A program made the position numbers and the translations under genes. The notes beneath the pieces are model-generated. The model ran no database searches. It had not been told where the DNA came from and saw only the letters and a program-made list of their open reading frames with translations. Of a DNA stretch of 64,000 bases, positions 1 to 64,000 are shown piece by piece (the stretch's first letter is position 1; every line of letters begins with the position of its first letter). Origin of the DNA: Bremia lactucae (taxonomy: Eukaryota > Oomycota > Peronosporomycetes > Peronosporales > Peronosporaceae); assembly GCF_004359215.1 (NCBI RefSeq), contig NC_090612.1, forward strand, positions 1,030,546-1,094,545, read 5' to 3'.

Positions 1-172
1 GTATCTTTATTGGGCACTATTCCACGAACTCACAAGATATTTGCATCGATTGCGATACTAATACCCGTCATGCAACTCGCAACTTCGTGACAGTGTGGAC
101 CAGCTCCAAATCATAAATCATCTGACCAATAGGATTTTCTACCGACGCTGCTGCTCAGAATATTTAAAGCAG
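1..172. repeat. Decayed tRNA-spacer repeat, left copy
   Basis: No gene is visible. The stretch is a diverged copy of 8871-9034; both carry an ATTCCACGAA...CACAAGATA block and similar following sequence. The first 20 bases resemble the tRNA-like head at about 31510. It is probably spacer between tRNA genes. Confidence 0.5.
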
Positions 173-245
173 TGCTCCCTGCCAGGATCGAACTGGCGAC
201 CTTCAGATTATGAGACTGACGCTCTACCAACTGAGCCAAAGGAGC
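173..245 (-). tRNA. tRNA-Met(CAT), elongator type
   Basis: The reverse strand folds as a 73-nt cloverleaf. The acceptor GCTCCTT pairs with AGGGAGC, the discriminator is A, the D-arm reads GGCTCAGTTGG and the T-loop is TTCGATC. The anticodon loop CTCATAA gives CAT. It has canonical A and B boxes and no intron. It decodes AUG in cytosolic translation. This is the best-preserved tRNA of the left cluster. Confidence 0.85.
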
Positions 246-406
246 GGCAACTCGACAATGAAACCCTTTCACGCTTGCAAACAAGCAGCGATATTTGTTT
301 CACGGCCCAATTCTCCTACTAATCCGGAACAAATTGTATACGTACCTGCCTTCATGTAGCTCAACTTGAAGCCTTTATGTTAAATCAAATTGCTTCTTTG
401 AAAAAG
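227..406. repeat. 180-bp repeat, copy A (identical to 9087-9266)
   Basis: From the tRNA 5' half (CCAACTGAGCCAAAGGAGC) to GAAAAAG this segment matches 9087-9266 base for base. A diverged third copy lies at about 31346-31485. The rest of the stretch, 407-581, holds only another decayed copy of the opening spacer (around 420-520). Confidence 0.85.
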
Positions 407-581
407 TGCTCCCCCCCAAAGCTAATTCTATACTGGACGATTCCACGAACACACAAGATATTGCAGCGAATGCAATACTAAACCCGGCAGCAACTCGAAC
501 TGCGTGCAGTCACGACCAGTCAAAGCAAAAAACAACACCAATATGATTCCACAACGCTGATGAACAAAATATCTAAAGCAG

Positions 582-654
582 TGCTCCCTGCAAGGCTCGA
601 ACTGGCAACCCCCAGAGCATGAGACGGACGCTCTACCAACTGAGCCAAAGCACC
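582..654 (-). tRNA. tRNA-Met(CAT)-like gene abutting LINE1
   Basis: The body resembles the tRNA-Met at 173-245, with loop CTCATGC and anticodon CAT. The T-loop and D-arm are recognisable. The 5' acceptor (GGTGCTT) mismatches its 3' partner (AGGGAGC) at two positions, and the anticodon and T stems are imperfect. LINE1 starts at the next base. It is either a decaying tRNA or one whose 5' 15 bases were replaced at the insertion junction. Confidence 0.55.
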
Positions 655-740
655 ACTTCACAATTTGCCAGCTACTGCTCAAGTCAAATCCAGAGAATAC
701 CCTCTCACCATCCTTTCTTTCGATCCCGCCTCTTTTAACC

Positions 741-3299
741 ATGGAAACTTCGGCCTCCCCTACTCTCTCCGACCAGCTACCGTGTGACGCAACCGGCTCG
801 AAAACTGGGTCCACACCCAGTATCCAGCCAGTGGTCAACACCACCTGCCTATCCCAAACTGAATATTTGGGGGAATCAGGCTCTTCCGCCACTTCGCCTT
901 CTGATACACCGACTTCCGTTTCTACAGCAAATACTGTGTCTTCGCTTCCCGCTTCGTCTGCTCTAGAGCCGGCCGAGATGGACGTTGATGTGGGAGTGTC
1001 TACGACGTCTGCGCCTGTTTCGTCTCCTGATAGTACCTCGCTCGATGAGTCGATGGAACCTGCGATCCCTTCCGCCACCGCCGCGCCGCCTCCACCTCAT
1101 TCCGTGGATCCGCGCCCAACGATGGCCGAAGTGCTCTTGCAGCAAGAGTCCCTTCGTCGCGACAATGCTGAAGCTGACGAGGCGCGTCGTCGCGTAGAAA
1201 CCCCAAAACCTCTCGCCTATGATATCGAAGCTATTGAACGACAGTATGCCGCTGGTGGCGACTGGTCGTTTATTGCATCTCGAATGGAGCAAGCGAGACC
1301 ATATGCTCTCCCTGGAGCCAGGTCCGATATGGTGATCAACACTGGGCGCACTTTTGTCAAGACGCCGATGCACAAGATCATGGCATCGCTCTCCGGCACG
1401 CACCACGGCAACGACATACTTGAAAAATTATACGGCACGTTCGAGATCGGTCAAGTATCGAAGCTCCCTGGAGGAAACCTGCGCATCAAGGTGAAGTCGA
1501 AGGAGGCTTGTATTGCCCTCGAACGGACGAAGGTGAACATTCTTGGGGGTGTCTTCATGTTCAGGGAGTTTGACGTGCTTGGCAGCAAGTACTTCATCGA
1601 TAAATCCAACGTCGATTCAGACACCAACACGGAAGTGATGCTGCACCGCTTGTTTCTTTTGGGTTGCAAGCCGGTCTATGACACGTTCCGCGAAGTCAAC
1701 CTTGCGACTGGAATCACGTCTGCTACCTGGCGCGTGTACTTCCTGAGCACGAATTGTCCAAGTCCTTTGATTGTTAATGGATCGGTTTGTGACCAGATCC
1801 TGTTCGACAACAAGCTGCACCCCGTACATGGCAAGAACGCTCCATTCCGATCTGAGCGCTTACCGTTTGGTTATCGCTCGCACCACGCCGTGAACCTCGC
1901 GACGGCCGACGGCGAGTTTCCTCGTCCGGAACAGCCACGCGAATCTGCTTTAAGTTCGCAACAGCAACCAGCACAATCCTACGCACGAGCCGTGGCCACC
2001 AAGCCAACGAAAACCTCGCTCCAGAAGGCAGTCGAAAAGTCTAAAAACCGGGATGGTCAGCTCCACCGCGGAGCTCAGCATGGACAGCAATCTGCTGCCA
2101 ACCAGCTTGTAAAGCTTCCAAATAACCGCGAAGATGCGCTGTCGATATCGACCTTCAATGGCTCAAACAGCAAGATATCGCCTCCAGGAAGTCCGAAGCC
2201 AAAGTCTTCGTCACTGCCTCTCTTAACAGACGGCTTCACGACCGTAGTGAACAACCGGAAGAAGCGCAGCCGCAGTGGTATTGACTTCTCTGCTCTTTTG
2301 GTGAAGCAGCAACCGCTGCCACTGGACGGCATTGCCACCAAGAACTACTTCCAGGCGCTCCAGTCGATGGAAGTCATGTTCAAGACAAAAAACGCAACTG
2401 CAGACACAAAATACGGCGTGCGCCACCAAATCGTACCCGTGAATGTGAAACGTCCCGATGCAGCAAACGTAGCAACCGAGTCTGCGTTCTTCATTGAAAA
2501 GCATCACACAAAAATCAAGAAGGCATCGAAGGCGTCGCCTCTTTCGGAGGTAACAGAATCGATGTTAAACGACGAGAACACAGCGCTACTCGACACCCTC
2601 CCGGACCGTCTCGTGGAAGCGGACAAAAAGGTCGATGGTGCGTGCAAGCTGATCGAAAATGCAACAAACCCGGACCACATCACGAAGAAAGCGGTTGAGT
2701 TTCCACTCGCATTTAACAGCGCAATATCGCTGAAGATGGCAAGAGGCGAAACTGCAATCGCGGAGCTTGCACAACTGCACGTGATCAACCGAGTTTTCTG
2801 CGCGACAAACCCGGGTGAAGACACGACCTTCGCAAGCAAATGGAAGAAGTTCATGGGGACCGCTGTGCCGTCAAAGCGTCTTGATATCTTTAAAGCTTGC
2901 GCGAAATGGTGGACCCACTCCGAATCAATCATGGAGCTGTCTCGAGCGTCCAAGGCGCTGGGCCTGTTTGAGATTGTGCTGATGGCAACCGCGCCACTTC
3001 TGTTTAAAAATGATCACTGGATCCAGTACATCACTGGTCAGCCCGTCGAGTGGATTCCAGCGCATCACACGCGTTTACTGCACCCGAACACGCTCCTTCG
3101 GCTTCTGCGCTCAGACCTAGGTGCACACTGCATGCAGCAGTGGAGAGAGGTACAGTGGCAGGGTCACTTGCTTGACGACCTTGAGTCGCTGCAACAGCTG
3201 GATGGCTTCTACCCGGACGACTCCTCTGTGCTGAAACTCCACGTTGCAGGAGATGGCACGGTGACGACGGTCGCGGTCTGCCTCGCCAAACGTTGCTAA
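741..3299 (+). CDS. LINE1 ORF1 protein, 852 aa
   Basis: The ATG at 741 sits in a good context (AACCATGG). The N-terminal ~120 residues are Ser/Thr/Pro-rich and low complexity. A conserved block starting near DQRP/DPRPTMAE runs through IEAIERQYA and a section around residues 240-370 (KLPGGNLR, LGGVF, SNVDSD) that alternates like an RNA-binding alpha/beta fold. A second conserved block near the C-terminus contains PAHHTRLLHPNTLL. I see no CCHC knuckle and no clear coiled coil. By position it should be the RNA-binding partner of ORF2. The family assignment is unknown; the RRM-like reading is inference. The ORFs at 9482 and 18522 are homologues. Confidence 0.85.
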   Translation: METSASPTLSDQLPCDATGSKTGSTPSIQPVVNTTCLSQTEYLGESGSSATSPSDTPTSVSTANTVSSLPASSALEPAEMDVDVGVSTTSAPVSSPDSTSLDESMEPAIPSATAAPPPPHSVDPRPTMAEVLLQQESLRRDNAEADEARRRVETPKPLAYDIEAIERQYAAGGDWSFIASRMEQARPYALPGARSDMVINTGRTFVKTPMHKIMASLSGTHHGNDILEKLYGTFEIGQVSKLPGGNLRIKVKSKEACIALERTKVNILGGVFMFREFDVLGSKYFIDKSNVDSDTNTEVMLHRLFLLGCKPVYDTFREVNLATGITSATWRVYFLSTNCPSPLIVNGSVCDQILFDNKLHPVHGKNAPFRSERLPFGYRSHHAVNLATADGEFPRPEQPRESALSSQQQPAQSYARAVATKPTKTSLQKAVEKSKNRDGQLHRGAQHGQQSAANQLVKLPNNREDALSISTFNGSNSKISPPGSPKPKSSSLPLLTDGFTTVVNNRKKRSRSGIDFSALLVKQQPLPLDGIATKNYFQALQSMEVMFKTKNATADTKYGVRHQIVPVNVKRPDAANVATESAFFIEKHHTKIKKASKASPLSEVTESMLNDENTALLDTLPDRLVEADKKVDGACKLIENATNPDHITKKAVEFPLAFNSAISLKMARGETAIAELAQLHVINRVFCATNPGEDTTFASKWKKFMGTAVPSKRLDIFKACAKWWTHSESIMELSRASKALGLFEIVLMATAPLLFKNDHWIQYITGQPVEWIPAHHTRLLHPNTLLRLLRSDLGAHCMQQWREVQWQGHLLDDLESLQQLDGFYPDDSSVLKLHVAGDGTVTTVAVCLAKRC

Positions 3300-6200
3300 A
3301 GTTTTCTCGAACTCGATAACATGGAGCAACATCAGTGTTGTTACCGTGAACACTAATGGCATCAAGAAAAATGGGCACTTGTTTATCGAGAGCGTGCTCT
3401 CCAAGCACTCGTTGTCGTGTGTCCAAGAAACCAAGTTCGGTGACAGCAACAATCTTTCCACTTTCACATTCCACCTCGACTCAAGCTTCAAAAACAAGGT
3501 CTTCGTGAACGACCCCAACTCGCACCTGGATCGACCCACGCGAGGAAGGAGCAATGGAGTGCTCACGGCGCTCCGCTCTGACTTTCCCGGCTTTGACACC
3601 GCTGTCGAGATCCCACGGCTTTCGATAGCAGGCCGCTACCTTGTAGTAAAGGTGATGGTTGCAAATGCTCCCATCTACATCCACAACGTCTATGCGCCTG
3701 TTGATCGCCAAGAAAAACAACAATTTTTCTCGAGCTTGGAAACCGAGGGGTTCGAGGATCATGCGACGCACTTTGTGTTGGGTGATCTGAACACTCCGTT
3801 AGACCCACGACTCGACTCTTCATCTCCTGACCTTCGCTATGACCCAGGTCGATCTAGCTGTCTCGAGTGGCTGGCGAAGCTAGGCGTTGTCGATGCTTGG
3901 CGTATCCACTTTGACACTAAGCGCGTCTTCACAGGCCCTCTTCCACGAAAGAATCGACTGGACTACATCCTGTTGTCCGAAGCATTCTACGAACGCTTCT
4001 ACGAAGACTCCAGATACTTTTTACCGAAGCATGCTGGTGATCACCTCGCACACAGCGTAAACTTAAGGTCGGGCTCTCAGTTGCACGGTCGAGGGTATTG
4101 GAAGTTCCCCCGGTACATGCTGGAGTATCCTGTGGTAGTGTCTGCGATCGAAAAAGAAGCCGAGATGATACGGGACAAACTGCAGACGTCAACAAATCCT
4201 GGCAAGGTCTGGGAGAAGTGGAAGAAAAGCATCAAGGCCCAACTCCAAGACGTCCAGAAGAAGCTCCGGATGCAAGACAATCAAGTTGTTGAAGAGGCTC
4301 GGGTCCTTTTAGACCAAGCTGCTGCTCAGTATCGTAGCGTTGCTAGTCACTTAAATCGGGAGCACTTCGACGAAGCCATGAGGAACTATAAGGATACGGT
4401 CATGCGGACGAGTCAATACAACCAAGACACCGCCTTTGACTTCCAAGCGGCTAATCCTGAAAAATCGACCAAGCACTTCTTCCGTCCACTGGACACGAGC
4501 TTGCGAAGGGTCTCGATTGAGGAAGTAACGACACCGAGTGGTAGTGTTTCGACAAACCCTCACGAGATTTCTCTTCGTTTCCTGGAGCACTGGGGTTCCG
4601 AAATGGGAGACCCAAATAGTCCATCAGGAACGGCTCCTCCACCTGACGATGCAAAGCAACGGAGACTCCTCGCATCCATAGTAAAATTTGTATCGGAGAC
4701 CGACCGTTCACTTCTGAGCTCGCCGATCACCGCCTCTGATCTGGCGAGTGCAATTCGCCATATGAAAGCAACTTCGGCACCAGGTCTGGACGGATTGACG
4801 GCAGGTTTCTACCAGGTAGCTCCAGACGTGTTTGGCGAATGTCTGCGTATCGTGTTCAAAGATCAACTTCAGCGTGGGGTGCTCCTTCCGTCTCAGCGCA
4901 AGTCAGCAGTAGTGCTTTTACACAAGAAGGGATCTCGAGCGGAGCCTAGCAACTATCGGCCCATCGCACTCGTGCAGGTCGATGTAAAAGTGCTATCAAA
5001 GGCTCTGACGTACCGACTGCAGCAAGTGATCGGCGACTTAATCCACCCCGACCAGAAAGGCTTTGTCAAGGGACGCTCGATCCATCACCACGTCCGCTTC
5101 CTCGCAGATTTGCAAGACCTCGTGACGAGTATTGACGAAGAAGCATACGCGCTGTTCTTGGACTTCGAAAAGGCGTTCGACCGAGTCAACTGGGAATACA
5201 TGCTCCGGGTTCTTGATCGAATGGGGTTTGGCACGGGGTTTATTCAGTGGATCCGGCTCCTGTACACCAAACCAGCTGCGCATCTCATCATCAACCAGAA
5301 CATCCAGCCCGCACTACATCCCACGCGAGGTGTGAAGCAAGGGGATCCGTTGTCTGCGCTGCTCTTTATCTTGACGATCGAGCCTTTGGGGAACCTGCTT
5401 CGCTCTCATGAGGAGTATGGCGTGTGTCTGAATGCCGACCACACCTGCACAAACCTGTTCTTCGCGGATGACTCAACCCTCCTGGCCAGCTCAATATCAA
5501 ACCTACAAGCACAACTTGGGATCGTGAAGGAGTACTGCAAGGGCTCCGGAGCGAAACTCAATATTACCAAGTCGGTGCTTTTGACGCTGAACCGGAGTCA
5601 TACATGTCCACCACTTCCAGGAATGCGAACGCTAGGTCGCACGGAAACGGTCATATATCTTGGCATTCCGTTCAGTCAATCGTCCGTGGATAATGCTCTC
5701 GTGGAGTTCCTCGAGAAGCGATTCTATGATGGCTTCAAGATGTGGTACAGGCGGGCACGAACACTTAGGGGACGGCTCCTGGTTGCCCAAACGATGGTGC
5801 TTTCCCGGATGTGGCATTATACACAACATGTGTCGCTCCCAGTACCAGTAGTGAAGAGATGGCAGTCGATGCTGAACCGGTTTGTGCTCAGTCGTAAGTA
5901 CGATCGCGAGGCATCGCATATCCAGCTCATTCCACGCGAATTCTTGCACCAACGACGCAGTGACGGTGGTCTTCAGATTCCGTGTCTGGAGGCACATCTG
6001 AAAAAACAGAGGCTTCAGCTCGTGCTGCAGTTTGTCAGCGCGGCGGGTGCTTCCAATGTTAGAACCTGGACAACAGCAGGTACCGAACTGCTCAAATTAG
6101 TAGTTCCACCCACGGGTGGATACGGCGCTCTAGACTTCCTCACGATCTCTCCGCTTCGGCATAAAGATATGATAAAGTGGAAAAAAATTTCCCATTGGTG

Positions 6201-7431
6201 GCGAACGACTTGGATTTGGTGGTACAAGCTGCGGTGGGAAATCACGTGGAAAGATCTTCCTTTGAGTGAACGCGCTTGGTACGGCCTTCGGCAGCCGATC
6301 TGGTTCAACTTTGACGCGGAACTTCACTACGAGAAGACACCACGGAATCCCACTAACTCAGCTCACCGTCGGTGCATTGGGATGGTTCCAGAACCCCAAC
6401 GAAGTTTTCGTCTGCATGTTTCAAGAGTCTTCAACGTGCGTTCATTAGCTGACTTCATGCGCGAAGATTGTGCTTGGCCAACACAGCACGACTTTGTGGA
6501 GCGGCATATTGACTTCACGCTCGAGTATATGACTCTTGGGAAACAAATCAAGTGGCTGAAAGTGCTATACACCGAAGCCACGCAGATCGTCGAACGTCTG
6601 AGAGCGCGGGACGTTGTGAGGCAAGCCCCGCTGACTGGAAGTGGAGGAAGTGTTACACTACCGCATCTGGGATGCACGAGCGGCGACAAAGTGTTCCTGA
6701 TTCCATCGATCCCGCGACGAGCTATGCTCCGTGTGGTCTGGTCGCCACCGCTACCAACGAAACCGCACCCGATGACTATACACTCGCAACGTGTGAGTGA
6801 AGAGCAGATCAAGTCAATCGTAAATTACAGCAAGCATTTGCGAAAACTATTGCTGCCAATCTTCGAAGACCTGCAATTTCGTCTCGCGTTCCGTCTTCTG
6901 CCTGTACGAGCTCGGTTCTGGTTCCTGGAAGCTCTTCAACCACGCATACAATACTGCGTGCGTCACGGGTGCGATGCCATTGAGACGGAGAAACATTTGT
7001 TCTTTGAGTGCACTCTTGCAGCACAACTGTGGAGTCAAGCGAACCAGCTGGTATTTCCGCTTTTCCATACGAGACCATCTTGGGCTAACATCGCCTTGGC
7101 CACGAAGTTGCCCGTGCGTAATGAGTGGGATGACTGCGCTGGAGTCGTCCATGACGTTTGGCACACACTCCGCGCTGTCACACTTCACTTCATTTGGTCT
7201 GATCGAAATCGTTGCCTGTTTGACGGACGAGAGCCGACTCCTTTGCTCCCTGCGCTCCAAGTGATCTTCACAACGTTCTCGGCACACCTTCGGTTCTTCG
7301 ATAGACGCTTCTACAATAATGATGAAAAGCTAGCCATGACCAAGGTTGTGCGCGCGATGAGATCCCATCCTGCTTTTAAGAGGTTCACCGACCTCCACCC
7401 GGGCATCACCGAAATTCGCCATCAACGATAA
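3265..7431 (+). CDS. LINE1 ORF2: EEP endonuclease + reverse transcriptase
   Basis: The start given is the first open codon after an in-frame TGA at 3262. No ATG precedes the endonuclease; the conserved NTNGI lies at about 3346. Endonuclease (exonuclease-endonuclease-phosphatase fold) motifs are QETK, GDLNTPLD (about 3780), LDYIL and GDH (about 4036). Reverse transcriptase motifs are LLHKKGS, NYRPIAL, FLDFEKAFDRV (about 5156), GVKQGDPLSA and the catalytic FADDS (about 5460). A C-terminal Cys/His motif CVRHGCDAIETEKHLFFEC near 6955 fits the zf-RVT type. I find no RNase H. The layout fits L1/Tx1-like LINEs that nick the target and copy by target-primed reverse transcription. Relative to ORF1 it is in the +1 frame. 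The frame is unbroken, so the element may be recent. Confidence 0.85.
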   Translation, partial: RRSRSASPNVAKVFSNSITWSNISVVTVNTNGIKKNGHLFIESVLSKHSLSCVQETKFGDSNNLSTFTFHLDSSFKNKVFVNDPNSHLDRPTRGRSNGVLTALRSDFPGFDTAVEIPRLSIAGRYLVVKVMVANAPIYIHNVYAPVDRQEKQQFFSSLETEGFEDHATHFVLGDLNTPLDPRLDSSSPDLRYDPGRSSCLEWLAKLGVVDAWRIHFDTKRVFTGPLPRKNRLDYILLSEAFYERFYEDSRYFLPKHAGDHLAHSVNLRSGSQLHGRGYWKFPRYMLEYPVVVSAIEKEAEMIRDKLQTSTNPGKVWEKWKKSIKAQLQDVQKKLRMQDNQVVEEARVLLDQAAAQYRSVASHLNREHFDEAMRNYKDTVMRTSQYNQDTAFDFQAANPEKSTKHFFRPLDTSLRRVSIEEVTTPSGSVSTNPHEISLRFLEHWGSEMGDPNSPSGTAPPPDDAKQRRLLASIVKFVSETDRSLLSSPITASDLASAIRHMKATSAPGLDGLTAGFYQVAPDVFGECLRIVFKDQLQRGVLLPSQRKSAVVLLHKKGSRAEPSNYRPIALVQVDVKVLSKALTYRLQQVIGDLIHPDQKGFVKGRSIHHHVRFLADLQDLVTSIDEEAYALFLDFEKAFDRVNWEYMLRVLDRMGFGTGFIQWIRLLYTKPAAHLIINQNIQPALHPTRGVKQGDPLSALLFILTIEPLGNLLRSHEEYGVCLNADHTCTNLFFADDSTLLASSISNLQAQLGIVKEYCKGSGAKLNITKSVLLTLNRSHTCPPLPGMRTLGRTETVIYLGIPFSQSSVDNALVEFLEKRFYDGFKMWYRRARTLRGRLLVAQTMVLSRMWHYTQHVSLPVPVVKRWQSMLNRFVLSRKYDREASHIQLIPREFLHQRRSDGGLQIPCLEAHLKKQRLQLVLQFVSAAGASNVRTWTTAGTELLKLVVPPTGGYGALDFLTISPLRHKDMIKWKKISHWWRTTWIWWYKLRWEITWKDLPLSERAWYGLRQPIWFNFDAELHYEKTPRNPTNSAHRRCIGMVPEPQRSFRLHVSRVFNVRSLADFMREDCAWPTQHDFVERHIDFTLEYMTLGKQIKWLKVLYTEATQIVERLRARDVVRQAPLTGSGGSVTLPHLGCTSGDKVFLIPSIPRRAMLRVVWSPPLPTKPHPMTIHSQRVSEEQIKSIVNYSKHLRKLLLPIFEDLQFRLAFRLLPVRARFWFLEALQPRIQYCVRHGCDAIETEKHLFFECTLAAQLWSQANQLVFPLFHTRPSWANIALATKLPVRNEWDDCAGVVHDVWHTLRAVTLHFIWSDRNRCLFDGREPTPLLPALQVIFTTFSAHLRFFDRRFYNNDEKLAMTKVVRAMRSHPAFKRFTDLHPGITEIRHQR

Positions 7432-7488
7432 CAGCTTGACACGCGCAGGCTGTGCGCCTGGTTATCGGATGCAGTGGTCGCACGCAAA

Positions 7489-8082
7489 TCACACTGATGG
7501 CGTTCCGTTCAGCGAAGACCCAGCCTGCCACTCGACATTGGCGACCATCCTCAGTGAAGGATCGACGGTGTCGTCTTTGGCGTTGCTGCCGCCCGTTGCA
7601 AGCGAAAACTGGTTGGCATCACCGTCACTTTTGTCACCACAGCTGTCAATGTCGCTGTCGCTCCCATTAGAGCTGCTATCGTTGCTGTCACTGCCAGCAG
7701 TCATGACCGGCGCTTGGTCGCCGTCAGTGCAGACATTGCCAGAAGCGTCGCCCAATTGATTGGGCGACCCGTGACCTCTATCATTGTTGTCATTGTCAGT
7801 AGTCGCAAGCGGCTATTGGCCGTTACCGCTACAGACGTTGCCGGTATCATCCATTGGTTGGACAGTCGATATGGCTTTACCGTTCGCCTCGCCTGCCTTC
7901 TCGTCCTCGCCGTTCACGTCCGCGCTCGCTGCCGTGCTCCCCTCAGGGCTCATGCCCCCCGTCTCCGCAAAGGGTGCAGCCGGAAACATTACAGTCCGCA
8001 GAAGGGAGCTCGGCGTCGAGTCGGCGATCCCGGTTTGGTTTGAGTCGGCTGGGTCAGCGGTGCGAGTGAGTTTGGCGGCCAT
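7489..8082 (-). pseudogene. Broken minus-strand ORF in the LINE1 3' region
   Basis: An ATG at 8082 opens a frame (MAAKLTR...) that holds the motif LRTVMFPAAP..ETGGMSP and then Ser/Asp/Gly-rich acidic sequence. An in-frame stop occurs at 7813-7815 and the same frame continues to 7489. The motif recurs on the plus strand at about 16490-16560 in LINE2, so the sequence is a dispersed family and lies in opposite orientation in the two places. The function is unknown. It could be a fragment of another mobile element or captured host sequence. Confidence 0.45.
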
Positions 8083-8429
8083 TGTTGGATGTGCGCTGGA
8101 TCTGAAACACTGGGAAATGAGACAACTTGACACAGTGACCGATCCCGCGATGCACTATCGGACGACGAAGTTGGACTCTGCCCTAACTCGCCACCTACAA
8201 GGATCGCAGAGATCGGTCGCAAGGTGCGGACACTTCTGTCGGGACACGGCTGATTCTCCTGCTGTATGTATACCTGTATACACAAGGGTTAGTGAATTTC
8301 ACTATACTCTACAGTATCTACAGTACTCACCCATCTAAGTGCGATTCTACTTGCGCTTCACGTGGCAAATTCGAAAGTGAGCTCCGATACCTATGCATTT
8401 CGATATCGGTATTAAGAGGATTTTCAAAA

Positions 8430-8503
8430 TTCCCTTGTGGGGATCGAACCCACGATCTACAGCATGGAATAAGAGCTACATACCGACTGAGCTACAACGC
8501 ACC
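8430..8503 (-). pseudogene. tRNA-like sequence with mismatched acceptor
   Basis: The T-arm (GTGGG TTCGATC CCCAC) and D-arm (GTAGCTCAGTCGG) are clear. The 5' acceptor (GTGCGTT) does not pair with the 3' side (AAGGGAA), and the anticodon stem is poor. Its 5' strand would pair well with the 3' acceptor of the tRNA-like sequence at 17248-17318, and nearly the reverse also holds. Confidence 0.5.
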
Positions 8504-8663
8504 AAATGTTTCGACAACAATCTGGTATTTAACTGAAACTACTACCTACGGTACATCTTGTATATTACACATATATTTATTATATTTATGCTAGGTAGAT
8601 TGAGTAGTCTCTCCGTCTAATTCTAGTAATATAGACAACTTTCAACTGAGCTAAGGCGCCCGC

Positions 8664-8835
8664 AACGCGGTAACAACCCTGGTTGCAGTGCGGTTAGCAT
8701 CGAAGCAGTGATACTAATGTCACGGTTCGATTCCCGTACCAACCAACAAATTGATACGGACCTGACTTTCAGTAGACCCTTGGACACCCGGGTATCGTTA
8801 AGACCAAAATATGCTCTAGCGCTAGATTAGAAAAA
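8664..8835 (+). mobile_element. tRNA-headed SINE, diverged copy
   Basis: A pol III-type head (CAGTGCGGTTAGC, then GGTTCGATTCCCG) is followed by ACCAACCA and a body with CACCCGGGTATCGTTAAG. The same head-body order occurs at 33230-33390 and, more decayed, at 17705-17850. It is truncated at about 8835, where tRNA-spacer repeat sequence resumes. Confidence 0.6.
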
Positions 8836-8870
8836 GATGTCATCCATTAACCAATGGCAAGAGTTATCCA

Positions 8871-9287
8871 TTATCGAGCACGATTCCACGAAGCTCACAA
8901 GATAAATGCATCGATTGCGACCACTAATACCCGTGCTTACACTTGCAACTTCGTTTCAGTGCAGACTCAGTCTCCAAATCATAATCTAAATGACAAGAGG
9001 ATTTACTACCGACACATGCTGTCAGATACTTAGAGCAGGCGCCATGCCAATCTTCTTGTATCGTTCCAATTTTTACGGATGACCACCCAACTGAGCCAAA
9101 GGAGCGGCAACTCGACAATGAAACCCTTTCACGCTTGCAAACAAGCAGCGATATTTGTTTCACGGCCCAATTCTCCTACTAATCCGGAACAAATTGTATA
9201 CGTACCTGCCTTCATGTAGCTCAACTTGAAGCCTTTATGTTAAATCAAATTGCTTCTTTGAAAAAGATGTCATCCCTCCCCAAGGCT
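8871..9287. repeat. tRNA-spacer repeat, right copy
   Basis: This is the diverged counterpart of 1-406. The part from 9087 to 9266 is identical to 227-406. The place corresponding to the tRNA-Met body is occupied by antisense U6 sequence. It runs into an assembly gap. Confidence 0.75.
9035..9105 (-). pseudogene. tRNA-Met 5' half fused to U6 snRNA fragment
   Basis: On the minus strand the first 19 nt (9105-9087) equal the 5' half of the tRNA-Met at 173-245. The next 52 nt (9086-9035) match the U6 gene at 32432 from GTGGTCATCCG through AAAAATTGGAACGATACA, with small differences further on. The tRNA anticodon and T halves are missing. It cannot fold as a tRNA and is not a functional U6. Confidence 0.8.
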
Positions 9288-9359
9288 NNNNNNNNNNNNN
9301 NNNNNNNNNNNNNNNNNNNNNNNNNNNNNNNNNNNNNNNNNNNNNNNNNNNNNNNNNNN
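9288..9359. other. Assembly gap (72 n)
   Basis: Unknown bases. The gap hides the 3' part of the tRNA gene whose 5' 15 bases begin at 9360. Confidence 0.99.
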
Positions 9360-9374
9360 CTGAGCTATAGGGGC
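9360..9374. repeat. Target-site duplication, left copy of LINE2
   Basis: CTGAGCTATAGGGGC. Read on the minus strand this is the 5' acceptor strand and start of the D-arm (A-box) of a tRNA gene. It is identical to 17548-17562. Gap sequence precedes it, so the duplication could be longer. Confidence 0.9.
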
Positions 9375-9481
9375 ACTTCTCAATTTGCCGGCTAACCCAC
9401 AAGTCGACTATTTCGAAGAACCCATATCGTTTAAGCTTCTTAGCTCCACAGCCTTAACCGCTTTCCCTTCCGCCAGCCATC

Positions 9482-12169
9482 ATGGAGAAACCAGCTTCTG
9501 CCTCTTCTCTCCTTCGTGCTGACAAGATCGCCTCTGTAGCATCTGATCCGGCTAAGGCCTTTGCTCTCAGCATCCCGTTCGATGCTGCAGCCGCTTACCC
9601 GCTCGAGATTTCTGCCGGAGCCAACTCCGCTGATCCCCGACTTGTCATCTCTGACGTCGGTGAAGAGCCTGCCGTAAGTATGCTGTCTTCTCCATCGTCT
9701 CCGCTCATGCCGGCGTCGCCTCCACTGCCCGCGCTTCCCATTCATGTGACTACTGGGTCACCTGGTGCTGGGAGGCGCTCCGACGAAGCTGACATGAGCG
9801 ATGCGACCGAACCAGTCGTATTGTCTCACGAAGCCCCGGATGACGAAGAAAAAGCGCCGTCTCCTCAATCACCGCCTACGGACGCTACTACTTATGTGGA
9901 GGCTGGTGATGGCGCTGCCTCGACTGATGCTGCTGACCAGCGTCCGACGATGGCTGACCTGCTGTTCCAGCAAGAGTCCATTCGCCGAGACCATGCAACT
10001 GTCGACGCCGCTCGTCGTCGCGTGGAGACTCCGAAGCCTCTCGCGCTTGACATTGAAGCGATCGAGCGCCAATATGCCGCCGGTTGTGACTGGTCTGGCA
10101 TTGTCGCTCGCATCGGTCAGTCTCGCCCGTACCCGCTCCCGCGCGCCAAGTTTGACATGGTAATTGAAACGGGGAAGGCGTTTGTGAAGACCCCACTGCA
10201 GAAGATAATGGCTGCACTCGTCGGCACGAGCCACGGAAACCGGGCGCTGAACCAGCTATACGAGGAGTTTCTCGTCGGCCAAGTGTCCAAAATGCCGGGA
10301 GGCAACCTTCGACTCAAGGTGAAAACGCAGGCCGCGTGTTTGAAGCTCGAGCGAACGACCGTCAGCATCCTTGGAGGCGTGTACCCGTTCAAGCCGTTCG
10401 ACGTCCTTGCGAACAAGTTTTTCTTGGACATCTCAAACGTCGACTCGGACACGGACACAGACCTGATGCTTCGCCGGCTATTTGATCTTGGTTGCCAGCC
10501 ACTATATGACACGTTCCGCGACGTAAACCTGGCGACCCGCCTCACGTCTGCGACATGGCGAGTCTTCTTCCGCTCTAACAAGTGTCCGCAGCCGCTGCTT
10601 TTGAACGGCTCGGTGTGCGACCAAGTAATCTTTGACAACAAGCTTCATCCGGCGCACGGCAAAGACGCGCCGTTTCAGTCGGAACGTCTCCCGTTCGGCT
10701 TTCGCTCAATCCATGGGATCGACTTAGGTACGTCAGAGACCAGCCCTCGTCGTTCATCGTCGAATGCGTCAACAACGAAGCCGTCAGTAAAGACACCAAA
10801 ATCCACACCAAAGCTTACTTCGAAGACACTTCAGCTGGCGGCGATCCCGCCACCGCTGGCGGCCGCTCGTGCCGGAACTCGTTTCTCCTCGCTCCGTAAC
10901 GCTGGCGAGGTTGAAGAGAAGAAGGAAAGTCAGCTCCAGCCAGGAGCTCAGCATGCCCACCAACTTGTGGCACATCAACTCGCAAAGAAGGTGATAGACA
11001 TCGACGACATCCTGTCGATCTCGACGTTCCAAGGGTCGTCAGGGAAGATTTCACCTCCCTCGAGTCCGACGACCGAATCGACTAAGATGCTGATGCTCAC
11101 GGACGGTTTCACGACCGTTAAGAATAAAAAGAAGCGCATGAGAGGAGGTGTCGACTTCTCAAGCATGCTAACAAAGCATATCCCGCGTCCGCTTGATGGT
11201 ATTGCGACTAAGAACTACTTCGCGGAGCTGCAAACGATGTCCGCATCGTTCCAGAGCTTTGACGCGACAGCTGATCCAAAGTATGGCATGCGACACCAAA
11301 TTACGCCAGCCGAAGTTAAGATGCCTGAGACGCTCAAGTCGTCAAAGGAGGCTGCTTTCTTCATGGAGAAGCGCCACACGAAGATCAGGAAGGCAAAGAA
11401 GGCGTCACCGGTGGTCGAAGTCGCGGAGGCGATGTTGAACGATGAGAACACCGCGTTGCTCAACACGCTCCCCGACCTTCTTGCGGTCGCCGACTGCAAG
11501 GTGGAAGGCACAGTGAAGATTTTAGAGAACGCGTCGAACCCAGACCACGTATTGAAGAAACTCGTGGAGTCGGGTCCGGCGTTTAACAGCGCGATGTCAC
11601 TCAAGATGGCTGGGTCTGGCAATGAGATCGCCGAGCTCGCCCAACTGCACATGATCAATCGTGTGCTGAGTGCGACGACGCCGAGCGAAGACGTTACGTT
11701 CAGCGTGAAGTGGAAGAAGCTGTTGGGAACAGCTGTGCCATCAAAGCGTGGAGAGCTGCTAAAAATCTGCGCTAAGTGGTGGACGTCAACGGATCAGGTC
11801 CGTGAGCTGTCCCGATTCACCAAGGCACTGAGTGTTTTTGAGCTCGCCCTGATGTCGGCAGCACCGACAATCTTCGCAAACGACCACTGGATTCAGTTCG
11901 TCACCGGCGAACCCGTTCAATGGGTCCCAGCTCACCACGCGCGCTTGCTACACCCCAATACTCTCCTGAAGCTGCTGAGGTCAGACCTCGGCGCACTGTG
12001 CATGGAGCACTGGAGCCAAATCCAGTGGCAAGGTCACCTTCTTGATGAACTTGAGGAGCTTCGCAAGCTTGAGGGTGAGTACCCGGTCGATGAGTCGGTG
12101 CTGAAGCTCCAGGTCGAAGACGACGGGTCTGTGACGCTAGTCGCTGGCGGCCTTGCCACTCGCTGCTAA
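9482..12169 (+). CDS. LINE2 ORF1 protein, 895 aa
   Basis: The ATG at 9482 follows the short 5' UTR. Layout is as in LINE1: a variable, Ser/Pro/Ala-rich acidic N-terminus (~155 residues), then the conserved IEAIERQYA section, the KMPGGNLRLKV...LGGVYPF...SNVDSDTD block, and a C-terminal section with PAHHARLLHPNTLL. It has no zinc knuckle. The proposed role is nucleic-acid binding and RNP assembly, from position only. Conservation with LINE1 and LINE3 is strong outside the N-terminus and the region after HGKDAPF. Confidence 0.85.
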   Translation: MEKPASASSLLRADKIASVASDPAKAFALSIPFDAAAAYPLEISAGANSADPRLVISDVGEEPAVSMLSSPSSPLMPASPPLPALPIHVTTGSPGAGRRSDEADMSDATEPVVLSHEAPDDEEKAPSPQSPPTDATTYVEAGDGAASTDAADQRPTMADLLFQQESIRRDHATVDAARRRVETPKPLALDIEAIERQYAAGCDWSGIVARIGQSRPYPLPRAKFDMVIETGKAFVKTPLQKIMAALVGTSHGNRALNQLYEEFLVGQVSKMPGGNLRLKVKTQAACLKLERTTVSILGGVYPFKPFDVLANKFFLDISNVDSDTDTDLMLRRLFDLGCQPLYDTFRDVNLATRLTSATWRVFFRSNKCPQPLLLNGSVCDQVIFDNKLHPAHGKDAPFQSERLPFGFRSIHGIDLGTSETSPRRSSSNASTTKPSVKTPKSTPKLTSKTLQLAAIPPPLAAARAGTRFSSLRNAGEVEEKKESQLQPGAQHAHQLVAHQLAKKVIDIDDILSISTFQGSSGKISPPSSPTTESTKMLMLTDGFTTVKNKKKRMRGGVDFSSMLTKHIPRPLDGIATKNYFAELQTMSASFQSFDATADPKYGMRHQITPAEVKMPETLKSSKEAAFFMEKRHTKIRKAKKASPVVEVAEAMLNDENTALLNTLPDLLAVADCKVEGTVKILENASNPDHVLKKLVESGPAFNSAMSLKMAGSGNEIAELAQLHMINRVLSATTPSEDVTFSVKWKKLLGTAVPSKRGELLKICAKWWTSTDQVRELSRFTKALSVFELALMSAAPTIFANDHWIQFVTGEPVQWVPAHHARLLHPNTLLKLLRSDLGALCMEHWSQIQWQGHLLDELEELRKLEGEYPVDESVLKLQVEDDGSVTLVAGGLATRC

Positions 12170-15100
12170 GGCGGACTCGGCTACACCTAACTGGACAAAC
12201 GTTGGTGTTCTCACTGTGAACACCAACGGCGTAAAGAAAAACGGCCACCTCTTGATCGAGCATCTGCTCTCCAGGTACTCGGTATCTTGTCTCCAAGAGA
12301 CCAAGTTTGCCGACCGCCACCACCTTGACACCTTCCGCTTCCACCTCGAGTCGATGTTCGCGCACAAGCTGTTCGTGAGTGACGAGAATGCGCTGCTCGA
12401 TCGACCGACGCGAGGTCGAAGTAACGGCGTCTTGACGCTGCTGCGCTCCGACTTTCCCGGCTTCGACTCAGCTGCCGAGGTTCCCCACCTGACAATCCCA
12501 AGCCGCTACCTCGTCGTACGTGTGATGGTCGAGCTCGCCCCCATTTACATACACAATGTGTACGCGCCGGTGGACAAACAAGAAAAACAAGCCTTCTTCT
12601 CGAGTTTGACGACAGAGGGCTTCGAAGAAGCCGCAACTCACTTAGTGCTCGGTGACCTGAACACTCCACTTGACCCAAGCCTCGACTGCTCCACGCCGGA
12701 CTTCCGCTGCGACCCGAGTCGCTCGAGTTGCCTTGACTGGTTGGCGCGGCTAGGCGTTGTTGACGCCTGGCGTATCCATAACGACTCGAAGCGCGTCTTC
12801 ACCGGCCCGATGCCCCGCAAGAACCGGCTCGACTACGTGCTTATGTCCGAGTCGTTCTGCAACCGATTCTTCCACGGCGCCAAGTACTTCAACCCAAAGC
12901 ACGCAGGCGATCACCTCGCGCACAGTGTCAGCTTTAAGTCTGGATCCCAGCTGCACGGCCGAGGGTATTGGAAGTTTCCACGATACCTTCTCGACTATCC
13001 ACAAGTCGTCTCGGCGATACAGCGCGAAGCCAGCGACATCCTCAAGAAGCTCCGGTCGGCATCGAACCCGGGAAGGCTGTGGGAGACATGGAAGGTAAGG
13101 ATCAAGTCGCAACTTCAGGACCTCCAGAAAAAACTCCGTACACAAGAGGCTCACGCCGTGGAAGAGGCTCGTGGTGCGCTTGACCGCGCAGCCGCGCAGT
13201 ATCGGACGGAGTCGGCCAAAGAGAACCGAGACGTGTACGAAGCCGCTATGCGCGAGTACAAGGCGACGGTGACAAGGTCGAGCCAGTACAGTCAAGACGC
13301 CTCCTTTGACTTTCAAGCCGCGAATGCTGAAAAGTCGACGAAGCACTTTTTCCGTCCTCTCGACACCAGCCTTAGGCGCGTCTCCATCGAGGAAGTCATC
13401 ACGCCAAGCGGACGCGTCTCTACCAACTCGCACGAGATCTGCCTCCGGTTCCTCGAGCACTGGGGTTCCGAGATGGGAGACGACAATAGCCCTGGCGGCA
13501 AGGCACTTCCGCTTAATGAGGTGACTCAACGCAAACTGCTGGACTCCGTCGTTCGAAAACTGCCTGAGCTTGACCGCGACATGCTGGACAGGGACGTCAG
13601 CGCGTCGGACCTCGAGCTGGCGATCAAGCACATGAAGGCAACTTCGTCTCCTGGGATGGATGGCTTGACGGCTGGCTTCTACCAGGTCGCGCCGGCAATT
13701 TTTGGCGAGTGTCTCGCGTTGATATTTAGGAACAGACTCGAGTGCGGGAAGCTTTTGGCGTCGCAACGCAAGTCGGCGGTGATCCTGCTGCACAAGAAGG
13801 GCTCCCGTGCTGACCCGGGCAACTATCGCCCGATCGCTCTGATCCCGGTCGACGTCAAGGTGCTGTCGAAGGCACTCACATTCCGTCTTCAGACTGTCAT
13901 CGGCAAGCTAATCCACCCCGACCAGAAAGGTTTCGTCCGTGGCCGCTCGATCCACCATCACGTTCGCTTCCTTGCAGATCTTCAGGACCTTGTGACCAGC
14001 CGCAACGAGGAGGCATATGCGCTGTTCTTGGACTTTCAAAAAGCGTTTGACCGCGTGAACTGGGAGTACATGTTCAAGATACTCAAGCGCATGGGCATCG
14101 GAGATGGCTTCATCCGCTGGATCAAGCTGCTGTACACCGACCCGCTCGCTCATCTCCTTATCAACGGCGAAGTTCAACCGGCACTACACCCAACACGTGG
14201 AGTAAAGCAAGGCGACCCGCTCTCTGCGCTGCTCTTTATCTTGACGATTGAACCGCTTGGTAGCCTGCTCCGATCGCACGAGGAATACGGTGTTTGCCTC
14301 AACGATGACCACACGGCGACGAGCATCTTCTTTGCAGATGACTCGACGCTCCTCGGTAGCTCCATCGCGAACCTGCAGGCTCAGCTCGATATCGTCAAAA
14401 CATACTGTAAAGGCTCCGGCGCGAAATTAAATATATCCAAGTCGGTGCTGCTGGCGCTGAATCGTAGCCTCGAGTGCCCGTTGATGCCGGATGTTCAGGT
14501 CCTCGGGCAGACGGAGTCGGTTAAGTACCTTGGTATCCCATTCAGCCAGTCATGTATGGACAGCCGTATTCTCGATTTGCTTGACCAACGCTTCTACGAC
14601 GGCTTCAAATCGTGGTATCGGCGCGCGCGGACATTGCGCGGCCGACTTCTCGTGGCGCAGACGATGGTGCTCTCGCGTTTGTGGCATTACACGCAGCACG
14701 TGTCGGTTCCGGCAGCCATTGTTCGTCGGTGGCAGTCGATGCTGAACCGCTTCGTGCTGAGTCGTAAGCACGACCGCAACGCCTCTCACATTCAGCTGAT
14801 CCCAAGCGAGTACTTGTACCGGCGACGCGGTGACGGAGGTCTTGGGGTACCGTATCTGGACGCGCAGCTCAAGCGACAACGACTTCAGCTCCTGCTTCAG
14901 TTCGTGCCTTCAGCTCAGTCGGCAGCGTCTCGAAATTGGACAACGCCAAGCGTGGAGTTGCTGCGCTCGATTCTCCCTCGTTACGGTGGATGCCACGCGC
15001 TCGATCTCCTGACGATATCACCACGGCGACACGGCGCCATGATTGACTGGCGCCACACGTCGAGATGGTGGAAGTCAACGCTGACTTGGTGGCACCGCAC

Positions 15101-16295
15101 ATGCTGGGAGATCACGTGGCATGACCTTCCGATTGAAGAGCGTGCCATTGATGGACTTCGACAACCGATCTGGTTCAACTCTAACGCTGAGCTACAGTAT
15201 GAACAGAAAACGCGCTTAGGCGCGGCAACGGCGCATCGACGGTGCCTCGGTATGGTGCCTGAGCCCCAGCGGAGCTTTCGACTTCATATTTCGCGCGTCT
15301 TCGGTCTCCGCTCGCTGGCAGACTTCACTTGTCACGGCAACGCGTGGCCGACTCAGCGCGAGTTTTCCGAACAACACGTGGACTTTTACCATAAGAGAGT
15401 GTCTCCAGGGCAGCAACTCCAGTGGCTGCGTGCCCTACACAGAGAGGCGACACAGATCGTGGATCGACTTGGTGCGCGATCTACTGTTCTGCCGACGCCT
15501 CGTGGAGTTACCTTGAGTTTGGTACCGCACGTAGGCATAACGAGTAACGGAAAGCTGTGCCTGTTCCCAACGATACCAAAGTCGGCCGTCATAAGCATCG
15601 TTTGGACGCCAAAGCCGCCGCGGAAGCCGCACCCAATGAAGACTTACTCTGAAAGTGTGGACGAGAAGCAGATTAAAGCACACGTAAAGCTTTCAAAGCG
15701 ACTGCGAACGATCTTACTGCCAATCTTTGAGGATCTGCAGTGGCGCCTTGCTTTTCGACTGCTGCCGGTGCGCTCGCGCTTTTGGTTCTTGGAGCCCGCA
15801 CACACGAACATCCGAAAGTGCATTCGTGCCGGGTGCGACGCCATCGAGTCTGAACAGCACTTGTTCTTTGACTGCACACTCGCATCGCAACTCTGGAAGC
15901 AGGTGATCAAATTGTTCTCGAAATTTTTCGTTAAACGTCCCGCTTGGCTCGACATCGCGCTCGCGCGGAATATGCGTGTCCGAAACGAGTGGCAAGAACG
16001 CGAAGAGGTTGTCACTGACGTGTGGCATGTTCTCCGTGCGGTGACGCTTCACTTCATCTGGACTGACCGTAACCGGTGTCTGTTTGACGGCAGACACCCC
16101 ACACCAACATCGTTCGCACTCCAAGCAATTTGGACAACAGTTGCCGCTCACATTCGGTTCTTCCAACGCAGAGTGTACTCAACTGAAGCCCAGGTCTCTC
16201 TCCAGGGAGTTATCCGCCACCTGGAGTCCTGCTCATCCATCGAAGGTGAAGTCTTTTTTCTTCCCGGCTTCTCCAGTGTCCGCACACTCACTTAA
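12141..16295 (+). CDS. LINE2 ORF2: EEP endonuclease + reverse transcriptase
   Basis: The frame opens after in-frame TGA and TAG at 12132 and 12138 and overlaps the ORF1 stop (TAA at 12167-12169) in the +1 frame. The first conserved motif (VNTNGVK) is near 12216 with no ATG before it. Endonuclease motifs are QETK, GDLNTPLD (about 12651), LDYVL and GDH. Reverse transcriptase motifs are LLHKKGS (about 13786), FLDFQKAFDRV (about 14026), GVKQGDPLSA and FADDS (about 14333). The terminal CIRAGCDAIESEQHLFFDC lies near 15820. The frame is intact to the stop at 16295. Confidence 0.85.
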   Translation, partial: SLAALPLAAKADSATPNWTNVGVLTVNTNGVKKNGHLLIEHLLSRYSVSCLQETKFADRHHLDTFRFHLESMFAHKLFVSDENALLDRPTRGRSNGVLTLLRSDFPGFDSAAEVPHLTIPSRYLVVRVMVELAPIYIHNVYAPVDKQEKQAFFSSLTTEGFEEAATHLVLGDLNTPLDPSLDCSTPDFRCDPSRSSCLDWLARLGVVDAWRIHNDSKRVFTGPMPRKNRLDYVLMSESFCNRFFHGAKYFNPKHAGDHLAHSVSFKSGSQLHGRGYWKFPRYLLDYPQVVSAIQREASDILKKLRSASNPGRLWETWKVRIKSQLQDLQKKLRTQEAHAVEEARGALDRAAAQYRTESAKENRDVYEAAMREYKATVTRSSQYSQDASFDFQAANAEKSTKHFFRPLDTSLRRVSIEEVITPSGRVSTNSHEICLRFLEHWGSEMGDDNSPGGKALPLNEVTQRKLLDSVVRKLPELDRDMLDRDVSASDLELAIKHMKATSSPGMDGLTAGFYQVAPAIFGECLALIFRNRLECGKLLASQRKSAVILLHKKGSRADPGNYRPIALIPVDVKVLSKALTFRLQTVIGKLIHPDQKGFVRGRSIHHHVRFLADLQDLVTSRNEEAYALFLDFQKAFDRVNWEYMFKILKRMGIGDGFIRWIKLLYTDPLAHLLINGEVQPALHPTRGVKQGDPLSALLFILTIEPLGSLLRSHEEYGVCLNDDHTATSIFFADDSTLLGSSIANLQAQLDIVKTYCKGSGAKLNISKSVLLALNRSLECPLMPDVQVLGQTESVKYLGIPFSQSCMDSRILDLLDQRFYDGFKSWYRRARTLRGRLLVAQTMVLSRLWHYTQHVSVPAAIVRRWQSMLNRFVLSRKHDRNASHIQLIPSEYLYRRRGDGGLGVPYLDAQLKRQRLQLLLQFVPSAQSAASRNWTTPSVELLRSILPRYGGCHALDLLTISPRRHGAMIDWRHTSRWWKSTLTWWHRTCWEITWHDLPIEERAIDGLRQPIWFNSNAELQYEQKTRLGAATAHRRCLGMVPEPQRSFRLHISRVFGLRSLADFTCHGNAWPTQREFSEQHVDFYHKRVSPGQQLQWLRALHREATQIVDRLGARSTVLPTPRGVTLSLVPHVGITSNGKLCLFPTIPKSAVISIVWTPKPPRKPHPMKTYSESVDEKQIKAHVKLSKRLRTILLPIFEDLQWRLAFRLLPVRSRFWFLEPAHTNIRKCIRAGCDAIESEQHLFFDCTLASQLWKQVIKLFSKFFVKRPAWLDIALARNMRVRNEWQEREEVVTDVWHVLRAVTLHFIWTDRNRCLFDGRHPTPTSFALQAIWTTVAAHIRFFQRRVYSTEAQVSLQGVIRHLESCSSIEGEVFFLPGFSSVRTLT

Positions 16296-16305
16296 GAAGA
16301 ACGAT

Positions 16306-17044
16306 ATGAAAAACACGGGGTTCAAAATGCTGTTTGGTAGTTTCGCCAAATCGATGGCTCCCATGAGCGTCATTTTTGAATTTTCCAGATTCTGCTCAAG
16401 CGTACCCTCGACCACAAAAATGTCTTCCCAGCTGGTTTCCGCTGCATCATCCACTCACTGCCCCAAGGTTGGCTCAAAGTCTCTCTCTCCACTGCGGACT
16501 GTAATGTTTCCGGCTGCACCTGAAAAGGAGACGGGGGGCATGAGCCCTGGGGGGGGAGCGACGGAGAGTCTGACTGCCGGGCAGGCAGACGGCAATGTTG
16601 AAAGCGGAAACTCAGCTGGCGAAGATAGCGAATGTTCGAGAATGGACGGGAGCAAGGGCTCGGACAGCGAAGAGGGATGCGCTTCGCCGGACAAGGAGAG
16701 CGGGAGTATGGCTAGCGAACAGAGCGAGGCCTTCATGCACAAGCACAGTACCAACAGTGTTAATGATGAGACCAAGACCGAAAGTGGCGACGTTGCATTT
16801 CTCGACCTCAGGGACCTCCTGCCTGCTAATTGCGAGGATGACGTGAATGAATGCGAAAGCATGACTGAGGACGTGAGTTGTGTAAACGCAATATGCAAGC
16901 TTACTGCTTTGCCATACACGTGACCGAGGACGAAGATATCATCGTGCGTGAGGAACGCATCGACTCCGGCATTGGCGACCAGACTTGGCTGCGCATGATC
17001 AAGTTTATCCGCAGGGTGAAGGTAAAACAAAACTCTAGTGAGTG
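16306..17044 (+). pseudogene. Decayed accessory ORF in the LINE2 3' region
   Basis: The ATG at 16306 opens about 206 codons ending at 16923. It contains LRTVMFPAAP..ETGGMSP, shared with the minus strand at about 8000, followed by Gly/Ser/Glu-rich acidic sequence. From about 16880 a different frame continues with HVTEDEDIIVREERI and ends at TGA 17042-17044, so a frameshift near 16880-16915 is likely. No domain is recognised. Confidence 0.4.
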
Positions 17045-17247
17045 ACCCGACCTCTGTACACCTGGAGCCGTTGTGCCTTTGCCTCTTAAGGTTCATTCAC
17101 CCGGGAGACTGGACAGAAGGGACTCCGCCAATTGGACTTAGCGTACTCGCGGTGGGCCTTTCTCACCTCTCCAAGTCTGTTCGGCTAAGGTTATGAACCT
17201 ATATCGGCCATTCTACGTTATGGAGGTAGCAATCCGGGACCAAATGT

Positions 17248-17318
17248 TGTGCGCTGTGGGGTTCGAACCCACGACCTCCCGCTTGGAGAGCGGGTGCTCT
17301 ACTGTCTGAGCCAGGGAA
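17248..17318 (-). pseudogene. tRNA-like sequence inside the LINE2 3' region
   Basis: The T-arm is perfect (GTGGG TTCGAAC CCCAC) and there is a five-pair anticodon stem CCCGC/GCGGG with loop TCTCCAA. The apparent anticodon is TCC with an unusual C at position 33. The D-arm GCTCAGACAGTAGAGC is good. The 5' acceptor (TTCCCTG) does not pair with the 3' side (AGCGCAC). Confidence 0.55.
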
Positions 17319-17547
17319 GATTGATTTTTTAACGAAGATCGCCTTTACCTCGACACATCCTGGCCAGAAAGAATACATTTCGACACATGATCAAGAAACT
17401 TTCAAGCAACATTCAAGCAACATCACATACATAAACGGTGCTAATTTAAAAACTGTGTAGACTAGTATTTATATCAGTAAGATAAGTCAGTTGCTGGTAG
17501 ATTGAGAGGACACTCAGTCTATTCTAACGTAATAGACAAACTTTAAA

Positions 17548-17562
17548 CTGAGCTATAGGGGC
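17548..17562. repeat. Target-site duplication, right copy of LINE2
   Basis: CTGAGCTATAGGGGC, identical to 9360-9374. Beyond it, at about 17600-17625, lies an isolated B-box-like arm CAGGGTTCGAGCCCTTG with no complete tRNA around it. Confidence 0.9.
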
Positions 17563-17704
17563 GGCAGCGCTGTAATGCTCAGTCGTATACCACTGCGGTT
17601 CAGGGTTCGAGCCCTTGTATGACTATAGCGGTTCTTTCTCGTCAGACGCAACTTAAGCAATCACTGTAGTACACTTTCTGTGTTCTTGTCGATAGATCCC
17701 ACTT

Positions 17705-17850
17705 AGGATCGATCCCGCCCTGGTGCAGTGGTCAACGACCAAAATGGTGACTCCTAACGTCACGATTCGAACCCTGCTCCAACCAGAAAACGCAAATGCA
17801 GCAATCTTTCCGATACCCTTAAAACTTCGGCCCAAAGTCTATTGAACGCT
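17705..17850 (+). mobile_element. tRNA-headed SINE, decayed copy
   Basis: The head CCCTGGTGCAGTGGTCAACG, a box near GATTCGAACCC, then CTCCAACCA and CTTTCCGATACCCTT match the order of the SINE at 33223. The 3' part is lost. Between 17850 and 18130 I see no feature. Confidence 0.5.
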
Positions 17851-18132
17851 CACATTTACCCAAACGGTTATAAATTGCGCCCCCATAAAGCAGCGCTCAC
17901 ACTTATGCAGGTTGCGATTTCTGAATTGCTATTGTATCGATTGCATTCGTAGATGTTTTAATCTTAATCACTCAAGGATCAACTTTGGCACAACGTTGAG
18001 AGAAGAGGGCACGGCCTTGACCCTCGCCACACTCTCTGACTCACAAGGTAAATATTGCGTGTTTTAGACTTCGGATCACGTCGGACGTATGATACAATAG
18101 TCCACGACGCATCGGCAGGCGCAGCCGTGTTC

Positions 18133-18205
18133 CTCCCTGCTAGGATTGATCCATCAACCTTTCGCACTCCAAGTCGATGCTGTACCACTGCACAAGAGCG
18201 GCCTT
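18133..18205 (-). pseudogene. Decayed tRNA
   Basis: The reverse strand shows an A-box-like TGTGCAGTGGTACAGC and a T-arm GATGGATCAATCCTAGC at the right distance. Acceptor and anticodon stems do not pair. It lies about 160 bp from the intact tRNA-Thr. Confidence 0.4.
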
Positions 18206-18363
18206 ATAGTAAAAGATGTTCCAGCACAGCTTTTAGTAGTAACAGTATCTCCAGTCAAGAATGAAAAAGCGAGTATCCAGCTGCTGAGTGGGTGTCGGGC
18301 TCTGCTGAGGAAGGGCGTTGAGATGAAGATTCAACCAGAGAACAGCGCACAGACAGTCCTAGT

Positions 18364-18435
18364 TGCCCCCAGGCAGGATTGAACTATCGACCTTCCGCTT
18401 ACTAAGCGGGTGCTTTTCCACTGAGCTAAAGGGGC
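18364..18435 (-). tRNA. tRNA-Thr(AGT) abutting LINE3
   Basis: The reverse strand has acceptor GCCCCTT against TGGGGGC, D-arm AGCTCAGTGGAAAAGC, anticodon loop TTAGTAA (AGT) on a four-pair stem, and T-loop TTCAATC. The T stem is slightly weak (one A-C). LINE3 begins one base beyond its 5' end, so the tRNA gene itself is complete. Confidence 0.72.
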
Positions 18436-18521
18436 CACTTCTCAATTTGCCGGCAACCCACAAGTCAAATTTCAGAAGAACCCTTTCCCCTCTCCCCCCA
18501 GCTGCTTTTTGGTTTTTACTC

Positions 18522-21134
18522 ATGGAAAGATCACGAGCCGCCTCTTTTTCGCATATGCAGCTGCCGCGTGTCGCAACTGGCTCCAATGTTGGGTTTACGC
18601 CCAGTATCCAGCCGGATGTCTCACACAGCCCATCCTCCTCCAAAATTTTGGTAGGAACTGGATCTTCAGCGGATGGGTCTCATGGCGCTGAACATGGCGT
18701 TACTTCGTCTCACCCGCTTGTGATTCCTTCTCCTCCGGCTCCCGAGCTCCCTCGAAAGGAGGGTGCGCTGGATGTGATGATAAGTGTTACACCGAATGTG
18801 CCTAAGAACGTCGATCGGAATGTGTCTGGCTCGTCTGCTGAGGTGCCTTCACCTGACGACGCATCCATGGAGCTTTCTCCTTCACCTACTGCAGCTCCGC
18901 TTCCAAGCTCGGATTCACGCCCAACGTTGGCTGACGTGATAATGCGGCAGGAAACTGTCCGGCGCGACGCTGCTCAAGCTGATGCTATTCGCCGTCGTGT
19001 CGAAACTCCCAAACCTCTCGCCTGCGACATTGAAGCAATCGAGCGCCAATATGCGACAGGCGGAGACTGGTCGTTTATCGCGTCTTATATGGATCAAGCA
19101 CGTCCTTATGCGCTTCCGCGTGCAAAATTTGACATGATAATTGACACTGGCCGGACGCTTGCGAAGACTTTACTGATGAAGATCATGGCATCGCTTTCTG
19201 GCAAAAGCCACGGCAATGAACACCTCGAAGAACTTTATAAGCAATTTGAGATCGGTCAGATCTCCAAGCTTCCTGGCGGAAATCTTCGCTTGAAGGTCAA
19301 GTCGAGGGACGCGTGCCTGCGCTTAGAGCGCACGAAAGTAAATATACTTGGTGGTGTCTACACTTTCAAGGAATTTGACATTCTCGGCGGACGGTACTTT
19401 ATCGACATCTCCAATGTCGACTCGGACACGGAAACCGACGTTATCTTGCACCGCTTGTTCCTCATTGGATGCAAACCGGTATATGACACGTTTCGCGAAG
19501 GGAACCTGGCGACTGGTATTACGTCCGCAACTTGGCGAGTGTATTTTCTGCCGTCCTCGTGCCCAAGCGCGCTGATGGTAAATGGATCTGTCTGCGATCA
19601 AGTGTGCTTCAACAACAAGCTGCACCCTGCACATGGCAAGAACGCTCCGTTCCAGTCTGAGCGTTTACCTTATGGCTATCGCTCTCACCATGGAATCGAT
19701 CTTGGTGCACCTGCATACGTTTTTCCTCCGCCAAATGTTGTTTCTAAGACTGGTCTTCCTAAGACTGGCCAGCCCCAACGACCGCAATCAACGAGTAAAG
19801 CACAAGCTGCGGATGCAGCTGCGCAGCTGAAAGAAGCCTCGAGCTCAACCTCACTGCAACGAGCAGTCGAGCAAATTAAACAAAAGGAAGGTCAGCTTCA
19901 GCGTGGAGCTCAGCATGGACAGCAACTCGTTGTCAGTGATAGTACCACGCCTCTCAACACTACCGAGGCGTTGTCTATTTCGACTTACAGCGGCTCCAAC
20001 GGAAGGATTACTCCGCCCAGTAGCCCAAAGAATGTAAAGAAACCCCTCGTCCTCACTAATGGTCCGGATGACGGCTTCACTACCGTGTCAAACAAGAAGA
20101 AGCGCGCGCGCAACGGTTTCGACTTCTCCAACATGACAGTGAAGGTAGAGACGCTTCCTCTGAATGGCATAGCCACGACCAACTACTTCCAAGCACTCCA
20201 AACGATGGAGGTAACGTTTACGCCAAAGAACGTGACGGCTGACAAGAAGTACGGTGTTCGCTACCAAGTGGTTCCTATTGACGTGAAGCGCCCGGACGTG
20301 GTGAAAACGTCGTCTGAGTCTGCTTTCTTCATCGAAAAGCGCCACACTAAGATTAAGAAAGCATCAAAAGCGTCGTCTATTATGGAAGTGACCGAGTCGA
20401 TGGTAAATGACGAGAACACCGCGCTTCTCAACACTCTCCCAGACTGTCTGGTGAGAGCAGACAAGAAGGTCGACGGTGTGTGCAAGCTTCTCGAAAACGT
20501 CACGAATCCCGACCACATTATGAAAAAGGCGGTGGAGTGTCCTCTAGCCTTTAGCAGCGCAGTTTCGTTGAAGATGGCTGACACTGGAGACGTAATTGCC
20601 GAGATCGCACAACTGCATGTGATTAACCGTGTTCTATGTGCATCGCAACCGACCGAAGACATAACATTTAGCACGAAATGGGCAAGATTTATGGGTATGG
20701 CAGTCCCGTCGAAGCGCAAGGATATCTTCAAAATATGTGCAAAGTGGTGGACGTCGTCGGACTCGATCCGGGAGCTATCCCGAGCCACCAAGGCCTTAGG
20801 TATTTTCGAGATCGCACTCATGTCGATTGCGGCGACACTTTTCACCAACGACCACTGGATTCAATATATCACGGGACAGCCAGTCGACTGGATTCCGGCG
20901 CATCACACGCGACTTCTTCATCCAAACACACTCTTGCGTCTCTTGCGATCAGACCTCGGATCGTTCTGCATACAGCAATGGAGCGAAGTACAATGGCAGG
21001 GTTATCTGTTGGATGACCTTGAAGAACTTCGCAAGCTCGATGGCTTCTACTTGGAAGACTCTTCAGTGCTCCAGCTCCAGTTTCTTAATGGTGAAGTAGT
21101 GATGGTGGCAGGGGGCTTAACCCGTCATTACTAA
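18522..21134 (+). CDS. LINE3 ORF1 protein, 870 aa
   Basis: The ATG at 18522 (MERSRAAS) is preferred, because codons further upstream in the same frame read through the tRNA-Thr gene. The Ser/Pro-rich N-terminus is followed by the conserved IEAIERQYA block, the KLPGGNLRLKV/LGGVYTF/SNVDSDTE block and the C-terminal PAHHTRLLHPNTLL block, as in LINE1. It has no zinc knuckle. It is intact in this copy; the second, partial copy is frameshifted. Confidence 0.85.
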   Translation: MERSRAASFSHMQLPRVATGSNVGFTPSIQPDVSHSPSSSKILVGTGSSADGSHGAEHGVTSSHPLVIPSPPAPELPRKEGALDVMISVTPNVPKNVDRNVSGSSAEVPSPDDASMELSPSPTAAPLPSSDSRPTLADVIMRQETVRRDAAQADAIRRRVETPKPLACDIEAIERQYATGGDWSFIASYMDQARPYALPRAKFDMIIDTGRTLAKTLLMKIMASLSGKSHGNEHLEELYKQFEIGQISKLPGGNLRLKVKSRDACLRLERTKVNILGGVYTFKEFDILGGRYFIDISNVDSDTETDVILHRLFLIGCKPVYDTFREGNLATGITSATWRVYFLPSSCPSALMVNGSVCDQVCFNNKLHPAHGKNAPFQSERLPYGYRSHHGIDLGAPAYVFPPPNVVSKTGLPKTGQPQRPQSTSKAQAADAAAQLKEASSSTSLQRAVEQIKQKEGQLQRGAQHGQQLVVSDSTTPLNTTEALSISTYSGSNGRITPPSSPKNVKKPLVLTNGPDDGFTTVSNKKKRARNGFDFSNMTVKVETLPLNGIATTNYFQALQTMEVTFTPKNVTADKKYGVRYQVVPIDVKRPDVVKTSSESAFFIEKRHTKIKKASKASSIMEVTESMVNDENTALLNTLPDCLVRADKKVDGVCKLLENVTNPDHIMKKAVECPLAFSSAVSLKMADTGDVIAEIAQLHVINRVLCASQPTEDITFSTKWARFMGMAVPSKRKDIFKICAKWWTSSDSIRELSRATKALGIFEIALMSIAATLFTNDHWIQYITGQPVDWIPAHHTRLLHPNTLLRLLRSDLGSFCIQQWSEVQWQGYLLDDLEELRKLDGFYLEDSSVLQLQFLNGEVVMVAGGLTRHY

Positions 21135-22348
21135 TCCGTTCTCGACAAGGTCAACATGGAGCAACGTCAGTGCTCTTACCGTAAACACGAACGGGATTAA
21201 AAGGAACGGCCACCTATTTATTGAGAGCATGCTCTCCAAATACTCAGTATCGTGTGTCCAAGAAACGAAGTTCGGCGACAGTACGCATCTGTCGAACTTC
21301 ATCTTTCATCTAGAATCGACCTTTAAGCACAAGGTCTTTGTGAACGACCCAAACTGTCTGCTTCATCGACCCACACGAGGAAGAAGCAATGGAGTGCTCA
21401 CAGTGCTCCGGTCAGACTTTCCCGGTTTTGAGACGGCTGTCGATATCCCGGACTTATCGATCGCTGGTCGCTACCTTGTCGTTAAAGTCATTGTCGAGCG
21501 AACTCCCATCTACATTCACAACGTTTATGCACCTGTTGACAGACACGAAAAGCAACAGTTCTTCTCAAGCCTAGACACTGAGGCGTTTGAAGATCATGCA
21601 AAACACTTGGTTTTAGGCGACTTAAACACTCCTCTAAATCCTCGACTTGACTGTTGCTCCCAAGACCTGCGCTATGACTCAAGTAGGTCCAGCTGTCTCG
21701 AGTGGCTGGCAAAGCTGGGAGTAGTTGATGCATGGCGGATTCACTATGACAGCAAACGAGTATTCACTGGTCCACTCCCTCGAAAAAATCGGCTAGACTA
21801 TATATTGATGTCGGAGTCACTTTACACACACGTCTACGGTGACTCGACGTATTTCTTACCAAAGCATGCTGGCGACCACCTTGCACATAGTGTGAGCTTT
21901 CGGTCTGGTAAGCAACTTCATGGCCGAGGCTACTGGAAGTTTCCTCGATATCTACTGGAGTACCCAGTCGTAGTAACAGCGATCGAAAAAGAAGCCGAGT
22001 TGATCTTATACAAATTGCGCGCCGCTTCCAACCCAGGAAAAGTTTGGGAAAATTGGAAAGTCAGCATGAAGACTCAGCTTCAGGCCGTTCAGAAGAAGCT
22101 TCGACAACAAGATTCACAGGCGGTCCACGAAGCTCACATTCAACTTGACCAAGCTTCTGCTCGGTACCGCAATTTCTCCGACAATCCAAATCGTGAGCAT
22201 TTCGATGAAGCCATGAGAAACTACAAAGAGGTCGTCCTGAGGACGAGTCAGTACAACCAAGATACTGCTTTCGACTTTCAAGTTACCAACTCCGAAAAAT
22301 CGACCAAGCACTTTTTCCGCCCGCTGGATACGAGCTTGAGACGCGTCT
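19056..22348. repeat. 3.29-kb duplication, first copy
   Basis: Near-identical to 22350-25641, with roughly ten single-base differences and one 1-bp indel that I could see. It covers the second part of ORF1 and the first third of ORF2, and ends at the single n at 22349. Confidence 0.95.
21121..22348 (+). CDS. LINE3 ORF2, first copy, 3' truncated at the n
   Basis: The frame opens after an in-frame TAA at 21118, overlapping the ORF1 stop in the +1 frame. It encodes only the endonuclease and linker: VNTNGI, QETK, GDLNTPLN, LDYIL, GDH and CFF-like KHFFRPLDTSLRRV. The next base is n, after which the sequence jumps back into ORF1. It is most likely the same gene as 24414-28562, split by the assembly. 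Confidence 0.7.
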
Positions 22349-22349
22349 N

Positions 22350-24427
22350 ACAGGCGGAGACTGGTCGTTTATCGCGTCTTATATGGATCAAGCACGTCCT
22401 TATGCGCTTCCGCGTGCAAAATTTGACATGATAATTGACACTGGCCGGACGCTTGCGAAGACTCCACTGATGAAGATCATGGCATCGCTTTCTGGCAAAA
22501 GCCACGGCAATGAACACCTCGAAGAACTTTACAAGCAATTTGAGATCGGTCAGATCTCCAAGCTCCCTGGCGGAAATCTTCGCTTAAAGGTCAAGTCGAG
22601 GGACGCGTGCCTGCGCTTAGAGCGCACGAAAGTAAATATACTTGGTGGTGTCTACACTTTCAAGGAATTTGACATTCTCGGCGGACGGTACTTTATCGAC
22701 ATCTCCAATGTCGACTCGGACACGGAAACCGACGTTATCTTGCACCGCTTGTTCCTCATTGGATGCAAACCGGTTTATGACACGTTTCGCGAAGTGAACC
22801 TGGCGACTGGTATTACGTCCGCAACTTGGCGAGTGTATTTTCTGTCGTCCTCGTGCCCAAGCGCGCTGATGGTAAATGGATCTGTCTGCGATCAAGTGTG
22901 CTTCAACAACAAGCTGCACCCTGCACATGGCAAGAACGCTCCGTTTCAGTCTGAGCGTTTACCTTATGGCTATCGCTCACACCATGGAATCGATCTTGGT
23001 GCACCTGCAGACGTTTTTCCTCCGCCAAATGTTGTTCCTAAGACTGGCTTCCTAAGACTGGCCAGCCCCAACGACCGCAATCAACGAGTAAAGCACAAGC
23101 TGCGGATGCAGCTGCGCAGCTGAAAGAAGCCTCGAGCTCAACCTCACTGCAACGAGCAGTCGAGCAAATTAAACAAAAGGAAGGTCAGCTTCAGCGTGGA
23201 GCTCAGCATGGACAGCAACTCGTTGTCAGTGATAGTACCACGCCTCTCAACACTACCGAGGCGTTGTCTATTTCGACTTACAGCGGCTCCAACGGAAGGA
23301 TTACTCCGCCCAGTAGCCCAAAGAATGTAAAGAAACCCCTCGTCCTCACTAATGGTCCGGATGACGGCTTCACTACCGTGTCAAACAAGAAGAAGCGCGC
23401 GCGCAACGGTTTCGACTTCTCCAACATGACAGTGAAGGAAGAGACGCTTCCTCTGAATGGCATAGCCACGACCAACTACTTCCAAGCACTCCAAACGATG
23501 GAGGTAACGTTTACGCCAAAGAACGTGACGGCTGACAAGAAGTACGGTGTTCGCTACCAAGTGGTTCCTATTGACGTGAAGCGCCCGGACGTGGTGAAAA
23601 CGTCGTCCGAGTCTGCTTTCTTCATCGAAAAGCACCACACTAAGATTAAGAAAGCATCAAAAGCGTCGTCTATTATGGAAGTGACCGAGTCGATGGTAAA
23701 TGACGAGAACACCGCGCTTCTCAACACTCTCCCAGACTGTCTGGTGAGAGCAGACAAGAAGGTCGACGGTGTGTGCAAGCTTCTCGAAAACGTCACGAAT
23801 CCCGACCACATTATGAAAAAGGCGGTGGAGTGTCCTCTAGCCTTTAGCAGCGCAGTTTCGTTGAAGATGGCTGACACTGGAGACGTAATTGCCGAGATCG
23901 CACAACTGCATGTGATTAACCGTGTTCTATGTGCATCGCAACCGACCGAAGACATAACATTTAGCACGAAATGGGCAAGATTTATGGGTATGGCAGTCCC
24001 GTCGAAGCGCAAGGATATCTTCAAAATATGTGCAAAGTGGTGGACGTCGTCGGACTCGATCCGGGAGCTATCCCGAGCCACCAAGGCCTTAGGTATTTTC
24101 GAGATCGCACTCATGTCGATTGCGCCGACACTTTTCACCAACGACCACTGGATTCAATATATCACGGGACAGCCAGTCGACTGGATTCCGGCGCATCACA
24201 CGCGACTTCTTCATCCAAACACACTCTTGCGTCTCTTGCGATCAGACCTCGGATCGTTCTGCATACAGCAATGGAGCGAAGTACAATGGCAGGGTTATCT
24301 GTTGGATGACCTTGAAGAACTTCGCAAGCTCGATGGCTTCTACTTGGAAGACTCTTCGGTGCTCCAGCTCCAGTTTCTTAATGGTGAAGTAGTGATGGTG
24401 GCAGGGGGCTTAACCCGTCATTACTAA
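22350..24427 (+). pseudogene. LINE3 ORF1, second copy, 5' truncated and frameshifted
   Basis: It starts in mid-gene at the n (GGDWSFIAS). Relative to the first copy one T is missing near 23048-23050 (GGTCTT to GGCTT), which ends the frame at 23123. The downstream part stays open in the other frame to 24427. It may be an allelic or sequencing difference rather than a real dead copy. Confidence 0.8.
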
Positions 24428-25641
24428 TCCGTTCTCGACAAGGTCAACATGGAGCAACGTCAGTGCTCTTACCGTAAACACGAACGGGATTAAAAGGAAC
24501 GGCCACCTATTTATTGAGAGCATGCTCTCCAAATACTCAGTATCGTGTGTCCAAGAAACGAAGTTCGGCGACAGTACGCATCTGTCGAACTTCATCTTTC
24601 ATCTAGAATCGACCTTTAAGCACAAGGTCTTTGTGAACGACCCAAACTGTCTGCTTCATCGACCCACACGAGGAAGAAGCAATGGAGTGCTCACAGTGCT
24701 CCGGTCAGACTTTCCCGGTTTTGAGACGGCTGTCGATATCCCGGACTTATCGATCGCTGGTCGCTACCTTGTCGTTAAAGTCATTGTCGAGCGAACTCCC
24801 ATCTACATTCACAACGTTTATGCACCTGTTGACAGACACGAAAAGCAACAGTTCTTCTCAAGCCTAGACACTGAGGCGTTTGAAGATCATGCAAAACACT
24901 TGGTTTTAGGCGACTTAAACACTCCTCTAAATCCTCGACTTGACTGTTGCTCCCAAGACCTGCGCTATGACTCAAGTAGGTCCAGCTGTCTCGAGTGGCT
25001 GGCAAAGCTGGGAGTAGTTGATGCATGGCGGATTCACTATGACAGCAAACGAGTATTCACTGGTCCACTCCCTCGAAAAAATCGGCTAGACTATATATTG
25101 ATGTCGGAGTCACTTTACACACACGTCTACGGTGACTCGACGTATTTCTTACCAAAGCATGCTGGCGACCACCTTGCACATAGTGTGAGCTTTCGGTCTG
25201 GTAAGCAACTTCATGGCCGAGGCTACTGGAAGTTTCCTCGATATCTACTGGAGTACCCAGTCGTAGTAACAGCGATCGAAAAAGAAGCCGAGTTGATCTT
25301 ATACAAATTGCGCGCCGCTTCCAACCCAGGAAAAGTTTGGGAAAATTGGAAAGTCAGCATGAAGACTCAGCTTCAGGCCGTTCAGAAGAAGCTTCGACAA
25401 CAAGATTCACAGGCGGTCCACGAAGCTCACATTCAACTTGACCAAGCTTCTGCTCGGTACCGCAATTTCTCCGACAATCCAAATCGTGAGCATTTCGATG
25501 AAGCCATGAGAAACTACAAAGAGGTCGTCCTGAGGACGAGTCAGTACAACCAAGATACTGCTTTCGACTTTCAAGTTACCAACTCCGAAAAATCGACCAA
25601 GCACTTTTTCCGCCCGCTGGATACGAGCTTGAGACGCGTCT
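22350..25641. repeat. 3.29-kb duplication, second copy
   Basis: Counterpart of 19056-22348. The sequence is continuous with the rest of ORF2 at its right end, so this copy is joined to the true 3' part of the element. Confidence 0.95.
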
Positions 25642-28562
25642 TAATTGAGGAAGTCGTCACACCGAATGGAAGTGTGTCGTCAAATCCACACGATATCTCT
25701 CTTCGTTTTATGGAGCATTGGGGGACAGAATTGGGAGACCCTAAAAGTTCAGGGGGGAGAGCTTCTTCACCTGACGTCTTCATTCAGCAAAAGCTTCTCG
25801 ACTCGATTGTCAGCGTCTTGTCAGACGTCGATCGCACCCTCTTGGACGCTCCAGTCACGTCTGCTGACTTGGCAAGCGCGATTCGACATACGAAGTCGAC
25901 ATCAGCACCTGGCATGGACGGCTTGACCGCTGCTTTCTATCAAGTCGCTCCTGACATATTTGGTGAATGCTTAAGCGTTGTATTTAATGACCGACTTCAA
26001 CGCGGTGAGCTACTAGCATCACAAAAGAAATCTGCCGTCGTACTTCTCCACAAAAAGGGATCCCGCGCTGAGCCAGGCAACTACCGACCTATCGCACTTA
26101 TCCAAGTTGACGTCAAAGTGTTGTCCAAAGCTCTGACATACAGACTTCAGCAAGTCATTCTGGATCTGATTCACCCTGACCAGAAAGGGTTTGTCAAAGG
26201 TCGGTCGATTCACCACCATGTCAGATTTCTTGCCGACCTGCAAGACCTGGTAACGGCTCGCGAGGAAGAAGCATATGCGCTATTCTTAGACTTCCAGAAA
26301 GCATTTGATCGAGTCAATTGGGATTACATGTTTCGGGTGCTTGAGCGGATGGGATTCGGTGCTTCATTTATTCGATGGGTCAGGCTGTTGTACATGAACC
26401 CGCAAGCGCACCTGCTTATCAACCAAAACATACAGCCTGCACTGCATCCGACACGAGGAGTAAAACAAGGAGACCCATTGTCAGCGCTTCTTTTTGTTCT
26501 GACGATTGAGCCACTAGGCAACCTGCTTCGCGCCCACGAAGAGTATGGCGTATGTTTAAATGCAGACCAAACAGCCACCAGTATGTTCTTTGCGGACGAC
26601 TCGACCCTTCTCGGCAGTTCGCTTGTGAATGTACAAGGACAGCTTGATCTTGTGGCGGAATACTGTCGTGGCTCTGGAGCCCAGCTTAATCTGACCAAGT
26701 CCGTTCTTCTTGCACTCAATCGAAGCAAGACCTGTCCTTCGTTTCCAGGCGTTCAAGTGCTTGATCGGTCGGAGACAGTCAAGTATCTCGGTATTCCGTT
26801 TGGTCAACGACACATGGACAACACTCTTCTAGAATGGCTTGACCAGCGTTTTTATGAAGGCTTCCAATTGTGGTATCGACGCGCACGCACACTTCGTGGT
26901 CGGCTTTTAGTCGCACAGACGATGGTGCTCTCCCGATTGTGGCACTATACACAACATGTGTCCGTCCCAGCAAGAGTCGTGCAGAGGTGGCAGTCAATGC
27001 TAAATCGCTTTGTGCTGAGTCGGAAACACGAACGAGATGCGTCGCATATTCAGCTAATTCCGGCTGACTTTCTTTTCCAAAGACGACGTGACGGTGGTTT
27101 GGGGGTGCCCAGTCTGGCGGCTCACCTCAAACGCCAGCGTCTTCAGTTGCTTCTTCAATTTATTAGTGCTGCCCGTGAAGAAGACACGCTGAACTGGACG
27201 ACAGCGAGCTGCGAGCTGCTGAAGCTGGTTCTTCCTCAAACGGGGAACAGCTCCGCCCTTGACTTTTTATCAATTTCTCCGTTCCGCCACGGCGACCTGA
27301 TCAAGTGGAGATTAACTTCATCCTGGTGGAAAACGACATGGACGTGGTGGTATAAGATACGCTGGGAAGTCACGTGGCAAGATCTGCCTATGGACTTGCG
27401 CGCATGGTATGGTCTTCGGCAGCCAATCTGGTTTCACTCCGACGCTGAACTTCACTATGAGCAGACTCCAAGAACCAACACCGTTGCAGCACATCGTCGC
27501 TGTATCGGGATGGTGGTCGAACCGCAACGGAGTTTCAGACTGCACGTGTCGAGAATTTTTGGAGTACGGTCGTTAGTCGACTTCATGCGCGAAGAGAATG
27601 CCTGGCCTTCCCAGCAAGTCTTCGTCCAGCGGTATATTGACTTTACACTTACGTCAGTGACGCCTGGCCGCCAGACACAATGGCTGAGAGTGCTCTACAA
27701 GGAGACCACACAGATTGTTGAGCGGCTCGGCGCGAGAGAGCTCACTCTGGAGTCTCCATGCAGCACGCGACAATCGCTTCCCCACGTGGGGTGCAACACT
27801 GATACTAAGGTGTGTTTAGTCCCTGCAATTCCACGGTCAGCGCTGCTAGCTGTGGTCTGGCAGCCAAAAACACCGACAAAGCCACATCCGATGACCTTGC
27901 ACACCCAGCGTGCAGATGCTGAGCAGATCAAATCGTATGTGAAATACTGCAGGCATCTGCGAAAGATTCTCCTGCCTGTGTTTGAAGACCTGCAATTCCG
28001 CCTCGCATTTCGACTTCTTCCAGTGCGCTCGCGATTTTGGTTCCTAGAAGAATCGTACCCAGGCATTCGCAATTGCGTACGTGCTGGATGCGTTGCGATC
28101 GAGACTGAGCAACACTTGTTCTTTGACTGTGTGCTTGCAGTACAGCTCTGGCAGCATGTAAATCGGTTAGTGACTCCTTTTTTTCAGTCGCGTGTGGATT
28201 GGCTGCATATTGTGATGGCGGCGAAACCAAGAGTGAGAGAAGAGTGGAGAGACAGCGCAGTGGTGCTTCTTGACGTCTGGCACACGCTTCGAGCGGTGAC
28301 ACTGCACTTCCTCTGGGCCGATCGCAACCGGTGCCTCTTCGATAGGCGGCAGCCGACACCAGCGCTCCCTGCCTTAGCAGTCATTTTTTCGACTGCTTGC
28401 GCCCACTTCCGACACAGCCTTCGACGTCGCTACGATCCTGAACAGCAGACGACACAAATAAACATTATCGTCAAGATGATGAGCCATCACCAAGTGTTCC
28501 ATGACTTTGTACGGGCAAACGCAATGGAAGTACGGTTGCTACCTCAAGCTTTTCTGACGTGA
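24414..28562 (+). CDS. LINE3 ORF2: EEP endonuclease + reverse transcriptase
   Basis: The frame is open from after a TAA at 24411. The first ATG (24522) comes after the conserved VNTNGI motif, so it cannot be the natural start if the endonuclease is active. Motifs in order are QETK, GDLNTPLN, LDYIL, GDH; then LLHKKGS (about 26046), FLDFQKAFDRV (about 26286), GVKQGDPLSA and FADDS (about 26590); then CVRAGCVAIETEQHLFFDC near 28074. The frame is intact. The reverse transcriptase should copy element RNA at nicked target DNA in the nucleus. Confidence 0.85.
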   Translation, partial: PVITNPFSTRSTWSNVSALTVNTNGIKRNGHLFIESMLSKYSVSCVQETKFGDSTHLSNFIFHLESTFKHKVFVNDPNCLLHRPTRGRSNGVLTVLRSDFPGFETAVDIPDLSIAGRYLVVKVIVERTPIYIHNVYAPVDRHEKQQFFSSLDTEAFEDHAKHLVLGDLNTPLNPRLDCCSQDLRYDSSRSSCLEWLAKLGVVDAWRIHYDSKRVFTGPLPRKNRLDYILMSESLYTHVYGDSTYFLPKHAGDHLAHSVSFRSGKQLHGRGYWKFPRYLLEYPVVVTAIEKEAELILYKLRAASNPGKVWENWKVSMKTQLQAVQKKLRQQDSQAVHEAHIQLDQASARYRNFSDNPNREHFDEAMRNYKEVVLRTSQYNQDTAFDFQVTNSEKSTKHFFRPLDTSLRRVLIEEVVTPNGSVSSNPHDISLRFMEHWGTELGDPKSSGGRASSPDVFIQQKLLDSIVSVLSDVDRTLLDAPVTSADLASAIRHTKSTSAPGMDGLTAAFYQVAPDIFGECLSVVFNDRLQRGELLASQKKSAVVLLHKKGSRAEPGNYRPIALIQVDVKVLSKALTYRLQQVILDLIHPDQKGFVKGRSIHHHVRFLADLQDLVTAREEEAYALFLDFQKAFDRVNWDYMFRVLERMGFGASFIRWVRLLYMNPQAHLLINQNIQPALHPTRGVKQGDPLSALLFVLTIEPLGNLLRAHEEYGVCLNADQTATSMFFADDSTLLGSSLVNVQGQLDLVAEYCRGSGAQLNLTKSVLLALNRSKTCPSFPGVQVLDRSETVKYLGIPFGQRHMDNTLLEWLDQRFYEGFQLWYRRARTLRGRLLVAQTMVLSRLWHYTQHVSVPARVVQRWQSMLNRFVLSRKHERDASHIQLIPADFLFQRRRDGGLGVPSLAAHLKRQRLQLLLQFISAAREEDTLNWTTASCELLKLVLPQTGNSSALDFLSISPFRHGDLIKWRLTSSWWKTTWTWWYKIRWEVTWQDLPMDLRAWYGLRQPIWFHSDAELHYEQTPRTNTVAAHRRCIGMVVEPQRSFRLHVSRIFGVRSLVDFMREENAWPSQQVFVQRYIDFTLTSVTPGRQTQWLRVLYKETTQIVERLGARELTLESPCSTRQSLPHVGCNTDTKVCLVPAIPRSALLAVVWQPKTPTKPHPMTLHTQRADAEQIKSYVKYCRHLRKILLPVFEDLQFRLAFRLLPVRSRFWFLEESYPGIRNCVRAGCVAIETEQHLFFDCVLAVQLWQHVNRLVTPFFQSRVDWLHIVMAAKPRVREEWRDSAVVLLDVWHTLRAVTLHFLWADRNRCLFDRRQPTPALPALAVIFSTACAHFRHSLRRRYDPEQQTTQINIIVKMMSHHQVFHDFVRANAMEVRLLPQAFLT

Positions 28563-29263
28563 AGTTTTTCTCGGTAGTGCAAGCTGCTATGTTGCATACA
28601 GTCACGATCTTCCCTTCAGAGCTGAAGATCTCTTTTCTCCTCAACCCAGTTAACGCGGTCGTGACGCTTTCTCTAGGGAGGCCTGCACGAGCGTTAACTG
28701 CACCTTCCTCGTCAGAATCGGGATCTGACCGACCGTGACCGATGCGGACCCGGGCGACGACCGTCAATACAAGACTTTAATGTGGACAACAGCAGTACAG
28801 CTCCTGGAGGCACCCGTTTCCTATGAAAGAATTATTCTGTTCGTTTGCCATACGAAGACGCAAGCGAATGCTGCCCTAGTTGAAAGGATTTGCACCTGAA
28901 AGGTGGCCTACAAAAAATCACAAAACGAAATTTTGAGTGGCACACACCAAATATCACATTTGGGGGGGAGCCGAACAACAGCAGAAAAAAGTTTCGAAGG
29001 TATTGAGAAGTCGAAGGTTATAAGTTTCTAGAGGTCAAGGTCGTCCGAAGGTGACTGGCAATGGGTGGTGCAGGCCTCCCCTTCTCAGCCTTGTTTTTCT
29101 CATTCTTATCATTATTGAATTTGCTGCGGAGAAAACACGCGACTTTTCGAGGTTACCTGAAGGTATCCGTAAATGTGTGGTGCTCAAGCCTCCCCCTCAT
29201 TATTCTCACTTTTTATTTTGCCGCGGAGCAAGTAGAGAAAATTCAAGCCCAGCAATCAGCATC
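28563..29263. other. LINE3 spacer between ORF2 and ORF3
   Basis: No supported gene. Short ORFs on both strands lack recognisable motifs. The stretch may be a leader for the ORF at 29264. Confidence 0.5.
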
Positions 29264-30355
29264 ATGCCAGGTAAGAAAACCGACGGAGCGTCAAGTTCCG
29301 CGAGTCCTAATGCGCCGGCTCCTTTCGGCAAGGGCACGGAGAAGCCGCCGACGCCAATTCAAGACCCTATCGCGCGCTGGTTATCGCCGGAAACGGGGGG
29401 GGCCAGACCACTGGGTCTTGATGAGGTTGTCAGCGGCGAGACCGAGCCTTTGGAGGAAGGGTCACGCAAGGGGGACTCCGGAGAGCTGATGTTGTCTTCT
29501 GGGGCGGTGTCTAAACCAAGGAAGACAACGGCCGAAGAGCGACCAAGCGAGTTTGTCGAGGTTATTCGACGAACAAGGGAACGTTCCTCGCCAGGACATC
29601 GCGTCACTACCGGAGCGTCAAGCTTTAGGGGAACTTATGTGCCGGCTCCATCAGTCCAGGGCACGGAGAAGCCGCCGGCGCCGATTCAAGACCCTATCGC
29701 GCGAGGGTTATCGCCGGAAACGGGGGGGGCCATACCACTGGGTCTTGAAACGGTTGTCAGCGGCGACACCGAGTCTTTGGATGAAGGGAAGCGCATGGGG
29801 GACTCCGGGGAGCCGACGCAGTCTCTAGTGGTGGTGACCTTGCCACGGGAAATGGCAGCCGAGAAGTCGAAGAGCAAGGACCCTGACGGTTCGAGTGCTG
29901 GCGCAACGACGTCACCGGCCGACCGACTGACGGAGGATTTGTCGGCCCCGGCAACAACGACAACGACGCATGTCCTGGAAGCGGAGTGTGTGGGCGCGCA
30001 GGCGAAGGCACCTGCAAAAATTTCCCGACTTGTGAGGCAAACTATTGCGGACACCTTGCCAATGACAACGGTGCCACAGCACTTGCAGGCGGACGCTGAA
30101 ATGAGACGTGCCGGTCTGGAAGAAGACTCCAATGACGACTTTGAAGGAGATGAAGTGATGCCTCTGACGCCTACCATCGGACAGAAGACAAGGATAGCTT
30201 TTGCACGAGCTGTGCCGGACGGCAAGGGCGGCACTCGTACGAAGCAAACGGCAGCACGATCAACGGGGGGGGGCATTGCGACAACCGCTCGCCCCACGAG
30301 CGCTAGCGGCCATGCGCGCCCTCACAAGGGTGACACGGAAGAAGTTTCCGGTTGA
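29264..30355 (+). CDS. LINE3 ORF3a: Pro/Ser/Thr-rich protein with internal repeat
   Basis: The ATG at 29264 (MPGKKTDG) gives 363 aa. Two copies of a ~50-residue repeat start GTEKPP(T/A)PIQDPIAR and contain LSPETGGA and GDSGE; they lie at about 29335-29480 and 29660-29810. The rest is low complexity with an acidic stretch (EEDSNDDFEGDE) and a basic end. Upstream in-frame codons start with GTG only. A perfect splice-donor-like CAGGTAAG overlaps the start, so an intron joining it elsewhere is possible. The end overlaps ORF3b by 44 nt in another frame. The function is unknown. Confidence 0.5.
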   Translation: MPGKKTDGASSSASPNAPAPFGKGTEKPPTPIQDPIARWLSPETGGARPLGLDEVVSGETEPLEEGSRKGDSGELMLSSGAVSKPRKTTAEERPSEFVEVIRRTRERSSPGHRVTTGASSFRGTYVPAPSVQGTEKPPAPIQDPIARGLSPETGGAIPLGLETVVSGDTESLDEGKRMGDSGEPTQSLVVVTLPREMAAEKSKSKDPDGSSAGATTSPADRLTEDLSAPATTTTTHVLEAECVGAQAKAPAKISRLVRQTIADTLPMTTVPQHLQADAEMRRAGLEEDSNDDFEGDEVMPLTPTIGQKTRIAFARAVPDGKGGTRTKQTAARSTGGGIATTARPTSASGHARPHKGDTEEVSG

Positions 30356-31163
30356 CCAAGTTCGAGATCGACGAGAGCAATTCGGTGAATACTTTTACTT
30401 AGTTCGGTTCACTGGCTCCGCTGAAGAAGACTCATGGACGCCTGGGAGAACCCTAAGAGAGGACGGATTGGGGAGTATGTGCGACCTGGTCGATGAGTGG
30501 ATCGACGACACGAAGCGCTCCATCCAATTCGAGCGATACGTCCGCGGCAACTTTACCGGACACCGGCTAATGACAGCGAGCGAGGAGGGTGACTGTGTGT
30601 TGAACGCGGTCCGGGCCTTGTACGAAGTCACGGGGAGATCTGGAATCATCACGACGGACCTGTGGGAGAAGTTTAAGCAGTTAAAGAATATTCCGCCCGG
30701 GGATGGGCTCGGTATGCAGAAGGTAGCCGAGTTGCTGCACGTGGTGGGGAAGTATCACCCCGGAATAGCAGGCGAAGTACACAGAAGAACCCTAAAGAAA
30801 AACTTGTTTCGAGGGACGAAGAGGGGAACTGTACTAACTCTCTATGAGTTGGGGTTGCGTCCCGGACAGTATTTGGTGGACTGCTACTTCGGAGCGGGAC
30901 GCCGCCACTGTATGGCGTTAAATATTACTGGCAGGTTCCACCAAGTCTGGGATGAAGGCGAGTGGGTGGGACTGTCGGACGTGAATGATTACTTGACCGG
31001 AGTGAACGGCGTTTTTCAATTCGTGTTTGTGGAAGACCTGAGACACCCGACAAAGGCCGACAACTGTCACGAGGCCCACCACCAGCGCGTTGAAGAACAG
31101 AATGCGGCGCTACTGAAAGAGTTTAAGCGATCTGCAGCGAAGACCAAAAAGCGGACACGTTAA
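30312..31163 (+). CDS. LINE3 ORF3b: chromodomain-like + OTU-like cysteine protease-like protein
   Basis: The ATG at 30312 gives 283 aa. Residues ~10-70 resemble a chromodomain (FPVDQVRDRR, YFYLVRFTGSAEEDSWTP, then a Leu/Val-rich helix). From residue ~95 there is EEGDCVLNAVRALY, like the DGNC-LF box around the nucleophile of OTU-type proteases, and later RRHCMALN, which could supply the catalytic His. The tail is basic. Some LINEs carry protease domains; a chromodomain could guide targeting to chromatin. Both assignments are by eye from motif shape. Position just before the shared LINE 3' tail suggests it travels with the element. It could also be fused to ORF3a by frameshift or splicing. Confidence 0.55.
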   Translation: MRALTRVTRKKFPVDQVRDRREQFGEYFYLVRFTGSAEEDSWTPGRTLREDGLGSMCDLVDEWIDDTKRSIQFERYVRGNFTGHRLMTASEEGDCVLNAVRALYEVTGRSGIITTDLWEKFKQLKNIPPGDGLGMQKVAELLHVVGKYHPGIAGEVHRRTLKKNLFRGTKRGTVLTLYELGLRPGQYLVDCYFGAGRRHCMALNITGRFHQVWDEGEWVGLSDVNDYLTGVNGVFQFVFVEDLRHPTKADNCHEAHHQRVEEQNAALLKEFKRSAAKTKKRTR

Positions 31164-31310
31164 AGACACCCAACACGGTACGAAGGAGACAGTTGTTCCG
31201 CCGTAGCGGCATAGAAAGCACGCCAACCTATTTATTATGTTAGCTTAGCCTTTTGCTAGGTAAATTGAGAGGTCATACTGTCTAATTTCCTAATAAAGAC
31301 AACCTTTCAA

Positions 31311-31325
31311 CTGAGCTACAGCCCC
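31311..31325. repeat. tRNA D-arm/acceptor remnant at the LINE3 3' junction
   Basis: CTGAGCTACAGCCCC, the same type of motif as follows LINE1 (8646-8660) and LINE2 (17548-17562). It is not identical to the 5' flank of LINE3. Confidence 0.6.
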
Positions 31326-31345
31326 GCAGCTCGACTCAGTCAGCA

Positions 31346-31496
31346 CTTTCAGCTTGATATAATCATCGGATATTTGTTCTCACTGCCTAATTCTCCTACT
31401 TATCCGTAACACTTGTGTAGCGTACCTGCCTTCGTGTAGCTCAACTTGAAGCATTTATGTTATATTAAATTGCTTCTTTGAAAAGATGTCTTCCCT
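31346..31496. repeat. tRNA-spacer repeat, third copy
   Basis: A diverged relative of 260-406 and 9120-9266, sharing CCTAATTCTCCTACT, GTAGCTCAACTTGAAGC and TTGCTTCTTTGAAAA. Confidence 0.7.
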
Positions 31497-31572
31497 CCCC
31501 AAGGCTGAGTATCTCAGTTGGGCACTCTCTTCGTACTCGCAAGGTCGGTGGTTCAATCCCGCCTGGGGGCTG
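31497..31572 (+). tRNA. tRNA-like sequence, probably not functional
   Basis: A T-arm GGTGG TTCAATC CCGCC and acceptor 3' strand TGGGGGC are present, with an A-box-like TATCTCAGTTGGGCA. The 5' acceptor strand is displaced by about eight bases and the anticodon stem is poor. It resembles the heads of the degraded repeats at 1 and 430. From 31573 to 32157 I see no gene. Confidence 0.4.
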
Positions 31573-32157
31573 CTTTTGACTTTTGCTTCAATACTGGTCA
31601 ATTTTTGATTGGAGGGTCCTATAATCACTCTTTTTGAATTATGCTTACTATCATCAATACGAGATAATTGTACGTTCATTACGCCACGCTCTTGTTGCAT
31701 CGGACAATACGACGCTGTACTTTCGTTGGGGCTGGCTACATTTTTATGTCGATGTCATCTTGACAACACACGCAAGATGATGTATGTACATAGTACCGCG
31801 CACAGTCACGATGCGTATCGTTAAATTTTCGAAGTACCAACACCCGCCGCAGAATATTCATCTAGCTCGCGTCATTTATTGCGCTATTCGTTCATCCTTA
31901 TTATCCTTCGCTGCTTTTGTACAAGGGTACCATGCGATCTGAGTTTACAAGACCAATAGGTTTGCGTGCATCAAATGCGCTTGTAAAGGCGTGAATTCGC
32001 TATAGCCGGTGGAACAACGTACGTTTATGTCGATTTGGCTTTGCGAAATAGGCAAATGTAAGCAAGAGAAAAATATATTGCCTCGTATGCTCGCATGCTT
32101 CATTTGGTCTGGTTTGTAGTATTTGTTGATGCTTGCTGTTGAAAAAGATTGGTCAAA

Positions 32158-32238
32158 GACAGCTTGGCCGAGTGGTTAAGGCGTTAGCCTGCTAAGTTAA
32201 TGGGGTAACCCGCGTGAGTTCGAATCTCACAGCTGTCG
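32158..32238 (+). tRNA. tRNA-Ser(GCT)
   Basis: The acceptor GACAGCT pairs with AGCTGTC, discriminator G. The D-arm is GGCCGAGTGGTTAAGGC and the anticodon loop CTGCTAA gives GCT. There is a long variable arm (TGGGGTAACCC) as expected for class II tRNA-Ser, and a T-loop TTCGAAT. It decodes AGC/AGU. It is complete and free of introns. Confidence 0.92.
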
Positions 32239-32242
32239 TTTT
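32239..32242 (+). terminator. Pol III terminator of tRNA-Ser
   Basis: TTTT immediately after the discriminator base. Confidence 0.8.
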
Positions 32243-32401
32243 CTGTTGTGATATGCCGCTTCATAAAGTCCTTAATGTTCGCTTTGCGGGTCTGTTAGGA
32301 ATCGAAAGGAGCGTGCCTCCGCCTTGGTATACAGCTGGAATGCTGCCTGGAATACGGCCTCATCCTAAGAAAATAGTTATGGATGAGTCGTCAAAGAATC
32401 A

Positions 32402-32409
32402 TATATATA
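32402..32409 (+). promoter_or_regulatory. TATA box of the U6 gene
   Basis: TATATATA at about -30 to -23 from the U6 start, the spacing typical for pol III type 3 promoters. Confidence 0.7.
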
Positions 32410-32431
32410 GGCGGAAAATAGAAATAGGGTA

Positions 32432-32456
32432 GGAACCACTTCGGTGGTCATCCGTA

Positions 32457-32487
<31 letters not shown>

Positions 32488-32536
32488 GGCCCCTGCGCAA
32501 GGATGACACGCATAAATCGAGAAGTATCGCACTTTT
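32432..32536 (+). ncRNA. U6 spliceosomal snRNA
   Basis: It opens with a 5' stem-loop (ACCAC TTCG GTGGT). The conserved core follows, with AATTGGAACGATACAGAGA (the ACAGAGA box that pairs with the 5' splice site) and TTAGCATGGCCCCTGCGCAA (which carries the AGC triad that pairs with U2 and forms the catalytic centre). It ends at a TTTT run. A TATA box lies at the correct distance upstream. The length (~105 nt) is normal. From 32537 to the n at 32620 there is a GCGAG-GAAA-CTCGC hairpin but no identified gene. Confidence 0.95.
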
Positions 32537-32665
32537 CATTTCACGCCTGTAATTGGGCGACTAGTCTGATGAAACGGTCGCACAGCGAGGAAACTCGCGA
32601 GGAGACGTCAGCGATGATGNGTTGGAACTTCATAACTAAAAGCTTCTTCATGCAGGCACGTTAAC

Positions 32666-32670
32666 AAAAA
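32666..32670 (-). terminator. Pol III terminator of array unit 1
   Basis: TTTTT on the minus strand about 40 nt past the tRNA-His 3' end. The same CAAAAAGTCC (or CAAAATGTCC) block recurs in nearly every unit. No run of four T occurs between the Ala start and this point within the pair. Confidence 0.65.
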
Positions 32671-32709
32671 GTCCAGATCGATTATCAGTGATAACATACG
32701 GCGTAAGAT

Positions 32710-32781
32710 TGCGCGTGCCCGGATTCGAACCAGGGATATCACCGCCACAAGGTGAGGTACTGACCACTATACTACACACGC
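32710..32781 (-). tRNA. tRNA-His(GTG), unit 1
   Basis: The acceptor GCGTGTG pairs fully with CACGCGC, discriminator A. The D-arm is GTATAGTGGTCAGTAC, the anticodon stem TCACC/GGTGA has loop TTGTGGC (GTG), and the T-arm is CCTGG TTCGAAT CCGGG. The base before position 1 is G, the G-1 required by histidyl-tRNA synthetase. It follows tRNA-Ala with only that G between. Confidence 0.92.
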
Positions 32782-32782
32782 C

Positions 32783-32855
32783 TGGAGAAGCAGGGTATCG
32801 ATCCCTGTACCTCTCGCATGCTAAGCGAGCGCTCTACCATTTGAGCTACATCCCC
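32783..32855 (-). tRNA. tRNA-Ala(AGC), unit 1
   Basis: GGGGATGTAGCTCAAATGG leads into anticodon stem CTCGC/GCGAG with loop TTAGCAT (AGC); the T-loop is ATCGATA; it ends CTTCTCC plus discriminator A. It is close to the canonical eukaryotic tRNA-Ala, with compensated T-stem changes. It is the promoter-proximal gene of the pair. Confidence 0.92.
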
Positions 32856-33075
32856 TCAGACGAGCGTCAGCACTAGCTTAAAATAATCTTGGCCATTTGC
32901 GTGGAACAATGCCACCAGCTTCGCACTAGTCGATTATACAAATTGAAAAATTCTCACAACTTCCTCTCACTTAGAATTGCCGTTGGAACTTCATGACTAA
33001 AAGCTTCTTTTTTTCATGCAGGCACGTTAACAAAAAGTTCAGATCGATTATCAGTGATAACATACGGCGTAAGAT

Positions 33076-33147
33076 TGCGCGTGCCCGGATTCGAACCAGG
33101 GATATCACCGCCACAAGGTGAGGTACTGACCACTATACTACACACGC
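33076..33147 (-). tRNA. tRNA-His(GTG), unit 2
   Basis: Identical in all helices to unit 1. Confidence 0.92.
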
Positions 33148-33148
33148 C

Positions 33149-33221
33149 TGGAGAAGCAGGGTATCGATCCCTGTACCTCTCGCATGCTAAGCGAGCGCTC
33201 TACCATTTGAGCTACATCCCC
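33149..33221 (-). tRNA. tRNA-Ala(AGC), unit 2, complete beside a SINE
   Basis: Canonical copy. The SINE inserted at its 5' end, yet all 73 positions remain because the 15-bp target duplication repeats its 5' bases. Confidence 0.92.
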
Positions 33222-33222
33222 T
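33208..33222. repeat. SINE target-site duplication, left
   Basis: TGAGCTACATCCCCT, the tRNA-Ala A-box start through acceptor plus one base; identical to 33506-33520. Confidence 0.9.
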
Positions 33223-33505
33223 GGGGTCCCACCCTGGTGTAGTGGTTAAGCATCGACTTGGTGACCCAAAGGATACGGGTTCGATTCCCGCACCAACCAC
33301 AAAAAAATGAAATGTAACAGACTTTCCGATACCCTTGGGACCCCGGGTATCGTTAAGCACAGATAAGCCCTCGGGCTGGAATAAAAATCAGAATTAAAAA
33401 ACTGACAAGAAAAATCAGATTAAAAAGGAAGAGTTGTAGAATATCTTAGCCAAAGCCGAGTAGGTATAGGTTGTGTTAACGATAAATATACAATCGACTT
33501 TCAAC
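33223..33505 (+). mobile_element. tRNA-headed SINE inserted in a tRNA-Ala gene
   Basis: 283 bp. The head has A-box GGTGTAGTGGTTAAGC and B-box GGTTCGATTCCCG, then ACCAACCAC and an A-run. The body includes GACCCCGGGTATCGTTAAG, and the tail ends ATACAATCGACTTTCAA. The tail end resembles the LINE ends (AGACAACTTTCAA), which suggests it uses the LINE machinery. Perfect 15-bp flanks show it is a recent and complete insertion. Confidence 0.85.
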
Positions 33506-33520
33506 TGAGCTACATCCCCT
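33506..33520. repeat. SINE target-site duplication, right
   Basis: TGAGCTACATCCCCT, followed by the normal array spacer CAAACGAGCGTCAGC. Confidence 0.9.
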
Positions 33521-33730
33521 CAAACGAGCGTCAGCACTAGCTAAAAATAATCGTGGCCATTTGCGTGGAACAATGCCACCAGCTTCGCACTAGTCGATTA
33601 TACATTTTGTAAAATTCTGACTACTTTCTTCACTTTGAATGGCTTTTGGAACTTCATAACTAAAAGTTTCTTCATGCAGGCACGTAACAAAATGTCCAGA
33701 TCGATTTTCTGTGATAACAACGCGTAAGAT

Positions 33731-33802
33731 TGCGCGTGTCCGGATTCGAACCAGGGATATCACCGCCACAAGGTGAGGTACTGACCGCTTTACTTCACAC
33801 GC
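33731..33802 (-). tRNA. tRNA-His(GTG), unit 3
   Basis: Anticodon and T-arm are kept. Substitutions in the acceptor region and D-arm (GAAGTAAAGCGG instead of TAGTATAGTGG) probably weaken it. Confidence 0.65.
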
Positions 33803-33803
33803 C

Positions 33804-33876
33804 TGGAGAAGCAGGGTATCGATCCCTGTACCTCTTTCATGCTAAGCGAGCGCTCTACCATTTGAGCTACATCCTC
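33804..33876 (-). tRNA. tRNA-Ala(AGC), unit 3
   Basis: As unit 1 except GAGGATG at the 5' acceptor and a changed base beside the anticodon stem. Confidence 0.75.
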
Positions 33877-34090
33877 TCAGATGAGCGTCAGTACTAGCTT
33901 CAAATATTCTTGGCCATTTGCGTGAACAATGCCGCCAGCTTCGCACTAGTCGATTATACATATTGGAAAATTCTTACCACTTTCTCTCACTTCGAATTGC
34001 CGTTGGAACTTCATAACTAAAAGCTTCTTTATGCAGGCACATTAACAAAAAGTTCAGATCGATTTTCAGTGATAACATACGGCGTAAGAT

Positions 34091-34162
34091 TGCGCGTGCC
34101 CGGATTCGAACCAGGGATATCACCGCCACAAGGTGAGGTACTGACCACTATACTACACACGC
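34091..34162 (-). tRNA. tRNA-His(GTG), unit 4
   Basis: Same helices as unit 1. Confidence 0.9.
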
Positions 34163-34163
34163 C

Positions 34164-34236
34164 TTGAGAAGCATGGTATCGATCCCTGTACCTCTCGCAT
34201 GCTAAGCGAGCGTTGTATCATTTGAGCTACATCCGC
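34164..34236 (-). tRNA. tRNA-Ala(AGC), unit 4, D-stem damaged
   Basis: Anticodon and T arms are intact. GATACAACGC replaces GGTAGAGCGC, breaking the D stem. Confidence 0.6.
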
Positions 34237-34448
34237 TCAGACGAGCGTTAGCACTAGCTTAAAATAATCTTGGCCATTTGCGTGGAACAATGCCGCCAGC
34301 TTCGCACTAGTCGATTATACATTTTGTAAAATTCTGACTCTTTCTTCACTTTGAATGGCAGTTGGAACTTCATAACTAAACGTTTCTTCATGCAGGCACG
34401 TTAACAAAAAGTCCAGATCGATTTTCAGTGATAACTTACGCGTAAGAT

Positions 34449-34520
34449 TGCGCGTGCCCGGATTCGAACCAGGGATATCACCGCCACAAGGTGAGGTACT
34501 GACCACTTTACTACACACGC
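34449..34520 (-). tRNA. tRNA-His(GTG), unit 5
   Basis: One change in the D region (AAAGTGG for ATAGTGG); otherwise like unit 1. Confidence 0.85.
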
Positions 34521-34521
34521 C

Positions 34522-34594
34522 TGGAGAAGCAGGGTTTCGATCCCTGTACCTCTTTCATGCTAAGCGAGCGCTCTACCATTTGAGCTACATCCTC
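34522..34594 (-). tRNA. tRNA-Ala(AGC), unit 5
   Basis: GAGGATG acceptor start and a mildly changed T-arm (ATCGAAA); other arms as unit 1. Confidence 0.78.
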
Positions 34595-34805
34595 TCAGAC
34601 GAGCGTCAGCACTAGCTTAAAATAATCTTGGCCATTTGCGTGAGCATGCCGCGAGCTTCGCAGTAGTCGATTATACATATTGGAAAATTCTCACCGCTTT
34701 CTCTCACTTTGAATGGCAGTGGGACTTCATAACTAGAAGCTTCTTTATGCAGGCACGTTAATAAAACGTCCAGATCGATTTTCAGTGATAACTTACGCGT
34801 AAGAT

Positions 34806-34877
34806 TGCGCGTGCCCGGATTCGAACCAGGGATATCACTGCCACAAGGTGATGTACTGACTACTATACTACACACGC
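34806..34877 (-). tRNA. tRNA-His(GTG), unit 6
   Basis: Canonical anticodon and T arms. Two substitutions in the D-loop region. Confidence 0.82.
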
Positions 34878-34878
34878 C

Positions 34879-34951
34879 TTGAGAAGCAGGGTATCGATCC
34901 CTGTACCTCTCGCATGCTAAGCGAGCGCTCTACCATTTGAGCTACATCCGC
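34879..34951 (-). tRNA. tRNA-Ala(AGC), unit 6
   Basis: As unit 1 with one acceptor change (GCGGATG). Confidence 0.82.
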
Positions 34952-35161
34952 TCAGATGAGCGTTAGCACTAGCTTAAAATAATTTGGCCATTTGCGTGGA
35001 ACAATGCCGCCAGCTTCGCATTAGTCGATTATACATTTTGTAAAATTCTCACCACTTTCTTCACTTTGAATGGCAGTTGGAACTTCATAACTAAAAGCTT
35101 CTTCATGCCGGCTCTTAACAAAATGTCCAGATCGATTTTCTGTGATAACAACGCGTAAGAT

Positions 35162-35233
35162 TGCGCGCGCCCGGATTCGAACCAGGAATACCACCGCCAC
35201 AAGGTGAAGTACACACCTCTTTACTACACACGC
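35162..35233 (-). pseudogene. tRNA-His-like, unit 7, degenerate
   Basis: The anticodon is kept, but the D-arm is disrupted and the acceptor and T-loop region carry several changes. Confidence 0.6.
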
Positions 35234-35234
35234 C

Positions 35235-35307
35235 TGGAGAAGCAGAGTATCGATCCCTGTACATCTTTAATGCTAAGCGAGCGCTCTACAATTTGAACAA
35301 CACCCTC
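35235..35307 (-). pseudogene. tRNA-Ala-like, unit 7, degenerate
   Basis: The A-box is destroyed (GTTGTTCAAATTG), the acceptor is altered and the anticodon-stem partner is changed. Confidence 0.6.
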
Positions 35308-35521
35308 TCAGATGAGCGTCAGTACCAGCTTAAAATATTTTTGGCCCTTTGCGTGAACAATGCCGCCAGCTTCGCACTAGTCGATTATACATATTGGAAA
35401 ATTCTCACAACTTTCTCTCACTTCGAATGGCAGTTGGAATTTCATAACTGAAAGTGTCTTTATTCAGGCACGTTAAGAAAAAGTCCAGATCGATTCTCAG
35501 TGATAACATACGGCATAAGAT

Positions 35522-35593
35522 TGCGCGTGCCCGGATCCGACCCAGGGATATCACCGCCACAAAGTGAGGTACTGATCACTATACTACACACGC
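35522..35593 (-). tRNA. tRNA-His(GTG), unit 8
   Basis: T-loop changed to TCGGATC; other helices intact. Confidence 0.7.
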
Positions 35594-35594
35594 C

Positions 35595-35667
35595 TTGAGA
35601 AGCAGGGTATCGATCCCTGTACATTTCGCATGCTAAGCGAGCGCTCTACCATTTGAGCAACATCCCC
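35595..35667 (-). tRNA. tRNA-Ala(AGC), unit 8
   Basis: One A-box change (GTTGCTCAAATGG); other arms canonical. Confidence 0.72.
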
Positions 35668-35860
35668 TCAGATGAGTGTTAGCACTAGCTAAAAGTAATC
35701 TGAGCCATTTGCGTGGAACAATGCCGCGAGCTTCGCACTTGTCGATTCTACATATTGGAAAATTCTCACCACTTTCTTCACTTTGAATGGCAGTTGGAAC
35801 TTCATAACTAAAAGTATCTTAATGCAGGCACGTAATAAAAAACCCAGATCGATTTTCCGT

Positions 35861-36137
35861 NNNNNNNNNNNNNNNNNNNNNNNNNNNNNNNNNNNNNNNN
35901 NNNNNNNNNNNNNNNNNNNNNNNNNNNNNNNNNNNNNNNNNNNNNNNNNNNNNNNNNNNNNNNNNNNNNNNNNNNNNNNNNNNNNNNNNNNNNNNNNNNN
36001 NNNNNNNNNNNNNNNNNNNNNNNNNNNNNNNNNNNNNNNNNNNNNNNNNNNNNNNNNNNNNNNNNNNNNNNNNNNNNNNNNNNNNNNNNNNNNNNNNNNN
36101 NNNNNNNNNNNNNNNNNNNNNNNNNNNNNNNNNNNNN
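35861..36137. other. Assembly gap (277 n)
   Basis: Unknown bases inside the array. Units left of it are the near-canonical subtype, units to the right the weaker subtype. Confidence 0.99.
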
Positions 36138-36342
36138 AGCACTAGCTAAAAAATATTCTCGGCCATTTGCGTATTACTATGCCGCGAGCATCGCACTAGT
36201 CGATTGTAGATAGATTAGAAAAGTCTCACCACTTTCTCTAAATTCGAATGGCAGTTGGAACATCATAACCCAAAGCTTCTTCATGTAAGCATGTAAACAA
36301 AAAGTCCAGATTGCTTTTCAGTGATACCATACGGCGAAAGAT

Positions 36343-36487
36343 TGCACGTGCTCGGATTCGAACCAGGGATATTACCGCCACAAGGTGAGGTACTGACCAC
36401 CCACTATACTACACACGCCTGGCGAAGTATGGACCCTTGTGCCTCTTTAATGCTAAGCAATCGCTCTACCATTTGAGCTACATCCGC
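36343..36487 (-). pseudogene. Ala/His pair, unit 9, degenerate
   Basis: The His copy has a 4-bp duplication in the D-loop. The Ala copy lacks much of the T-arm (about 68 nt). Confidence 0.7.
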
Positions 36488-36705
36488 ACAGACGAGCGCC
36501 AGCACTAGCTAAAAAATATTCTCGGCCATTTGCGTATTACTATGCCGCGAGCATCGCACTAGTCGATTGTAGATAGATTAGAAAAGTCTCACCACTTTCT
36601 CTAAATTCGAATGGCAGTTGGAACATCATAACCCAAAGCTTCTTCATGTAAGCATGTAAACAAAAAGTCCAGATTGCTTTTCAGTGATACCATACGGCGA
36701 AAGAT

Positions 36706-36776
36706 TGCGCGTGCTCGGATTCGAACCAGGGATATCACCGCCACAAGGTGAGGTACTGACCACTTTACTCCCGCGC
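36706..36776 (-). tRNA. tRNA-His(GTG)-like, unit 10
   Basis: Anticodon and T-arm are present. The acceptor 5' strand is changed (GCGCGGGAG) and one base short. Confidence 0.5.
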
Positions 36777-36777
36777 C

Positions 36778-36850
36778 TAGAGAAGCAGGGCATCGGTCCC
36801 TGTACCTATCGCATGCTAAGCAATCGCTCTACCATTTGAGCTACATCCTC
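36778..36850 (-). tRNA. tRNA-Ala(AGC), unit 10, weak subtype
   Basis: Anticodon AGC. The 5' anticodon strand ATTGC pairs imperfectly with GCGAT; the T-arm is restored by paired changes. Confidence 0.6.
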
Positions 36851-37064
36851 TCGAACGAGTGTCAGCACTAGCTAAAATAATTTTGGCCATTTGCGTAAAA
36901 CTATGTCGCGAGCTGCGCAACTATCGTTTATACATACTGATAAATTCTCACACCTTTCTCTGACCTCTAATGGCAGTTGGAACTTCATAACTGGACGCTT
37001 CTTCATGCTGGCACGTTAACAAAATGTCCAGATTGATTTTCAGTGATACCATACGGCGAAAGAT

Positions 37065-37136
37065 TGCGCGTGCCCGGATTCGAACCAGGGATATCACCGC
37101 CACAAGGTAAGGTACTGACCACTATAGTACACGCGC
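37065..37136 (-). tRNA. tRNA-His(GTG), unit 11
   Basis: Complete arms; one substitution (TTACCTTGTGG) at the anticodon-stem border. Confidence 0.72.
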
Positions 37137-37137
37137 C

Positions 37138-37210
37138 TAGAGAAGCAGGGCATCTGTCCCTGTACCTCTCGCATGCTAAGCAATCGTTCTACAATTTGAG
37201 TTACATCCTC
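37138..37210 (-). tRNA. tRNA-Ala(AGC), unit 11, weak subtype
   Basis: Anticodon AGC; A-box altered (TAACTCAAATTG) and weak anticodon stem. Confidence 0.5.
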
Positions 37211-37425
37211 TCCAACGAGTGTCAGCACTAGCTAAAAATAATTTTGGCCATTTGCGGAAAACTATGCCGCGAGCTGCGCACCTATCGTTTATATATATTG
37301 AAAAATTCTCACACCTTTCTTTCACTTTGAATCGCCGTTGGAACTTCATAACTAAAAGCTTCTTCATGCAAGCACGTAGACAAAAAGTCCAGATTAATAT
37401 TCAGTGTTACCATACGGCAAAAAAT

Positions 37426-37565
37426 TGCGCGTGCCCGGACCAGGGATATTACCGCCACAAGGTGAGGTACTGACCACTATACTACACGCGCCAAGAGAAG
37501 CAGGGCATTGGTCCCTGTACCTCTCGCATGCTAAGCAATCGCTCTACCATTTGAGCTACTTCCGC
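37426..37565 (-). pseudogene. Ala/His pair, unit 12, His B-box deleted
   Basis: A 6-bp deletion removes the TTCGAA core of the His T-loop and B-box. The Ala copy is of the weak subtype. Confidence 0.75.
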
Positions 37566-37783
37566 ACAGACGAGCGCCAGCACTAGCTAAAAAATATTCT
37601 TGGCCATTTGAGTAAAACTATGCCGCGAGCTTCGCACTAGTCGATTGTACATATATTAGAAAAGTCTCACCACTTTCTCTAACTTCGAATGGCAGTTGGA
37701 ACTTCATAACCCAAAGCCTTTTCATGCTGGCACGTTAACAAAAAGTCCAGATTGATTTTCTGTGATACCATACGGCGAAAAAC

Positions 37784-37855
37784 TGCACGTGCCCGGATTC
37801 GAACTAGGGATATCACCGCCACAAGGTGAGGTACTGGCCACTATAGTACGCGCGC
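37784..37855 (-). tRNA. tRNA-His(GTG), unit 13
   Basis: Anticodon kept; acceptor GCGCGCG against CACGTGC, and one T-stem change. Confidence 0.6.
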
Positions 37856-37856
37856 C

Positions 37857-37929
37857 TAGAGAAGCAGGGCATCGGTCCCTGTACCTCTCGCATGCTAAGC
37901 AATCGCTTTATTATTTGAGCTACATCCTC
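37857..37929 (-). tRNA. tRNA-Ala(AGC), unit 13, weak subtype
   Basis: Anticodon AGC; D-arm changed (AATAATAAAGC). Confidence 0.45.
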
Positions 37930-38141
37930 TCTAACGAGTGTCAGACTAGCTAAAAATAATTTTTGCCATTTCCGTAAAACTATGCCGCGAGCTGCGCACC
38001 TATCGTTTATATATATTGAAAAATTCTCACGCCTTTCTTTCACTTCGAATGGCAGTTGGAACTTCATAACTAAAAGCTTCTTCATGCAAGCACGTAACCA
38101 AAGGCCAGATTAATGTTCAGTGTTACCATACGGCAAAAAGT

Positions 38142-38281
38142 TGCGCGTGCCCGGACCAGGGATATCACCGTCACAAGGTGACGTACTGCCTACTATACAA
38201 CACACGCCTGGAGAAGCAAGGTATCGATCCCTGTACCTCTCCAATGCTAAGCAAGCGCGCTACCATTTGAGCTACACCCTT
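38142..38281 (-). pseudogene. Ala/His pair, unit 14, degenerate
   Basis: The His T-loop core is deleted as in unit 12. The Ala acceptor and anticodon stem are altered. Confidence 0.75.
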
Positions 38282-38496
38282 TTCAACGAGTGCCAGCACA
38301 TGCTAAAAAAATCCTTGGCCATTTGCGTAAAACAATGACGCGAGCTGCGCACTGGTTGATTGTACAGTTTGGGAAATTCTCACCAATTTCTCTCACTTCG
38401 AATGGCAGTTGGAACTTCATAACTAAAAGCTTCTTCATGCAGGCACGTTAACAAAAAGTCCAGATCGATTTTCAGTGATAACATACGGGATAAGAT

Positions 38497-38641
38497 TGCG
38501 CGTGCCCGGATTCGAACCAGGGATATCACCGCCACAAGGTGAGGTACTGACCACCCACTATACTACACACGCCTGGCGAAGTATGGACCCCTGTGCCTCT
38601 TTAATGCTAAGCAATCGCTCTACCATTTGACTTACATCCGC
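38497..38641 (-). pseudogene. Ala/His pair, unit 15, degenerate
   Basis: His has the 4-bp D-loop duplication; Ala has lost part of its T-arm. Confidence 0.7.
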
Positions 38642-38859
38642 ACAGACGAGCGCTAGCACTAGCTAAAAAATATTCTCGGCCATTTGCGTATTACTATGCC
38701 GCGAGCATCGCACTAGTCGATTGTAGATAGATTAGAAAAGTCTCACCACTTTCTCTAAATTCGAATGGCAGTTGGAACATCATAACCCAAAGCTTCTTCA
38801 TGTAAGCATGTAAACAAAAAGTCCAGATTGCTTTTCAGTGATACCATACGGCGAAAGAT

Positions 38860-38985
38860 TGCGCGTGCTCGGATTCGAACCAGGGATATTACCGCCACAA
38901 GGTGAGGTACTGACCACTATACTCCCGCGCCTAGAGAAGCAGGGCATCGGTCCCTGTACCTCTCGGATGCTAAGCAATCGTTCTA
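38860..38985 (-). pseudogene. Ala/His pair, unit 16, cut by the n at 38986
   Basis: The His acceptor is damaged. The Ala copy stops at the join, and the sequence after n restarts inside a spacer similar to 38390 onward. Confidence 0.75.
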
Positions 38986-39093
38986 NCTCTCACTTCGAAT
39001 GGCAGTTGGAACTTCATAACTAAAAGCTTCTTCATGCAGGCACGTTAACAAAAAGTCCAGATCGATTTTCAGTGATAACATACGGGATAAGAT

Positions 39094-39238
39094 TGCGCGT
39101 GCCCGGATTCGAACCAGGGATATCACCGCCACAAGGTGAGGTACTGACCACCCACTATACTACACACGCCTGGCGAAGTATGGACCCCTGTGCCTCTTTA
39201 ATGCTAAGCAATTGCTCTACCATTTGAGCTACATCCGC
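39094..39238 (-). pseudogene. Ala/His pair, unit 17, degenerate
   Basis: Nearly a copy of unit 15, with the same D-loop duplication and short Ala T-arm. Confidence 0.7.
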
Positions 39239-39454
39239 ACAGACGAGCGCCAGCACTAGCCAAAAAATATTCTCGGCCATTTGCGTATACTATGCCGCGA
39301 CCATCGCACTAGTCGATTGTACATTTATTAGAAAATTCTCACCACTTTCTCTCACTTCGAATGGCAGTTGGAACTTATTAAATAGACGCTTCTTTATGCT
39401 GGCACGTTAACAAAAAGTCCAGATTGATTTTCAGTGATACCATACGGCGAAAAT

Positions 39455-39526
39455 TGCGCGTGCCCGGATTCGAACCAGGGATATCACCGCCACAAGCTGA
39501 GGTGCTGACCACTATAGAACACGCGC
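39455..39526 (-). tRNA. tRNA-His(GTG), unit 18
   Basis: Anticodon GTG; anticodon stem changed at one pair (TCAGCTTGTGG). Confidence 0.6.
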
Positions 39527-39527
39527 C

Positions 39528-39600
39528 TAGAGAAGCAGGGCATCGGTTCCTGTACCTCTCGCATGCTAAGCGAGCGCTCTATCATTTGAGCTACATCCTC
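39528..39600 (-). tRNA. tRNA-Ala(AGC), unit 18
   Basis: It has the good GCTCGCTTAGCATGCGAG anticodon arm, unlike its neighbours; small D-arm and T-arm changes. Confidence 0.7.
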
Positions 39601-39816
39601 TCCAACGAGGGTCAGCACTAGCTAAGAAATAATTTTGGCCATTTGCGTAAAAGTATGCCGCGAGCTGCGCACCTACCGTTTATACATATTGAAAAATCCT
39701 CACGCCTTTCTCTGACTTCGAATGGGAGTTGGAACTTCATAACTAAAAGCTTCTTCATGCAGGCACGTTAACAAAATGTCTAGATTGATTTTCAGTGATA
39801 CCATACGGGGAAAGAT

Positions 39817-39960
39817 TGCGCGTGCCCGGATTCGAACCAGGGATATCACCGCCACAAGGGGAGGTACTGACACCCACTATACTACACACGCCTGGAGAAG
39901 CAGGGACCCCTGTGCCTCGTTAATGCTAAGCAATCGCTCTACTATTTGAGCTACATCCGC
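39817..39960 (-). pseudogene. Ala/His pair, unit 19, degenerate
   Basis: D-loop insertion in His; T-arm deletion in Ala. Confidence 0.7.
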
Positions 39961-40167
39961 ACAGACGAGCGCCAGCACTAGCTAAAAAATATTCTTAACC
40001 ATTTGCGTAAAATTATGCCGCGAGCATCGCACTAGTCGATTGTACATATATTACAAAATTCTCACCACTTTCAATGGCAGTTGGAACTTCATAACTACAC
40101 GCTTCTTCATGCTGGCACGTTAACAAAAAGTCCAGATTGATTTTCAGTGATACCATACGGCGAAAAT

Positions 40168-40239
40168 TGCGCGTGCCCGGATTCGAACCAGGGATATCAC
40201 CGCCACAAGGTGAGGTACTGACCACTATAGTACACACGC
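40168..40239 (-). tRNA. tRNA-His(GTG), unit 20
   Basis: Canonical apart from one D-loop base. Confidence 0.78.
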
Positions 40240-40240
40240 C

Positions 40241-40313
40241 TGAAGAAGTAGAGTATCGGTCCGTGTACCTCTCGCATGCTAAGCAATCGCTCTACCATTT
40301 GAGCTACATCCTC
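40241..40313 (-). tRNA. tRNA-Ala(AGC), unit 20, weak subtype
   Basis: Anticodon AGC, weak anticodon stem; the T-arm has two further changes. Confidence 0.5.
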
Positions 40314-40527
40314 TCCAACGAGTGTCAGCTCTAGCTAAAAATAACATTGGCCATTTGCGTAAAAGTATGCCACGAGCTGCGCACCTACCGTTTATACAAA
40401 TTGAAAAATCCTCACGCCTCTCTCTGACTTTGAACGGGAGTTGGAACTTCATAACTAAAAGCTTCTTCATGCTGGCACGTCAACAAAATGTCTAGATTGA
40501 TTTTCAGTGATACCATACGGCGAAAAT

Positions 40528-40599
40528 TGCGCGTGCCCGGACTCGAACCAGGGATATCACCGCCACAAGGTGAGGTACTGACCACTATAGTACACGCGC
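40528..40599 (-). tRNA. tRNA-His(GTG), unit 21
   Basis: Complete; T-loop TTCGAGT. Confidence 0.75.
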
Positions 40600-40600
40600 C

Positions 40601-40673
40601 TAGAGAAGCAGGGCATCGGTCCCTGTACCTCTCGCATGCTAATCAATCGCTCTACCATTTGAGCTACATCCTC
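40601..40673 (-). tRNA. tRNA-Ala(AGC)-like, unit 21
   Basis: The loop base is changed (GATTAGCAT context), the anticodon is still AGC and the stem is weak. Confidence 0.5.
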
Positions 40674-40756
40674 TCCAACGAGTGTCAGCACTAGCTAATA
40701 ATTTTGGCCATTTGCGTAAAGCTATGCCGCGAGCTGCGCACCTATCGTTAATATAG

Positions 40757-41560
40757 TGACGCAACTGTTTCGCTCTCATCGAGGTTATGCACAGACTTAT
40801 TTCGATGACATTTTTGTCCATAGTCGTGCGGAGCAGGGTCGGTCGGATTTGGAAAACCATTTAGATTATCTGCGAGCAGTGCTCGAGTGTATGCGCACAA
40901 ATAAATTATATGCCAATGCATCTAAATGCATTTTTGGCGCAGACAAAATTCCTTTTTTTAGGATGCTTCATTGGAAAGCGAGGCCTTAGAGCGGATCCCG
41001 ATAAGGTAAAAATTCATAGTAGATTAGCCGGTTCCTAAAAACCAAAAGGATTTGCGTAAGTGGTTGGGTCTCGCCAATTATTTACACAAATATAGCGCTG
41101 ATATGGCTAGGCCATAATCTTATCTCCTTGAAAAAGGATACATAATGGTGCCGGACTAGCACTAAAAATAATTCCTAACGAGCGTTTAAGAAAAGTTTTC
41201 TCCAGTTCATGACAAAGAGTTACTTGCTATGAAGTATGCTCTCGTCAAATTCCGAGTTCATCTGCTCGGCTCTAAGCCGTTTGTGATATATACAGATCAC
41301 GCGTCATTACGCACGGCAACTAAGTCGCCCCATCACTCACAGAGAATGGCCCGATGGCTATCCTTTTTCGCGGAATACAACTTCGAGGTGAAGTATAAGC
41401 CCGGCAAGCAGAATGCTTTGGCCGATGCGTTATCACGCATGCGGGATTATGAGCTTTGTCATCTAACGATTATCTTGTCGCCTAATCCTCAATCAATCCG
41501 TTCGGCTTACGCCAAAGATGAACAGTGTGTAGCTCTGCTACGAGCTTAAAAAGAACTCTG
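40757..41560 (+). pseudogene. Ty3/gypsy Pol fragment (RT end + RNase H)
   Basis: The first ~75 codons match a gypsy reverse transcriptase around the catalytic TYFDDIFVHS. The frame then breaks near 40966-41120 (shifts and stops within the IGKRG...LRKWLGLANYLHKY section). An RNase H-like part follows at 41225-41450 with HDKELLAMKYAL, IYTDHASL and KYKPGKQNALADALSR. No integrase or LTR is adjacent. It is a decayed internal fragment embedded in the array spacer. Confidence 0.85.
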
Positions 41561-41796
41561 ATTCAGGTGTTGATTTACGTTAACGCTGTGAGCTTGAAGA
41601 TGGGCTTACGGTCGAGATTGCAAACCGGAAAGTAAGTTTTATTTTTAGTTTAACTTTATCCTACCGTTAATTATTTCCTATCGTTTGCTGCGCCCCCTTT
41701 CCCACATATGTGGACTACCATAAAATGGGGGACGTCACTGTCTGGCGGTACAGTGCTGGTGAACCCCAAACACCAGTTCCCGAAGGTTTTACTTTT

Positions 41797-41869
41797 TGTC
41801 GTTACCGGGTATCGAACCGGTGACCAGTGGCTCGCACCGCCATGCCTTACCCGACTGAGCCACAACACA
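41797..41869 (-). pseudogene. tRNA-like sequence beside the copia LTR
   Basis: D-arm GGCTCAGTCGGGTAAGGC, a four-pair anticodon stem TGGC/GCCA with loop GGTGCGA (apparent TGC, but G at position 33), and T-arm CCGG TTCGATA CCCGG. The acceptor pairs partly. It could be a tRNA relic or part of the LTR region. Confidence 0.45.
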
Positions 41870-41976
41870 CGATATTTTCCACAATCAACTTCTTCGTATT
41901 ATTCTTGTCATTCGATCCCGTATACACGCATATGCATAAAGTGCAACCCTTTCGATGAATACATCAATCTTCAACA
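41870..41976 (-). mobile_element. Start of a Ty1/copia 3' LTR
   Basis: On the minus strand the LTR begins TGTTGAAGATTGATG directly after the purine-rich AAGGGAGAG tract that follows the Pol stop. The far end of the LTR is not evident and may be truncated at the tRNA-like sequence. Confidence 0.6.
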
Positions 41977-42008
41977 CTCTCCCTTGATGTGCGCTCGAAG
42001 TGATGCCC

Positions 42009-43973
42009 TTATGCTGCCATGCCGAGTCCCATGATAAACTTGGTATGCTTGTCTCTTGGAAGCGCCTTGGTCAATCCGTCCGCGATCATTTCTTCCGTCG
42101 GCTTGTACTCCAGCGCAATCACCTCACTTGACACCTTCTCTCGCAAGAAATGAAACTTAATGTCGATGTGCTTCGTGCGCGAATGGTAGACATGATTCTT
42201 GGCAAGCGCAATACATCCTAGATTGTCTTGAAAGATCGTCGTCGCCGTATCAATCTTGTACTCCAAGTCCTTTATCAGATTTCGAAGCCAGACTGCCTCT
42301 TGAGTTGCGCTGTATAGACTCATGTACTCTGCTTCCGTGCTTGATGTTGCAACGGTTGGCTATCGCTTGGAATTCCATGAGATTGTGCCGCCGTTCAGGA
42401 AGAACACGTATCCTGTCGTTGAACGCCACGTGTCTAAGTCGCCTGCCCAGTTTGCGTCTGCAAATCCAATAAGCTCTCCCTTGTTAACGCCGCTAAACAC
42501 AATGCTGATATCTTTAGTCGTCTTCAAGTACTTGAGAATTCGCTTGGCTGCTACCCAGTGTGACTTCCCGTAGCGCTCACAGAACTTGGCAACTTCGCCA
42601 ACCGCATGCGCGATGTCTGGTTGTGTACAAGTCGCTATGTATATTAATGCACCCACCAGTTCGCGATACGGAAATCTCGGTACAAACGCTTCCTCTTCAG
42701 GCATCTTCACCAGTATCGAGTTGTTGTCCGCTGGTGTGTGCACGTCCTTGCAATTCTCAATTCCATACTTCTCCGACAGTCGCCTGATGTATGCCTTCTG
42801 GTTCATCTTGATCAAGTGTTCATCGCGCTTGCGGTGAATCTCGATTCCTAAGCAGTATTTGAGATCCCCAAGCTCTTTGATGCTGAACTCTTGCTTAAGC
42901 GCACTCTTAATGTCCGCAATGTGCTCCTTAGTCTTGCCGAACAGCATTAGGTCGTCCACGTAGATTACAATGATGCTGTATTCGCCGCTTGACACTCGAA
43001 TAAACACACACGGATCTGCTGAAGTGCTTTTGAATCCTTGGTTTTTCAGATGCTGATTTAGTTTGCTGTTCCACTGCCGCGCCGCTTGCTTGGTTCCATA
43101 CAGCGCTTTCTGCAGCAAACACTTCTTCATCGGATTTTGTTGATCTTCAAAACCGTCGGGTTGGTCCATGTAGATCTCCTCATCAACTTCTCCATACAAG
43201 AATGCGGTATCAACGTCAACATTTTCTGCCTCCAAGTCTTCAGCAGCTGCAATTGCCAACACCGTATTGATCGACTCTTTGCGTGCCACTGGTGCAAAAG
43301 TCTCGACGAAGTCGATCCCAGGCCGCTGCGTAAATCCTTTTGCAACTAATCGTGCCTTGAACTTGACAATATTTCCACTTGGATCGCGCTTGATCCGAAA
43401 TACCCACTTGCAGCCAACAGCCTTCTTGTTCGGTGGCATGTCCACTAACGCCCATGTGCTGTGTTCGTTAAGTGACTGCATCTCACTCTTCATCGCTTCC
43501 AGCCACTGCTTCTTGTTCTTACTCTTTAATACTTCTTCGTAGCTTGAAGCTTGTTCTCCATCACAATCTGCCACAAAGCAATAAAACGAGTCTTCACCTT
43601 CAAAATCGTCCAAGTTAAAGTGGCCGCGGCGTAGGTTGGGGAACTCTTCTTCATAGCGCACCACACCGCGTTTCTTTCGAATTGGTCGCATCATCCACTC
43701 TTTTTCGCCGTCTCTTCCGGGCGTGTTTGATGCTCGAGTGGGAACCTGACCTTGAACACTGGACTCGTTTTGGCTACCACGAATCGGGTCACGGCAAGCT
43801 CGAAGTGGCGGAGTCCGAAGCCTTTCATCATTTGCTGGAACCTCCACACCATTGTCGTTAAGTGTCGACGTCTCCAAATTTTCATCATCATCAATGATGT
43901 CGATAATTCGATCGTCTTCCCTTTTCATTCCCTTCGAAATGGGATGTTCAGCAAATGTCACGCTTCTTGAAAT
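42009..43973 (-). pseudogene. Ty1/copia Pol, 5' part missing, one nonsense codon
   Basis: Minus-strand frame from the gap at 43974. It encodes the integrase-RT linker, then the reverse transcriptase with WVFRIKRD, FKARLVAKGFTQ, VDTAFLYGEV, ALYGTKQAARQW and the catalytic YVDDLM. A C-terminal RNase H follows with TGYVFFLNGGTISW and ATQEAVWLRNL, ending at GMAA. One in-frame TAG at 42358-42360 interrupts RNase H; the frame is otherwise open. Only the N-terminal part (gag, protease, integrase core) is lost in the gap. It is a young but dead copy. Confidence 0.88.
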
Positions 43974-44205
43974 NNNNNNNNNNNNNNNNNNNNNNNNNNN
44001 NNNNNNNNNNNNNNNNNNNNNNNNNNNNNNNNNNNNNNNNNNNNNNNNNNNNNNNNNNNNNNNNNNNNNNNNNNNNNNNNNNNNNNNNNNNNNNNNNNNN
44101 NNNNNNNNNNNNNNNNNNNNNNNNNNNNNNNNNNNNNNNNNNNNNNNNNNNNNNNNNNNNNNNNNNNNNNNNNNNNNNNNNNNNNNNNNNNNNNNNNNNN
44201 NNNNN
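43974..44205. other. Assembly gap (232 n)
   Basis: Unknown bases between the copia element and the array. Confidence 0.99.
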
Positions 44206-44243
44206 ATGCTAAGCAATCGCTCTACCATTTGAGCTACATCCGC
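44206..44243 (-). pseudogene. tRNA-Ala 5' part, unit 22
   Basis: Only the 5' 38 nt are present, cut by the gap. Confidence 0.7.
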
Positions 44244-44458
44244 ACAGACGAGCGCCAGCACTAGCTAAAAATATTCTTGGCCATTTGCGTAAAACTATGC
44301 CGCGAGCGTCGCACTAGTCGATTGTACATATATTAGAAAAGTCTCACCACTTTCTAACTTCGAATGGCAGTTGGAACTTCATAACTAGACGCTTCTTCAT
44401 GCTGGCACGTAAACAAAAAGTCCAGATTGATTTTCAGTGATACCATACGGCGAAAAAT

Positions 44459-44603
44459 TGCGCGTGCCGGATTCGAACCAGGGATATCACCGCCACAAGG
44501 TGAGGTACTGACCACTATAGTACACGCGCCCAGAGAAGCAGGGCATCGGTCCCTGTACCTCTCGCATGCTAAGCAATCGTTCTACCATTTGAGTTACATC
44601 CTC
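44459..44603 (-). pseudogene. Ala/His pair, unit 23, weak
   Basis: His lacks one base of the acceptor/T-stem. Ala has an altered A-box, a weak anticodon stem and discriminator G. Confidence 0.55.
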
Positions 44604-44817
44604 TCCAACGAGGGTCAGCACTAGCTAAAAATAGCATTGACCATTTGAGTAAAACTATGCCGCAAGCTATGCACCTATCGTTTATATATTTTAAAAAAAT
44701 CTCACGCATTTCTTTCATTTCGAATGGCAGTTGGAACTTCATAACTAAAAGCTTCTTCATGCAGGCACGTAAACAAAAAGTCCAGGTTAATATTCAGTGT
44801 TACCATACGGAGAAAAT

Positions 44818-44964
44818 TGCGCGTGACCGGACTCGAACCAGGGATATTACCGCCACAAGGTGAGGTACTGACCACTATAAGTACACGCGCCCAGAGAAGC
44901 AGGGCATCAGTCCCTGTACCTCTCGGATGCTAAGCAATCGTTCTACCATTTGAGTTACATCCTC
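44818..44964 (-). pseudogene. Ala/His pair, unit 24, weak
   Basis: His has a T-stem change and a one-base insertion in the D region. Ala resembles unit 23. Confidence 0.55.
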
Positions 44965-45177
44965 TCCAACGAGTGTCAGCACTAGCTAAAAATAATTTTG
45001 GCCATTTGCGGAAAACTATGCCGCGAGCTGCGCACCTATCGTTTATATATATTGAAAAATTCTCACACCTTTCTTTCACTTAGAATGGCAGTTGGAACTT
45101 CATAACTAAAAGCTTCTTCATGCAAGCACGTAACCAAAGGCCAGATTAATGTTCAGTGTTACCATACGGCAAAAAAT

Positions 45178-45317
45178 TGCGCGTGCCCGGACCAGGGATA
45201 TCACCGTCACAAGGTGACGTACTGCCTACTATACAACACACGCCTGGAGAAGCAAGGTATCGATCCCTGTACCTCTCCAATGCTAAGGCAGCGCGCAACC
45301 ATTTGAGCCGCACCCTT
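45178..45317 (-). pseudogene. Ala/His pair, unit 25, His B-box deleted
   Basis: Same 6-bp His deletion as units 12 and 14. The Ala A-box and anticodon stem are damaged. Confidence 0.75.
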
Positions 45318-45533
45318 TTCAACGAGTGTCAGCACATGCTAAAAATAACATTGGTCATTTGCGTAAAACTATGCCGCGAGCTATGCACCTATCGTTTATA
45401 TATATTGAAAAATTATCACGCCTTTCTTTCACTTCGAATGGCAGTTGGAACTTCGTAACTAGACGCTTCTTCATGCAGGCACGTAAACAAAAAGTCCAGG
45501 TTAATATTCAGTGTTACCATACGGCAAAAAATT

Positions 45534-45671
45534 TCGCGTGCCCGGACCAGGGATATCACCGACACAAGGTGACGTACTGCGTACTATACTACACACGCCT
45601 ATAGAAGCGAGGTATCGATCCCTGTACCTCCCCATTGCTAAGCAACGCGCTACCATTTGAGCCACACCCTT
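45534..45671 (-). pseudogene. Ala/His pair, unit 26, degenerate
   Basis: His B-box core deleted; Ala anticodon stem and T-arm altered. Confidence 0.75.
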
Positions 45672-45886
45672 TTCAACGAGTGTCAGCACATGCTAAAAAT
45701 AATCTTGGCCATTTGCGTAAAACAATGCCGCGATCTGCGCACTGGTTGATTGTACAGTTTGGGAAATTCTCACCACTTTCTCTCACTTCGAATGGCAGTT
45801 GGAACTTCATAAATAGACGCTTGTTCATGCTGGCACGTTAACGAAAAGTCCAGATTGATTTTCAGTGATACCATACGGCGAAAAAT

Positions 45887-46030
45887 TGCGCGTGCCGTGC
45901 CCGGATTCGAACCAGGGATATCACCGCCACAAGGTGAGGTACTGACCACTATACTACACGCGCCTAGAGAAGCAGGGCATCGGTCCCTGTACCTCTCGCA
46001 TGCTAAGCAATCGCTCTACCATTTGAGTTA
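45887..46030 (-). pseudogene. Ala/His pair, unit 27, degenerate
   Basis: A 5-bp duplication (GTGCC) lies in the His acceptor. A deletion joins the Ala A-box directly to the middle of the spacer. Confidence 0.75.
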
Positions 46031-46218
46031 TATTCTTGGCCATTTGCGTAAAACTATGCCGCGAGCTTCGCACTAGTCGATTGTACATATATTAGAAAAT
46101 TCTCACCACTTTCTCTAACTTCGAATGGCAGTTGGAACTTCATAACTGGACGCTTCTTCATGCTGGCAGGTTAACAAAAGGCCAGATTGATTTTCAGTGA
46201 TACCATACGGCGAAAAAT

Positions 46219-46290
46219 TGCGCGTGCCCGGATTCGAACCAGAGATATCACCGCCACAAGGTGAGGTACTGACCACTATAGTACACGCGC
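46219..46290 (-). tRNA. tRNA-His(GTG), unit 28
   Basis: Complete; one T-stem change. Confidence 0.68.
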
Positions 46291-46291
46291 C

Positions 46292-46364
46292 TAGAGAAGC
46301 AGGGCATCGGTCCCTGTACCTATCGCATGCTAAGCAATCGCTCTACCATTTGAGCTACATCCTC
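46292..46364 (-). tRNA. tRNA-Ala(AGC), unit 28, weak subtype
   Basis: Same sequence as unit 10. Confidence 0.6.
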
Positions 46365-46578
46365 TCGAACGAGTGTCAGCACTAGCTAAAATAATTTTGG
46401 CCATTTGCGTAAAACTATGTCGCGAGCTGCGCAACTATCGTTTATACATACTGAAAAATTCTCACACCTTTCTCTGACCTCTAATGGCAGTTGGAACTTC
46501 ATAACTGGACGCTTCTTCATGCTGGCACGTTAACAAAATGTCCAGATTGATTTTCAGTGATACCATACGGCGAAAGAT

Positions 46579-46650
46579 TGCGCGTGCCCGGATTCGAACC
46601 AGGGATATCACCGCCACAAGGTAAGGTACTGACCACTATAGTACACGCGC
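46579..46650 (-). tRNA. tRNA-His(GTG), unit 29
   Basis: Same sequence as unit 11. Confidence 0.72.
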
Positions 46651-46651
46651 C

Positions 46652-46724
46652 TAGAGAAGCAGGGCATCTGTCCCTGTACCTCTCGCATGCTAAGCAATCG
46701 TTCTACAATTTGAGTTACATCCTC
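46652..46724 (-). tRNA. tRNA-Ala(AGC), unit 29, weak subtype
   Basis: Same sequence as unit 11. Confidence 0.5.
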
Positions 46725-46939
46725 TCCAACGAGTGTCAGCACTAGCTAAAAATAATTTTGGCCATTTGCGGAAAACTATGCCGCGAGCTGCGCACCTATC
46801 GTTTATATATATTGAAAAATTCTCACACCTTTCTTTCACTTTGAATCGCCGTTGGAACTTCATAACTAAAAGCTTCTTCATGCAAGCACGTAGACAAAAA
46901 GTCCAGATTAATATTCAGTGTTACCATACGGCAAAAAAT

Positions 46940-47078
46940 TGCGCGTGCCCGGACCAGGGATATTACCGCCACAAGGTGAGGTACTGACCACCCACTATAC
47001 TATACACGCCTGGAGAAGCAGGGACCCCTGTGCCTCTTTAATGCTAAGCAATCGCTCTACCATTTGAGCTACATGCGC
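46940..47078 (-). pseudogene. Ala/His pair, unit 30, degenerate
   Basis: His B-box core deleted plus D-loop duplication; Ala T-arm deletion. Confidence 0.75.
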
Positions 47079-47296
47079 ACAGACGAGCGCCAGCACTAGC
47101 TAAAAAATATTCTTGGCCATTTGCGTAAAATTATGCCGCGAGCTTCGCACTAGTCGATTGTATATATATTACAAAATTCTCACCACTTTCACTAACTTCG
47201 AATGGCAGTTGGAACTTCATAACTAGACGCTTCTTCATGCTGGCACGTTAACAAAAAGTCCAGATTGATTTTCTGTGATACCATACGGCAAAAAAT

Positions 47297-47368
47297 TGCG
47301 CGTGCCCGGATTCGAACCAGGGATATCACCGCCACAAGGTGAGGTACTGCCTACTATACTACACACGC
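47297..47368 (-). tRNA. tRNA-His(GTG), unit 31
   Basis: Canonical except for two D-loop bases. Confidence 0.72.
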
Positions 47369-47369
47369 C

Positions 47370-47442
47370 TGGAGAAGCAAGGTATCAATCCCTGTACCTC
47401 TCCAATGCAACGCAAGCGCGCCACTCTTTGAGCTACACCCTT
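47370..47442 (-). pseudogene. tRNA-Ala-like, unit 31, degenerate
   Basis: The anticodon position is changed (CGTTGCATT) and the A-box disrupted. Confidence 0.65.
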
Positions 47443-47655
47443 TTAAACAAGTGTCAAAAAAGCTAAAAATAATCTTGGCCATTTGCGTAAAACAATGCCG
47501 CGAGCTGCCCACTGGTTGATTGTACAGTTTGGGAAATTCTCTCCACTTTCTCTCACTTCGAATGGCAGTTGGAACTTCATAACCCAAAGCCTTTTCATGC
47601 AAACACGTAAACAAAAAGTCCAGATTGCTTTTCAGTGATACCATACGGCGAAAAT

Positions 47656-47709
47656 TGCGCGTGCCCGGATTCGAACCAGGGATATCACCGCCACAAGGTG
47701 AGGTACTGA
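47656..47709 (-). tRNA. tRNA-His(GTG), unit 32, 5' part in the gap
   Basis: T and anticodon arms are canonical; the D-arm and acceptor are lost in the n run at 47710-47718. Confidence 0.6.
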
Positions 47710-47718
47710 NNNNNNNNN

Positions 47719-48172
47719 GCTTCTCTTGCGTGCAGTGAGGTAGTTGTGGTGGGCGCGTTAGCGACCTCACCCAACGCACTAAGTACTCTGGTTAAGTGTC
47801 GTCACGGGAGCGGTAATCCGGCTCCTCGTGCGCACTTACCAAGTAGGAAGTAGTTTCAGACTGATTTATATTTAATCGTATTAAATATAAATACCTCTTT
47901 TTACCAATTAAAATGTCATCTCTATAGATAACACTAATATGTATTGCGAGCGTATCTTTCTAGATACCTCGCGTAACGGATGACGCTGGGCGTCATCTTT
48001 CCTAATGTGAATGCACCCATGTGCATCACATACACAAGGGTTGGTTACAAATGTGCACCACACCCGAGTGCTGGGTCTAATTACTATTATTAAGTAATTG
48101 ACCATCCCCTTAAGTACACCAAGTGTACTTAACGGGGACTGTGTAACATTAGGGCAACTTTAGCCCGTTACA
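47719..48172. mobile_element. Probable LTR fragment
   Basis: It ends with AGCCCGTTACA, the same type of end as the LTR at 55780-56190, and contains TGTAACATTAGGG just before. No coding sequence is adjacent. From 48173 to 48883 no gene is seen; this should contain the promoter of the CHD gene. Confidence 0.35.
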
Positions 48173-48883
48173 CAAGCTAGATTGAAGTAATAATCTGAAA
48201 ATATGGTTATAACGTCTCACAGAAAGCGTGGAGTAGCCAGATTGATTGGCTGGAAGTCAAAAATGACGGTATCTATCGTTACAGGGAGTGCACTGTGAAT
48301 AGCGCCGGGTTGGAACGACTTTTTCGGATTTAAAGGTAGGATTCTATCGGGTACTAAAATACTGAAGTAACGAAAAAGGAAGCTTTTTAGGATTGAAAGC
48401 ATACTTAAAGAAAATTGCTTAGGCACTACTGCGTTAACCATACTTACGTTAAGAAGATCTGGAGCAGGTTAAGTTGGGCTGATTCGCACAGACGCTATTT
48501 GTACACTGTCAATTAAACTAAAGAATTACTAGCTCAAAAAATGCAAAAGAATGTGGTGGGTGCGCTCTTAGTGAAGATTTTTAGGCTTTAATTTCCTCTG
48601 AGGGATATTCACAACCCAAAATTTGATGAGCTTTGTTTTGTTGACTTTAAATAGTAAAGATTTTCGTTGCTAAGGTTATGCTCTGAAAATAGATTTCGTA
48701 ACCTTTTCCAAAAGGGGTACACCGTTAAAGCACTGGATGGAATTATGACGCGCTGGTTTATCCTCAGAGAAGAGGGCTGTTTGGAGGGCTGAGCGATACA
48801 TTCCGCTCGAGAGACGGGAAGAGACAAGGGTGCGACCACCTCCACTCTCGCTTTTTCCCTTCGCTGATATCTTTTACCCTGCC

Positions 48884-51800
48884 ATGTCATCACCTGACCC
48901 CACGCGCTACTGCGTGTGCCAGCAGACTGATGGCGCTGGCATCATGATCGAATGCATTCGAGGCGCCGGAGGCTGCAACGGCTGGGTCCATCCTAGCTGC
49001 TGTGGACTTATATTGACCCATGAGGAGCTCGAGGCGTTAAATGCCTACATTTGTCCGCTCTGTGAGAAGTCCGACGACGACTTTAATAAGATGACAGTAT
49101 TGAACACAAGCCTGGCCAACCGTCAGGCTAAGCGTGAGAGGAAACGTAAGGCACACCCTGCCAAGCCTGTTAAAAAGCCGTGGATTTGCGCGGCTTGTCA
49201 ACACTCGAACTGGGACCGCCGCACGCGTGAGTGCGAGGCTTGCCACGTACGTCGCGTTATGACAAAGAAGCCTAAGATAATTAATGATGAAGCCAAGTCT
49301 CTGGCTCAGCAGCTAAGAGACGAGCGTCGCCACAGTCAACGCTCTGTGAATCGGAAGAGAAAATCATATCATGTGCCAAATTCTGACGAAGACATTGCAA
49401 GCTCCGATAGTGGAAAACACCGCAGAAAGGAGAAGAAACACAAGAAGCAAAAGCGAGACGACGACTCAGACTCCGGTGAAGCGGAAGTTCAGCTCGACAC
49501 AAGCACGCTGAAACACGAGGCGAAGTCGGAAGTGGAGACCGTTGGGATATCCATGGTCATTGACAAGATTATGGGCGTACGACAACGTGAAGTTATTGAG
49601 CCAGTGGCTTCTGAGTCAGCCAGTGCGACTTTGTTTGCAAAGCGACCTGCAAAGACGTTTATAATGGAGTATCTTATTAAGTGGAAGGATTTTGCATACA
49701 TGCACGCATCGTGGGAGACGAAACAAGTGCTACTGGATCTCGACCCACTTACAAATAAGCAGAAGATGAAGCGATTCCATGAAAAGGAATTCCACCTTTC
49801 GCAGTATCCACATCGTCAAGCGAATGACATGAAAGAGGAGTCGCTTGCACTCGATGATCTTGAATACTTCAATCCCGACTTCCTTGAAATACACCGAATC
49901 ATTGCCCATCGCAAGGATAGACCAATGCCGAATGATGTCGACTTTTCTGATGCCCCTATCGATGATGGAATGCGATACTTTATAAAGTGGCGTATTTTGT
50001 CATACACGGATGCGACGTGGGAACGAGCTTGCGATATCAAAGATGATGTTGCGCTTGCCAAGTACAAAGCGTCGACTCTTGTGCCTGACGAAAACGTGTG
50101 GAAGCCACGACCGCGTCCAAGTATTAGAGAATATCGCAAACTGGACGAGTCGCCTCGATTTGGCGAGGACCAGTCGCTTTCCCTTCGTGCGTATCAGCTT
50201 GAAGGATTAAATTGGCTACTTTGGAATTGGTATAATGAACGACCAAGTATTTTGGCGGACGAAATGGGATTGGGAAAGACGATCCAGACACTGGCATTTC
50301 TTAACGTTCTTCGCGACGATACCAAGATCAAAATACGTGGGCCATTTCTTATTGTTGCGCCTTTGTCGCTGATTGTTCAGTGGCAAAATGAATGCGAAAT
50401 TTGGACCACGATGAATTGTGTTGTGTATCACGGCAATAGTGCGTCGCGTGCTATTATCCGTGACTTTGAGTTCAATTATATGGATGAAAGTCTTCGTCGT
50501 ATAAAGAAAAATATGTACCGTTTTAATATTCTCGTGACGACATACGAAGTGGCAATTAAAGACATTGCTATCCTGTCGAAGATTCATTGGCGCTGTCTTG
50601 TGGTTGACGAGGCACATCGGTTGAAGAACCAGTCGTCACGACTTGTGGAACAGATGCGCTCATTACGTCGAGATCACTGTATCCTTCTTACCGGTACTCC
50701 TTTGCAGAACAAAACGGAAGAGCTATGGGCGCTGCTAAATTTCTTAGACTCGAAATCTTTTCCAAGTGTTTCGGATTTTCTGGAAAAGTTCGGTGATTTG
50801 CACGAAGCTCAGCAAGTAGCTGATCTGCACAAGATGCTGAAGCCGTACCTTTTGCGTCGTGTAAAGGAAGATGTAGAAAAATCTTTACCACCAAAGGAGG
50901 AGACGATTGTGGAAGTGGAGCTTACGCCCGTACAGAAGCAGTGGTATCGTGCAATATATGAACGCAATACCGCCTTTTTGAATCGCGGCGGTAACCCACG
51001 GAACGTGCCGAATCTTATGAACGTTATGATGGAACTCCGAAAATGTTGCAATCATCCATATTTAAATAACGGGGTCGAAGAGGTATTAAATGAAGGACTG
51101 AATACGGATACTCAGCGTCACGAAATGATGGTCAAGTGCTGCGGCAAGATGGTTCTGATTGATAAGCTATTGCCGCGCTTAAAACTTGGAGGACATAAGG
51201 TGTTAATATTTAGTCAAATGGTCCGTGTCCTGGATATAATAGAAGATTATTTGCGCTATTGTGGACACCTCTACGAGCGTTTGGATGGCAATATTCGTGG
51301 TAACGATCGCCAAGCTGCTGTGGATCGATTCGTGAAGCCCGAATACAAGCGCTTTGTGATGTTACTCTCGACCAAGGCGGGTGGCTTGGGTCTGAATCTG
51401 ACAGCTGCAGACACGGTTATCATTTTTGATAGCGATTGGAACCCTCAAAATGATTTGCAAGCTCAAGCTCGAGCACATCGGATTGGCCAGACACACTCGG
51501 TGAAAATTTACCGCCTTATTACTCGGAAGACTTATGAAACGCACATGTTTCACAAGGCGTCACTGAAGCTTGGTCTAGACAAGGCTGTGCTTACGCACAT
51601 GCGTCGTGAAAATGAAGAAGAATGTGGAAAGAAACGCAACAAGAGCTCAAAAGCACAAGAATCTAAAGAGATTGATGAGCTTCTCAAACGTGGGGCGTAT
51701 GATGTGTTTCGGGATGATGATGCTGCGGGGGAGCAGTTTTGTGAGCTGGACATTGATCAGATTTTGCAGCGTTCGTCTCAAATTGTGCAGTACACACAGC

Positions 51801-54415
51801 AAGCACAGTCAAGTTTTTCCAAGGCAAGTTTTGTGTCCGCTACGACGTCAAATGATGTTGATCTCGATGATCCTGATTTCTGGAAAAAAGCGGTGGGTTT
51901 GACGGAGCCTGATGTAGTCGAAAGTGAAGATTTACTACCTCAACAACGCAAGCGGACTCGTGTTGCCCGCTTTGGCGATGGTGGAAATTTCTCGGACGGC
52001 ATTTCGGACGAGGAAGACGACAAAGAGAAGCTTGAGAAAGAAAAGGAAGAGCGTGAAAGACTTGAAGAGAAAACTGCTCCACGGGAGTGGACGCAAAATG
52101 GACGCGACAGGCTGCAGCGGGCTTTGATGCACTATGGGTTTAGTCGGTGGGAGATTATCAGAAGTCAAAGCGGCGGCAGTCGCTCCGTGAAGGATGTAGA
52201 AAGCTTTGCTCGTAGCTTCATATATGTGTCAGCCCTGGCTTGTGACCAGCGAAAGGATGACTCCCCTTTTGTGAAAGCGTCAATTTGCACTGCAGCTTTG
52301 GCACAGAAAGAGGATCTAATTGATGAAGAAGAATTGCCGTCGGTATTGAAAGAAGAGGACTTTGTGCTGAAGTCTAAACAGGGTGGGGGTCGTCGTGTTG
52401 TAGTTCGTCTTGATATGCTTCAACGACTCCAGCAACTGATATGCTCAGCTTGCGATGCCTGTGATGAGTTGTACAAGAATGATGAAGGTTTGAAGTCTAG
52501 GCCTTGTCCTACCGCAAATATCGACGAACGTGCCAATTATTATGGAGTTGATAAGCTGATTCCTCACATTGCTTTGATTGACTTGGGGGAAAGGCCAGCA
52601 TGGACTCAAATCACCCCATGGTGGAACGAAGACGCTGATCGAAATCTGCTGATGGGGGTTTTCCTTCATGGATACGGACGATGTGCTCAAATTCTTGCCG
52701 ACCCTCGCCTGTATTTCGCGCAATCAGAGAAATTTGCTCGTGACCAAGTTTTAACAAGCAATGTAGGCGAACTTAACCGATCAAACTTTTGCCTTTTGCC
52801 AGCGAAAATTTCAAAAAAAGAGACCACAATTTCAGCAGAAGAAGACGACAGCGGAGACATTAGTGACTCTGAAAGTTATTCGAGCGTAATAGCTGGAAAT
52901 AGTGGGTCTTCCCATGTAAAGCACGAGGGTAGCACAGCGGTCGGAAGTGATGTCACAGCAGCTATTGATTCGTTTAAGCAGCCAGAGGTGCAGCATATGA
53001 ATCGTTTATTAGGTTGGCTATTGTCCGCAGAAGAAATAAAGCGGCGACAAGAAAAAGAAAGAAGTAAAAAGGAGCGTGTAGCCGTTGAGCAACGACGACA
53101 AGTTCGGCAGGAAGTGCGTGCGCGTACGTTGATACTGCGTCGATTAGAGCTTAAGGCCATGCAGCTTGCTCAGGTGGATATCCTTCGCCACATGGCAATT
53201 TTAAATAATGCTCGCCAACTATCTGATGTCACCTTAGCCTTAGCTTCAACACACCGTATAAAATCGACGGACTGGACAAAGGACGAACGTCGATCCTTTG
53301 CGTATATGATGGCGCTTTATGGTGCACCGCGCATCTTGGCCAAGCGAGTAGTCGTTGCATCTGATGGTCGAGCCACACCATCCATGTCGCCGTTTGTGGC
53401 GGAGAAAACTCGTGACTTTGCATGGGAGACGGATAGTATTTCGTGGCGCAACATTGTTGAATGGGGCAATTTAAACAAGACTGCTGTGATGACCTGTCAA
53501 TTTTACGAAACCAAATTTGCTCCTAAATGCCGTGAAGTTGCTCGGATGCGTGCTGACCTACTAAGTTCAGATCAACGTGCTGTGGCGTTGGGTGATTTAA
53601 TTGGCATTGAATTTGTGGACGCTTATGAAGGTGTTCTTGCTCATGGGCTTAAAGCTCGTAACACTGCGTGGATAACAATGCGGCGAACTCAATTGCTTGA
53701 AGATGTGCTGCATATCCTATCAACAAAACGAGAGGCTCTAGAGGCTTACGTTAAATCTGGAATGTCGGTTCTAATGACGGATATGCCACTGTGGTGGTGC
53801 CCTTGGATTCACGACTTGGGTATGTTTTATGGCATGGCTCGGTACGGAGTGTATGGATGGGAGCGTATCATGCTGGATCGTCAGCTGCCGTTTCATCGAC
53901 AGGCTCGAGCGTATCATTTTCGCACAGGTTTGGAAGAGGGTAAATTGTCCTTTCATCCGCTGCACCGGCATCATTTTGAGTCGAAAACAGCGATGAATGA
54001 CTGGTTCAAGCGTACTGTAAACGAATTTCCATCCTTTTCGATCTTAGAGCGCAAAGTTGAGATAATTTGTGCTGCTGTATTGGCAAATTCTGAGCATTTG
54101 GCTGAGCGCTACTTGGAACCAGAAGACCGACACGAATTTAGCTTGTCACCACCTAACAATTGTTTTGAGAGGTTGATTGTGACTCATATTAAGCAAATCG
54201 AGGAGTTGCTTTTAACTATTGAGCCTCTTCTAGAAATCGCTCCATCGCAATGGGAAGGGAATGGTGATCGTGCCTCTGCGGCTCTTAATGCATATTTTGC
54301 CGAGTCGCAACGCCGTCGCGACGAATTTTTGCGGCTAGCTGAAGCTTCGAGCGCGATCGACTTTAAAAGCGAAGCTAAAGATGCGTATCCTTTAGTTAGC
54401 AATGGCCCAAACTAA
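48884..54415 (+). CDS. CHD-type chromatin-remodelling ATPase with PHD and RanBP2 fingers
   Basis: Intronless 1843-aa ORF from the ATG at 48884 (MSSPDPTRYC). Residues 8-62 form a PHD finger (C10, C12, then ...CPLC at 57-60). Residues 100-120 form a RanBP2-type zinc finger (W100, C102, C105, C117, C120). A basic linker follows. Two chromodomains lie near 255-300 (YLIKWKDFAYMHASWE) and 360-385 (FIKWRILSYTDATWE). The SNF2 ATPase has GLGKT (~461), DEAH (~574) and LLTGTPLQN. The helicase C domain contains STKAGGLGLNLTAAD (~828) and AQARAHRIGQT. SANT/SLIDE-like sections follow near 1066 and 1245. It should slide or evict nucleosomes in the nucleus, with the readers binding histone tails. It is nearest to the CHD family; the subfamily is uncertain. 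Confidence 0.93.
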   Translation: MSSPDPTRYCVCQQTDGAGIMIECIRGAGGCNGWVHPSCCGLILTHEELEALNAYICPLCEKSDDDFNKMTVLNTSLANRQAKRERKRKAHPAKPVKKPWICAACQHSNWDRRTRECEACHVRRVMTKKPKIINDEAKSLAQQLRDERRHSQRSVNRKRKSYHVPNSDEDIASSDSGKHRRKEKKHKKQKRDDDSDSGEAEVQLDTSTLKHEAKSEVETVGISMVIDKIMGVRQREVIEPVASESASATLFAKRPAKTFIMEYLIKWKDFAYMHASWETKQVLLDLDPLTNKQKMKRFHEKEFHLSQYPHRQANDMKEESLALDDLEYFNPDFLEIHRIIAHRKDRPMPNDVDFSDAPIDDGMRYFIKWRILSYTDATWERACDIKDDVALAKYKASTLVPDENVWKPRPRPSIREYRKLDESPRFGEDQSLSLRAYQLEGLNWLLWNWYNERPSILADEMGLGKTIQTLAFLNVLRDDTKIKIRGPFLIVAPLSLIVQWQNECEIWTTMNCVVYHGNSASRAIIRDFEFNYMDESLRRIKKNMYRFNILVTTYEVAIKDIAILSKIHWRCLVVDEAHRLKNQSSRLVEQMRSLRRDHCILLTGTPLQNKTEELWALLNFLDSKSFPSVSDFLEKFGDLHEAQQVADLHKMLKPYLLRRVKEDVEKSLPPKEETIVEVELTPVQKQWYRAIYERNTAFLNRGGNPRNVPNLMNVMMELRKCCNHPYLNNGVEEVLNEGLNTDTQRHEMMVKCCGKMVLIDKLLPRLKLGGHKVLIFSQMVRVLDIIEDYLRYCGHLYERLDGNIRGNDRQAAVDRFVKPEYKRFVMLLSTKAGGLGLNLTAADTVIIFDSDWNPQNDLQAQARAHRIGQTHSVKIYRLITRKTYETHMFHKASLKLGLDKAVLTHMRRENEEECGKKRNKSSKAQESKEIDELLKRGAYDVFRDDDAAGEQFCELDIDQILQRSSQIVQYTQQAQSSFSKASFVSATTSNDVDLDDPDFWKKAVGLTEPDVVESEDLLPQQRKRTRVARFGDGGNFSDGISDEEDDKEKLEKEKEERERLEEKTAPREWTQNGRDRLQRALMHYGFSRWEIIRSQSGGSRSVKDVESFARSFIYVSALACDQRKDDSPFVKASICTAALAQKEDLIDEEELPSVLKEEDFVLKSKQGGGRRVVVRLDMLQRLQQLICSACDACDELYKNDEGLKSRPCPTANIDERANYYGVDKLIPHIALIDLGERPAWTQITPWWNEDADRNLLMGVFLHGYGRCAQILADPRLYFAQSEKFARDQVLTSNVGELNRSNFCLLPAKISKKETTISAEEDDSGDISDSESYSSVIAGNSGSSHVKHEGSTAVGSDVTAAIDSFKQPEVQHMNRLLGWLLSAEEIKRRQEKERSKKERVAVEQRRQVRQEVRARTLILRRLELKAMQLAQVDILRHMAILNNARQLSDVTLALASTHRIKSTDWTKDERRSFAYMMALYGAPRILAKRVVVASDGRATPSMSPFVAEKTRDFAWETDSISWRNIVEWGNLNKTAVMTCQFYETKFAPKCREVARMRADLLSSDQRAVALGDLIGIEFVDAYEGVLAHGLKARNTAWITMRRTQLLEDVLHILSTKREALEAYVKSGMSVLMTDMPLWWCPWIHDLGMFYGMARYGVYGWERIMLDRQLPFHRQARAYHFRTGLEEGKLSFHPLHRHHFESKTAMNDWFKRTVNEFPSFSILERKVEIICAAVLANSEHLAERYLEPEDRHEFSLSPPNNCFERLIVTHIKQIEELLLTIEPLLEIAPSQWEGNGDRASAALNAYFAESQRRRDEFLRLAEASSAIDFKSEAKDAYPLVSNGPN

Positions 54416-55020
54416 CAAGTGAGAAGTAGGCAGCGCCGTTGTATTCTCATTTGACTGATGTGATACTCGATTTAATTGATTAATGGATATAACCTGGTAA
54501 GAATATATTAGCACATTTGTATCGTTTCCTACTCGAATTTGTGATTAGCAAACGCTTTTAATTATGGCTTATCTACATAAATTTTCGAACTCTTTCGCAA
54601 GCGTCGAATATTACACAAAGCTACAGGACCATGATAGGAGACTGAAAAGGTAGCCACGACATTCTAAGTATAGCGGCGCGGTCCTGAGGGCCCATAAGCT
54701 TGTAGATCACAACTTTGCGTGTCATCAATTTCTTTGAAGCCATCGACACAGTCTTGAATTCCGTGCTCATAACCCGGTGGGATTGAATGCCCCGTCACGT
54801 TTGTCAAATGATCTACCAGCTCTAATTTTATTGCACAACCGGAAGAAACCGCGTACTGATGATGCGCGGAGCGCGTCACCTGAGAAGAATCCACGGCTTC
54901 TTCTCAGGTGCGAGACGATACATTTTATAATCTGCACTTCCCTGAGTGGTATTTACTAAAACAGGAGTACCACGAGAATTCAGCTTACGCCATCGTCTTT
55001 AACACGCACAGGGATAAGTG
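54416..55020. other. Intergenic region after the CHD gene
   Basis: No supported gene. A minus-strand frame at 54664-54885 (ending YGPSGPRRYT) looks protein-like but has no clear start and no family I recognise. Confidence 0.4.
54877..54910. repeat. Perfect 13-bp inverted repeat
   Basis: CACCTGAGAAGAA and TTCTTCTCAGGTG separated by 8 bp. It would form a stable hairpin. No T-run follows. Confidence 0.8.
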
Positions 55021-55272
55021 CGGAGCGCCCTACCATTTGAGCTACATCCCCTCAGACGAGCGTCAGCACTAGCTTAAAATCATCTTGGCCATTTGCGTGG
55101 AACAATGCCACCAGCTTCGCAATAGTCGATTATACATATTAAAAAATTCTCTCCACTTCCTCTCACTTCGAATGGCAGTTGGAACTTCATAACTAAAAGC
55201 TTCTTCATGCAGGCACGTTAACAAAAAAGTCAGATCGATTTTCAGTGATAACATACGGCGTAAGATTGCGCG
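55021..55272 (-). repeat. Isolated partial tRNA-array unit
   Basis: It contains the 5' ~30 nt of tRNA-Ala (ending GAGCTACATCCCC), the complete spacer and the last bases of tRNA-His (GATTGCGCGTG). It then joins gypsy gag sequence. It belongs to the near-canonical left subtype of the array although it lies 7 kb beyond the array's right end. Confidence 0.85.
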
Positions 55273-55662
55273 TGACGGCATGGGATACGGTGCTGGAGAT
55301 GAGGAATCATCCTCATCGTCGGAACCGAACATGCTGTAGCGAATGCTACCAGCACGTCTACTCGAATTAGCCCCCGCATTCGAAGGCTCATAGTTAGCCG
55401 CCTGACGATGATCAGGTGACTGTTCTGTTCTCCCCGAGTCGGCCATTTTGTCCGACTCGCATTCGTGGTCGACCGCCACAGAGGGGTCGCACTCACGTTG
55501 TGACTCACCACATGCACCCGCAACATTTAGAGTAGCGGGAGAAGATGACACTTCGGCAGACGGAACGCCTGCCGCAAGAGACAAAAATGCGTCGCCCGCG
55601 GCTGCATGAACTGCAGCCGAAGGCGCCGCACTATTCGCATACCGCATGGACTTGTTAACCAT
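55270..55662 (-). pseudogene. LTR-retrotransposon gag N-terminus fragment
   Basis: The ATG at 55662 (MVNKSMRYA) opens an Ala/Ser-rich and then acidic frame of ~130 codons. At about 55270 it runs into array sequence, so the rest of gag and all of pol are missing. The position 117 bp inside a TGTAACGGGG-type LTR fits a gypsy element's gag. Confidence 0.6.
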
Positions 55663-55779
55663 GCGATATAATTAAAAAGATGGTTCTGACCAATCAACAT
55701 CGTTTTCACTTAAGTGGTCCCTTATAGTGAGCACTCTAATCAATGACAGTCAGAGTGATTGTCGTTTGAGGGAGGGGTA

Positions 55780-56190
55780 TGTAACGGGGTGTATTGTTAC
55801 ATGAAATTAACACTTAAAGGTTGTCAATTAATACATTATCTAAAAGGTAGATCATATTTGGAGATTATAACTTTACATAATAATATTCGGAAAGCTTATC
55901 CATTGGTAGATATAGGCCATTATATCTACTTGCTCCGCAGTTCAGTCAGCACTGGACGCGCGGAAAGAGAGAGACAGATAAGACTTTATACGTGTTTTGT
56001 ATTAGTATATAATTAAGTTAGTATTAAATCGATAGAAACAGAAGAACTTAATTATATTAAATACAGTTTACTTAACCCTTTTTAAAGCAAGTGTTTTAAA
56101 GAGAGTCTTCTTCTGCACGTACCAGTGACGTGAAGTGACGTGTGGCACCAATTGCACTGAAGCAGTACAAGTCGGCAGTGCCCCGTTACA
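55780..56190 (-). mobile_element. 5' LTR of a gypsy-type element
   Basis: The ends are TGTAACGGGG and CCCCGTTACA, a perfect 10-bp terminal inverted repeat over 411 bp. The gag remnant follows it on the minus strand. From 56191 to 56970 there is no gene, only A/T-rich intergenic sequence containing the AMMECR1-gene promoter. Confidence 0.75.
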
Positions 56191-56970
56191 GTTTGGTAAC
56201 CACAGCAACATCGAAATTTTACAACTAAACGGAAAGAGAAAATCGCACTAAATACGAAAATATGATAAAAGCGGACGTGAGAACGGTATCAAAAAAATCG
56301 ATAAAGGCGTCTACGAATTTATAGTTGACGAGCTTGTATTTTATCTGATACATCCGCTTGTGGACTTTCAAAAGTCTAATCAAGTTGCCATAGTGTCTTT
56401 CTCATGTCGCAACAGTGTGTGCATCAATAAGTAAAAATGTCAATTTATCACAGGAGTATTTACACTTCATGAACAATACCAACGGGCTGACTGGATACAT
56501 TTGTGCACATTGTTCTTTTCTGTATATGTTTTGTCCTATTCAATAGATCCATCCGATTTGCCAAGACTATCGATGCGATACTGTATGATTTTGTAATTTC
56601 GTAATGTTTGTTTTCACAAACATTGCGCCAAAGAATGGACAGCTTTGACTGTCCTACTCCTGTGTAGGCTGCAGATATTATCAGCTCGCTCAACACTTTT
56701 TACTGTTGACAAATCAAATTAGTAGCATTTTGCAGAGATCCTCATTAAGTGCAATGAGGGGTGGAGATGGAATTCAATTTTTATTAAGTTTGGAAGTGCT
56801 CTTCAAGAAACTGGTCTCGTAAGCTAAAGAAATGTTGATGCGTAACTCACTAGCTACTCAAACAGCGTCTGTGAATCTCATTGCTGTTAAAAATCAGGAA
56901 TCGCTGAAATTTAGTTCCATGATAATTTCCACGAACCAAACAATAAAATTAATATAAAGCTTCAATCAGG

Positions 56971-57697
56971 ATGGCAAACGCTGCGATGGTCGTATATTGC
57001 TTTGACACACTGCAGTCTCACTTCAACGGCAGCGCCGAGCCAACGCCGTACTTCGATGTACATCAGGAATAGTACGCCTTGTTTAATTTTGTACGGAAAG
57101 CACAAGACGGCTGCGTTTTTAAACAAATGTACGATATGCAGTCCGCTGTTCGTGACATGGGAGATTGAAGAACAGGGTGGGATCCGCTTACGCGGCTGCA
57201 TCGGCACGCTTGCTCCCACGCGCCTTCGCAATTTACGAGACTTTGTCTTTAAAAGTGCTCTGCGTGATCGCCGCTTTGACCCAATCAGTCCAAAAGAGCT
57301 GGTTCGGCTACACTGCTCTGTGTCCCTGCTCATCGACTATCAGGACACCGAGAGCTGCGACGACTGGGAGGTTATATTTGTACTTGGATTATATGAAAGC
57401 TTTTTTCGCTTGTTAAATTTTTTGGTCTCGACAGATCGGCACCCATGGTTCCTCATCGATTTTAGCGATCCCCGTGGCAACAAATACAGCGCTACGTATT
57501 TACCACAGGTAGCACGAGAGCAAGGCTGGACACGTATACAAACGGTCACGGCGCTTATACGAAAAGCTGGTTATCGGCATACCGTGTCCAAAGATATGCT
57601 TAAAACCGTCAAAGTCACGCGCTACCGCAGCTCTATCCACAAGCTCACGTATCAGCAGTATCAATCCGTTAAGCATAAAGTACGACTTGACAAGTAG
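56971..57697 (+). CDS. AMMECR1-domain protein, two exons
   Basis: Exon 1 is 56971-57071 and exon 2 is 57142-57697, giving 218 aa. Exon 1 encodes MANAAMVVYCFDTLQSHFNG, matching the usual start of the domain (CFCFD). The 70-nt intron has GTACGCC and ATATGCAG borders and restores a YPLFVTW junction. Exon 2 carries the family signature LRGCIGT, then FKSALRDRRF, SVSLL, DWEV, ATYLPQVAREQGW and the TRYRS end. AMMECR1 proteins are conserved from archaea to man; the molecular role is not settled. Without the intron, the ORF would start at 57002 with unrelated residues. It converges on the kinesin gene. Confidence 0.88.
57072..57141 (+). other. 70-nt GT-AG intron of the AMMECR1-domain gene
   Basis: It contains the in-frame stop TAG formed across the donor (GAATAG). 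Removing it joins codon TA|T and keeps the domain continuous. Confidence 0.85.
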
Positions 57698-57894
57698 TGA
57701 GCGTTTTGCTCTTTGCATCAGCGCAACTTTTAACAGGTGATTTGACAGAGGCTTTCAGTGCATTTTTAGTGAATTTGATGTGTGCATGCATCACGCATCC
57801 TTTTTGGCGCATTAAAATGTCTGGTCTTCAGTAAGCATGTTCGATATTAAAGATTGGCCTCACGTCTAACGGAGTTTAGACCGGATTTTATCGC

Positions 57895-60800
57895 CTACTT
57901 TCGCGCTTCGGTGTTCAGCTGGGCTAGTCGCTCCCTGTAGTCGTCGTGGACCTGCTTGATAAGGCTCTCGCCGCCAAGAAGCGGGTCGTAATTGGCATGA
58001 TCATCTCCTTGCCGATGTATCAGATGAACGCTGTCTCCAAGCTTAATACCTTGAATCTCAGCCTTCGCTGAATTTTCGTATTCAACTCCCTTCTCACTGC
58101 GAGCTGAAGCGGCTGCATGATGACGCTTGCTCTTGGCCGAGGCTGTATATTGACCTGCAAGGCGTGAGTAGACATCACCTTGCGGAGGAGGAGGGGGTAT
58201 CAAGCCACAGGAATTACTTTCGTAACCGGCGGGTTCATTTTCATCACTACTGTAGTCCCGGTGGCGGTCTGTCGTGACATAAGACATGTGTTGCCGCAAA
58301 CTGGAAGAGCTTAGATAATCTGCCTCATTCTCTCGTCTTAAATGAGAAAGCACCTCCAAACCTGAATTGCTTTTAATAGAAGGATTTTTGAATGCCTCAG
58401 CCGTGAGGACGTGCTGATCTGACGGAGTATTAGAAGACCTAGACAGTCTATTGTGTCCCTTATCTTTTAATCGCCGCGTTCGATTACGCTCCGTACGGCT
58501 TTGCAGAATTTCTCGCTTTGACGCACTTTCTCGTATGCGATTCTTGTGAATGCCCGTGAAGTTCGTCGGATTGGACAGTCGAGAAAATATGGATTTTGAT
58601 ACTGAGGAGTCGTCGCTTCCAACTCGCGGTGAGCCCGCATCGTACAATCCATTATTATCGTCAACTTTGCCACTCTGACGTGGGCCTCGTCCCTTTCGCG
58701 TATTCATCAATGCATGCTCCGTGCTGCTATCAACATTTTCAAGCTTCATTCTTAAGTGATGGCGACTATTTCTTGGACGGGAGAAGTCGTCATCACCACT
58801 TTGCATCAAAACGTCGTCACTGTCATTGTTTTTATCCTCCTGATCATTTATTCCCATATCTTCATCATCGTCAATCTCGTTGGCCGGGCTCGGTATGGCT
58901 GCAAATTTGGTCCCTGAGCACGATGAAGCAGGCATTCTTGAAGGCCTTGGTCTCTGGCTAGCGCCAACAGCAACTGCGCTAAGCTTCTTAAGCTTAGATT
59001 CCAGATATCTTATGCGCTCTTTACTTGCGAAAAGATCCTGCTGTTCCTGTTCAAGCTGGTCTTTCAATCTTTGGTGTTCTTCTTCTCTCGTGAATGATAG
59101 CTTTTCCAGCTCTTCGCACTTTCGTTTAAGGACTACATTTCGCTCTTTGGATACAGACAGCAATACACGTGTACGATCATCGAGCGCATCGTTTGTAGGC
59201 GAAAAATTGTTTAAGTGTTCTCCACTTACCACACGCTGCAACGACTCTTCGTAACTTTGCTTGATTTGCACCATTTTCTCCCGCTCTTGCTCTAAGAGAC
59301 GTACAATTTCTTCCATTTCCACTTGCTGTTTGGCTAGCTCTTGCTCTTTCATCTGTTGTTGCTTCTTCTCTTCAACCGCCATACTAAACAGTATATTTAA
59401 AAGCGTTCGGGCCTCTGGCAACGACTGTGTCTTCTCAATTTTTGCAAGAGCATTACCTGCATTGGCAGTCTGTGCATCAATTGCAATCTCAGAAATCTTC
59501 TCCTCTTTGTACTCCAACTGGGCCTGACATGCCTCAATACGCTCTTCTAAGTCGTAAAGCAACTGCTCTTCAGCAGAATTCAGCTCTTGCTGCCGCCCAC
59601 TTTCATTTGGCGTGGGATGTAAATTCTTCAAAAATGGTGAGGTCAAGACATCTCGTATATTCGACTGAGACAATATTGATTTTTTTACCTCCTTCTCCAA
59701 CTTGTCACGCTGGGTATACAGCGCTTCCATTTGCTTCACTACAGCTTCTCGTTCCATCTGCAGCTGCTCTAGTTTTCGCTGTTCCTCGGCACGTTTCATC
59801 ACTTCTTCCGACATCCATCTTGCATCACGTTCGAATTGATGAGTGGCGGTGTTTTTCTTGCGACCATATTTCGAATTCATTTTTCTCGCCTGGACGGTCA
59901 GTTGTTGCTGTTGTTTCAGACGTTGCTTTGCTAACGATACTTCTTCCATCTTTCGCTTAAGCACCCGCTCTTGGGCATCCTTTTCAGACCCCAACTTCAA
60001 AATTTGCTGCTTGTCACGCTGCTGACATCGCTTTAGATTCATAATCTCGCGACGCCGTTGTTTGGCCTCTTCTTCATACCGCTTTCTTTCTTCTTGCATT
60101 TTCTTCACAAGATCCACTTTTTGCCGCTTCATGTTGCTAATCTCTGAGTTCAGTACACGCAATTGCATCTCATTTTTTTTCTTTTGGGCCATGAAGCGAT
60201 TTATGTCATTTTGCTTTTTTTGCAAACCGTCAATCTCGTCCTCCTTCACCCTAAGGTCTCGCGATAATTTTGCGAGAAGCTTATTTCCGCCAGACGTGTC
60301 ACCTTCACAAGCAGCCTTTTTTTCAATCTGCTGGATTTCTCCAACAAGGCGGTCACGGTCTACTTGAGCAGTGTGAACCTCTGCAACCATTTTTGCCATC
60401 TTTTGCTCATAGAAGCTTTTCATTCTATCATAGTTTTCTTGCGCCTGACGAATATTTAGTACTAATTGCTCCTTCAAAGAAATATCATGAGCGAGGTCCT
60501 GAACCGACTCTCCAAGGTGGCGTTGACGTCGCTGGAAGACGCGCATACGATCGACTTCCTCCTCATTATCGTCTTCAATCTCCATGCCGTCTGCTATAAC
60601 TTCGCCATCAGCTCCAATCTCGACACTGTCAACGTCAATTTCATCACCACTCTCTTCTTCTTTCAATTTATTCAGTAAAGCCGTTTCTCTTTCAATTTCT
60701 TTCTCAACTCTTTCCAGCAATTCGTTTCCCACCTTTGCATCAACCTCAGCCAGTGAAGGTGAAGCAAATGTAGAAGTTGAGAATCCCAAAGTCTCACATA

Positions 60801-62355
60801 CGCCACTTTTGCCAGAATAATTTATCATGGCATTGTCACGCTCATACTCGGCTACGCGAAGCTTTTCTTGAAGATCAGAAATCGTTCGCAGCTGGTCTTT
60901 CAGAACATTCGTTTTGAATGTTTTCTCCTCTGGCAGTGCAGAGATTTCACTCTCATTCTCCTCAATACATAGCCTCAAGTAGTCGCGTTCAGCTTGTGCT
61001 GTGATCATTTCCTCTTTCAAATGATCAAGTTGACTCTTACCACGCTTAAGTTCGGCTGTCAGTCGAGCCACTTCATTTTCAGCATTTTCTGTGCGACTTT
61101 GAAGATTGCTAAACGATTCAAAGTCGCTTGACATGCCAATGAAATTTGTACCTACAGTTGCCATCTTGAGTTCGCTGTCAGAAAGTCCTGGATTTCGAAG
61201 GCGGTGCACTTCCATTTGAAGCGACTGTACCTGGCGGCGAAGCTCTATCGTCATTGCCGAGGCTTCGTCACGATTGACTATGGGCTTATTCTGAATGTTT
61301 CTGGCTCGATTTGCATACTTGAGTGCATTTAATGTCTCTTCAAAATTTACATCTGCTGGACTCACACATGTCAGCATAAGCGTTCGACTATTCCCTCCCA
61401 GCGAGTCTTGCAGCATCCTTGTCAATTTAGAATCGCGGTAAGGAATATGGACCTTGCCTCGCTTTTTGTCGTCTCCCAGTGCACTAATTACATTTCCAAG
61501 GGCAAGAAGTCCCTTGTTAATGTCAATTCCTTCTTTTAAACGCTTGCCCTCTGCTTGCGTCCGCTTCTGACGCTCTGACCCGGCCAAATCTACAAAGTTA
61601 AAGTACGAGCTTCTAGTTTCGTAACCACCTTCATCCATGGGCTGGCCAGTAATATGGGGATCACCAATAGGAATATGCTGCACCATTGAGACAGTAAATA
61701 TAGCATGGGAACGACTAGAGTGCGCATTCATGAGCGTGCTGCCTGTCGTACGACAAAGCGTGCCTCCTTCTAATAGCCGCATGCACTCGACAGAGTCAAG
61801 AACTTCAATCTCGGACGCTCCAGTGACCTGTACTTCTCCATTTTCTGCCTCACGAAGACTTACTTTACTATCCCCCGATGAATCTTCAAGCGTCATAAGC
61901 AGATCATGTATTTCTTCTCCATAGATTTCAAGAAAGCGAATACTAAGCTTTGCCGCATAGTGCGTATTATTTTGTTTTTTTGCTTTAATTTGATCGAACA
62001 TGTAGGTGATGACGCGCGGAATAATACCGTAGTCTTCCGGCGAGATATGCACGGAGCTGCCACTGCCCATTGTATATGTTTTCCCAGATCCTGTCTGACC
62101 ATAAGCAAATATTGTCGAGTTGTATCCCTCGAACGTGGCGCGAATGAGCGGGTCTACGCAACCCCAAATGTCGCTCTGCTGCGCGAACTGGCCAAAAACG
62201 TAGTCGTACGTGAAGGCACGGTTCTTACCCATGACAATCTGGTTTTCATCCTTTAAAACGGAAATGCACTCATCGCATCGTTCTACCTTTTCACGATCAA
62301 TAAGAGGACGAATTCGCACTGCCACGCGCACAGACGCTGCATCGTCGTCCGCCAT
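57895..62355 (-). CDS. Kinesin motor protein, kinesin-4-like
   Basis: Intronless 1486-aa ORF; ATG at 62355 (MADDDAASVRVAVRIRP). The N-terminal motor spans residues ~7-355. It has the P-loop GQTGSGKT (86-93), switch I NAHSSRSH (210-217), switch II DLAGSE (256-261) and the sequence LGNVISALGDDKKRGKVHIPYRDSKLT, typical of the KIF4/KIF21 group. Long coiled coils follow to about residue 1050, with Glu/Lys/Gln-rich heptads. The last ~400 residues are Ser- and basic-rich and probably disordered. I do not see the Cys-rich box of animal KIF4. It should move along microtubules with ATP; kinesin-4 members act in spindle midzone, transport or cilia. It ends 197 bp from the AMMECR1 gene, tail to tail. Confidence 0.93.
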   Translation of the reverse strand: MADDDAASVRVAVRIRPLIDREKVERCDECISVLKDENQIVMGKNRAFTYDYVFGQFAQQSDIWGCVDPLIRATFEGYNSTIFAYGQTGSGKTYTMGSGSSVHISPEDYGIIPRVITYMFDQIKAKKQNNTHYAAKLSIRFLEIYGEEIHDLLMTLEDSSGDSKVSLREAENGEVQVTGASEIEVLDSVECMRLLEGGTLCRTTGSTLMNAHSSRSHAIFTVSMVQHIPIGDPHITGQPMDEGGYETRSSYFNFVDLAGSERQKRTQAEGKRLKEGIDINKGLLALGNVISALGDDKKRGKVHIPYRDSKLTRMLQDSLGGNSRTLMLTCVSPADVNFEETLNALKYANRARNIQNKPIVNRDEASAMTIELRRQVQSLQMEVHRLRNPGLSDSELKMATVGTNFIGMSSDFESFSNLQSRTENAENEVARLTAELKRGKSQLDHLKEEMITAQAERDYLRLCIEENESEISALPEEKTFKTNVLKDQLRTISDLQEKLRVAEYERDNAMINYSGKSGVCETLGFSTSTFASPSLAEVDAKVGNELLERVEKEIERETALLNKLKEEESGDEIDVDSVEIGADGEVIADGMEIEDDNEEEVDRMRVFQRRQRHLGESVQDLAHDISLKEQLVLNIRQAQENYDRMKSFYEQKMAKMVAEVHTAQVDRDRLVGEIQQIEKKAACEGDTSGGNKLLAKLSRDLRVKEDEIDGLQKKQNDINRFMAQKKKNEMQLRVLNSEISNMKRQKVDLVKKMQEERKRYEEEAKQRRREIMNLKRCQQRDKQQILKLGSEKDAQERVLKRKMEEVSLAKQRLKQQQQLTVQARKMNSKYGRKKNTATHQFERDARWMSEEVMKRAEEQRKLEQLQMEREAVVKQMEALYTQRDKLEKEVKKSILSQSNIRDVLTSPFLKNLHPTPNESGRQQELNSAEEQLLYDLEERIEACQAQLEYKEEKISEIAIDAQTANAGNALAKIEKTQSLPEARTLLNILFSMAVEEKKQQQMKEQELAKQQVEMEEIVRLLEQEREKMVQIKQSYEESLQRVVSGEHLNNFSPTNDALDDRTRVLLSVSKERNVVLKRKCEELEKLSFTREEEHQRLKDQLEQEQQDLFASKERIRYLESKLKKLSAVAVGASQRPRPSRMPASSCSGTKFAAIPSPANEIDDDEDMGINDQEDKNNDSDDVLMQSGDDDFSRPRNSRHHLRMKLENVDSSTEHALMNTRKGRGPRQSGKVDDNNGLYDAGSPRVGSDDSSVSKSIFSRLSNPTNFTGIHKNRIRESASKREILQSRTERNRTRRLKDKGHNRLSRSSNTPSDQHVLTAEAFKNPSIKSNSGLEVLSHLRRENEADYLSSSSLRQHMSYVTTDRHRDYSSDENEPAGYESNSCGLIPPPPPQGDVYSRLAGQYTASAKSKRHHAAASARSEKGVEYENSAKAEIQGIKLGDSVHLIHRQGDDHANYDPLLGGESLIKQVHDDYRERLAQLNTEARK

Positions 62356-62659
62356 TCTTGCGAAGGATGACAGAAGGCAGAACTTAATATCATATCATTT
62401 CAATGTCGCATGTATGTTAGACGAAAGTTGTTTTAGCGCAGGTTCACTATTTCAAAAGACTCAGAATTTATCCATTAAAACGTTATAGCCCTTTATATAT
62501 TATATGAAACGATAATATCACCTCGGCAATAGTACAAGTTTAAAAACCTCTCATTATATATACTTTACAACGTTTTGTGGTCCCGGTATTTTACAAATTT
62601 ATAGACCTCATTTTTTGGTACTTTATAGTTTTTTTGTGGTCCCTGGGTTTTTTATAGCT
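62356..62659. other. Intergenic, A/T-rich
   Basis: No gene. Two similar blocks (TGGTCCCGGTATTTTA... and TGGTCCCTGGGTTTTTT...) lie at 62577-62660 and may be the terminal part of the adjacent DNA transposon. Confidence 0.4.
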
Positions 62660-64000
62660 AATAAAATCTTATACTCTTGAGCTCCGCGAGAAGTAGAGAA
62701 TTATTCTTATTTTATCCTTCATTTTGCGCACCGCTGCCAAATTTTCCGTCTGATCGCTTTCTTGTTTAAGCCAGAAAAGTTCCAATGTTTCCAGGGTGGC
62801 CAATGCATGGACTGTCTTGACAATTGGAAATTCCCCGCTATCGTCGTCCAGGTCAGCATTGTCTTCAGTGTTCTCTTCCACTTCTCTCACTGATAGGATA
62901 ATTTCCTGGTCAGAGGGTACGTAGGTGATAAATCTTCTTCTGGATTATTAATAAGTTGCGAATATCCATTGGATTTTTCTGTATCGCACAGAGCGGACCT
63001 GTTCTTCGAATTGCGCAATGATCGCTGCACCCGGCTCAACCATTGCTACTGTGACAGCCTGTGCCAGCGCTGCCGAAGTTCGTATTTTGCAATGGGCAAA
63101 GCAGTTTGCAATGGTTTCAACCTTAACATAGGAATTCAACGAGGCGACAGCGAGCTCGATTCCTTGAAAACAGAAATTCTTCGGGCGCAACATTTCCCGC
63201 CTCAATGCCCTCCAAAATCTTTGCATTGAACCGACGGCGATAATACGCCTTAAAGTTCCTAATGATACCGGCGTCGCAAGGTTAAAGCTTGGAGGTCGTA
63301 TTCGGTGGTAGATAATAAACCCTAGTGCTCCTCAAAGGAGGAAGGTCGTCCACAATAATGTGGGCGGTGCAGTTATCCATGATCAGTAGCACTATCGCCC
63401 CGCCATTTTACTGTCAAACCACTTGAGCCATTCCAAAAAAATACTTAGGTCATCCAGGCCTTGCTATTTGCGCGGTATTTGCAGCCAAGATTGTTGCGGT
63501 TGATGTTTTTAAAGCAGCGCGGATTAGGAACTTCCGGATTATCCACAAGGGCAACTTGTCCGAGCCACTGTCATTGCAGCAGACGACGGCAGTAAGGCAT
63601 TTCTTGCTTTGCTTCCGTCCCTCAAGTTGCATTGTCGCACGAGTTGTTTTCCGAAGTTAGGCTTTATGTTTGAGGTTCGAAAACGCCGACTACGGTCAAA
63701 GAAGCTCACCTGCATTCTATAAAATAAGCCTGTTTCGTCCATGTTGTAAACATCTTCCCACTCAAACTGGTCGAGAATTTCGCAAAGTCCAGGCCGCGCA
63801 TCGGCAATGAGGGCCATGTCCAAAGAACAGCTCTCATGAAATCGGCGGTAGGACTTGATGCCATAACGCGCCTTGAAACGGTCGAGCTACCCATTCGAGA
63901 ATTCAAACATGCTTACTTCAGGGTAGAGCTCGGCGAGAAAAATGGCCCTCTCGACATCAGGAGCTCTCCGATCATGCTGACCTGAGCTTGGTTTTAATAA
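62660..64000 (-). pseudogene. pogo/Tigger-like DDE transposase, broken
   Basis: Minus-strand homology runs off the right edge. Recognisable in order are DRFKARYGIKSYRRFHE, the first catalytic region DVYNMDETGLFYRMQ (about 63750), SGSDKLPLWII, the second DNCTAHI (about 63375), PCDAGIIRNFKAYYRR (about 63260), CFQGIELAVASLNSYV and a C-terminal TVHALATLETLELFW. Stops and frameshifts interrupt it, including TAG near 63890 and TAA near 63285. It is a dead copy of a Tc1/mariner-superfamily cut-and-paste element, with its N-terminal DNA-binding part outside the window. Confidence 0.85.

Follow-up and report, generated by a model that had tools for sequence, protein, structure and literature searches.

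Candidate L1-group LINEs with a preference for the A-box of tRNA genes in Bremia lactucae

The LINEs encountered in a 64,000-nt stretch of Bremia lactucae DNA (the window, numbered from its first letter) are very probably members of a set of L1-group APE LINEs that prefer to insert at the tRNA A-box, at the start of the D-arm, a reading which, together with the mechanism proposed below, jointly explains their sequence context. The sequence-only reading had placed one of them (LINE2) between identical 15-bp copies and had taken the minus strand of this repeat for a tRNA 5' end; both statements were confirmed, as CTGAGCTATAGGGGC is present without mismatch at 9360-9374 and 17548-17562 (window search), and its minus strand, GCCCCTATAGCTCAG, is the 5' end of tRNA-Thr.

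LINE2 and its neighbours in the window

The features of LINE2 are:

9360..9374, plus strand: left copy of the target duplication; its minus strand is tRNA-Thr nt 1-15
9375..17547, plus strand: a full-length LINE2 that runs antisense to the tRNA
9482..12169, plus strand: ORF1, 895 aa
12153..16295, plus strand: ORF2, 1380 aa, uninterrupted, encoding an APE endonuclease and a reverse transcriptase (Pfam); its TTG start was set mechanically
17256..17313, minus strand: tRNA-like stretch without acceptor stem, antisense in the 3' UTR (matching positions 8-63 of the 71 in the Rfam tRNA model)
17488..17547, plus strand: 3' tail with a possible hairpin, ending AACTTTAAA
17548..17562, plus strand: right copy of the target duplication; beyond it lies a tRNA-Thr upstream region resembling that of an unoccupied copy (L022)

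By chance, matches to CTGAGCTATAGGGGC with up to two mismatches would be rare (mean 0.03 in 100 shuffles of the window); a third match, with one mismatch, lies at 18421-18435 and adjoins LINE3. As a run of N adjoins the left repeat, the tRNA body is unreadable there, and the two sister copies (L067 and L068, 99% and 98% identical to LINE2 over the 107-nt 5' end) have a complete tRNA-Thr(AGT) at the corresponding position. Furthermore, a LINE2 copy on C11 is flanked by a matching 16-bp duplication at tRNA-Thr. ORF1 had no Pfam match (E up to 0.01), and the antisense tRNA-like stretch recurs in all 7 long LINE2-type 3' ends (window copy included), being also the sole match in an Rfam scan of 9300-17700 (E up to 0.5), which found no 5' self-cleaving ribozyme. 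The tail hairpin, suggestive as a common recognition structure in LINE2, in a distant LINE family and in SINE tails, was discarded, the fold energies of six tails being unexceptional (z -0.2 to -2.1).

Two further LINEs lie on either side:

655..8645, plus strand: LINE1, with the same 5' start as LINE2 and a similar 3' tail
3346..7431, plus strand: LINE1 ORF2 (APE and RVT_1; Pfam)
18364..18435, minus strand: tRNA-Thr(AGT), one base left of LINE3 (ARAGORN)
18437..28562, plus strand: LINE3, as traced from its 5' start to where ORF2 ends

The earlier suggestion that LINE1 and LINE3 share the start of LINE2 and end before the same CTGAGCT motif was borne out: ACTTCNCAATTTGCC begins all three elements (655, 9375 and 18437) and three tails stop before CTGAGCT (8645, 17547 and 31310), with the qualifications that the tail at 31310 may be part of an element other than LINE3 and that the flanks do not match as duplications in either LINE1 (left CTGAGCCAAAGCACC, right CTGAGCTAAGGCGCC) or LINE3 (left CTGAGCTAAAGGGGC, right CTGAGCTACAGCCCC). 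The flanks of a LINE2 copy on C13 are likewise unmatched.

Insertion sites across the genome

Searching the genome with the LINE2 5' end returned 145 places at up to one mismatch (against 14 for a backwards control), of which 31 exact and 69 one-mismatch places were listed; 48 of these 69, together with the 45 further places, lie outside the survey, and they include at least one genuine element (C13:1722286, found behind L130). Among 19 one-mismatch places that were fetched, together with one exact place, 17 did not appear by eye to be these elements; the two retained (L098 and L105) were added once their flanks were already known, for which reason the exact places are also tallied separately. 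Two exact matches (L047 and L091) resemble another repeat and were removed from the 36 flanks, leaving 29 exact places that look like element starts. Fifteen of these adjoin a tRNA 5' end, 2 a tRNA-derived repeat and 12 neither; with five one-mismatch elements added (n=34) the counts become 18, 3 (tRNA-like) and 13, and 11 of the 18 tRNA-adjoining starts have complete ARAGORN tRNAs, which begin 0-3 nt from the element. Some of these copies are not independent of one another, C1 and C4 having a block in common. As to the refuting condition that most full-length copies elsewhere lack tRNA sequence, LINE2-type starts (seven full-length matches plus L075, matching over 50 nt) lie at a tRNA in 5 of 8 cases, at a tRNA-like repeat in one and at neither in two, and LINE3-type starts (the six longest matches) in 5 of 6, the sixth being tRNA-like, while a third subfamily, grouped in this analysis, does so in 3 of 8 (tRNA-Leu and tRNA-Ser, 5 at neither). 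At these Leu and Ser sites, where one junction (the 5' flank) was read, the A-box does not contain GCTCA. The 3' end could not serve as an unbiased probe: AGACAACTTTCAA had too few matches (5, versus 70 for its backwards control), two of which are LINE1-type tails, both before CTGAGC.

Nine tRNA kinds in total were found as insertion sites, five of them with duplications at both ends (tRNA-Thr, Ala, Phe, Met and a degenerate Lys) and the others from one junction (tRNA-Leu, Ser and Cys from the 5' flank, Trp from the right flank of L080). The distant LINE family (amino-acid identity to the three window ORF2s 38-43% for the longer copy and 36-52% for the shorter) is represented at the same point in tRNA-Thr by two copies of 1988 and 483 bp, both truncated at the 5' end and each with a perfect 15-bp duplication. 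Moreover, 10 uninterrupted tRNA-Thr copies have the same downstream flank as 6 occupied 3' junctions and represent empty sites (the 15-mer has 47 copies in the genome, 30 of which were compared; L020 is altered at the far end), and serial insertions were observed. Inspection of tRNA flanks by eye showed no native upstream motif that the LINE start has in common with tRNA genes.

A SINE with a similar tail has the same kind of target in the window:

33149..33221, minus strand: tRNA-Ala(AGC), target of the SINE insertion, still whole (ARAGORN)
33208..33222, plus strand: left 15-bp SINE duplication, TGAGCTACATCCCCT
33223..33504, plus strand: tRNA-derived SINE, tail ending CTTTCAA, antisense at the tRNA-Ala A-box
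33506..33520, plus strand: right 15-bp SINE duplication

Across the 21 SINE copies read (not all independent, since the six SINE-tRNA-Thr blocks read are identical), 16 lie at tRNA or tRNA-derived sequence (8 at tRNA genes, 6 at tRNA-derived repeats and 2 at a tRNA end beside the tail of another element), 4 at neither and 1 is ambiguous; 17 have duplications of 13-18 bp, and one SINE site in tRNA-Thr (L112) has GCTCG in place of GCTCA. An A-box-like motif stands in register in 22 of 35 LINE flanks and 13 of 21 SINE flanks, as compared to 3.4% of 97,405 random positions, and is present at 4 of the 13 non-tRNA LINE sites. The proposed target specificity for the D-arm or A-box is therefore upheld beyond the window as a preference (by duplications, truncated copies, empty sites, the variety of tRNA kinds and the SINEs), but one that is partial and not absolute.

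Proposed cut position and insertion mechanism

Comparison of junctions puts the nick directly behind GCTCA, separating A14 from position 15; outside tRNA sequence, 4 of the 5 sites that have duplications show a nick after TCA. In six insertions (one LINE and five SINE copies) the target has no C at the corresponding position and the right junction still reads C; the C that opens the repeat was probably brought in by the element as its final base, so that the duplication is best given as about 14 bp plus one ambiguous base. Insertion leaves the tRNA gene whole, with the element 0-3 nt upstream of it.

We propose that the APE endonuclease would nick the tRNA sense strand at this point, and that the freed 3' end would prime reverse transcription from the 3' tail of the element RNA, target-primed reverse transcription being suggested by the perfect duplications of 5'-truncated copies. 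The other strand would be cut near the first tRNA base, giving the observed duplication of about 13-18 bp. As the duplication spans the cut-off start of the tRNA, the copy on the element's 5' side rebuilds a whole tRNA gene, which would stay open to further insertion. The order of elements suggests that arrays would grow with the younger element beside the tRNA, and SINEs with similar tails would use the LINE machinery in trans.

Recognition would rest mainly on DNA sequence, namely that surrounding TCA within an A-box context, with or without a contribution from Pol III factors. The alternative that Pol III transcription factors at tRNA genes tether the elements, the A-box cut marking merely where the complex sits, is in our judgement unlikely, though it carries some weight: most sites, many of them with a B-box, are tRNA genes or repeats derived from tRNA, Leu and Ser genes without GCTCA are targeted as well, and yeast and amoeba retrotransposons use the Pol III machinery (reviewed in PMC5911963). 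It fits less well with a nick that falls at one base, or nearly so, across the tRNA kinds with both ends known, with sites that have no B-box match and keep the same cut register (e.g. the LINE2 copy on C1 in AACAGCTCA), and with tRNA-His, where no element adjoins the 5' end in 18 distinct window flanks (22 genes, a small sample), while tRNA-Ala in the same array has an insertion. Far less probable is an origin of the identical flanks by recombination or gene conversion between tRNA copies; tRNA genes do occur in arrays, and the mismatched flanks of LINE1, LINE3 and the C13 copy would fit an exchange between elements at different tRNAs, but duplications are also present at non-tRNA sites (C1, C16 and the SINEs L114, L117 and L129), and truncated copies have both duplications and matching empty sites. 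That the adjoining tRNA belongs to the element, as a promoter captured from a tRNA, and is not its target, as the close spacing might suggest, is already refuted by a tRNA kind that varies within one family (Thr, Lys and Ala), by the recurrence of the first bases of the same tRNA at the 3' end and by the truncated copies.

Affiliation and significance

Based on their sequences, LINE1-3 are assigned to the L1-group APE non-LTR retrotransposons, with a reverse transcriptase closer to L1 than to R2 (the two named clades compared). In ORF2 the APE precedes the reverse transcriptase (Exo_endo_phos 2e-8, RVT_1 2e-36; Pfam), the catalytic motifs of the N-terminal endonuclease line up with those of human L1 ORF2p, and among solved structures human L1 ORF2p matches best (2e-60; R2 6e-24 or weaker). 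Target duplications and 5'-truncated copies, hallmarks of the L1 group, were both found. More distant protein matches (30-38%) often have PF13966 beside APE and reverse transcriptase (among the best 120 of 434), close relatives at the protein level occur in Globisporangium splendens, and the three window ORF2s had no Pfam RNase H match (E up to 0.01). No relatives were confirmed in viral contigs.

Human L1 has the same ORF2 layout and is not known to be tRNA-specific; the targets of the Tx1 clade include the U2 and 5S genes. The latter clade is described as target-specific with an APE, Keno being named for U2 (PMC4640811). Dictyostelid elements (TRE5, TRE3, NLTR-A and NLTR-B) resemble the window LINEs as non-LTR elements at tRNA genes, and NLTR-A of D. 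purpureum inserts 2-6 bp upstream of the mature tRNA, a range that overlaps with ours; TRE5 and NLTR-B, however, lie about 50 bp upstream and TRE3 downstream, whereas here the first cut would fall inside the tRNA, and NLTR-A and NLTR-B have an RNase H after the reverse transcriptase (PMC5006619). In the passages of that source on NLTR and TRE elements, an internal A-box cut that rebuilds the tRNA does not appear. NeSL-1_TV (tRNA-Pro), LIN15_SM (tRNA-Arg) and LIN25_SM (tRNA-Glu) are tRNA-gene-specific non-LTR elements (PMC4640811) of a restriction-like endonuclease lineage, in which this domain follows the reverse transcriptase in place of an APE and each element is reported for one tRNA kind, unlike the present type. 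Dada elements also target tRNA (and snRNA) genes, but are DNA transposons with a transposase (PMC8869645, PMC3706591). Among the matches listed from the open-licence PMC full-text literature (Repbase being outside this scope), no title or abstract describes LINEs at the tRNA A-box in oomycetes, nor was an L1-group A-box family with SINE partners found among the matches listed from open PMC literature.

Although tRNA-targeting LINEs as such are already known, these elements would add another tRNA safe haven, in which a promoter element common to many tRNAs is cut and the gene rebuilt, a haven that is neither at a distance nor gene-destroying. As the address is short, conserved DNA and the endonuclease domain is small, the origin of APE target specificity becomes directly testable, with a set of LINEs and SINEs that have a common target at hand. 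Judged from sequence, tRNA rebuilding may be how the elements spread without harm to the host. More tentatively, and as a proposal that we hold at somewhat below even confidence, an old oomycete L1-group lineage and its SINE partners would read the A-box as an address in many tRNA genes, with cuts spanning about nt 1-14, so that each insertion would repair its target and the tRNA gene would become a reusable docking site, the supply of tRNA being kept while elements accumulate as tandem stacks upstream of that gene; the element's first 15 bases, which are conserved and come to form the new upstream flank of the tRNA, would then be retained because they allow the tRNA to stay transcribed. The finding may also be relevant to the large tRNA arrays that have been described in oomycetes (PMC9584435).

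The LINE2 element and its tRNA-Thr target

Within the Bremia lactucae assembly (115.9 Mb in 220 contigs, of which C3, carrying the window at 1030546-1094545, comprises 7,296,540 bases), LINE2, the second of three L1-group LINEs in the window, is framed by two copies of CTGAGCTATAGGGGC, a repeat for which the chance expectation is 0.03 at up to 2 mismatches. Read on the minus strand, this repeat corresponds to nt 1-15 of tRNA-Thr; the sequence-only reading, which placed LINE2 between exact 15-bp duplications of tRNA sequence, is thereby borne out.

Features of the window
about 8426-8505, minus: tRNA-like sequence in the LINE1 3' UTR
9360-9374 and 17548-17562: CTGAGCTATAGGGGC copies
9375-17547: complete LINE (LINE2)
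9482-12169: LINE2 ORF1
12153-16295: LINE2 ORF2, uninterrupted
17256-17313, minus: tRNA-like stretch in the LINE2 3' UTR (Rfam match of 42.1 bits over positions 8-63 of 71)
32434-32538: complete U6 snRNA gene (100 bits)
33223-33504: tRNA-derived SINE within a tRNA-Ala gene (33149-33221), 15-bp duplication

For ORF1, Pfam gave nothing at an E cut-off of 0.01; ORF2 encodes an APE endonuclease (Exo_endo_phos, 2e-8) followed by a reverse transcriptase (RVT_1, 2e-36). Its best solved relative is human L1 ORF2p (2e-60; R2 proteins 6e-24 or weaker), with which its endonuclease motifs align.

LINE2-type copies read at both ends
Window: 15-bp duplication, tRNA-Thr
C11:1619189-1628172: 16-bp duplication, tRNA-Thr
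C1:5731746-5724373: 15-bp duplication, no tRNA, site TGAGCTGTTGGATTT
C16:451693-459355: 17-bp duplication, no tRNA, site CTGATAGCTTTATGACT
C13:1834545-1841410 (if one element): flanks unmatched, tRNA-Lys left and a different site right

The left and right flanks of LINE1 and LINE3 in the window are likewise unmatched. LINE3 contains a direct repeat (19056-25641, 3293-bp spacing, one 300-nt stretch 100% identical) over ORF1 and the ORF2 start region, which is either a recent tandem duplication or an assembly error. Behind it, ORFs of 434 and 320 aa (29051-31310; neither matched by Pfam at an E cut-off of 0.1) precede a LINE-type tail ending in CTTTCAA at 31310; this is perhaps a separate, possibly non-autonomous element, whose 320-aa ORF may look chromodomain- or protease-like.

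Among 30 of the 47 genome copies of CTGAGCTATAGGGGC, we found a distant LINE family (tails ending in CCTTAACA or CCCTAACA) with two 5'-truncated copies, of 1988 and 483 bp (38-43% and 36-52% identical to the LINE1-3 ORF2s), in perfect 15-bp duplications at tRNA-Thr; the longer sits in a block also present on C4. Truncation at the 5' end together with a duplication is the hallmark of target-primed reverse transcription of LINEs. In the same sample, ten uninterrupted tRNA-Thr copies (one, L020, altered at its far end) share their downstream flank with six occupied 3' junctions, and an empty tRNA-Thr situated some 10 kb beyond the left edge of the window (L022) has nearly the downstream flank of LINE2.

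Target choice across the genome

The 5' start common to LINE1-3, ACTTCNCAATTTGCC, occurs exactly at 31 places, two of which (L047 and L091) resemble another repeat and were set aside. By our reading of the flanks, the remaining 29 adjoin a complete ARAGORN tRNA (8), a tRNA 5' end cut by N, mutated or with another element behind (7), a tRNA-derived repeat (2) or neither (12). Adding five one-mismatch elements (L067, L072, L075, L098 and L105, the last two chosen with flanks already seen) gave 18 tRNA (11 + 7), 3 tRNA-like and 13 neither among 34. ARAGORN called Thr, Lys, Leu, Cys and Ser; the seven incomplete neighbours read as Thr, Lys, Met and Ala. Grouped by the sequence after the shared start, LINE2-type starts (n=8) lay at tRNA in 5, tRNA-like in 1 and neither in 2, LINE3-type starts (n=6) at tRNA in 5 and tRNA-like in 1, and third-type starts (n=8, marked by GCTACTACGC or GCTTCTACGC) at tRNA in 3 (one Ser and two Leu, the latter separated by 2.2 kb of a single contig) and neither in 5. 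An A-box-like motif stood in register in 22 of 35 LINE flanks (L091 excluded; copies partly non-independent) versus 3.4% of 97,405 positions drawn at random from the window and the longer loci, a background that is if anything too high, since the sampled sequence is tRNA-rich.

At six insertions (one LINE, five SINEs) the right junction has a C where the target had none, hence this C is probably the element's own, which puts the end of the primer strand at A14, the tRNA base that follows GCTC, with position 15 next. One tRNA-Thr SINE site (L112) has GCTCG in place of GCTCA. Five of the duplication-bearing sites are not tRNA, and their primer ends read GCTCA, CTATCA (with one uncertain base), TAATCA, GATATA and AACTCA; TCA thus terminates four of the five, which speaks for recognition of the DNA sequence itself rather than for tethering alone. 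Guidance of the LINEs to tRNA genes by tethering to Pol III transcription factors, although unlikely in our estimation, gains from the third subfamily, whose tRNA-Leu and tRNA-Ser targets (a single, 5', junction read) lack GCTCA, and our confidence in the A-box reading is slightly lowered on that account. The LINEs very probably prefer the A-box of tRNA genes and would read it mainly as DNA sequence.

SINE partners and rebuilt targets

A genome search for the SINE (40 of 122 candidates scored, at least 42 matches) provided 20 best-scoring full-length copies besides that of the window. Duplications of 13-18 bp (2 mismatches or fewer) flank 17 of these 21, none such being found at L119, L122, L127 and L130. 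We classified the sites from their flanks as tRNA genes (8: Ala 2, Phe 2, Lys 2 with one degenerate, Thr 1, Met 1), tRNA-derived repeats (6), neither (4) and unclear (1), another two lying at a tRNA 5' end next to the tail of a different element; the two Phe sites may be one event, then copied. At tRNA or tRNA-like sites the SINEs are antisense to the tRNA, in one register within a few nt. An identical SINE-in-tRNA-Thr block (over the stretches printed) was read at six of at least seven places on several contigs (L001, L002, L009, L010, L026, L027), a segmental spread of the tRNA-SINE unit.

As the duplication covers tRNA nt 1-14 or 15, the whole tRNA gene is found on the element's 5' side, complete enough for an ARAGORN call in 11 cases. 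Such a rebuilt gene would be open to further insertion, as the serial orders suggest: tRNA-Thr, LINE2, 16-bp repeat and LINE3-type start (C11); tRNA-Ala, SINE, repeat (one mismatch) and LINE (C3); LINE1-type tail, repeat and SINE (C3:41609); and SINE (left flank non-tRNA), tRNA-Lys end and LINE start (C13:1722270). At 32710-47368 tRNA genes form an array, 22 of them tRNA-His and 2 called as tRNA-Ala, and no element was found at the 5' end of tRNA-His among its 18 distinct flanks. A U6-like fragment (about 9035-9093, minus) ends directly before the ACTGAGCC tRNA remnant, as if U6 sequence had inserted at its A-box position.

Antisense tRNA in 3' ends, relatives and known systems

The tRNA-like stretch of LINE2 recurs about 235 nt before the end in all seven long LINE2-type 3' ends (89-100% identical over nearly all 448 nt), without a match in the more distant L085 and L086 (about 70%); that of LINE1 is present in both copies read. 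Such antisense tRNA-like sequences may stem from read-through that left one element, crossed a tRNA and ran on into a truncated element beyond it. They would then be products of 3' transduction within element arrays; a landing site built into the LINE is another possibility.

Among the best 120 of 434 protein matches, many reverse transcriptases named Globisporangium splendens are 73-87% identical, Plasmo[para] (name incomplete; one match) 78%, Peronospora matthiolae 75%, Phytophthora fragariaefolia 50% and Aphanomyces 41-49%. The reverse transcriptase is 87% identical to a G. splendens protein but 78% to one named Plasmo[para], a closer host relative (entries P0001 and P0016 of this set); paralogy, strong constraint and horizontal transfer are alternatives.

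Non-LTR elements specific for tRNA are already known, namely NeSL-1_TV, LIN15_SM and LIN25_SM (PMC4640811) and the dictyostelid TRE and NLTR elements (PMC5006619). Relative to these descriptions, the present LINEs stand apart as L1-group APE elements with a probable cut at the A-box, the use of many tRNA kinds, the repaired target and the SINE partners.
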